The notes below the pieces were generated by a model. The model was not told where the DNA came from. It did no database searches and worked only from the letters and a program-made list of their open reading frames with translations. A stretch of DNA of 38,292 nucleotides. Source: Chrysophaeum taylorii. Lineage: Eukaryota; Sar; Pelagophyceae; Pelagomonadales; Pelagomonadaceae. Of the stretch, positions 1 through 38,292 are shown piece after piece (position 1 is the first letter of the stretch; each line of letters opens with the position of its first letter). Location of the stretch: assembly GCA_029834535.1 (NCBI GenBank), contig JAQMWT010000561.1:1-38292 (forward strand), given 5' to 3'. The position numbers were made by a program, and so were the translations under genes.

Positions 1-426
1 GGTCGTCTTCGTCACTATGCTCGCCAAGAAGCGCCACCAAGTCCACGTCTGCCGCCTCAAACCCCAAAAGTCTTCGACAAAGTGCCCCGCTTTAAGGTCG
101 TCGTCGACGACGACGACGACGACGGGGGCTTGCCCCCAACTGCTGCCTTCGACGACGACGACGACGACGTCATGGACAGCCACCCGACGAGCGTGAGCAG
201 CACGGACGAAGCCCGCGATCCCTCGTCGTCGTTACCCCTGCCGCCGCCGCCGCCGCGCGCGAGGAAGAAGAGGAGTGAGTCTCTCAAGAGACGATGTCGG
301 CTGCTGATCTCCCCGATTCAAGTCAATCGAAAACCGACGTTCGTATTCTTCTTCTTCTTCTTCATCTTTTACCTGGTTGTTGTGCCGGCGGGCGGGGCCG
401 CCGCCGCAGATCCATCCTGTATATAG
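1..426 (+). CDS. Partial C-terminal gene with aspartate runs, product unknown
   Basis: This reading frame is open from the first base of the window, so its start lies outside, and it ends with TAG at 424-426. It contains two runs of six aspartates (GAC/GAT repeats near 106-175), a serine/proline-rich stretch with five consecutive prolines, a basic patch (RARKKR) and then a phenylalanine-rich hydrophobic stretch. No domain is recognisable. A consensus donor GTGAGT lies near 272, just after the basic patch, so the downstream hydrophobic part may be intron rather than protein. I cannot exclude that the whole frame is low-complexity non-coding sequence. Confidence 0.3.
   Translation, partial: GRLRHYARQEAPPSPRLPPQTPKVFDKVPRFKVVVDDDDDDGGLPPTAAFDDDDDDVMDSHPTSVSSTDEARDPSSSLPLPPPPPRARKKRSESLKRRCRLLISPIQVNRKPTFVFFFFFFIFYLVVVPAGGAAAADPSCI
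98..176. repeat. (GAC)n trinucleotide tracts
   Basis: Two GAC-rich tracts near 106-124 and 150-170 encode the aspartate runs of the partial frame described at 1-426. Confidence 0.7.
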
Positions 427-772
427 TAGGTGTGTGCCGTCCTTTAATTTTTTTTAAATCTTGATTATTAGTTCTTTCCTCTGGGCGGCGGCGGCGGCGC
501 GAGTGGCAGCAGTCAACAACCTACTACTATAGTGCCTCTGGATTCTTAATCAATTACAGCGACGAGGCGAGGGTGGTGGTCGCGGACGGTCGTCCTCGCC
601 GAGTGGTCTACCACCGACACGGTTGATATACATAAGGGACAGCGCTGCCGCTCCCTGAAACTTTTAGTGCCACCTCATTCATCTGTGCGACGTTTTGTAT
701 CCAATGATGATGATGTCCTCGTTTGAAAACGTACGTAGAAAAAAAGAATAGAATCTTTCGCCTGCGACGACG
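427..772. other. Intergenic region, no gene seen
   Basis: This stretch follows the partial gene and precedes the sulfatase. It has a T-run (about 445-458), a GGC-rich tract near 485-500 and no open frame of note. It presumably holds the sulfatase promoter. No specific motif can be supported. Confidence 0.4.
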
Positions 773-2392
773 ATGAGGGGGCGCGAAATAATCGTGGTCT
801 TGGTGTGGAAGAGCGCTGTCGCAATCGAGCACCCGTCAATTTTGTTCATCCAGGCCGACGACCTCGGGATCGGGGATGTGGGCGCGTACAACAGCTTTCG
901 GGCGGACGATACGCCGAACATTGACGGCCTGGCGCGAAGGGGCTTGCTGCTAGCGAATTATAGAGTAATGTCCCCCGTTTGTTCGCCGTCGCGCGCCGCG
1001 TTCATGGTGGGAATGGAGGCATCCGTTGCCGGCTTTCCCAACATCGCCGAATGCGACCCGACACAGACCGAAATCTACGTCGATCCCCGAGGCGTGAGGC
1101 GCCACGTCTCGAACGACGTCGTCGAGCGACTGAACGAGACATGGACCGGCATGGCACACGTGCTGAAACGAGCGGGATATTACAACGCGCATTTGGGCAA
1201 GTGGCACGTCGGCTGCAGCAACCTGCCGTCCCCCGCCGCCTACGGCTGGGACTTGGTGCGGGCTTGCAACGCCGATATGGAATCGCTCGAGTGGACGGGC
1301 TACGGTGCCGAGACGTGGTTTCGGTGGATGTGGGAAGACAAGCACGCCATGAACGAGGCGATGGTTGCCGACGCCGCGAACATCTTCGAGCATCAATCGC
1401 CCTTCTTCGTGAGCATCAACCCGCTGCTACCGCACGCGCCCCTCAACCCGCGCCGCGAGCATATGGAAGCCGTCGGCCCCAAGGAGTGCGATTTAAATAG
1501 ATTCTGGGCCGACGGCTTTAAATGGACCATGTCCAGCACGCAGCGCTTCTTGGAGGACCCCAATAACGACTATCGAATCACCGAGCTCTGCGTCGAGCGC
1601 GTCTACCGAGGGAGCGTCTACTCGTTCGACGCGATGGTCGGCGACCTTCTGGCCGTGCTCGACTCGCGGCAGCTCACAGACAGGACCTTTATCATCGTGA
1701 CATCGGACAACGGACCAGAGATCGCGATACCTGGCAGGCATTTTACCAGAACAGGACGGTGGTCGCAGGTTGGTTCCGCCGACAAATTTCGCGGGTTCAA
1801 GCGCAGCTTGTACGAAGGCGGCGTGCGCGTGCCGTGTGTGATCAGCTGGTCTCCTTTAGACAAAAGAATCGCTGCTGACACGGTCCTTGGTATCGACTGG
1901 ATTCCGACGTTCGCCGTCGTCGCTGGCGTCGCTGACTTCTGGAACGAGCGGAGAGACGAGGAGCGGCAAGTCGGGCGACCCTTGCGCGGGCTCGCGACAT
2001 CCGCCGACCCGTCGCGCGACGTACTTTTCTGGGAATGGGCTTATCAGATGGCGGGCTCGTGCCACGTCAAGGCACCGCGGTTCGCGGCCTTGGACCGCGA
2101 CTCGGGCCTTAAATTCCTGGGTGACTTCGGGCCCGACTCGGACGGCTCGTCCCGCGCCGTGCTGCGCCGCGCCGAGCTCTTCAACATTTCGTCGGATCCC
2201 TTCGAAAAACGGGATCTTCTCCAGGAGCCCCAAGTGCCAACCGTCTGGATTGCCTCAACTGTCGTGTTGGCAAGGCTGCTCGACGATTGGGTTCGCACGC
2301 TCTTGCCGGTGACGCGAGGTCGAGAACAACTGCTCCACAACGCTTGTCCGCGCGCACGGATATATCGCGGCGGCGGCGGCGGTGGAGAATAG
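773..2392 (+). CDS. Sulfatase (arylsulfatase-like, formylglycine-dependent)
   Basis: A 539-residue single-exon protein of the S1 sulfatase family, which hydrolyses sulfate esters on polysaccharides or other sulfated metabolites. The metal-binding Asp-Asp is at residues 29-30 (IQADDLG). The formylglycine signature CSPSR is at 70-74, so Cys70 is the residue expected to be oxidised to formylglycine. The LGKWHVG block with catalytic Lys and His is at 141-147. A TSDNGPE metal-site block lies near residue 310, followed by the family's typical SLYEGGVRVP segment. All key residues are present and the length is normal. The ATG at 773 gives a short hydrophobic N-terminus (IIVVLVWKSAVA) that may be a weak signal peptide, suggesting secretion or a vesicular location. 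It ends in a glycine run before TAG. The exact substrate cannot be told. Confidence 0.93.
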   Translation: MRGREIIVVLVWKSAVAIEHPSILFIQADDLGIGDVGAYNSFRADDTPNIDGLARRGLLLANYRVMSPVCSPSRAAFMVGMEASVAGFPNIAECDPTQTEIYVDPRGVRRHVSNDVVERLNETWTGMAHVLKRAGYYNAHLGKWHVGCSNLPSPAAYGWDLVRACNADMESLEWTGYGAETWFRWMWEDKHAMNEAMVADAANIFEHQSPFFVSINPLLPHAPLNPRREHMEAVGPKECDLNRFWADGFKWTMSSTQRFLEDPNNDYRITELCVERVYRGSVYSFDAMVGDLLAVLDSRQLTDRTFIIVTSDNGPEIAIPGRHFTRTGRWSQVGSADKFRGFKRSLYEGGVRVPCVISWSPLDKRIAADTVLGIDWIPTFAVVAGVADFWNERRDEERQVGRPLRGLATSADPSRDVLFWEWAYQMAGSCHVKAPRFAALDRDSGLKFLGDFGPDSDGSSRAVLRRAELFNISSDPFEKRDLLQEPQVPTVWIASTVVLARLLDDWVRTLLPVTRGREQLLHNACPRARIYRGGGGGGE

Positions 2393-4110
2393 CCTTGCTG
2401 CTGCAATTCTCTGATACTTTCGCTCCTCGACCGCGTGACAAGCGCAGCTTGCTGGCTTGAGACGTCTGCGTGGCTATGGTTCAAAAAACGTAACCTTCGC
2501 CGCAGCCGTCGGCGGCCGCGTCGTCGTCGTCGTCTCGATGGCCGGCGGCACGCGTTTTAAAGAGCCGTTCAGGTATCTCGAGCGCTACAAGCACCGACAC
2601 GATGAGCCTGGATGTCGTCGACGCCTTTGGAGATCGTCAGATTCGACGAGTTCGAAGGACGTGGTTTTTGCTGCTAGTCTTTGGCGCCTCGGAATAATTG
2701 AATACGGTGATTGATCCCTGTTCGTCACCCGAACTTGGTACGATGAGCGAGGCGCTTAGTTGTTTTGCATGACTACCGCGGGACGTCTTGGAGATTGATT
2801 ACCTGTGTCCTTCGAAAGAATTCCCAACGTTATTCTTTTCACGCTGCCCGACGTTCCGCGGGCGTGCTCGCCGACCCCGCCTTTTTCTGGAAGCCTGGCT
2901 GGTTACTTTCTCTGGGGGGTGGTTCCCAAAGTTCGAATGGGAGGGAGGATCGCAAAGAAGACTTTGTTCCTATTAATATTATATGGCAAGAAACTCGAAA
3001 GGCTGCTCAATGGGCCAAAATTGAGGATCGCAGAGGAAGCATAAGCAAAGGACTTAGATGAGTGATGTTGTCGACTGACTACGTGGGAAAAGAGCGCGAA
3101 GAATAGGAGCAAAATATTCTTATGGCTAGAGAATTGGCCAGGCTGCTCAGAGAGCCAGAATGGACTATCATCGCTTAGAGGAAGAGAAAGAAAGAAGAAA
3201 AGAGACTTCACAAGAGCAAACAACAGGAGCTAGGTCTTCCTTCTGGAGGAAAGCCTGCTTCGACGTATCTCACCGTGAGTTCTTAAGCACGACTATCGGA
3301 ACTACCTACGGGCTCGGTTCGTAGTGGGTAGTCACCGATGCGACGGCCGACGGCGTTTGGTACCATGGCCACGGCACCGAGCCCCTCAGGAGCATCGCAA
3401 CACACCGCTGAGCAAGCCGTTCCGGCGCTCGCACCGCGCTGTCTCGATTCACTTCCGCGCCTTACCACACCACCGTCGTCCTAGTTGAACCAAGCTACCC
3501 GGGGCTTCGTCGCAGCTCGGCCAGAGCCCCCTCAGACGCGCCAAACCCAACTCGGCTGGTGAAAGATAAGCCTTCGAAACGAGCTGCCCATCTTTGCGCT
3601 GCTAGTGTACGACGTTCTCTCGTGCACGCAGCCAAGCAAGGGGATATGTATGCATCACGTGGAGTTTGATTCCGAGACTGAGCCTAGGACGTCCCACATA
3701 TGGACGACGATGGCAGACGAAATTGCGCAGCGCAGGCTCGAAGCGCTGCGCGAAATGCCGCATTCGGCTTGGTGGTGGTCCGGCGTGCCAAAAAAAACGC
3801 TTTGAGCCATAGAGCGAGGAACGCGCTTCTTTCGAGTTGCGGCCGGTTCCTGCACCCGGCGAAGAACAAGAAGAAGGAGATGTACGCAGGGCACACGCCG
3901 GTGGCAGAACAGCACCAGAAAAAGTCAGGCCATGGGTTTTCGGCGATTCCTCTTTGAGACTTTGTTGTTATACGAAAACTTGTGTGCAAGTTCTCGGAAC
4001 CCAAATTACGAATATATCATTGAGGTCGTGACGACATTATTAAAAAAGGGTTGTAAAAAAGAATCTTACAAGTTAAGAACTTAGGAATCGTTTTTTTTTT
4101 CACATAGGAC
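2393..4110. other. Long intergenic stretch without a supportable gene
   Basis: About 1.7 kb separate the sulfatase from the next gene. Only short frames of 60-106 residues with no recognisable domains are present, overlapping on both strands. Two A/G-rich segments near 2960-3060 and 3100-3210 are loosely similar to each other (both contain a 'caggctgctca'-like or 'aggctgctca' core), suggesting an old local duplication. A small frame at 3605-3805 ending in AWWWSGVPKKTL is the most protein-like piece, but I would not call it a gene. Confidence 0.4.
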
Positions 4111-5333
4111 ATGATTGCAGGATGGGTGGTGGTGTTGCGTGCCGTGGAGGCGTTGCATTCGGCCGAGCTGCACCGATACGTAGAGAACGCGTCGTTCCGG
4201 CCCGTCGACGTGGGCGCCGTGATGTGGCCCGGCCGGACGAGACACTTTCCAATCGATGGGTTCAACCCTTCGCTCGTCCAACTTTCCAACAGCGTTCGGG
4301 TGGAGATAGCGACACACCTGATCAAAAAGCGCAACGAGACGCGGACGCCGTGGTACGCCGCCGCGACTCGTCGGAGCAAGAACCTTTGCATGTATCTGGG
4401 AAATCAAGCGATGCGGCGCCGAAGGGTTCTTCTTCGCTCGGAGAAGCCTTTGGTACGTCGGTCTTCGTCGACGCTCGTCATCCTCGACAGATGGCTCGCG
4501 CCGCTCGCTGCGGTGATTGGCGAGGACGGGCGACCCTTTGATTTTCATGCCGAGGACGTGCGGCTCAAGTGGGCGCGAGCATACGGACAACGGATATTGG
4601 TAACGTCGATGCGTTACAAGCCGCGCGCCGAGTTCGACATCGATTGGCTGTGGCTCCGCGTCGAAGACGGGAAAGTGGTTGGGTCTCTCGAGACCTTTAA
4701 GCATCGCGACGTTGTTGGGGAGCCGGTGTTGCGCGCCGGTCGCAACTTTGGGGTGTTGTGGGACGGCGGCAGCGACGACCCGTTCCACATCGTCTACTGG
4801 CTCTCGCGCGACTACGTCGACGTGAGAAGGGGTTGCCCGCGCCCGAGCGCCACGAACGGGCCTCCTTCCCGCTCACGACGGGCCTCGACACCAAGAACCG
4901 CGACAACGGCGTGCTCCACAACAACGGGCTCCAGGTCAGTCTCGAGAATCTGTGCCCGGGTCTCGTCGTTGCGCCGAGTCATGTCCACCTCGACACGACG
5001 ATGCCCTCCTACCGCCGCGGCGTCCACGGCGCCACGCCCTATGGTAACACCTACATCTCCTACTTTGTCGTCTTCAACAAGACGGAGCCCTACCGCCAGT
5101 GCGCGATGAGTCCCCCGTTCTGCTTTCCGTCTCCGATGGACCCCTCGCGGTGCGACACTATCCAGTTTCTCTCGAGCATGACGCTCGATGCGGCGGGCCT
5201 GACGTTCGACCTGGCCAACGAGGTCACCATCGCCTACGGCGTTAACGACTGCGACGCCGCCTACACGCGCCTAAGGCTCAAGACTCTTCTCGAGTTCGTC
5301 TATGGCCGCCACACCGACCTCTGCCGCTGCTAG
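4111..5333 (+). CDS. Secreted unknown protein, possibly beta-propeller carbohydrate-active (apparent frameshift near 4823)
   Basis: The ATG at 4111 begins a likely signal peptide (MIAGWVVVLRAVEALHSA). The frame runs to about 4823 (to SRDYVDV), then continues in the next frame with TTGLDTKNRDNG and LHNNGLQVSLENLCPG to TAG at 5331-5333. One extra G in the GTGAGAAGG segment would join the two halves, so this is probably a homopolymer contraction in the sequence; a 26-nt GT-AG intron is formally possible but very small. The C-terminal pattern (ISYFVVFNKTEPYRQ, then CDTIQFLSS, then IAYGVNDCDA) reminds me of five-bladed propeller proteins related to GH43/GH130-type enzymes that end in a YGxNDC motif, but this is recall, not proof. 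Total about 407 residues. Enzyme activity is not assignable. Confidence 0.6.
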
Positions 5334-5471
5334 TTTGCGTCGTTCTAACAACCAACCAACCGACCAACCAACGAAAAGCACTTTTCCACACGCCACGTGT
5401 GTTGGTGGGGGGTCGTTCTTGCGAGACTCGCGAGACTCTTACCCTCATTGTATGGAAGACACACTTACCCC

Positions 5472-6141
5472 ATGCACGACGTCTCGGAGGAAGTCAGCGC
5501 CCTCTGGCAGCAGGCGGGGGTGACGCTGCAGGGCGCGAGGCCGTGGACGGAGTTTTTCGAGGTGTTCAAGCCGCCCCTCAAGACAGACCTCGAGCGTCGG
5601 ATGTCTACAAATCTGCTGCACTATCGCGCAAACTACTGTCAGATCGTGTGCGTCCTGATGGGTTTCGCGGTTGTCGCGAGCCCGAGGGCGCTCCTCGCGG
5701 TCCTCATGAGCCTCGCGAGCGCCTTTGCGATTTTTTTGTTCAAGAGGACCTCGCTTGCGATCGGGGACATGGTTGTGCCGTTGACGAAGAGGACGAGGGC
5801 GGCCGCGGCGGGCATCGCGTCCGCGCTAATGCTTGCCCTTTCGGGGGCGCTCCTTTGGCTCCTCTTGATGTTCGCGCTCGCGCTCTTTCTGGTGCTCTCG
5901 CACATGGCGCTCAGGCCCCGTACGCTCGCGGCCAAGTACAACGCCGCCGCCGACGACGTTCGCGGCATGTTTTTCGGGGTGCGTCGGTTGCCTAAACAAA
6001 CAACACATTTTGATTTTTTCGTTGTTCTAGTAGGGTGACAACACAGCACGAGGAGGGGACTACGAGGACGGGCTCTTCCACTCGGCCGACACCCTCCACA
6101 GCCGCGCTCGGACCAACCTCCATTTCGACGACGGCGACTAG
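5472..6141 (+). CDS. PRA1-family (prenylated Rab acceptor) membrane protein, two exons
   Basis: Exon 1 is 5472-5978 and exon 2 is 6034-6141, joined over a 55-nt AT-rich intron. The protein is 204 residues. It opens with MHDVSEEVSALW, then the family's RPWTEFF and NYCQIV (Asn-Tyr) blocks, followed by two long hydrophobic hairpins (roughly residues 55-90 and 105-145), as in PRA1/Yip3 proteins that sit in ER-Golgi membranes and handle prenylated Rab GTPases. The C-terminus after the splice is acidic (DYEDGLF, FDDGD). I chose the ATG at 5472 because conserved sequence starts soon after it; an open frame extends a little upstream. The stop lies 41 bp from the stop of the convergent MFS gene. Confidence 0.8.
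5979..6033 (+). other. Spliceosomal intron of the PRA1-family gene (55 nt)
   Basis: Donor GTGCGT directly follows the GGG codon at 5976-5978. The body is A/T-rich with a T-run, and the acceptor is TAG at 6031-6033. Unspliced, the frame runs into a TGA after a handful of unlikely codons; spliced, 35 more acidic/polar codons follow to TAG. An acceptor three bases upstream would place TAG in frame, so 6033 is preferred. Confidence 0.75.
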
Positions 6142-6182
6142 TACGCGTCAAGAAGAAGAAGAAGAAGAAGTCTTCCGCAGGA

Positions 6183-7451
6183 TTATGTTATGATGATGTA
6201 GGGCGTGGTTCTTCTTCTTGCTGGCGGTGGCGGACCCTCGTCGAGGTAAGCGAGCGTCAGGAGGGCCGCCAGGAGCGCGGCGGCGAGGGCGAGGGCAGCA
6301 TAGGTGCGCGGGTCGAGGAGCGCGAGCAAGGGCGCGGCGGCCGCCGCCGTCTTCGAAAGGGTCCCGCACAAACCGAGCGCGGCGGCGCGGGCCGCGGGGT
6401 AGGTCTCAACAGTGATCTGCCAGAGGACGGCAAACGCGCCGGAAGTGGCGAAGCGCGCGACGAGCGACGCGGCGAAACGGTGCGATGGGCGCCGCGGCGT
6501 TAAGAGGGCCGCGTAGGCCGATGCCGCCGCGGAAAAGTAGGCAACCTGGGCGCCGCGACGGCCGAGGCGCGCCACAACGAGCGAGGTCCCGGCGTACGCG
6601 GGTATCTCGGCGATAGCGAGGATAATCGCGTCGGCGTAACTCGAAGCGAAGTAGAGAATGGATGCGGTGCACCAACACGCCACGAGGGCCACGGTTTGTT
6701 TCGTCCGGAAGGTGCCTCTCGGTACCTTGGCGGCCGCGGGGGGTCGCGCCTCGAGGAGCGGGGATTCGGGAATGGCTAATCTCGTCAAAAAAGCCGCGAC
6801 GGCTCCGGCCGCGGCAGCCGCGGCGCTCAACTCGCGCCAGGTATAGACGGTAGACGCGAGGGCTAGAAGGGCCGTGGCGAGGACGTACGATGAGTGCGAG
6901 ATTTTGTTCGACAAGCCGCGGTAAGGTGCGGGCACGAGCTCGAGCAGGTACGGCACCGAGATCCCGACGACGCCGCCGAGGGCGACGCCGACGCCCGCGC
7001 GCGCTGCCGCGTAGTCGCGCGCGTCTCTTGCAAGCGCTTGGAGCACGCAGGCGACACTACCGGCAGCGAGGGCCGAGACGAGGGTCGGACGACGTCCTAC
7101 GCTGTCGGACGCGAGACCCCACGCGGGCGACGATGCGCCATAGCTCGCGAACGTTAGCGAGGACGCGACGGCCAGACGACGCCGGCTCATCCCGAGGTTC
7201 GCGCCCGCGCCGTCGACCGCCGGCAGCAGCACCCACCACGCGTTACACATTCCGAACGCCAACCCCGCCAGCGTCACGACGGCAATCACGTGTACCCCTT
7301 TGAGCTCTCGAGGCGGTGGTGGTTGTGCTTCTAGCTGCGGCCGCCGCCGCGTGCGTCTTCTCCTCCTGGTCGCCGGGTCGGGCGGCGGCCGTGCCTGAGG
7401 GAGCCGTCGCGCGGGTGTCGGAGCCTCCCGAACACAGCACGAGCATAGCAT
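6183..7451 (-). CDS. Major facilitator superfamily transporter
   Basis: About 422 residues from the ATG at 7451 (an upstream in-frame GTG at 7481 is ignored) to TAA at 6183-6185. A basic, proline-rich cytosolic N-terminus of about 55 residues precedes 11-12 hydrophobic segments. The loop after helix 2 carries an MFS motif A (GLASDSVGRRPTL), and the overall pattern with IPESPLLE after helix 6 resembles sugar/organic-ion MFS families (SLC22/SV2-like). It would move a small solute across a membrane; the substrate is unknown. Helices are very alanine-rich, reflecting high GC. It is convergent with the PRA1 gene, 41 bp away. Confidence 0.85.
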   Translation of the reverse strand: MLCSCCVREAPTPARRLPQARPPPDPATRRRRRTRRRPQLEAQPPPPRELKGVHVIAVVTLAGLAFGMCNAWWVLLPAVDGAGANLGMSRRRLAVASSLTFASYGASSPAWGLASDSVGRRPTLVSALAAGSVACVLQALARDARDYAAARAGVGVALGGVVGISVPYLLELVPAPYRGLSNKISHSSYVLATALLALASTVYTWRELSAAAAAAGAVAAFLTRLAIPESPLLEARPPAAAKVPRGTFRTKQTVALVACWCTASILYFASSYADAIILAIAEIPAYAGTSLVVARLGRRGAQVAYFSAAASAYAALLTPRRPSHRFAASLVARFATSGAFAVLWQITVETYPAARAAALGLCGTLSKTAAAAAPLLALLDPRTYAALALAAALLAALLTLAYLDEGPPPPARRRTTPYIIIT

Positions 7452-7771
7452 GTCGACCCTACTTTGTCTTTCTATAATCACCCCTTAATGTATGTGGTGG
7501 ACCACAAGCAAACAAAGCATGCGCTGCTTGAGCCGAGGTCAATGAAGGATGGGTTCCTGTCCTTTCTATGCCAACCATTAATGTATTAGACGAAGAATAG
7601 TGGTTGAAATCAATCAATCAATCAATCAATCAAGCGTGTTTACAACAACATACTTCTTTTTGCCGCCGCCGTACCACCCGTCTTAATGTACATGGCCGAC
7701 CATCCATCATGAGTTCTCTCTCTAATGGGGGGCAATCAAAAATCCCCCAACCACTTCGCCCCTTGTGTCCT
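7452..7771. other. Intergenic region with (AATC)n microsatellite
   Basis: This region lies upstream of the MFS gene and before the first Helitron fragment. It contains an AATC/ATCA repeat at about 7605-7634 and no coding signal. Confidence 0.6.
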
Positions 7772-8521
7772 AACTACTAATCGACAGATGTTTGTCTGTT
7801 TGTCTGTTTGTTTGTTTGTCTGTTTGTCTGTCCCTCGATTTAGGGTAAGGATCAGATAGGCGCGAGAGTAAGGATCAGGTAGGCGCGAGAGCCAGACAGT
7901 GATCCTCCAAGCCGTCTACGGCGACCTCGCAGACTATTTCCACGACCCGCGGCGGCTCTTTCAGCGCGCCATTCTCACGCCCCGTCGAAACGATGTTGTC
8001 GATGCTGACAACGCGCGCATGACCGCGGCCTTTTTTTCCCGAAGACGAGGCGTCGGAGTTCTTTTCGGCCGACTAGGTTGGGTCGGAAGCCGACGCCTCG
8101 CTCTTTACAGTAAGAGTTTTCAACTCCCTGACAACCAACGGCATGCTGACTTTGATCGCGAGCTTAATGTCTTCGCAACCTCGACCCGTCGCACGGCCAC
8201 TGCAACGGTACCAGATACATGATCGATCGTGTCGTTGTCACCGAGGCTCCTCCAACCTGTATCGCTTAAGGCCCGCCTACGCCAAACGATCAACAAGAGC
8301 CAGGGCCAGACGCCCCGCGAGGTCGGCGTCCTCTTTCCCAAGCCCGTCTTCTGCCACGTCCAGCTCTACGTGGCTCTCTGTCGATCGGCATCCCCGAGGA
8401 TATACTCATCTGGGTCGACGACTCCACCCTACCCCACACGTGCTGCGCAATACCGATAAGCCCCCTCACGGCGTCTACACGCGCACTGTAGGTGAACTTA
8501 CTGGGACCAGGTGAACTTACT
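7772..8521 (+). mobile_element. Helitron 3' fragment, copy A (helicase C-terminus)
   Basis: First of five related fragments. It begins with a flank shared with copy D (CTACTAATCGACAG), then a TGTC/TGTT microsatellite, then the family start TCCCTCGATTTAGGGTAAGG. It encodes decayed C-terminal pieces of a Pif1-like Helitron helicase: RRLFQRAILTPRRNDVV in one frame (from 7899) and TINKSQGQT plus VFCHVQLYVALCRS in another (8280-8390), corresponding to helicase motifs V-VI. It breaks off after two subterminal repeats (GGTGAACTTACTGGGACCA), exactly where the retrotransposon tail begins. It carries private bases (GATTTAGGG, GCGCGAG, CTATTTCC, AGTAAGAG) compared with copies B and C. Confidence 0.75.
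7798..7841. repeat. (TGTC/TGTT)n microsatellite at the Helitron 5' side
   Basis: A run of TTTGTCTG-type tetranucleotides lies just upstream of the conserved Helitron start in copy A. The same kind of tract flanks both sides of the retrotransposon copies in this array and lies at the 5' side of copy D. Confidence 0.8.
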
Positions 8522-11472
8522 CTGTCTGTTTGTTTGTTTGTCTGTTTGTCTGTCTTTAAATGTCGACTGCTAAGAGGGGGGGGTGTGTGTGGGGAGCATG
8601 AAGGATGTGGGTGGGTTTGTGGGGTATGAAGGATGTGCTTGACGGGCGGAGATAAGTACGCGGGACCTAGTCGGGGTCATCGCCGAGGCGTGGGGCAGGC
8701 GAAGAGAGGACGGGCCCCGCCCGTAGGTCGTACGCATGCTGCCGCCGGACGTATGTGCGACGAAGGGTGACGTCCTGCTGGGATCGGGCGGCCTGGGCGG
8801 GGTTCCCCGAGGCGGCGACATGGGTGAGGGCGGTGAGGGCACAGCGAGCCCGGCCTAATGCGTTGGCGATCCCCCACTCACGGTAGATGCGGCGAGTTTG
8901 GGCCGCCTTTGCCTCGGTGAAGTTGGCGCAGCCGCTTGTCACCCAGGTTCGCGCAGCGATGCGCTCTGCGCATGTTTGGGCGAGAGCGTGGCACGCCGCG
9001 CTGGCCTCACCGAAGGCACCAAAGACGAGGCCGGCGACGGTGCCGTAGCTACGTAGCCGCTGTTCGACTGGGCCCAAGAAGCCAGGCGGTGGTGCTGTAC
9101 CCGGCTGGGGGATGATGGCGTCGATGCCGCGGGCGTGCGCGAGGTATTCGGAGTGGACTTGCGCTGCGCGCCGATCGACAGGCGACGGGTGGGAGGGATG
9201 GAGGGCGTGGGCGGTGTACAACGAACCCCAAGCGAGGGTTTTGATGTCGTAGAGTTGCTCCTTGTTGTCGAGCGTGGTGAGGATGTCTGGGACGACTTGA
9301 CGTCGGGCGAGATTGCCTCGGTACCGGCCGTAGAGGCGCGTGCGAATGGTAGGGGCGACGACGTCAGCAAAGATGCCGAAAACCTCGGACAGGGCTGGGA
9401 TGCCGGCCTTTTTTGACGCTGCCGTGGACGCAGTCGAGCTGGCCGTCATGCCAGGTGGTCCGCGCTCCTCCGCGGTTGACAAGGTTGGCCTGCGTGAGAA
9501 GCACCTTGCCGTGAGCGTCGAGAACGACGTCAGTGCCCAGAATGCGAGTGCCCACGAGGCCCAAACAAGCTGGAGAGGGGTAGCCAAAGTACTGGGCACA
9601 CATCTCAGCCCAGCAGCGGTTGGGGATTTGAAGGCCAGAGCTGGGCCACGAGCTGATGAACGTGGTCGAGAAGCGATCCCATGAGGACGCCGCTACTCGA
9701 AGTGCTTCGGTGATGGGAAGGGTGGCCGCAAGGCGCTGGAGTGCAGTGGCCCGAGCTGTCTCGCGCTGGGAGGTTAGAGCACGCTGGAGTTGGGGTATGA
9801 GCACGGGTGTCGAGATGGTGGGGTCGACGAGGACGCCCATGGAGACGAATTCGTGGGAGAGAGGACCGTCGACGAGATGAACGTTGGCGGGGTCGCCGGA
9901 ACCAGCGCCGCCGTGGGAAGCCAGCGTGGTACGGAGATCATCCCGAAGTCCGTCCCACGCAGTCTCGAGTGCCCGCCCCAGGCGGCAACCGGATGCGAGG
10001 AGGTGGTGCCAACGGTGCAACTCGTTACCTGTGCGAAAAGAAGTGGCACCCAGGACCGAGGCGAGGCGGGGGAGGTAGCCAGGGACCTCCAAGGCACCCG
10101 TAGGATCGCGAAGGTCGACGAGGTGTGGGAGGGCCTGGGCCGCCGTGCCAACAAAGGCGGCGGGGCTGAGGTCGGCGCAGGAGCGAATGCCGCCACCCCC
10201 ACTTCGAGCAGGAAGACGGAGGCGTTGGAGGACGATGCCGTTGGAGTCAAAAACCTGACGCGGATCTGCGCCAAGTGCTGTGGCGACGAAGCTGAGGGCG
10301 GCAACGTCGAAGCGGCGGAGCGCGCTCAAGGCATTGGTGGGGTAGCAGTGTTGCGCGATGTAGTCCATGCGCGGGGCGATGCAGTAGCGGCCCAACGAGT
10401 ACATGCAGTGGAGGGAGACGTTCTGGAGCTTGGTGCGAATACGGCTCATGTAGCTCACCTGAGCGTCAACCTCGCGTTGCAAGGTAGCTTCGACATAGGC
10501 ATCTCCGGCGTGGCCGGGGGGAGCCGATGGGCACACCGTAGATTACGAGGCCGTCGGCGACAACGGGGATACCAGCAAGAGTACGCGTGCCGTCAGGCGC
10601 AACTTGGACGTGGTCGTGAACATCGGGGTGGTCGAGAAGCCCCATGCCAAGTGCCGGACAGAACGCCTCGCACTTGTCGAGGCGGAGCTCCTCGCCGCTA
10701 GCTTGGATGTCGCGGGCGTACTGCAGGAGGGCGTCGACAACCTCACGAGGGGAACCAGAGATGACGCCGTCGTCCATGCCAAATCGGGCGTAGCCGGCAC
10801 ATGAACGTAAGCGGGTGTCAAGGGCCTGAGCGGCGTCATGTGTTGCCAGACAGTACGCCGGTGGATAGGTGGGGTCGCCTTGCTGGCCGCCTTCTTGAGA
10901 GTCGAAGGGGGCACGATCGAGGCCGGTGGGGCCGTGGAGGGCCACCCAGGATGCCGGCCGCAATTGCTTGAACATAAAGTGGCCAAAGGCACGCAGCTTA
11001 GCGTTGGCGTGGTTTGCGAGTTTGTCCACGACGGTTCGGCGCTTGAGCTCGTTGAAGGCGTTGCGTTTGTCCAGCTTGATGATGACCTGGTCGGGGTACT
11101 GCTCCGCGTGGGTGCGGACGCCAAAGACGAGGCGCGAGGGGCCGCCCTTGACCCCGACGGCAACGTTGATCGGGTACAGTGCCTCAGAGAGCTCGGAGTG
11201 GAGGCTACGCACAAGGCACCGTCCAGTGGCACGGCGGCGGACGGTGCCAATGCCGATAGGTCGAACGTCAGGTGGTTGGTTAAGCGTCAGCGGCGCGTCG
11301 TTTTACCAACGGAATGAGGGTTACCGTGGTAGTGATGAAGTAATACCAGTCAGGAAGAGCTCCACGAAGGAACAAGGTCTCAAGGTTGTCGATTTTGTCC
11401 ATCGCCGAGCGTGCCTTGACGTTGCTCGGGAAGGGCTGGGCGAAAACGGAGAGGAATTCATTGCGACACAGG
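8522..11472 (-). mobile_element. Non-LTR retrotransposon copy RT1, 5' truncated
   Basis: A 2.95-kb element on the minus strand. It ends (3') with CTTAGCAGTCGACATTTAAA followed by an (ACAG/ACAA)n tail that merges into the TGTC/TGTT tract at 8522-8556. Its 5' end at about 11472 starts in the middle of the coding region (RNEFLSVFAQPF), so the element is 5' truncated as is common for target-primed reverse transcription. It is nearly identical to RT2 (12179-15125); the only differences I saw are homopolymer lengths. Confidence 0.75.
8667..11465 (-). pseudogene. Reverse transcriptase with PD-(D/E)XK-like endonuclease domain (RT1, frame-broken)
   Basis: Reading on the minus strand: an N-terminal piece (DKIDNLETLFLRGALPDW), then the fingers block DVRPIGIGTVRRR, palm motif A (IIKLDKRNAFN), motif B (GGQQGDPTYPP) and motif C (FGMDDG). 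A linker with the LINE-typical LPARSGGGGIRS segment follows, then a C-terminal domain with VVPDIL and YDIKT that looks like a PD-(D/E)XK nuclease. Three breaks interrupt it: a short A-run near 11301-11304 (shared with RT2), a C-run near 10515 (one base too many here, one too few in RT2), and a T-run at 9411-9416 (one T more than RT2). The last break splits the endonuclease part from the RT part. Confidence 0.7.
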
Positions 11473-12178
11473 TTGTCTGTCCGTTTGTCCCTCGATGTAG
11501 GGTAAGGATCAGATAGGCGCGAGAGTAAGGATCAGGTAGGCCCGAGAGCCAGACAGTGATCCTCCAAGCCGTCTACGGCGACCTCGCAGACTGTTTCCAC
11601 GACCCGCGGCGGCTCTTTCAGCGCGCCATTCTCACGCCCCGTCGAAACGATGTTGTCGATGCTGACAACGCGCGCATGACCGCGGCCTTTTTTTCCCGAA
11701 GACGAGGCGTCGGAGTTCTTTTCGGCCGACTAGGTTGGGTCGGAAGCCGACGCCTCGCTCTTTACAGTCGAGTTTTCAACTCCCTGACAACCAACGGCAT
11801 GCTGACTTTGATCGCGAGCTTAATGTCTTCGCAACCTCGACCCGTCGCACGGCCACTGCAACGGTACCAGATACATGATCGATCGTGTCGTTGTCACCGA
11901 GGCTCCTCCAACCTGTATCGCTTAAGGCCCGCCTACGCCAAACGATCAACAAGAGCCAGGGCCAGACGCCCCGCGAGGTCGGCGTCCTCTTTCCCAAGCC
12001 CGTCTTCTGCCACGTCCAGCTCTACGTGGCTCTCTGTCGATCGGCATCCCCGAGGATATACTCATCTGGGTCGACGACTCCACCCTACCCCACACGTGCT
12101 GCGCAATACCGATAAGCCCCCTCACGGCGTCTACACGCGCACTGTAGGTGAACTTACTGGGACCAGGTGAACTTACTC
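11473..12178 (+). mobile_element. Helitron 3' fragment, copy B (recombinant)
   Basis: Middle Helitron copy of the array. Its 5' half carries copy C alleles (GATGTAGGG, GCCCGAG, CTGTTTCC, AGTCGAG), while its 3' end stops at the same point as copy A, with the retrotransposon tail attached. It is therefore a C/A hybrid with the switch somewhere between about 11770 and 12178. It encodes the same helicase motif V-VI remnants (TINKSQGQT near 11940, LYVALCRS near 12040). A 23-nt internal duplication (TAAGGATCAG...GCGCGAGAG) is shared by A, B and C but absent from D and E. Confidence 0.75.
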
Positions 12179-15125
12179 TGTCTGTTTGTTTGTTTGTCTG
12201 TTTGTCTGTCTTTAAATGTCGACTGCTAAGAGGGGGGGGTGTGTGTGGGGAGCATGAAGGATGTGGGTGGGTTTGTGGGGTATGAAGGATGTGCTTGACG
12301 GGCGGAGATAAGTACGCGGGACCTAGTCGGGGTCATCGCCGAGGCGTGGGGCAGGCGAAGAGAGGACGGGCCCCGCCCGTAGGTCGTACGCATGCTGCCG
12401 CCGGACGTATGTGCGACGAAGGGTGACGTCCTGCTGGGATCGGGCGGCCTGGGCGGGGTTCCCCGAGGCGGCGACATGGGTGAGGGCGGTGAGGGCACAG
12501 CGAGCCCGGCCTAATGCGTTGGCGATCCCCCACTCACGGTAGATGCGGCGAGTTTGGGCCGCCTTTGCCTCGGTGAAGTTGGCGCAGCCGCTTGTCACCC
12601 AGGTTCGCGCAGCGATGCGCTCTGCGCATGTTTGGGCGAGAGCGTGGCACGCCGCGCTGGCCTCACCGAAGGCACCAAAGACGAGGCCGGCGACGGTGCC
12701 GTAGCTACGTAGCCGCTGTTCGACTGGGCCCAAGAAGCCAGGCGGTGGTGCTGTACCCGGCTGGGGGATGATGGCGTCGATGCCGCGGGCGTGCGCGAGG
12801 TATTCGGAGTGGACTTGCGCTGCGCGCCGATCGACAGGCGACGGGTGGGAGGGATGGAGGGCGTGGGCGGTGTACAACGAACCCCAAGCGAGGGTTTTGA
12901 TGTCGTAGAGTTGCTCCTTGTTGTCGAGCGTGGTGAGGATGTCTGGGACGACTTGACGTCGGGCGAGATTGCCTCGGTACCGGCCGTAGAGGCGCGTGCG
13001 AATGGTAGGGGCGACGACGTCAGCAAAGATGCCGAAAACCTCGGACAGGGCTGGGATGCCGGCCTTTTTGACGCTGCCGTGGACGCAGTCGAGCTGGCCG
13101 TCATGCCAGGTGGTCCGCGCTCCTCCGCGGTTGACAAGGTTGGCCTGCGTGAGAAGCACCTTGCCGTGAGCGTCGAGAACGACGTCAGTGCCCAGAATGC
13201 GAGTGCCCACGAGGCCCAAACAAGCTGGAGAGGGGTAGCCAAAGTACTGGGCACACATCTCAGCCCAGCAGCGGTTGGGGATTTGAAGGCCAGAGCTGGG
13301 CCACGAGCTGATGAACGTGGTCGAGAAGCGATCCCATGAGGACGCCGCTACTCGAAGTGCTTCGGTGATGGGAAGGGTGGCCGCAAGGCGCTGGAGTGCA
13401 GTGGCCCGAGCTGTCTCGCGCTGGGAGGTTAGAGCACGCTGGAGTTGGGGTATGAGCACGGGTGTCGAGATGGTGGGGTCGACGAGGACGCCCATGGAGA
13501 CGAATTCGTGGGAGAGAGGACCGTCGACGAGATGAACGTTGGCGGGGTCGCCGGAACCAGCGCCGCCGTGGGAAGCCAGCGTGGTACGGAGATCATCCCG
13601 AAGTCCGTCCCACGCAGTCTCGAGTGCCCGCCCCAGGCGGCAACCGGATGCGAGGAGGTGGTGCCAACGGTGCAACTCGTTACCTGTGCGAAAAGAAGTG
13701 GCACCCAGGACCGAGGCGAGGCGGGGGAGGTAGCCAGGGACCTCCAAGGCACCCGTAGGATCGCGAAGGTCGACGAGGTGTGGGAGGGCCTGGGCCGCCG
13801 TGCCAACAAAGGCGGCGGGGCTGAGGTCGGCGCAGGAGCGAATGCCGCCACCCCCACTTCGAGCAGGAAGACGGAGGCGTTGGAGGACGATGCCGTTGGA
13901 GTCAAAAACCTGACGCGGATCTGCGCCAAGTGCTGTGGCGACGAAGCTGAGGGCGGCAACGTCGAAGCGGCGGAGCGCGCTCAAGGCATTGGTGGGGTAG
14001 CAGTGTTGCGCGATGTAGTCCATGCGCGGGGCGATGCAGTAGCGGCCCAACGAGTACATGCAGTGGAGGGAGACGTTCTGGAGCTTGGTGCGAATACGGC
14101 TCATGTAGCTCACCTGAGCGTCAACCTCGCGTTGCAAGGTAGCTTCGACATAGGCATCTCCGGCGTGGCCGGGGAGCCGATGGGCACACCGTAGATTACG
14201 AGGCCGTCGGCGACAACGGGGATACCAGCAAGAGTACGCGTGCCGTCAGGCGCAACTTGGACGTGGTCGTGAACATCGGGGTGGTCGAGAAGCCCCATGC
14301 CAAGTGCCGGACAGAACGCCTCGCACTTGTCGAGGCGGAGCTCCTCGCCGCTAGCTTGGATGTCGCGGGCGTACTGCAGGAGGGCGTCGACAACCTCACG
14401 AGGGGAACCAGAGATGACGCCGTCGTCCATGCCAAATCGGGCGTAGCCGGCACATGAACGTAAGCGGGTGTCAAGGGCCTGAGCGGCGTCATGTGTTGCC
14501 AGACAGTACGCCGGTGGATAGGTGGGGTCGCCTTGCTGGCCGCCTTCTTGAGAGTCGAAGGGGGCACGATCGAGGCCGGTGGGGCCGTGGAGGGCCACCC
14601 AGGATGCCGGCCGCAATTGCTTGAACATAAAGTGGCCAAAGGCACGCAGCTTAGCGTTGGCGTGGTTTGCGAGTTTGTCCACGACGGTTCGGCGCTTGAG
14701 CTCGTTGAAGGCGTTGCGTTTGTCCAGCTTGATGATGACCTGGTCGGGGTACTGCTCCGCGTGGGTGCGGACGCCAAAGACGAGGCGCGAGGGGCCGCCC
14801 TTGACCCCGACGGCAACGTTGATCGGGTACAGTGCCTCAGAGAGCTCGGAGTGGAGGCTACGCACAAGGCACCGTCCAGTGGCACGGCGGCGGACGGTGC
14901 CAATGCCGATAGGTCGAACGTCAGGTGGTTGGTTAAGCGTCAGCGGCGCGTCGTTTTACCAACGGAATGAGGGTTACCGTGGTAGTGATGAAGTAATACC
15001 AGTCAGGAAGAGCTCCACGAAGGAACAAGGTCTCAAGGTTGTCGATTTTGTCCATCGCCGAGCGTGCCTTGACGTTGCTCGGGAAGGGCTGGGCGAAAAC
15101 GGAGAGGAATTCATTGCGACACAGG
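12179..15125 (-). mobile_element. Non-LTR retrotransposon copy RT2, 5' truncated
   Basis: The second copy of the same 5'-truncated element, offset by 3653-3657 bp from RT1 and flanked by Helitron copies B and C. Boundaries match RT1: tail in a TGTC/TGTT tract at 12179-12213, and 5' end at about 15125 adjoining GTTGTCTGTCCGTTTGTCC. I noticed no substitutions between RT1 and RT2. Confidence 0.75.
12323..15118 (-). pseudogene. Reverse transcriptase with PD-(D/E)XK-like endonuclease domain (RT2, best preserved)
   Basis: Better preserved than RT1. One uninterrupted 604-codon frame (12323-14137) covers the end of the RT, the LPARSGGGGIRS linker and the C-terminal domain. Within it, a helix with Glu (ALSEVFGIF, about residue 365), PD at 398-399 and DIK at 412-414 fit the E...PD...DxK layout of PD-(D/E)XK nucleases. 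The RT core (motifs A, B, C) lies in the overlapping frame 14110-14955. Frames join if the C-run near 14171 had one more base. A second break near 14954 in an A-run is shared with RT1. Restriction-like endonucleases in non-LTR elements usually give target specificity, which fits insertion into a simple repeat here. The family name is not known to me. Confidence 0.7.
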
Positions 15126-16100
15126 TTGTCTGTCCGTTTGTCCCTCGATGTAGGGTAAGGATCAGATAGGCGCGAGAGTAAGGATCAGGTAGGCCCGAGA
15201 GCCAGACAGTGATCCTCCAAGCCGTCTACGGCGACCTCGCAGACTGTTTCCACGACCCGCGGCGGCTCTTTCAGCGCGCCATTCTCACGCCCCGTCGAAA
15301 CGATGTTGTCGATGCTGACAACGCGCGCATGACCGCGGCCTTTTTTTCCCGAAGACGAGGCGTCGGAGTTCTTTTCGGCCGACTAGGTTGGGTCGGAAGC
15401 CGACGCCTCGCTCTTTACAGTCGAGTTTTCAACTCCCTGACAACCAACGGCATGCTGACTTTGATCGCGAGCTTAATGTCTTCGCAACCTCGACCCGTCG
15501 CACGGCCACTGCAACGGTACCAGATACATGATCGATCGTGTCGTTGTCACCGAGGCTCCTCCAACCTGTATCGCTTAAGGCCCGCCTACGCCAAACGATC
15601 AACAAGAGCCAGGGCCAGACGCCCCGCGAGGTCGGCGTCCTCTTTCCCAAGCCCGTCTTCTGCCACGTCCAGCTCTACGTGGCTCTCTGTCGATCGGCAT
15701 CCCCGAGGATATACTCATCTGGGTCGACGACTCCACCCTACCCCACACGTGCTGCGCAATACCGATAAGCCCCCTCACGGCGTCTACACGCGCACTGTAG
15801 GTGAACTTACTGGGACCAGGTGAACTTACTGGGGTTGGAGATTGGGACTAGGTGAGCTGAGTGACCAGGTGAAACTGGGACCAGGTGAACATACTGGGGT
15901 TTTAGAGCAAAGGGTTTTTAGAGTAAACTCACTCAAAGGTTGGCGGCGCGTGCAGATCGAAGCAGCTTAGATTGGCGGAGGCGAGAGCGACGAGCTCGAA
16001 GGAGTTGGTGTGAGAACTTACTGACCAGGTGAACTTATATGAAACTTACTGGGACGAGGGGTTTAGAGATTGGGAGTAGGTGAACTTACTGGCCTGCACT
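15126..16100 (+). mobile_element. Helitron 3' fragment, copy C, with complete 3' terminus
   Basis: It starts like copy B, encodes the same helicase C-terminal remnants (TINKSQGQT near 15600), and unlike A and B continues through about 270 bp of degenerate subterminal repeats (GGTGAACTTACTGGGACCA and variants) to the terminus GGCCTGCACT at 16091-16100. The same terminal decamer ends copies D and E, so it marks the true 3' end of the family. Confidence 0.75.
15803..16100 (+). repeat. Helitron subterminal repeats
   Basis: At least six degenerate copies of GGTGAACTTACTGGGACCA-type units, interspersed with GGTTTAGAGATTGGGA-type units, precede the terminus. The same units occur inverted at 19667-20180 and 37254-37590. 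Confidence 0.75.
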
Positions 16101-16101
16101 T

Positions 16102-16379
16102 GTTGTACTACTAAAAGGTGGTGCAAACACAAGTTTAGGCGAACGACCACCCAAACCATGGCATCTCGAGAGAGAGAGACGGATAAAGCGACGCGGCGCA
16201 CGGGCTCGCTGCTAACCCGCTTTTCCTTTCTTCTTCTCCGGGCTTCGGAGATCGGAGAGCTGGGTCGAACATTCCGGGTGTGGATGGAGACCCAGATGTC
16301 CTAGGTTCATCAAATGTGGGGCACAAGAAAATTTTTATAAAGGACCACGATGTCCGCCGTGGTGGTGATGAAGGCGGGC
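16102..16379. other. Short intergenic region, no gene seen
   Basis: This lies between the Helitron terminus and the 3' end of the CRAL-TRIO gene on the minus strand. It contains an AG-rich stretch near 16169-16181 and no supportable coding frame. It presumably carries the 3' UTR of the minus-strand gene. Confidence 0.4.
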
Positions 16380-17132
16380 TTATTTTTCGGGGTCTTTGAA
16401 AAAATCGCGAGGGGGTTTGCCGAGGGGGAAAGCCCGAATCGTCGCCTGGACATCGTCTGGGGGCACGAAGACGGTGCGGTCTAACGTGTCCTGGTCGAGC
16501 CAGTGGCGGATCACGGCCCAGGCCGTCGCAAACAAGGGCGGAGCCCCCAAGAGGTAGGCACGGGCGAGGCGACCGGGATAGTGGTCGAGGAGACCCACGA
16601 CTGCGTAGACGCATCGGAGAGCGACGGGACGGAGCAACGATCGTCTGTCAGACATTCGTACCAGAATAACAAACTTGCCGCTGCCGAGCGGCGCGTCGGC
16701 CACGCGACACGCGACGTCAAAGCAGTGCGCGGCCGCGTCGCACCATGCCTTCGAGCACTCGGCGTTGGTATCGCCGAATTCCCAAGGGTGCCATTCCTCA
16801 GACTCCAGGACGATCACGGCATCGCCGTCCATCGACCGACCCCCGACCCATAACGCCGTCGTAGCCGCGGGCTCCCGCGGTTCGCACAACCACTTGACGT
16901 GGTTCCGCACGGCGTTCACGGCGGCCTCGGGGTTCGTGTAGACCGCGGCGAAACGCTCGAGGGTTTCCGCTGGAACGGACTTCGCTGCCGCGCGACGAGC
17001 CTCGCGGAGACACGGGTCCAGTGCCGCCAGGGCGAACTCGCGCGGCTCGATCGCGAGCTCGGCGACTTTTTGTTCGACGAACACGAGCCCATCGGCCGAG
17101 TCTTGGGCGGCGAGGAGGGCATCGAGGCTCAT
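16380..17132 (-). CDS. CRAL-TRIO (Sec14-like) lipid-binding protein
   Basis: A 250-residue protein from the ATG at 17132. The N-terminal half is helical and charged and contains a CRAL-TRIO-N-like segment (AALDPCLREARRAAAK). The second half has the Sec14 core: a strand block GDAVIVLESEEWHP, then FVILVRMSDRR, then the hallmark region LLDHYPGRLARAYLLGAP and PLFATAWAVIRHWLDQDT, which matches the 'YPERL...NAP..F...W..IK..LD..T' pattern of phosphatidylinositol-transfer/tocopherol-binding proteins. It likely binds a hydrophobic ligand and links lipid supply to signalling or trafficking. The same frame stays open to 18014, but that part is antisense to the U-box gene and is not protein. It is divergent from the U-box gene, with 127 bp between start codons. 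Confidence 0.75.
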   Translation of the reverse strand: MSLDALLAAQDSADGLVFVEQKVAELAIEPREFALAALDPCLREARRAAAKSVPAETLERFAAVYTNPEAAVNAVRNHVKWLCEPREPAATTALWVGGRSMDGDAVIVLESEEWHPWEFGDTNAECSKAWCDAAAHCFDVACRVADAPLGSGKFVILVRMSDRRSLLRPVALRCVYAVVGLLDHYPGRLARAYLLGAPPLFATAWAVIRHWLDQDTLDRTVFVPPDDVQATIRAFPLGKPPRDFFKDPEK

Positions 17133-17259
17133 CGTCCGTTGATATGTTTCCGTTCGATTTTTTTTCCGAAAGGGGAAGCAAGGATCACACCCCGTATGTT
17201 TTTGAATAATAATTGAAAAAGTTTGCCACAAAAGTTGAATTTCCACACAAGGCCGATCG

Positions 17260-18062
17260 ATGGAATGCGCTCTCGCCGCGGCCTCGATGGACGCGAACGA
17301 GGAGCTGCGGTCGGATCTCGAAGCGCTGGTCGCGAGCGAGGTGGTCGAGATCGTGAAGTTCATGGGATCGGCGCGTTGTCTGTCGATCATCTTTCGCGCG
17401 GGCGCCGCGACACGTCGTGCGTTCTGTTTTCGTCGTCGTCGTCGGTGAGATTGTGCGCAGGTATCGAGGTGTACCGCGGCTACCCGCAGGTCGCGCCGCT
17501 GTGCTTTAAGACACGGCGTCGCGCCGTTGAGATGCCTCCGTGGAACGGCTCGCTCCTCAACCTCTGCGCTGCCTGCGGAACGGTCCCGGACGAGTTCCGG
17601 TGTCCGCTCACCCTGGACGTCATGACGCGGCCAGTACGTCTCCTGACGCCCTGCGATCGCCGCTACGAACAAGCGGCGATCGAACGTTGGCTCGAAGAGA
17701 AACCTCGCCGCGATCCGATGACGGGCATCGACCACGACCCCCCCCTGCGCTTTAAGCCCGACCCACGCCTGCAGCGTCGCATCGAGGTATGGCGCCGGGG
17801 CGAGGACCGCGCCTTTACTACTACTATCAGCCGTCTCCTTTCCAGCATCCGCAGCGACTTGGTCGACGCGAGGCGGCGCGCCACCGTCCCTCGCCGCAAG
17901 CGCGAGGACATCTACATCAACGGCCGCTGCGTCTGGCTTTGGGAAGACAGCAGCGACTCCGAGGACGGCTCGTCTTCCGTATGGAGGAGGAGGAGGAGGA
18001 GGAGGACGGCTCACGACGACGACGACGACGACTCGATTATTATTCCTCGCGCGGTCTTTTAA
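17260..18062 (+). CDS. U-box domain protein, probable E3 ubiquitin ligase (two exons)
   Basis: Exon 1 is 17260-17416 and exon 2 is 17461-18062, giving 252 residues. The N-terminus (MECALAAASMDANEELRSDL) is ordinary protein; after the splice comes IEVYRGYPQVAPLCFK. The U-box runs from PDEFRCPLTLDVMTRPV through PCDRRYEQAAIERWL to DPMTGIDHD, covering the fold of U-box E3 ligases that recruit E2 enzymes without zinc. The C-terminus is basic, then acidic with aspartate and arginine runs from GAC and GGA repeats. As an alternative to the intron, a single missing G near 17445 would also join the frames, adding AFCFRRRRR. Substrate unknown. Confidence 0.7.
17417..17460 (+). other. Candidate 44-nt intron in the U-box gene
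   Basis: The donor GTGCGT is identical to that of the PRA1 intron, the body is T/C-rich (TTCTGTTTTCGTCG) and the acceptor is GCAG. Removing it restores frame between a plausible exon 1 and the U-box exon. A simple one-base indel in the CGT repeat is the alternative. Confidence 0.5.
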
Positions 18063-18224
18063 GTCTGAAGTTCAAGGTATTGCCACGTCAGTATGTTGAA
18101 GATCCCTATGCCCGAATAAGGGCCCTTGGTGAGAATGAGAATCATCGCAACAAAAACAACGCAGCGACATCGCCTCGCTCAAGGAAGAGGACGTTGTTAG
18201 GTGGTTAATATCCTAGGACGGAAG

Positions 18225-19628
18225 ATGAAGATCGCCTTGGTGACGCTCGGGTCCCGCGGGGACGTCCAGCCATACCTCGGCATCGCCCTGAGTCTGAAAG
18301 AAGCGGGGCACGCGGTGACGATTATGACGAGCGTGGACTTCGAGTCGGCCGTGGCCGAGCAGGGCATCGCGTTCCGCGGTATCTTCCAGAGCATCAAGCA
18401 CAAGCTGCAAGGTGACCTGAAGAAGTCGATGGCGTCGGGGGACGCAACCGAATTCGGCAAGTTCATGTCGCGATGGCTCGGCGACGAGGCCGCCGACGAG
18501 CATTTCGGGAACTGGCTGTCGGCGACGCGGGACCTCGAGCCCGACATCGTGCTCGTCGGCACGCTGTGCGACTTTTACGGCGTCGTGGGCCGCTACGTAC
18601 TGCGGATTCCAACCATTTTTGTGCGGCTGTTTCACGTTCAGTACGACGCCCCGAGAAACTACTTTGGTCTGCCCACGTTGCCGCTAGGGTTGACCAAGTA
18701 TGCCGTGCAGTACTTCGTCGAACATTTTGTTCGAAAGAGCTGGAAGGGCCGGCTGAACGAGGCGTGCAAACGAGAGCTCGGCGTCGACGCGTACCGATTG
18801 TACTCGAACGACCTCTACGCGGCCGACACCCAGAACCCGTGGCTGACCGACCTCGTGGTTGCCCAGCCAATTGAACTCGCCCAAATCTTGCATCCCGGAC
18901 GCTCCCCGAGAATCAAGTGCGTTGGGTATTGCGTCCTCTCCGACCAGAGCCACAACGACGTCTTTTTCGGCAATCGACGCGACCTCGCGCGCGTCGACGC
19001 GTTCCTCGAGAAGCACCCCAAGGTCGTCTACTGCGGCTGGGGTTCCATGATCTGTCCCGACTACATGCCTGGCCTCGTCGTCGGCGCTATCCGCCGCGCG
19101 AAGCTCCCCGCGATCATTTTTCGCGGCGAGGCCCGCCTTTCGCTTCCAAACGAATCCGCCGACGACTTATTATTCGTCGACTCGATGCCCCACGAAATTC
19201 TCTTTCCCAAGTGCGATGTCGTCTGGCATCACGGCGGTGCCGGAACGACGGCCGCCGCGATGCGTGCTGGTCGACCCCAGATCATTACCCCCGTTTTTAT
19301 GGACCAGTACGACCACGCTCGAGCGATCAACGTCCTTGGAATTGGCTTTGGCTTCGAGAAGCAACTCCACAAAATCACAATGACCGAGCTCGCCGATGCC
19401 CTCGTCCGGTGCGCCAACGACCCTGCCGTGGCCTCGACGGCGCGCAACCTTGCCCCGTCCGTCAAGGCCCAGGACGGCAACAAGGCCATCGTCGACCACG
19501 TCCACCACGTCTGGCACAACGAGGTCCTTCCGGGCCACCACAAGGCCGCCCTCGACCGCAAGTGCCAGGAGCGCGCCGACGCCATCCTCCAAGAAGACAC
19601 ACAAAAAAATGGATGCACCCCCATGTAG
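18225..19628 (+). CDS. GT28/GT1-type UDP-glycosyltransferase (sterol glucosyltransferase-like)
   Basis: A 467-residue single-exon protein. The N-terminus MKIALVTLGSRGDVQPYLGI is the hallmark of the family that includes sterol 3-beta-glucosyltransferases (GSRGDVQP). A central acceptor-binding half follows, then the nucleotide-sugar site: YCGWGSM near residue 268, FVDSMPHEILFPKCD, and HHGGAGTT near residues 335-342, followed by PVFMDQYDHA. This GT-B protein transfers a sugar from a UDP-sugar to a lipid or other small hydrophobic acceptor. No membrane segment or sterol-binding PH/GRAM domain is present, so it is the catalytic part only. The GTG at 18201 is in frame, but the ATG at 18225 fits the family start. 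Helitron copy D lies 38 bp after the stop. Confidence 0.9.
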   Translation: MKIALVTLGSRGDVQPYLGIALSLKEAGHAVTIMTSVDFESAVAEQGIAFRGIFQSIKHKLQGDLKKSMASGDATEFGKFMSRWLGDEAADEHFGNWLSATRDLEPDIVLVGTLCDFYGVVGRYVLRIPTIFVRLFHVQYDAPRNYFGLPTLPLGLTKYAVQYFVEHFVRKSWKGRLNEACKRELGVDAYRLYSNDLYAADTQNPWLTDLVVAQPIELAQILHPGRSPRIKCVGYCVLSDQSHNDVFFGNRRDLARVDAFLEKHPKVVYCGWGSMICPDYMPGLVVGAIRRAKLPAIIFRGEARLSLPNESADDLLFVDSMPHEILFPKCDVVWHHGGAGTTAAAMRAGRPQIITPVFMDQYDHARAINVLGIGFGFEKQLHKITMTELADALVRCANDPAVASTARNLAPSVKAQDGNKAIVDHVHHVWHNEVLPGHHKAALDRKCQERADAILQEDTQKNGCTPM

Positions 19629-19666
19629 ACGGACGGGAGCCGATGCCATCGCGCTTCTTTTATGAT

Positions 19667-20850
19667 AGTGCAGGCCAGTAAGTTCACCTAGTCCCAATCT
19701 CTAACCCCAGTAAGTTCACCTGGTCCCAGTAAGTTCATCTAGTCCCAATCTCTAACCTCAGTAAATTCGGCGTAAACCCACTCGTGCTCACATCCACTCA
19801 CCCCACTCCCATCTGAACTCGTCGCTCTCACCCCCGCCAATCTAAGCTGCTTTGATCCGCACACGCCGCTAGCCTTTGAGTTTACTCTAAAAACCCCAGT
19901 AAGTTCACTTGGTCTCAGTAAGTTCGCCTGGTCACTAAGTTCACCTAGTCCCAATCTCAAACCCCAGTAAGTCCACCTGGTTCCAGTAAATTCACCTGGC
20001 CCCAGTAAGTTCACCTACAGTGCGCGTGTAGGCGCCGGGAGGGGGCTTGAGTTTGAGTTGTCAAAAAACTCCAGTAAGCTCACCTGGTCTCAGTAAGCTC
20101 ACCTGGTCACTCAGTTCACCTATTCCCAATCTCGAACCCCAGTAAGTCCACCTGGTCCCAGTAAGTTCACTTACAGTGCGCGTGTAGACGCCGGGAGGGG
20201 GCTTATCGGTATTGCGCAGCACGTGTGGTGTAGGGTGGAGTCGTCGACTCAGAAGAGCATATCCTCGGGGTTGCCGATCGACAGAGAGCCACGTAGAGCT
20301 GGACGTGGCAGAAGACGGGCTTGGGCAAGAGGACGCCGACCTCGCGGGGCGTCTGGCCCTGGCTCTTGTTGATCGTTTGGCGTCGGTGGGGCTTAAGGGA
20401 TACAGGTTGGAGGAGCCTCGGTGACACGACACGATCGATCATGTATCTGGTACCGTTGCAGTGGCCGTGCGACGGGTCGAGGTTGCGAAGACTTTAAGCT
20501 CGCGATCAAAGTCAGCATGCCGTTGGTTGTCAGGGAGTCGAAAACTCGACTGTAAAGAGCGAGGCGTCGTCTTCCGACCCAACCTAGTCTGCCGAAAAGA
20601 ACTCCGACGCCTCGTCTCCGGGAAAAAAGGCCGCGGTCATGCGCGCGTTGTCAGCATCGACAACATCGTTTCGACGGGGCGTGAGAAGGGCGCGCCGAAA
20701 GAGCCGCCGCGGGTCGTGAAAATAGTCTGCGAGGTCGCCGCAGACGGCTTGGAGGATCAATGCCTGGCTCGCGGGCCAAACTGATCCTTACCCTAAATCG
20801 GGGGACAAACAGACAGACAGACAGACAAACATCTGTCAATTAGTAGTAAG
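19667..20850 (-). mobile_element. Helitron 3' fragment, copy D (inverted, 3' end partly duplicated)
   Basis: Inverted relative to A-C. The terminus (read as GGCCTGCACT on the minus strand) is at about 19667-19677. Subterminal repeats run to about 20180, and a helicase remnant follows at 20203-20756 (TINKSQGQT and VFCHVQLYVALCRS, plus RALLTPRRNDVV further upstream in the gene). The junction segment GTGCGCGTGTAGRCGCCGGG occurs twice (near 20022 and 20176), so the 3' end is tandemly duplicated. The helicase frame here reads FFPGDEASEFF, which is closer to an intact Helitron helicase than A-C, which have an extra T. The far end shares a TGTC/TGTT tract and CTACTAATTGACAG with copy A. Confidence 0.75.
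20203..20756 (-). pseudogene. Helitron helicase C-terminal remnant (copy D)
   Basis: On the minus strand, from about 20756, the translated pieces match the end of a Pif1-like Helitron helicase: LADYFHDPRRLF, then ALLTPRRNDVVDADNARM, then (another frame) VSPRLLQPVSLK, TINKSQGQTPREVGVLL and HVQLYVALCRS. An in-frame TAG and frame changes show it is not functional. Everything upstream of helicase motif IV, including the Rep domain, is absent. Confidence 0.65.
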
Positions 20851-20878
20851 GATATCATATGATATGATATCATATCAT
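20851..20878. repeat. AT-rich palindromic repeat
   Basis: A GATATCATAT-type repeat with several overlapping palindromes lies just outside Helitron copy D. It could extrude as a cruciform or simply be a microsatellite at the insertion site. Confidence 0.6.
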
Positions 20879-21248
20879 ACACGATGTGGTTTGCAAGAAC
20901 CCCCGCCCGCCCTGAAAACGAACGCATCATCGAAGAAGACATAGGTCGTTTTTTATCGGCGCTGTCCCCGTTCGTTCTTATTACTTCCCAGTTTACTTAC
21001 TTTTACAAACAACACCTGGGTGGGGGCAAACGTCGAGCGTCGACCAGTAGCTAACGAGGCGAGCGAGTGCCCGGGGCAACGTCCGTTCGAGCAGAGGTCA
21101 ACAGGGTGTCTTTAAGAGCAGAGCGACGACGCCGTGGAGACCGCGGGTGATTTGAGAGGTGCCGCAGCCCCTCGCGCTGGCCGCGAACTAGTTTTGAGAA
21201 TTTGCAACGCACTGCGAATTACCTACCTCCTCTTGGATGGGTAGGGTG
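20879..21248. other. Intergenic region, no gene seen
   Basis: About 370 bp between Helitron copy D and the 40-bp tandem repeats. No open frame with protein-like sequence and no RNA fold that I can support. Confidence 0.4.
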
Positions 21249-21408
21249 ATCCGACCATCCATCGATTCGTGACGCGCTGTGGCGCGTCCTCCGACCGTCC
21301 ATCGGTTCGTGACGCGCTGTGGCGCGTCCTCCGACCGTCCATCGGTTCGTGACGCGCTGTGGCGCGTCCTCCGACCGTCCAGCGGTTCGTGACGCGCTGT
21401 GGCGCGTC
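21249..21408. repeat. Four tandem 40-bp repeats, each with a hairpin
   Basis: The unit starts TCCGACCGTCCATCGGTTCG and ends TGACGCGCTGTGGCGCGTCC. Each unit contains a perfect 7-bp inverted repeat GACGCGC/GCGCGTC with a TGTG loop. Units 2 and 3 are identical; units 1 and 4 differ at a few positions. A further diverged unit just downstream (about 21507 onward) is the insertion site of the gypsy element. Confidence 0.9.
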
Positions 21409-21483
21409 CTTTCTTTCTCACGTTCCCTTCCTTAACTCTCCACATCCTGGGAGGTACAATCTTGCAACCAGGAAAAAAATGTA
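21400..21483. repeat. Direct repeat flanking the gypsy insertion (left copy)
   Basis: About 80 bp (GTCCTTTCTTTCTCACGTTC ... CAGGAAAAAAATG) recur at 29385-29467 on the far side of the gypsy element with a handful of substitutions. The host site was thus already a two-copy array of [hairpin unit + this segment] before the insertion. Confidence 0.8.
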
Positions 21484-21520
21484 TGCTCAACAACATACTT
21501 TATACTTCCATCGGTTCGTG

Positions 21521-21525
21521 ACGCG
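21521..21525. repeat. Target-site duplication, left (ACGCG)
   Basis: ACGCG immediately precedes the 5' LTR and reappears at 29374-29378 immediately after the 3' LTR, the 5-bp duplication expected of Ty3/gypsy integrase. Confidence 0.9.
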
Positions 21526-21862
21526 TGTGGCGGCAACTTCCGCCTCCTAAGGCTTACCCCTCTTCTAGGGCCCCCCCTTATCAGGGGCACCCTACTCCGT
21601 TCCGATGATGTCAGTGTTCTCTATGACATCATCTTCCTTTTCCGTGACGCATGTCACCCTGATTTCTGATTTTCGATTATCCTTGATCATAAAGCAACAG
21701 CCGATCCTCAAGTTGAGAGGACCAGGAACGGAAGTTGTTTGTGGTCGTGTGGCGGGAGAACGGCCATCCTCGTCCAGTGACACCACCAAGGGCACGGACC
21801 CGATCGGCGAGCCAGGATTCGAAGGCACGCCAGGTAGCCCCTAAAATTCTCCTTACGCCACA
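21526..21862 (+). repeat. 5' LTR of the gypsy element
   Basis: 337 bp, beginning TGTGGCGGCAACTTCCGCC and ending CTCCTTACGCCACA, with 7-bp terminal inverted repeats TGTGGCG/CGCCACA. It differs from the 3' LTR at about six single positions, with no length change. It should contain the promoter and transcription start of the element. Confidence 0.95.
21604..21633 (+). promoter_or_regulatory. 10-bp perfect inverted repeat inside the LTR
   Basis: GATGATGTCA is followed ten bases later by its complement TGACATCATC. The same structure is conserved in the 3' LTR (about 29116-29145). TGACATCA resembles half of a bZIP (CRE/ATF-like) site. It may be a transcription-factor site or an RNA hairpin in the 5' leader; this is inference. 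Confidence 0.45.
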
Positions 21863-21864
21863 GG

Positions 21865-21887
21865 TGGTGGAGGAATACGAGATTCGA
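21865..21887 (+). promoter_or_regulatory. Candidate primer-binding site
   Basis: Three bases after the 5' LTR comes TGGTGGAGGAATACGAGATT followed by CGA. Its complement ends in CCA and includes a TCGAATC stretch at about T-loop distance, as expected of a tRNA 3' end. I cannot assign the tRNA, and the spacing is one base off the canonical layout. Confidence 0.4.
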
Positions 21888-22326
21888 GCGACTATATCGG
21901 TCGCAGCGAACTAGTGCATCTTGCATTCTCTACACGGTCCGGACAAGCCGTGCGCGCCCTGATCAAGCGCGCCGACAAGGAATTCCAGAAGGACCATTGC
22001 CGTGGGAAAGTTCCCCGGCCGGATACGTTAGTCGTCGGAAGTGACGACGCGCGATTTGGTGCTAACCGACGCGCAACCCGGGTACCGCTGCCGCAGGCGA
22101 GCGGAGTGAGATCGCAACTCACGGATAAGGCATTGTTGCCGGGCAGAGACGAGTTCTGCCGCCCACCGTACGGATAGATTTGTCGGTGGAAGACGCACGC
22201 AACGACGATATTACGCGTGTTGTGGACGATTAGAAGTTCCAGAGCCGAAGGAGCACGAGAACGACGACGACTCAACCATTTTGGACCCGCTCTGATCTCG
22301 GCCGACTAGAACGAGCCAGAGCCGAT

Positions 22327-23044
22327 ATGGAAGACGATGACGCTGCCGTCGAGCAGCTACGATATGAAGAACCGCCAAGCCGTCAGGATGAGACGAACGA
22401 GCGGAATTACGATGAGGATAATGATGACGATGAAGAAGAGCACGATACAGAAGTTGACGAGGAAGAAGAGCTAAACTACAACGACGGCAAGCCCACGGAG
22501 AGACCGACGGGAGGACGATCGACAGCTCCGTCAACGCGTGCAGAACCCCCGGATGCAACGAAAATGAATGAGTTCTACGAGGCTCACTTGCGGGCATTAC
22601 GCGAAGAGAACGAACGCGCGCAAGAACGACTTTTAAAACTAATAGGGGAAGAGAACGAACGAAAATAACGGCTACAACGGAAGGAGAAAGAAGAATTAAA
22701 AGAGCAACTGCGTCGGGCCAACGCTCGAGCGGACGCCTTCCAAGAGCAAGTAAGCTCGTTGACCCGTGAAAGAGACTAGTTACGTACGCCGAGTCGATCA
22801 AGGCGAGCGAGCAGCCCGGAGTCCCGAGCTGAGGAAGAGCCGCCGACTACACGATCACGCGCGAAAGCTAGAAAGCCGCGCTATGAAGACGATGATGAAG
22901 AAGAAAGGAGGAGACGCGTGGCGCCGGAAAGATCGACACCCAGGAGTTCTTGATGGGTTTTACGGATCGACTCGCGAGCGCGTTAGCTAGACACGATCGC
23001 AACAAGGAGCGGCGATCAACCTCTGGATTAAAAACCGAAACTTT
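22327..23044 (+). pseudogene. Gag-like acidic coiled-coil region of the gypsy element
   Basis: From the ATG at 22327: an acidic N-terminus (DDDEEEHDTEVDEEEE), then a charged heptad-like segment (EAHLRALREENERAQERLL) that continues in the same frame past TAA (22666-22668) and TAG (22777-22779). After a frame change near 22935 comes EFLMGFTDRLASALARHDR, which looks like a Gag helical segment. No zinc knuckle is evident. The two stops lie at positions where CAA and CAG (Gln) would fit the coiled coil, so C-to-T changes are likely. Host genes use TAA and TAG as ordinary stops, so codon reassignment is not the explanation. Confidence 0.55.
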
Positions 23045-23074
23045 TTAACTGGTTCTCGATGGACGCGATCAGGA

Positions 23075-23650
23075 TTGAATACGACGACGATCCATCGTTG
23101 GATCGCCCTTCGGGTCGCTTTCGCCGACGACTTCGCTGCCCCCATTGTCGCTATTGTAGCCGATACGAATTATCTGTTCCTGTTGGGAGGGCGCGATATA
23201 CGAGTTTTAGGAGCCATCGTGGATTTTCCCCATGATCGGATCTGTTTTTGTCGAACCCAAGTCGTCTACGGGCGCAAGAAGATTAAAGTTAAGGACGAAC
23301 GAGTCGATGCACCAATCGTGACCTTTCGGGCTATTTACGATCGAAATCCGATAACCGTACCGATTTACAATCATCAACACGATGCCTTTCGGCAGAGTCT
23401 CGACCTGGTCAAGACTCAAGTTTACGCTCGTTTAAGCACGATTAAAGATCTCCGAAGCCCGCCGCCGGAACGTAAGGTAGCCTTGGCTACGCGGGGACAT
23501 GCTACGACCACATTCTCCCCAGCCCCGGGAGAAGACACGCGAGAAGTAATAGCTTATGCTGCGCGCACGCTTCAAATCGAGCCCGGTCGAACGTACAATC
23601 ACCGGTTATTTTGTCGAAACCTATGGGAAGAGGACAGGTTTTCGTCGCTA
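23075..23650 (+). pseudogene. Protease-like region of gypsy pol
   Basis: The frame 23075-23824 contains FLLGGRDIRVLGAIVDFPHD (about 23165-23235), matching the second half of retropepsin-like aspartic proteases (the LLG-RD-L...GA-IDF pattern). The catalytic DT/SG segment that should precede it is not recognisable, so either the N-terminal part is lost or it lies in a damaged frame. Downstream, in the next frame (23611 onward), ARVAVTATEEVPTAVTQGEV fits the typical gypsy spacer between protease and RT. Confidence 0.45.
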
Positions 23651-24089
23651 CGTTTGCTGAGAACGAGCAGTTGGGAGTTGTCGAAGGAATGTGTTCTTCT
23701 TGCGAAGAGCGCAACCGGTCCGCTGCTCGGGTGGCGGTTACTGCCACGGAAGAAGTGCCGACGGCCGTCACTCAAGGCGAAGTCCTTGCGATTGGTGATA
23801 TCGTTAGATACGAAGATGAGTTGAACGTCTCTACGATCAATGAACTTACGAAAGAATGTGAAGAAGGATACGACAAGGGGAACCTTTCTTTCACCGTTTC
23901 TGTCGCTAGTCACTGGACGCGATGCGACGAATCTCCCCCGCCGATGCTGCTGAGCACGGTGCAGAAGGACGCTACGACCGCCATGACGGACAAGTCCACC
24001 CCCAAACGACCTGAAGGCAGCGACGATTTCGCTCGAAGGTCGGAAGAAGATGAAAAGAAATGCCGCGAGATCACCGAAGCGGAGATCCG

Positions 24090-24965
24090 CCGCCGATATG
24101 AAAAGGTTCAATGGCTTCCAATCACTTATCGCAAGGTGGTGATGCTGTTCAGTGGAGCCGGAGGCAGTACTTTAGGTCTCCAACGAGCCAACGAAACGTG
24201 TGGGACGTCGTTTCGAGTCGTGCTAGCACTCGATGCGTCGGACACCGCCAACCAGATCCACCACAAGAACTTTCCGAATATTCCTGTGGTGCAGCACACA
24301 TTGTGTGGTCGCTATGTTACAACCTTACGGTTGATCGAATCTTATTTACCCTACGCGGAATGGTCGTCGTCGATGTGTGTCGCGTCGCCACCCTGCGTAC
24401 ACTCCGCTCTGTGCAACTTGACCTCCAGAGATGTTGGGAAAGGAGTTACCGCTACCCACTGGACGATGAAATTATGCAAGATGGCTGGTTTCTTCATGTG
24501 GTTGATAGAGCAGGAGGCTTCGATTATTTCTTACGTTGCACGTTTGCACCCGTACGTATACGTCGTCAATTTTTACGACATAACTCCTAGTTTGATGAGC
24601 TGTCGCGTGCGATTGTTGGTTTCCAGCCATCCGCTCCATTTGCGCGCAGTTCCAAAGCCTGCAAGAATATGCAGCAAAAGTTCGCCGCAGCACTTGGCTA
24701 CACCGACGAACGACATTTACTTCAGATGAACAAGTTAGGATCATCACGAGCCGCGACAGACGCAGCTTATACTGTTGCGCGTGTCCCGCTTCGCGTAGGA
24801 CCGCACCGTTCCGATTGCAGATCTCTGAATTTGGAAATGACTTCGGAGTTGCTGACGATGCCCCCTGATTTTGATTGGGCCGGCCTCTCCAAGACGACCT
24901 CGTTGAAACACTTGGCGTCCGTCGTGCCACCTGACACGATAGCTTTATTAATACTCGATCTGCAC
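24090..24965 (+). CDS. C5 cytosine DNA methyltransferase domain within gypsy pol
   Basis: In frame with the preceding pol spacer (frame from 23611): motif I LFSGAGGSTLGLQRA at about 24147-24190 (SAM binding), an acidic VLALDAS (motif II), and the catalytic ASPPCVHS (motif IV, Cys of PPC) at 24382-24405. Motif VIII-like RVRLLVSS lies at about 24605. After a change of frame near 24630 come the motif IX-X hallmarks SLNLEMTSELLTMPPDF and HLASVVPPDTIALLIL (about 24826-24960). The ENV motif VI is not recognisable around 24500-24560, where the sequence may be damaged. Target-recognition sequence between VIII and IX is compact. The order, spacing and both signature motifs make the family assignment strong; activity of this copy is doubtful. 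Coding continues directly into RT, so the domain is part of the polyprotein and not a nested gene. Confidence 0.85.
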
Positions 24966-25469
24966 AACTCTGTGACCAAGGAATTTTGCCCGAGCGGCGA
25001 AACTTTGCCGTCAGCGTTGAGTCCTGCAGACCGACCGTTTGATTATTATTTACAAATTGATGAAACCACCCTTCGTCACGTACAAGTTCCGCTGTTAAAC
25101 ACGCGCACACGTGTCGTAAGATGGGTGTCGACTGATGATCTTCAAGATCGCACCAAATGGAAACCTCCAGAGGTACCGTTGATTCCGCCTGCAACAGATG
25201 AGCCGGGGACGTCTCATGCTTCTTCTGCTGCCCCCCCCCGACAACCAAATTTAGACGTTCCGCCAGATCCTGAGCGAGATCGGGAACCGAAGATTAAGAG
25301 CGAGCCGAGTGTTCGTGTCAAAGGCGAGAGGATCAACAAAAGCCACCCGGAAGTGAAACTAAAATACGAGAAAAAGTTCGATGTGCCATGGAAAGATGCG
25401 CCGCGCGATGCCGAGGGTGCACCACTGCCGCAGACTCCGGAGCATGTCAAGAACAACGAAGCAATGAAA

Positions 25470-26408
25470 GTTCAAATTCCTACGAAGGAAGAAGTTGACA
25501 AGGTTGTGCAGGAACTGGGAATTCCTGACAATCCGCACTTAGATGACGAGGCGAAACTGATGCTCCGTCACTGTGTGCAATATTCTTGGGCCTTTTTCGA
25601 CCCGATTATGAGACCTGTGGACTCGCCTCCTGTGTCTCTACGATTCAAAGACGCGAATCCGCGACCGATAAAGATGACGCCCTACCGATTGACGCCTGCG
25701 AAGCTCGATTGCCTCCGCAAGCAGATCAGCGAGTGGTGCCGGGATGGAGTCATTCGTCCGGCCAACTCACCTTGGGGCTTTCCTGTGTTGATGCTTCCGA
25801 AGAAAGGAGCTGAGATTGGAACGTCAAACGCGTTCCGTGCTGCAGTTGACTTACGTCAGCTCAACGATCAATTGGTCAATGACAGTTGGCCAAACATTCG
25901 ACAAGATGATGCTTTAGCCTTTCTCGCGATGAGACGATGGCGGACATGCATTGATATTAGATGGGGATACCACAACCTTCGTCTGGATCCGGCAGCGCAG
26001 GACGCTGTCACGATGGTTAGCCCACTTGGCGCTCACAGTTTCTTGCGATTACCTCTAGGTGTGAAGACGGCCGGAGCTCTTTTCTGCAAGCAAATGGCGA
26101 GCGACCTTTCGAAATGGATGTATCAAGACTTGGTTGCGTTTGTTGACGATATTATGATGGGATCCGACGATCTTCATCGACATTTACAAGTTTTGATCGA
26201 AGTGATGTGTCATTTGGCACAGAGAGGGTACAGCGGTCGAACCGCGAAGTTCCACCTTCTCAAGGATGATATAGAATTTCTGGGACACATTTCTACCCCA
26301 GAAGGCTTGAAGCCGAATCCAAAAGAGAAGCACTACAGAAGATGCCGATTCCAGGTACTTTGCCGAATACTTCCCCGAAGACCCAGATACGTTCTTTCAT
26401 CGGCATGA
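25470..26408 (+). pseudogene. Gypsy reverse transcriptase domain
   Basis: In the frame 24669-26408, RT begins near 25590. Visible blocks are KMTPYRLTPAKLDCLRKQI, DGVIRPANSPWGFPVLMLPK, AAVDLRQLND, CIDIRWGYHNLRL, the SFLRLPLGVKTAGALF block (PFGL-NAP-F equivalent) and the active site VAFVDDIMMGSDD at about 26130 (FVDD in place of YVDD). The frame then breaks near 26335 in a run of four As; five would join it to RNase H. The domain itself is intact and matches Ty3/gypsy. Confidence 0.88.
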
Positions 26409-28996
26409 GTAATTACTGCCGGCGATATGTGAAGGGCTACTCGAAGATTGTGGAACCGTTGAGACGATTATGCCTCGAAGGTGTAAAGTTCGAGTGGACG
26501 CCCGAGTGTCAGAAAGCTTGGGATACGATTATTGAAGCTTTGGTTGATTCCCGTGGAGTCTACCACGCCGATTATGATCTGCCTTTTCAGATCCGATCCG
26601 ATGCTTCCAAGGATGGACTTGGAGCATATCTCTTCCAGATTGTCGAAGTCAAGGACGATGCCGGAAGAGTGACTCGAGAAGAACGAGTAATTGAATACTG
26701 GAGCCGAGCTGTGCCGAAGGAGATGCGGAATTATGAGCCCCGTCGGCTAGAGCTGCTGGCAGTTATACTTTCTCTAGAGCACTTTCGAGCCTACATCGAA
26801 GGGCACCGGACTGTTTTGGAGACCGATCACCGAAATTTGACGTTTTTACGTAAGGCGACGCACTCGTCTGGGCAGCTTGCTCGTTGGGCGATGCGCCTCG
26901 CCAATTTTGACCCTGAACTTGGTTACAAGCCGGGAAAGTCACCGGGAATGAGTATCCCTGACTGTCTCTCCCGCAACCCGATAGATCATGTCATCGAGAC
27001 TGACGAGTTTGGAGAACCTTTGAACCACGCTTATTTAGTGTTCCAAGAGCTTCCCCGACCTGTTGATGACCGAGGAGTTCCCGTCTCTGGCTGCCACTTC
27101 ATAATGTCGTTTATTACGACCGAACTGCCGGAAGACAAAGACGAAGACCCTGAAAAGGATCCGATGAAATTGGCTACGTCTCACGCTACGAGACAACGTC
27201 GGAAGAACCGTGCGCGCGATGAGCCACAGATCTTCAAGGACGCAGCCGCTTACAAAGATTATATCGATAAGATACCCGATAATATGACGCTCGTTGAGAT
27301 CGCACGTGAGCAAGAATCTGATGCTACTTGCGAGGATATTCGCTACCGAATGGCCCAAGGTCAGACGCCGCGACGTTCCCGAGCGAACGAACGATTCGAA
27401 GTCGTTAAAGATGTTCTTTACCGCATTTCTGCTGATTCGCACCCGATGATTGTTGCACCTGCTACGTTGCGCAACCGCATTATTCGACTCTATCATGACA
27501 CTCCGGTTAACGGTGGTCATATGGGACGTCACAGTACCGTCCAGGCTATCCAAGAACGATTTTGGTGGCCTCATATGTCGAACGAAGTTGGAGTCTTCAT
27601 TGCTGAATGCTTAGTTTGCCAGAAAGCTCGTACGCCGGAGCCGAAACGAGCTGGACTCTTGCAGCAGCCCGTCTACGATGGTGATGGTGCTGTTCTTTGC
27701 ATGGATTTATTTGGACCCTTGCCCAGCGCTGGTCCCGAGACGTATCTTCTAGTATTTTTTGATCCGTTCTCGCATTTCTTGATTCTGGATGTTTTGAACG
27801 ATAAGACCGCTGAGTCTGTCCTTGAGTCTTTTGTCATTAACATTCTCCTCAAGGGCTACTTGCCCCAGGTGATTCGTACCGACAACGGTAAAGAGTTCGT
27901 GAACAAGTTGATGCGCGAGTTTTGCCATCTCTTTAACACACGATACCAAACTACGATTCCTTATCATGCCCAGTCGAACCCGGCTGAGCGTGTCAACCGA
28001 TTTATCAAGGCCTTCCTCCGTGCTTGCCTTCAAGGCCGGAACATCACGGATTGGCCTGACTTTGCTCATTATATTGCGTTTTGCTACAACCGCAAGTTTA
28101 TTCCAGGCACGCAGATTTCTCCCTTTATGCTGCGCCTGAACCGTCAGCCGATGCTGCCGACTGACTACACGCTCATGGATTTTGATACACGATTGTTGCC
28201 GAAGACTCGCTCTGATGCAGTCGCCGAGACTCGCGAACGATTGAAATATTATACAGAGATCGTCCGCGAAGCTCGTGATAAAGCTTTGAAGAAACAGCGA
28301 TTGGCTTACAATGCTGATCATGTTGATGTTGAATACAAGGAAGGATCGCACGTTTTGCTCTACATCCCTTTCCTTCAGAACAAATTTCGACCGGAATGGC
28401 GAGGGCCGTTTATTATCAAGGAACGCCTCTCCCCGGTCACCTATAGGATTGAGTCTCTCGACTCGCCGCCCGAAGAGCGGCGTGTTCATGTAAGTCAGAT
28501 CACGCCTGTGATGGTACCTCCGATTGTTGATCAAACCATCCGCAAACCCGAAGAAACCTTCCGTGATGATTATCAGCACGGTAAGTTTGTTGTTTTCCGA
28601 ATTCCCGACCGGAAGCGCTCCGATTGGCGCAAGAAGGTTTATGTTGCTGAAGTTTACGAGCCTTACGATTACCAAAATGATCGTGTTGCTCTACATTTCT
28701 ATTCCGATTTGGGTCCGAACGATGATGTCGCTTATTTCAAGCCGACCTCTCACCTTTCGCACCGCAAGCTCAAGCCCGAATTCAAGGACATTGAAGGTCG
28801 AAGTTTCACCGACAAGTCCCGAATTTCCTCCAACACAACTCCTTGTGTCACGGATTTCTCTCCACACGAGATTGACGTGTTGGTCCCCAAGTTTACTTTA
28901 CGCAGTGGTCGCGTTCCTGAACCGATCATCACCCGCGTTTACCAGAAGATTCGTTCACGAGATGCTCGTAAGGCGAAGCCGCGCTCCTCGCGCTAG
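26342..28996 (+). CDS. Gypsy RNase H - integrase - C-terminal extension
   Basis: 884 codons. Residues 20-50 are the end of the RT connection (FIGMSNYCRRYVKGYSK). RNase H follows with FQIRSDASKDGLGAYLF, ELLAVILSLEHFRAYIEG and TDHRNLTFLRK. The integrase zinc domain (GGHMGRHST ... CLVCQKA) is at about 27500-27635, and the catalytic core shows D (MDLFGPLP), D (RTDNGKEF) and E (NPAERVNR) at about 27700-28000. A GPY/F-like module (FRPEWRGPFIIKERLSPVTY) lies near 28395. About 150 further residues follow with a basic end and no known gypsy counterpart I recall (see findings). TAG at 28994-28996. This half of pol is undamaged. Confidence 0.9.
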   Translation: MPIPGTLPNTSPKTQIRSFIGMSNYCRRYVKGYSKIVEPLRRLCLEGVKFEWTPECQKAWDTIIEALVDSRGVYHADYDLPFQIRSDASKDGLGAYLFQIVEVKDDAGRVTREERVIEYWSRAVPKEMRNYEPRRLELLAVILSLEHFRAYIEGHRTVLETDHRNLTFLRKATHSSGQLARWAMRLANFDPELGYKPGKSPGMSIPDCLSRNPIDHVIETDEFGEPLNHAYLVFQELPRPVDDRGVPVSGCHFIMSFITTELPEDKDEDPEKDPMKLATSHATRQRRKNRARDEPQIFKDAAAYKDYIDKIPDNMTLVEIAREQESDATCEDIRYRMAQGQTPRRSRANERFEVVKDVLYRISADSHPMIVAPATLRNRIIRLYHDTPVNGGHMGRHSTVQAIQERFWWPHMSNEVGVFIAECLVCQKARTPEPKRAGLLQQPVYDGDGAVLCMDLFGPLPSAGPETYLLVFFDPFSHFLILDVLNDKTAESVLESFVINILLKGYLPQVIRTDNGKEFVNKLMREFCHLFNTRYQTTIPYHAQSNPAERVNRFIKAFLRACLQGRNITDWPDFAHYIAFCYNRKFIPGTQISPFMLRLNRQPMLPTDYTLMDFDTRLLPKTRSDAVAETRERLKYYTEIVREARDKALKKQRLAYNADHVDVEYKEGSHVLLYIPFLQNKFRPEWRGPFIIKERLSPVTYRIESLDSPPEERRVHVSQITPVMVPPIVDQTIRKPEETFRDDYQHGKFVVFRIPDRKRSDWRKKVYVAEVYEPYDYQNDRVALHFYSDLGPNDDVAYFKPTSHLSHRKLKPEFKDIEGRSFTDKSRISSNTTPCVTDFSPHEIDVLVPKFTLRSGRVPEPIITRVYQKIRSRDARKAKPRSSR

Positions 28997-29026
28997 CACC
29001 TCGCTGGGGCAGCTCGAATTCTTACC

Positions 29027-29033
29027 AGGGGAG
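29027..29033 (+). promoter_or_regulatory. Candidate polypurine tract
   Basis: AGGGGAG lies three bases before the 3' LTR, in the place where plus-strand priming occurs. It is short for a polypurine tract. Confidence 0.4.
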
Positions 29034-29036
29034 TCG

Positions 29037-29373
29037 TGTGGCGGCAACTTCCGCCGCCTAAGGCTTACCCCTCTTCTAGGGCCCCCCCTTGTCAGGGGCA
29101 CCCTACTCCGTTCCGATGATGTCAGTGTTCTCTATGACATCATCTTCCTTTTCCGTGACGCATGTCACCCTGATTTCTGATTTTCGATTATCCTTGATCA
29201 TAAAGCAACAGCCGATCCTCAAGTTGAGAGGACCAGGCACGGAAGTCGTTTGTGGTCGTGTGGCGGGAGAACGGCCATCCTCGTCCAGTGACTCCACCAA
29301 GGGCACGGACGCGATCGGCGAGCCAGGATTCGAAGGCACGCCAGGTAGCCCCTAAAATTCTCCTTACGCCACA
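29037..29373 (+). repeat. 3' LTR of the gypsy element
   Basis: 337 bp, same ends as the 5' LTR and about six substitutions from it. It is followed at once by ACGCG. Confidence 0.95.
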
Positions 29374-29378
29374 ACGCG
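29374..29378. repeat. Target-site duplication, right (ACGCG)
   Basis: Matches 21521-21525. Beyond it the interrupted hairpin repeat unit resumes (CTGTCCTGTGGCGCG). Confidence 0.9.
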
Positions 29379-29384
29379 CTGTCC

Positions 29385-29467
29385 TGTGGCGCGACCTTTC
29401 TTTCTCACGTTCCCTTCCTTAACCCTCCACGTCCTGGGAGATACAATCTTGCGACCAGGAAAAAAAT
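29385..29467. repeat. Direct repeat flanking the gypsy insertion (right copy)
   Basis: Second copy of the segment at 21400-21483, with a few substitutions (for example CCACGTCC for CCACATCC). Confidence 0.8.
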
Positions 29468-29499
29468 GAATAAAATGAATAACCCATGCACTCGTGGCA

Positions 29500-29570
29500 T
29501 CTCAGAAACGGGAATCGAACCCGTGGCAAGCCGATGGCAACGGCTTATGTTACCACTACACCATTCTGAG
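29500..29570 (-). tRNA. tRNA-Gly (anticodon GCC)
   Basis: On the minus strand: acceptor stem CTCAGAA pairs with TTCTGAG, and a 4-bp D stem encloses a loop with AGTGGTA. The anticodon stem AGCCG/CGGCT encloses loop TTGCCAT (anticodon GCC), the variable loop is TGCC, and the T arm is ACGGG-TTCGATT-CCCGT. Discriminator A at 29500. All stems pair fully and Pol III B-box sequence GGTTCGATTCC is present. No intron. A T-run follows within about 40 bases downstream. The gene lies 127 bp from the gypsy 3' LTR, with the element on its 3' side. Confidence 0.93.
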
Positions 29571-29999
29571 GACGATCGCTACTCTTAGGGTACATATGCT
29601 TTTTTTTAATATAAAATTTCCGCGGAGCCTGCTGTGAACTTGATTGAAGTAGAGTCTGGATGGAGGATGGATGACGTCATTCACTGTATCCCCAGGTCGG
29701 ATATGGAAGCTAGGAGTCCCGCGCCGGGGCCAAAAATCCCCAAGGACCGGCTTGGCCTTGACGATAGTTCCGTTTGGTGTTGTGCTGTTTTACCTTACTT
29801 TTATTTTACTTTACGACTCGAAAAAAATCTTGACGTTACTTTAACTCCGTTCCACCAACAGGATTGATATCCAGCATATCCAATATCCCCTTCTTGGTTT
29901 TCCCTTGCCACCTCAGAGTAAAGACTTTTTTTTCACTTTACCCTAAATTAGAGTAAAAGTGCAACGCTCTGTAGAGATTACGATGATACGAAATCGAGC
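29571..29999. other. Intergenic region, no gene seen
   Basis: This is the upstream side of the tRNA gene. It has T/A-rich tracts at 29600-29615 and 29800-29850. A short frame at 29634-29867 has no recognisable sequence. Confidence 0.4.
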
Positions 30000-30001
30000 C
30001 T

Positions 30002-30076
30002 TTGCCAAGGGAACTAACTAACCAACTAACTAGCTAACTAACTTCAGACCTCTCCCGAGCATGGGAGCCAGGCCGG
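30002..30076 (-). mobile_element. Short (GTTA)n-tailed retroposon, copy 1
   Basis: On the minus strand: GGTCCGGCCTGGCTCCCATG, then CTCGGGAGAGGTCTGAAG, then a tail of GTTA/GCTA/GTTG tetranucleotides. The same sequence in the opposite orientation is at 35112-35190. No target duplication could be found around this copy. Confidence 0.6.
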
Positions 30077-30732
30077 ACCGACAGGAGCCAGTCTAGAATC
30101 ACGGGTCTGTAGGCGTGGTAATAATGATAGGATATCAGGGTCTTTCTTTCTTTCTTCCTTTCTTTCTTTCTTGAGCTCAGGGGCGGCATACTCGATCGAC
30201 CGAGCATTTGGCCGCACGGCGGCGAGGGCGACCTCCTTGTCTTTCTGGAGCTCGGGGGCGGCGTACTTTAACACATGAAGATCACCGTAGCTACGGCGTT
30301 GCTGCGCAGCAGCGAGGATGACCTCCTCGTCTTTCCGGAGCTCGGGGGCGGCGTACTGGAGCGTCGAACAATCTTGGGCGGCGAGGACGAAGTGCTTGTC
30401 TCCCTTGAGAATGTCTGGGGTCGCAAAGCTAAGGGTGCCTCCTTGTTTTGCTCGAGCAAACCGCGCTCGCTCCGCCGACGGCGCGAGAACGTCGAGGATC
30501 TCGGTGAAGTTGAGGTAAAACAGAGCCGTTGCCTTGAGGACCCCCGACGGACGAGAAGAATGCCAACACGGCGAACCAGGTCGTGACGAGCCGAGTTGTT
30601 TTTGAATGTCAAGAGGTAGGTCGATATCTGCAGCAGTAGCTGCGGCGTGCTCTCGAGAGGCCGTCGAGAGGCAAGCAAGCACGAGACTATGGATTTTGTC
30701 GCAGCGAGCGGGCGATCGTCGGTTCGCATCAA
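30044..30732 (-). CDS. DUF4116-repeat protein (apparent frameshift at 30541-30545)
   Basis: From the ATG at 30732: a helical, leucine-rich N-terminus (LLLQISTYLLTF) and then, after a one-base join in the C5 run at 30541-30545, LFYLNFTEILDVLAP. The C-terminal half contains three DUF4116-type repeats: DKHFVLAAQDCSTLQYAAPE, DEEVILAAAQQ...LKYAAPELQ and DKEVALAAVRPNARSIEYAA. These repeats, of unknown function, are common in large families in some algae. The last twenty or so residues and the stop lie inside the short retroposon at 30002-30076, so the C-terminus has probably been replaced by mobile DNA. The CTTT microsatellite at 30148-30172 encodes a Lys/Glu-rich stretch just before it. Confidence 0.6.
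30148..30172. repeat. (CTTT)n microsatellite
   Basis: CTTT/CTTC repeats within the 3' part of the DUF4116 frame, encoding KKERKEERKK on the minus strand. Confidence 0.8.
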
Positions 30733-30848
30733 AGCTTCTCGAGCGAGCGCGAACGAGGCGCTCGACCAAAATAAAATTTACCAGACGTTAGAATACGGGT
30801 AGCCTCGACTTTCAAAATCAGCTTGGCTCGGGCGAAGAATCAATCACG

Positions 30849-31557
30849 TTATTCTTCACCGCGTCCTCTAAGAATATTGTTGTTGTCGTTCCAAGTTGAA
30901 GAGCGTCTTCGTCGTTCTCGGCCAACGCCATCGTTCCGCGCATCTTGACCCAAAGCATCGTCCGAGGCGTTCGTAGTGCCCATCGAGCCTTCGCCCGCGA
31001 CAAGCAAGGCCGGATCCTCCACCGTCTGGAGGTGTCTTGCTTCGGGTCGTTTCTCCTCGCTAAGACAAAGTCCTCCATCAGGCTCCGCGTCGTCGTTTTC
31101 GTCGAGAGGCACATCGATCGATGGCGGGCGGCCTAGTAGTTTGCCGTCGTAGAGATAGTAAACGTATCGACTGTGGGCCGTAGCAGCGGAGTCTTTGTCG
31201 CGACTCGCGACGACACTCCAGAAAGGAGGGGATGACGCGACCGGGCACGCGGGACGCGTCGTTCCCAAGTCGGTTTTGGGTGACAGCCAGCCAGCGTGTA
31301 GAGCGTGCCGAAACGGCAACTGGTGTAGACAACGAGTAGCGACAAAGTGAATGACACTGCCCAGCCCTCGACGCCGAAGGACACGGTCTGGTGGAGATCG
31401 GAGATCAGGTCGGGCAAAGGGAGCAAACACAGCAGGGCCGTGAGTGACACACCACCACCACCCAGGTATCGGCAAGCCAGCCGAGCAACGCCCGAGCGTG
31501 CGCCACGCGCAAGAGAAGGCGAGAACTCTCGTCCGAAAATTCATCTGCCGCTCTCAT
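30849..31557 (-). CDS. Small membrane protein, unknown function (two apparent frameshifts)
   Basis: From the ATG at 31557: MRAADEFSDESSRLLLRVAH, then ALLGWLADTW. A one-base gain in the GGG run (plus-strand CCC at 31461-31463) leads to VSLTALLCLLPLPDLISDL and VEGWAVSFTLSLLVVYTS, two probable transmembrane helices. A second one-base gain in the A-run (31274-31277) leads to TDLGTTRPACPV ... RYVYYLYDGKLLG and an acidic, low-complexity tail ending at TGA/TAA near 30849. Both repairs are homopolymer +1, so the gene may be intact in the organism; small introns are the alternative. It is divergent from the rRNA methyltransferase gene, with 112 bp between starts. Confidence 0.45.
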
Positions 31558-31669
31558 TTTTTCATCACGAGTCGGGAAGAAGGAACCTTTGCTAGCGTCC
31601 GGCCACCCGAAAATGAAGTCCGTTAGAGATACCACCATCTTCACCACGAAAGGCTCAGAAAGGGTAAGG

Positions 31670-32392
31670 ATGGGTCGAAGTAAGAAGAAGTTGGTGGTGC
31701 CCGTGGTGGGCAAGCCCATGAGGTCTCGGCGCGAGGCGCGGCGCGTCACGACGGCGTTCCACCGGCTGTCGGCGGCCGCCCAGTCTGACCCCGAGTTGGG
31801 GGGAGAGGTCGAACGGCTGCGGGCGCGGTACCAAGAAGCTAGCGCACTGTCGACGTCCATGTACTCGACGAGCCGTTGGGTGCTGCGAATGGTCCGAAAG
31901 CTCGATGCCGGACGCAGGCTGTTGGAGGTCGGCGCGGTGAACACGCAGTTGGTGGAGTCGAAGCTTGTCGAGACGCGGGCCATCGATCTGAGGGCATCGC
32001 ACCCGAAAATCGAGAGGCTGGATTTCTTCGACGTTCGCGGAAAATTCGAGATTGTCGTGTGCTCGTTAGTGTTGAACTGCGTCGTCCCCGAAAAGCGAGG
32101 AGCCATGCTGCGCAAGCTCCGGGAGCACGCGTTGGGGGGGTTAGTGTTTCTGGTGATTCCGAGGTCGTGCGTCGAGAAGTCGCGACGCATGACGCCGTCG
32201 AAGTTCGAGACCATTCTCGATGACGTTGGATTCCTCCAGCTCCGCCGGCACCTCACTCCAAAACTCATCCATCTCTGCCTCACCCCGAAATCCCACCCCT
32301 TTCCCGCCGCCGCCGAAATGGAGCCCCCCGTCGAGCGACTCCGCGTCCACAAACCCGCGAACGACTTCGACATACCCTTGGTATTAGAGTGA
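31670..32392 (+). CDS. Bmt2-like 25S rRNA adenine-N1 methyltransferase
   Basis: 240 residues from the ATG at 31670 (MGRSKKKLVVPVVGKPMRSR). The basic N-terminus, an ERLRARYQEASALSTSMYST segment, the SAM-binding RLLEVGAVN (about residues 83-91), IDLRASHPKIERLDFFD, and CSLVLNCVVPEKRGAMLRKL followed by FLVIPRSCVEKSRRM match the Bmt2/SAMTOR-like Rossmann methyltransferases; the NSR/KSR segment and basic N-terminus favour the rRNA enzyme over SAMTOR. It would act in the nucleolus on large-subunit rRNA. Its last nine bases overlap the stop region of the convergent alpha-galactosidase gene. Confidence 0.8.
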   Translation: MGRSKKKLVVPVVGKPMRSRREARRVTTAFHRLSAAAQSDPELGGEVERLRARYQEASALSTSMYSTSRWVLRMVRKLDAGRRLLEVGAVNTQLVESKLVETRAIDLRASHPKIERLDFFDVRGKFEIVVCSLVLNCVVPEKRGAMLRKLREHALGGLVFLVIPRSCVEKSRRMTPSKFETILDDVGFLQLRRHLTPKLIHLCLTPKSHPFPAAAEMEPPVERLRVHKPANDFDIPLVLE

Positions 32393-33694
32393 GGCGATCC
32401 TGCTACTCCAAGGGTGGCCCGGACGCTCGATGAGGAGGAAGGCGGCGTCGTGGGGGGCGATGGTCGTGGTGAAGTTGGCCCCAAACGTACCGAGATCCTC
32501 GCGGCGAAAAAGATCTCGCACGACGCATTCGTCGTCGTCGTCGTCGTCGCCGCACGGCAGGTTTGGAATTTGGCGAAAGGAAAGAGTAAAGAAACGCGAA
32601 GTCGTGTCCGAGTTAAGCACGAGGACGGCCGTCGCGTCGTCGGAGAGCGGTTTGTAGAGGTATTGCCATTTTGGGACTAAATACGAATCCGAGAGGAGGA
32701 CCGAACCCGCCGACCGCAGAAACATTGATCCGGAGTGGCCGTGCCAGGCCTGGTTGACGGAAATGATTTCGGGGTTGGCGATGAGGTCCCAGTAGGTGTC
32801 CATTATGGTGTCGTTGGTGACGTCGAGGCCGAGGATGAGGGGCGACGATACGATCGCCCAACCGCCAAAGTGCGAGCGAGACTCGGGGAGAGAGAGGCCC
32901 TCGTCGAGGGATCCTCCGGGGCCGTCCTCGCACCCCACCTCGATCATATCGGGGTAGGCCCAGCACCCCGGGTACGAGAGGTTGGCGACGGCAAACTCCT
33001 GCGTCGTCCCCAGATTGTACATCACTTTGCCGTAATTGGCTCGAACGTCGCTCGACGTGCGATAATAGTTAAACGGACACCACGTCGCGTTCGGGACGGT
33101 CTGGCCCCAGTGGCAGTTCTCGATCATGATGGGGCCCGAGGCATTCAACAGGTCGGCCCACAACTGCAGGTCCCGCTGAGCCGAGCACCCGTCGAGCTTG
33201 ACGCCGTCGAACCCGAATTCGAACAGCGCGGCCGCGTCGCCGCGATAACACGAACCATCCGTCTCGCCGAAATCCACCTTGTCCCCGCAGTGGTCCTGGC
33301 AGATGCAGTTGTTGAGGTACCACCCCGCCGTCAGGTTCAGAGAGTGAGCCTTTGTCGTCATCGCGATCATGTCGGGAAACAGCGCGCCGTTTACCACCGG
33401 AAACAAGCCGCCGGACGCGTGGAACGTGTACGCTTCGGGACCGTAACTCCCGCACGACTGCCAGTTGTCGTCGAGCCCGACGTCCCGATACCCGAGGTCC
33501 GCGAGGCTTGTCGGAATGCCATCGACAAATCGCGACTTGGACACCATACCCTCCATGATTTTTTCCATCAGCTCCTGCGACACGTTGGCCCCGAACAAGT
33601 TCCACGACCGCCATCCCATCGGCGGCCTCATCCCCAGCCCGTTGTCGATCCCCGACCCCACCCGAATTAACAACAACATCACAACCAAATTCAT
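32384..33694 (-). CDS. Alpha-galactosidase, glycoside hydrolase family 27
   Basis: 436 residues from the ATG at 33694, which begins a signal peptide (MNLVVMLLLIRVGSG). The conserved N-terminal block GLGMRPPMGWRSWNLF follows, then LGYRDVGLDDNW, LTAGWYLNN, the nucleophile block GVKLDGC (Asp about 168), and the acid/base block RTSSDVRANYG (Asp about 216). WAYPDMIEVG and HFGGWAIVSSPLILGLD complete the (beta/alpha)8 barrel. The C-terminal beta domain contains an acidic GACGAC-encoded run (CGDDDDDDEC). It is a secreted or vacuolar enzyme removing terminal alpha-galactose from oligosaccharides. The frame is open further upstream (to 33781) but only through non-ATG codons. Confidence 0.92.
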   Translation of the reverse strand: MNLVVMLLLIRVGSGIDNGLGMRPPMGWRSWNLFGANVSQELMEKIMEGMVSKSRFVDGIPTSLADLGYRDVGLDDNWQSCGSYGPEAYTFHASGGLFPVVNGALFPDMIAMTTKAHSLNLTAGWYLNNCICQDHCGDKVDFGETDGSCYRGDAAALFEFGFDGVKLDGCSAQRDLQLWADLLNASGPIMIENCHWGQTVPNATWCPFNYYRTSSDVRANYGKVMYNLGTTQEFAVANLSYPGCWAYPDMIEVGCEDGPGGSLDEGLSLPESRSHFGGWAIVSSPLILGLDVTNDTIMDTYWDLIANPEIISVNQAWHGHSGSMFLRSAGSVLLSDSYLVPKWQYLYKPLSDDATAVLVLNSDTTSRFFTLSFRQIPNLPCGDDDDDDECVVRDLFRREDLGTFGANFTTTIAPHDAAFLLIERPGHPWSSRIASL

Positions 33695-33781
33695 CTTGTC
33701 CTTGTCGTCGTCGCGGGAACACATCATATCGTCGTTCGTGAGTGAGCACACCCACACCCACAAATGCTTTGATTGAGCCAA

Positions 33782-34689
33782 CTACTTTCCTGCTGCTTCG
33801 ACCTTCTTCTTCATAGTTTCTGAGCAGCAAAATCAATGACGGACGGCGGACCTTTTTTGTCGCGAGGCTGACTCGGACAGCCATATCATGGAAGCACAGC
33901 GGGATATAGTCCCTCGGGTCTACGACGAAGTTCAGCGTCGGAGCCGACGTGCAGCTCGCGTTTTTTTACGAGCAGGCTGTGGGATGAAGACCGGAGGAGG
34001 AACCGGCTGTCTAACAGGACTGGCACGTCTTATATTATTGTTATTATGGTTTGCAACTCCCAGGCTCAAAGAGCCAGAATGGATGAGCGCAAGGAAACAA
34101 GGAACCACCAAGAATACAAAGGATGTGCGCGCGGAGGGGGGGGGGGAACGGATGAAGCAAGAACGCATATTCTCATCAGAGGCAAAGGCAGGAAGAAGGG
34201 AGCAAGGCATGAAGGAGTGACGCAAGGAGCTCAAAGAGGGCGATGGGAAACAAGAATAGAGAGTAGCGGCCCGCGTGGTGATGAAAATAAATGAACAAAA
34301 CAAAATGAATGAAATGTCCAAGTTGGCCATGTACATGAGGCGTAGGCTAACAATCCCAACGCCGTAGCGCGCAGGATCAGAATCACCAAGACGTTTTTTC
34401 AGACGAGGGGCGCAGAAAGAAGAGTCGGTGGACGGTGATGACCTGTCGCTATGCGACGCGGAAACCGCGATTTGACTGAAAACCTACAACTTCGTCGTTT
34501 TGACTTCCTTCTGCGCCCCACTGCGAACCTACGCCGGGAGGACCGATGCCCGCGCAAGGCGCAGGGTCATAAGGAACCCTCCTCCATCGCTACAAGGCGG
34601 TTAGCCATCAGGGTGGGGAATCAATCAATTCCCCATCTGTCTCGGCAGACAGACAGACAGACAGACAGACACCCTTAGGACAACCGTCT
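33782..34689. other. Intergenic region, no gene seen
   Basis: This is upstream of the alpha-galactosidase. It is purine-rich on the plus strand near 34060-34290, with a G-run at 34137-34146. Frames are short and show no domain. An (ACAG)n microsatellite lies at 34647-34671. Confidence 0.4.
34647..34671. repeat. (ACAG)n microsatellite
   Basis: A pure CAGA tetranucleotide run, of the same repeat type as the tails and flanks of the RT1/RT2 elements, but with no retrotransposon attached here. Confidence 0.85.
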
Positions 34690-34779
34690 GACGTCTTTGG
34701 CTTAGTTTTCAACAATTCTCGCTAAGTTAGAACAATTTTAAGAGTAAATGTTTGCCTCAACTTTACAATGACCGCTTAA

Positions 34780-35062
34780 TTCTTTTTAGGGATCGGTCAA
34801 GTTTGATCAAAAAGAGTTTGGTCTATATATTTCTCCGAAGTTTGATCAATATGGTGGTTGTTTGTGAATATTTTGTAAGTTTTGATCACACTCGTTAGAG
34901 TGTGATCACTTAATTTTGGTCACTTCGAAGTAAATTGATCAATCAATCTTCAATTTTTTTGCAATGGCCTTGTGAGTTTGATCAGTCTTAACAATAGTTT
35001 GGTCAACAACTTTATTCACTACTCCTCAAACTTCTACAGTATTGATCAACATTGGCTCTGAC
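34780..35062. repeat. Cluster of degenerate TTTGATCA repeats, block 1
   Basis: About nine copies of a GTTTGATCA(A/C) motif and close variants, in both orientations because the TGATCA core is palindromic, in an AT-rich stretch that contrasts with the GC-rich genes. One pair (CACACTCG/GAGTGTGATCAC near 34890-34910) forms a short hairpin. Confidence 0.75.
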
Positions 35063-35098
35063 AACCAAACTCAACGAGGCATTTTTTTAAGGGGACGC

Positions 35099-35203
35099 GT
35101 GAGTGCTTTTGCTATACCGGACCGGCTCGTGCCGGTCCGGCCTGGCTCCCATGCTCGGGAGGGGTCTGAAGTTAGTTAGTTAGCTAGTTAGTGAGTGCTT
35201 TTG
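35099..35203 (+). mobile_element. Short (GTTA)n-tailed retroposon, copy 2, with 13-bp target duplication
   Basis: A 79-bp element (35112-35190) beginning CTATACCGGACCGGCTCGTG and ending with GTTAGTTAGTTAGCTAGTTA, bounded by exact 13-bp direct repeats GTGAGTGCTTTTG at 35099-35111 and 35191-35203. A tetranucleotide tail plus a long target duplication is what a LINE-mobilised SINE or truncated LINE tail looks like. It contains the palindrome CTCCC/GGGAG and a GGACCGG/CCGGTCC hairpin. Confidence 0.7.
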
Positions 35204-35410
35204 GTGCGAAAATGCTTTTAGTACGAGAGCTAGGTGCTGCGGCTACACAGATGCCACCGTGGCGTTTCACGCACGGCATGGGCATACCCCCATGACCCCA
35301 TTAGAAGGAGATCCTAAGACAGCGCGACGATACGCAAGGAGTTTCAAGTAGAGAGAGAGGGCAGCAACGCGCGGCCTCGCCAGCAGTTTGTTTCCCTCGC
35401 CTTGGCGTTA

Positions 35411-36099
35411 TTAAGCTGGGCCCATTCTCGCACCGTCCATCGTTCGTAGAAGAACCCCAAACCGCGACTCACCATGGTGCTCTTGACGTGGCTGTCCGCC
35501 ATTCTTCAGCAACAAGCGGACATCGGACACCAGACTTACATGGTCTGCATGAGACGGATCACCCCATTCTGGATCCCAAAATCCGAGAAGGTGAGCGTCT
35601 TTGAGAATCGACTCGGGGCCGTGAGCGCGAAAGTCGACAGCCTCGAGAAACTGCGCAGGCAACGAACGCCCCTGGAGCACCCAAAGATTGTAGTCCTACA
35701 TCTGCGCGAGACTGTACAGGGCCACGTTCTGGAGTTCCTCACCGTCGCGTACCCGATCCGGAGTTAGCTGTCCTGCGGAGACATGGGACGGCAACGCGAA
35801 CACTTGCCGTTACTCCCGCATAAACAACTCGCATGACCGAACACCTCCTTATTATCCTCCTCCTCGAGCGTCTCGACAACCCCACCCCGCCGCAAGATCT
35901 CCCGCTGCTGCTGCACTGTCGAGCACGCCACGAGAAAGTCGGCAAATACAAGCTGCGGCATCTCAACCGCGAAGGGATGTCGGGATGTCAACCACCTCGC
36001 TCCGGAAGATCGCTGGCACCACCCCTGTAATTCTAACACAGTCATCAATACGAGGCTCAAATACGGTAAGTTTGATGTAGTTGTTCGAAGTTCGATCAC
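35411..36099 (-). pseudogene. Decayed gene of unknown family
   Basis: On the minus strand, from about 36099: MPQLVFADFLVACSTVQQQR, then EEEDNKEVFGHASCLCGSNG with a CxC...CxxC cluster. In another frame, VLQGRSLPAQFLEAVDFRAH is followed by GPESILKDAHLLGFWDPEWG (35560-35670). These read as real protein, but are interrupted by a stop and frame changes. It lies between the two TGATCA repeat blocks and may belong to the same decayed transposon. I do not recognise the family. Confidence 0.35.
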
Positions 36100-36270
36100 A
36101 CCAAATTAAACGCGGTTTGATCACAAAAAAGCTACAAGTTTGGTTACTACAGTTATATGCAAGTTTGATTACTTGATTTTAAGTTTGATCACGAGGTTTC
36201 AAGTTTGATCACATAGCTTGATCAACGATGTTACAAGTTTGGTCACAAAGCCTCCAAGTTTGACCATACA
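36064..36270. repeat. Cluster of degenerate TTTGATCA repeats, block 2
   Basis: About nine copies of AAGTTTGATCAC and close variants (AAGTTTGGTCAC, AAGTTTGATTAC), here mostly in one orientation and spaced 17-30 bp. Same motif as block 1. Confidence 0.8.
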
Positions 36271-37150
36271 CATGCGTCAACACGCGAACACCCGCAGAAC
36301 AACATCCACAAACAAGGCCTGCGCAAGACAGCGCAGATACCGCGCTGTTTCGTCGCCCAAGAGGATTCGGATGCACCTTAGTTCGATGCTCATGACAGAT
36401 TCCAGCGAACGATCCCGGTTCGTCATCTCGTGCCTTTAGCGGATGACGTTGTTGTGGATGTCTATCAAACGCATATGCCGAGTAGAGCCGCCTGACTTGC
36501 CCTCCATAGAGCCCTTGATGAGGACCGACACGGCCTCGCGGAAGTGCTTCGCGCGATAGGTGGATCTTCATCGGCACAAAGTTTCGGAGCAGGTGTGCCT
36601 TTCAGCACACGTAACGATATTGTCTACTTTCACATCAAAACAAACGAGAAGCGCGCACATAGAAGCAGCCTTGTATCTTGCACTTGCACGACAACGCTGT
36701 CGCCCTGTTGACCATGTTGTACACGCCGTGCTTGCCGCCCGTGTCGACCATCATATGCTGCAAGTCGGCCTCGCGAACACACATGCTGAACTTGGCATTG
36801 TTGAGTTAGGTTGAGTAAAGTGGAGACTCGTGTTTGCACGCTCTGAGCTGCGACAGCGTACGCGGCGATCTCTCCTAGTCATTTACCTTCATCAGGGCAC
36901 GCGACTTCTTGTTTTCTTTCTCGGCATGATGGTCAACCGACGTCGGCGTGGTACCACCACGCTCCCGCTCGACCTGAGAAGCCCGCATCGATACCGTCCT
37001 CCTCGTCGTTCGTTTCGAAGTCAAAGGACGCTCCGGATTCACAGCGCGACGTGCAGAACCGCTGAAAGCTTGATCATGGGCCCCTGTTTCGTCAGACGAA
37101 TCCTGTGTTTGGTCTCTAAAAGTATAAGAAAGTATAAGTTTAGTTAAATC
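36271..37150 (-). pseudogene. Decayed transposase-like gene, possibly Mutator-like (MULE)
   Basis: On the minus strand: a basic/polar stretch (SFGSARRAVNPERPLTSKR-like, around 37000), then MVNRATALSCKCKIQGCFYV (about 36670-36710) and, one frame over, VTCAERHTCSE (about 36585-36615). CxC-x4-C followed by HxC resembles the zinc-binding DNA-binding domain at the N-terminus of MULE transposases. Further on, AKHFREAVSVLIKGSMEGKS, STRHMRLIDIHNNVIR (stop) and SIELRCIRILLGDETARYLR read as protein. Several stops and frame changes make it a relic. No DDE region was identified. Confidence 0.35.
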
Positions 37151-37164
37151 AGGATTGACTACAA

Positions 37165-37232
37165 ACCCACCCCACCACATCCTTCATGCTCCCCACACAC
37201 ACCCCCCCTCTTAGCAGTCGACATTTAAAGAC
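37165..37232 (+). mobile_element. 3'-end fragment of the RT1/RT2 retrotransposon family
   Basis: About 68 bp (from ACCCACCCCACCACATCC to TTTAAAGACAAAC) match the reverse complement of the 3' tail region at 8555-8625 and 12212-12282, including CTCTTAGCAGTCGACATTTA. A maximally 5'-truncated copy, 20 bp from the terminus of Helitron copy E and in the same relative orientation as in the array. Confidence 0.75.
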
Positions 37233-37253
37233 AAACTTGATTAAGTGATCACA

Positions 37254-38215
37254 AGTGCAGGCCAGTAAGTTCACCTAGTCCCAATCTCTAACCCCAGTAA
37301 GTTCACCTGGTCCCGTTACGTCACCTGGTCCCGTTACGTTCACCTGGTCAGTAGTTCACCTAGTCCCAATCTCTAACCCCAGTAAGTTCGGCGTAAACCC
37401 ACTCGTGCTCACACCCACTCACCCCACTCTCCTTCGAGCTCGTCGCTCTCACCTCCGCCAATCCTGCGTTCACTCTAAAAACCCCAGTAAGTTCACTTGG
37501 TCCCAGTAAGTTCACCTGGCCACTAAGTTCGCCTAGTCCCAATCTCAAACCCCAGTACGTCCACCTGGTCCCAGTAAGTTCACCTACAGTGCGCGTGTAG
37601 ACGCCGGGAGGGGGCTTATCGGTATTGCGCAGCACGTGTGGGGTAGGTGGAGTCGTCGACTCAGAAGAGCATATCCTCAGGGTTGCATGATCGACAGAGA
37701 GCCACGTAGAGCTGGACGTGACAGAAGACGGGCTTGGGCGAGAGGACGCCGACCTCGCGGGGCGTCTGGCCCTGGCTCTTGTTGATCGTTTGGCGTCGGT
37801 GGGCCTTAAGGGATACAGGTTGGAGGAGCCTCGGTGACACGACACTATCGATCATGTATCTGGTACCGTTGCAGTGGCCGTGCGACGGGTCGAGATTGCG
37901 AAGACTTTAAGCTCGCGATCAAAGTCAGCATGCCGTTGGTTGTCAGGGAGTTGAAAACTCGACTGTTAAGAGCGAGGCGTCGGCTTCCGACCCAACCTAG
38001 TCGGCCGAAAAGAACTCCGACGCCTCGTCTCCGGGAAAGGCCGCGGTCATGCGCGCGTTGTCAGCATCGACAACATCGCTTCGACGGGGCGTGAGAATGG
38101 CACGCTGAAAGAGCCGCCGCGGGACGTGGAAATAGTCTGCGAAGTCGCCGTAGACGGCTTGGAGGACCGATGTTTGGCTCGCAGGCCTACATCATCCTTA
38201 CCCTAAATCTAGGGA
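37254..38215 (-). mobile_element. Helitron 3' fragment, copy E (inverted)
   Basis: The terminus (GGCCTGCACT on the minus strand) is at about 37255-37264. Subterminal repeats extend to about 37590, a helicase remnant to about 38165 (SKSQGQT-type motif V near 37765-37790, LYVALCRS near 37700), and the family start CCCTAGATTTAGGGTAAGGA at 38194-38213. The palindrome CCCTAAATCTAGGG marks the 5' edge. It has a shorter subterminal array than D and no TGTC/TGTT tract at its 5' edge. Confidence 0.75.
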
Positions 38216-38292
38216 CAAGCGTACTTGTAACCCACCCACATCCCGTGAGTCTCAAGGGGAACGGGGAAAGTCGCGGGGACGGGGAAAGAGAA

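Follow-up and report, generated by a model that had tools for sequence, protein, structure and literature searches.

A C5-type methyltransferase (MTase) domain is encoded in Pol as an inherited part of a Ty3/gypsy retrotransposon lineage of the alga Chrysophaeum taylorii. Four subfamilies (A, A′, B and C) have arisen within the lineage, and the domain is held under purifying selection with its catalytic residues kept. One copy, a Ty3/gypsy LTR retrotransposon, occupies positions 21526–29373 of the window, i.e. the whole stretch of DNA that was analysed (38,292 nucleotides; contig C561), and relatives were sought in the assembly of the same alga (70.8 Mb, 697 contigs). The features of this copy, in window coordinates, are as follows.

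21521..21525, unstranded: left target-site duplication, ACGCG (direct comparison of the element flanks)
21526..21862, plus strand: 5′ LTR, 337 bp, beginning TGTGGCGG and ending CGCCACA; 331/337 positions identical to the 3′ LTR, no gaps
~24088..24960 (approximate ends), plus strand: C5-cytosine methyltransferase domain (motifs, Pfam and tblastn for the window; relatives), with a frame change at ~24653
24151..24180, plus strand: motif I SGAGGSTLGL, SAM binding (translation of the window)
24382..24396, plus strand: ASPPC (motif IV), whose Cys is the catalytic residue (translation; invariant in profile A1, see below)
24508..24516, plus strand: E-Q-E, its first Glu matching the ENV Glu of motif VI (alignment)
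24604..24627, plus strand: motif VIII-like RVRLLVSS, RxR (translation, A1 alignment)
24858..24956, plus strand: motifs IX-X, MPPDF...VVPPDTIALLIL, in the other frame (profile alignment; matches even without motifs I/II)
25797..26291, plus strand: reverse transcriptase (RT), RVT_1 (Pfam, E 9.1e-13)
26570..26908, plus strand: RNase H, RT_RNaseH (Pfam, E 7.2e-26)
27458..27634, plus strand: integrase H2C2 zinc-binding domain (Pfam, E 4.5e-18)
27686..27967, plus strand: integrase core, rve (Pfam, E 3.4e-12)
29037..29373, plus strand: 3′ LTR, 337 bp
29374..29378, unstranded: right target-site duplication, ACGCG (direct comparison of the element flanks)

The two LTRs differ by 6 mismatches and 0 gaps over 337 bp, and this divergence of 1.8% agrees with the value of about 2%, and with the recently active lineage, that a sequence-only reading of the window had proposed. 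LTR comparison and Pfam likewise recovered the matching LTRs, the 5-bp target-site duplication, the RT, the RNase H and the integrase named there; the Pfam order RVT_1, RT_RNaseH, H2C2, rve is that of Ty3/gypsy, with RT-RNase H upstream of the integrase. All peptides cited for the MTase (SGAGGSTLGL, ASPPC, RVRLLVSS, MPPDF and VVPPDTIALLIL) are present in the window. The first three share one frame with EQE, whereas MPPDF (24858–24872) and VVPPDTIALLIL (24921–24956) lie in another, which is common to RT. The window copy is therefore frameshifted within the domain, a lesion that had gone unmentioned, and tblastn with the domain of another copy places the shift at ~24653. A second break puts RT and RNase H in different frames.

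From 23060 to 29374 the window matches copy L052 at 98%. Apart from the LTR, the stretch 21863–23059 has no blastn match (E <= 1e-20) to L052, which reaches 2 kb further upstream. Hence, the 5′ internal part of the window copy was rearranged or lost, together with the L-D-T-G motif of L052. This motif occurs in both L052 and L017; in L052 it lies upstream of the MTase and is presumably the sign of a protease. Pfam gave no protease match in the copies' sequence examined. At the two junctions between LTR and internal sequence, where a tRNA primer-binding site and a polypurine tract would be expected, no primer was assigned. The proposed position of the domain between protease and RT thus stands in part: the domain is upstream of RT and, in L052, downstream of L-D-T-G, whereas the window copy has no in-frame DTG or DSG within 21862–24100.

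As to the surroundings of the element, a tRNA-Gly(GCC) gene lies on the minus strand at 29500–29570, 126 bp past the 3′ LTR. The element is thus located immediately beyond the 3′ end of the tRNA gene, a position that may be compared with the Ty3-like targeting of Pol III genes. The element is inserted within repeated DNA (21250–21484 and 29384–29471), with a 40-bp tandem repeat ~115 bp before the 5′ LTR and an 88-bp stretch (93%) present in both flanks. Elsewhere, the window contains tandem blocks with a 3.65-kb period at 7816–15872 (98–100% identical; two or three copies, depending on the block), with inverted partial copies at 20099–20628 and 37511–38038. It also carries host-like genes at 752–2389, 16383–18071, 18201–19625 and 32387–33781 (sulfatase, CRAL/TRIO protein, glycosyltransferase of the family 28 / EryCIII-like type, and alpha-galactosidase).

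Judged by profile comparison, the domain is a C5 methyltransferase by descent. With a cut-off of 22 bits, PF00145 matched the isolated domain of L017 (27.9 bits), L054 of subfamily B (37.6 bits) and L055 (22.4 bits); the window's own frame stayed below it at 20.3 bits, and in subfamily A the match spans motifs I-II only. PHROGs DNA-methyltransferase families were matched by all ten members of profile A1 (best E 1.8e-11), which was built from 10 natural copies out of 36 A or B loci. Aligned by hhalign with a DNMT profile made from 26 of 57 database C5-MTases returned, A1 gave a probability of 99.0% (E 7e-18) over 270 columns from motif I to X. The controls remained low (20/20 column shuffles at <=0.8%, the reversed profile at 0.7%), and even after removal of motifs I-II, motifs IX-X by themselves reached 71.9% (20 shuffles <=0.3%). 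A structure model of 190 window residues (24082–24651), built with DNMT rows, has a pLDDT of 73.3, and every one of the 35 PDB chains that it matches at E <= 0.001 is of the C5-MTase type; since its alignment consists of DNMTs, the model is only supportive. VIA-align gave no discrimination for the MTase domain.

GxGG, PPC, EQE, RxR and VPP are invariant in A1. The Pro-Cys nucleophile of motif IV occurs in 10/10 A1 members and, as TPPC, in L075; in the profile alignment the ASPPC Cys falls on PPC, and the leading Glu in IEQE on the ENV Glu. Across subfamilies of 39–45% identity the catalytic Cys, the Glu at the ENV position and RxR are kept. It is important to note that the Asn-Val of motif VI ENV is replaced by Gln-Glu, the Glu being retained, and that the Gly-Asn (GN) of motif X is absent, so that catalysis is not certain. 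These two departures, and a few derivatives that do without the domain, would fit a module that is no longer an MTase and serves as a SAM fold for nucleic-acid binding, particle assembly or polyprotein spacing. We regard this as quite unlikely, as a scaffold would not need a Cys, Glu and RxR that are invariant in A1 and kept in L075 while the subfamilies are only ~40–45% identical.

The host genome holds many relatives. At least 150 matches were found for subfamily A (best 150 of 517 candidates scored) and at least 134 for subfamily B (best 126 of 890 candidates scored). In 5 of 20 subfamily-A loci, a set that includes the window's own copy, the frame runs unbroken from motif I to the RT motif NSPWGF (L006, L013, L014, L017 and L019). 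L052, a longer piece around L013, consists of one 2,639-aa frame, open at the locus start, which carries MTase and RT to the end of pol. Subfamily B has the MTase followed by the RT, in the same order as A, with a domain 39–41% identical to that of A. L075, which represents subfamily C, is 45% identical to A across 296 residues and retains TPPC, IIEQEPSI, the RRR motif and VIPP. The domain could instead be a host gene that happened to insert into a single element, or its motifs a chance likeness, and the window's own frame, with its match to Pfam in motifs I-II only and below the cut-off, would by itself suit such a reading. We rejected it as having a negligible probability in view of the number of A and B matches, the open frames, the selection described below and the hhalign result with its controls. 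The sequence-only reading, which had placed a C5-MTase domain inside the gypsy pol frame upstream of RT and had taken it for a part of the element, was thereby confirmed by Pfam on relatives, hhalign and the unbroken frames, and we hold both the C5-MTase identity and the membership in the element to be nearly certain.

Between A (L052) and its sister A′ (L055), the MTase has a dN of 0.110 and a dS of 2.09 (near saturation), i.e. a dN/dS of 0.053. For the same pair, RT gave 0.028 and the upstream pol stretch 0.124, and wrong-frame controls gave 1.43 and 5.25. The ratio of the MTase is 0.051 for A vs L074 and 0.266 for the young pair A′ vs L074; further young pairs, from four copies each, range from 0.03 to 0.21 in B (6 pairs) and from 0.14 to 0.67 in A (6 pairs). 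Since the A–A′ ratios are close to those of RT and the young pairs are higher, the domain has been conserved almost as tightly as RT for as long as the lineage has existed, with recent copies drifting. The higher values of young pairs are as expected if many copies decay.

The host has DNMT-like genes of its own. On C621, one 2,086-aa frame combines a DNMT domain with an SNF2 helicase, which is the DNMT5 arrangement according to the available text of PMC3145265 and PMC12344493, and C634 carries a Dnmt2-like gene (named by eye). Against this background, the MTase, as part of the Gag-Pol polyprotein, would be packaged with RT in the particle and would act in cis, on nucleic acid of the element itself. 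The most probable target is newly made cDNA, which would be methylated before integration, and the incoming copy would then carry cytosine methylation that the host DNMT5-like enzyme could keep. The benefit may be to evade recognition as foreign DNA, or a self-limiting silencing. We give this reading of a packaged, Pol-encoded MTase that methylates its own cDNA before integration a probability of roughly 0.5, held there mainly because of the missing CpG footprint and the MTase-less derivatives presented below; cDNA as the substrate, taken separately, falls slightly short of an even chance. As each family comprises far more than a hundred copies that might supply enzyme, the MTase could also act in trans on host chromatin or other elements, for example by interfering with host silencing. 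This is improbable, as a domain fused to RT and integrase is more likely to work inside the particle.

Among the matches listed in an RVT_1 search of the genome, about 25 gypsy-type RT places, counted by eye, have no adjoining MTase match among those listed, and the upstream stretch of ten was examined. Two (L070, L071) are without the domain, two (L073, L076) retain the motif I part only, L078 has fragments, L077 and L079 have partial or frameshifted domains, and L072, L074 and L075 carry the domain, L072 with a frame change. In the same genome search, several RVT_1 matches, among them the four with the best scores, were found on the single contig C696 and are perhaps organelle group II intron reverse transcriptases. 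A query spanning the loss junction gave at least 149 matches, of which four places span the junction.

C248:16164-16451: MTase-loss junction, full query spanned
C394:33303-33590: MTase-loss junction, full query spanned
C335:27319-27567: MTase-loss junction, query 14-96, with a stop; fetched, no MTase
C209:18366-18654: MTase-loss junction, two overlapping pieces

A branch of subfamily B therefore dropped the MTase yet still made copies, perhaps helped by relatives; two of the four MTase-less Gypsy-B derivatives are in frame through the junction.

Heavy germline CpG methylation normally leaves a clear excess of transitions. In the mutational comparison of copies we saw no sign of it: transitions at CpG relative to other C/G sites amount to 0.89 in A (all 190 pairs of 20 loci), 1.14 in B (all 66 pairs of 12 loci) and 1.19 in copia elements of the same genome (113/378 pairs of 28 loci, the rest being too short or too diverged), no trinucleotide exceeds 1.95x the mean in transitions among copies, and the CpG o/e in the element is 1.28. 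Either the copies thus lack heavy CpG methylation, or the mark is transient, lies in another context or on RNA, or is well repaired. The suggestion of the sequence-only reading that the element's own cDNA or new insertions could be methylated is a hypothesis; the copies' mutations give no CpG sign, and a few derivatives lack the domain.

Copies without a CpG footprint would also be compatible with an MTase that methylates RNA, either the genomic RNA or the tRNA primer, and so aids stability, packaging or priming. The best single-sequence PDB matches are DNMT2 chains, weak as they are (E 0.043 and 0.049; in another search the best E was 0.45), and an RNA substrate was raised for SymbioLINE-Dnmt in the discussion section available from PMC5890265. 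Direct sequence comparison yields few matches beyond the host genome (P0001, E 7e-6; P0002, E 5.4e-4; P0003, E 0.99). All carry PF00145, two of them under the name DNA (cytosine-5)-methyltransferase, although names are no test of substrate; together with the alignment from motif I to X of the profile of 26 such proteins, they argue against RNA as the substrate, which we consider unlikely. P0001 and P0002, the sole matches at E <= 0.01, are prokaryote-like C5 MTases that share the GAGG of motif I, PPC and the VPP of motif X with the gypsy domain. They differ from it in having ENV and the motif X GN, and are 35–37% identical over 27–28% of the query.

PF00145 has at least 121 matches in the host genome (best 123 of 474 candidates scored), and many of them represent another multicopy family of the Ty1/copia type (G000:C96, C4, C582 and others; L023–L050, L053), for which at least 152 matches were obtained (best 150 of 522 candidates scored). 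Its context was read from L053, the one copy covered in full. In this 1,952-aa frame, an I-D-G-G-A-S motif at residue 81, presumably protease-like, precedes the DNMT domain (residues 349-475 match PF00145), and the frame also contains a weak match to rve and a copia-type RT (RVT_2). PCQ and ENV are present in the domain, and its motif I is degenerate; a profile made from 8 copies out of 29 loci matched the DNMT profile at 97.1% over 153 columns. It is under purifying selection, with a dN/dS of 0.11–0.19 (6 pairs of 4 copies) vs 0.84–2.94 in wrong frames. The gypsy and copia profiles show no mutual recognition (0.1%), and by sequence the copia DNMT domain is not recognisably sister to the gypsy one. 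A wider scenario would be that gypsy and copia elements independently took up different C5-MTase domains in the same polyprotein slot, just after the protease-like region, to act on reverse-transcription intermediates. They would then be convergent self-modifying retroelements, selected for by the cytosine-marking system of the host, and derivatives that lost the domain secondarily would make use of enzyme supplied by their relatives. We offer this scenario tentatively and consider it rather doubtful.

C697 carries a single red-type rbcL (form ID by eye), flanked by rbcS- and cbbX-like frames (assigned by eye). Red-type rbcL is a plastid gene of red-lineage algae; to our knowledge, it is not one of charophytes or of peridinin dinoflagellates such as Symbiodinium. 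No DNMT3 occurs among the PDB sequence matches of the gypsy domain (3 in one search, 4 in another) or the 50 fold matches listed. As no Dnmt3 match appears in the sequence or fold lists and the host has a plastid-borne red-type rbcL, the proposed capture was probably separate from those in the dinoflagellate and charophyte elements already described.

DNMT-bearing retrotransposons are already known. The available text of PMC5890265 reports SymbioLINE-Dnmt, SymbioDIRS-Dnmt3 and KnitGypsy-Dnmt3, with purifying selection. In yeast, de novo CG methylation is carried out by the SymbioDIRS-Dnmt3 domains, and the KnitGypsy-Dnmt3 domain had no activity there, a result that the authors call inconclusive (PMC5890265, same portion). 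One of the closest counterparts, KnitGypsy-Dnmt3 of Klebsormidium nitens, similarly has a DNMT domain in a Gypsy Pol ORF, is multicopy and evolves under purifying selection (Ka/Ks <0.2, vs ~0.05 for A–A′ here). As described in those excerpts, it is Dnmt3-related and has a DIRS-like repeat structure, whereas the element in the window has plain direct LTRs and a 5-bp target-site duplication and its host a plastid-borne red-type rbcL. SymbioDIRS-Dnmt3 and SymbioLINE-Dnmt of Symbiodinium are also multicopy retrotransposon C5-MTases, the DIRS version sharing its ORF with RT, but belong, according to the same text, to DIRS (tyrosine recombinase) or LINE elements and not to LTR elements with an rve-type integrase. 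The accessible part of PMC12344493 states that Copia-type LTR elements and DIRS elements also harbour some DNMT3 members; the copia cases resemble our second family in having a DNMT domain in a copia-type element, and are DNMT3 of streptophytes and dinoflagellates, whereas the copia domain found here combines PCQ and ENV with a degenerate motif I. The available portions of PMC9998398, PMC3145265 and PMC6338049 mention no MTase-bearing element beyond the known ones. Nor did a literature search of titles and abstract openings, with most subscription journals and all of bioRxiv outside its reach, return any further such element. What is new here is an alga with a plastid-borne red-type rbcL, no Dnmt3 signal seen, and two LTR superfamilies.

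Usually the host methylates and the element suffers; retrotransposons with a DNA methyltransferase of their own invert this picture. Within ~71 Mb, gypsy subfamilies with an MTase, derivatives without it and copia elements with another one exist side by side. With these element types in one genome, the methylome of a single alga could compare insertions of similar age with and without an encoded enzyme, and thereby test the role of the domain.
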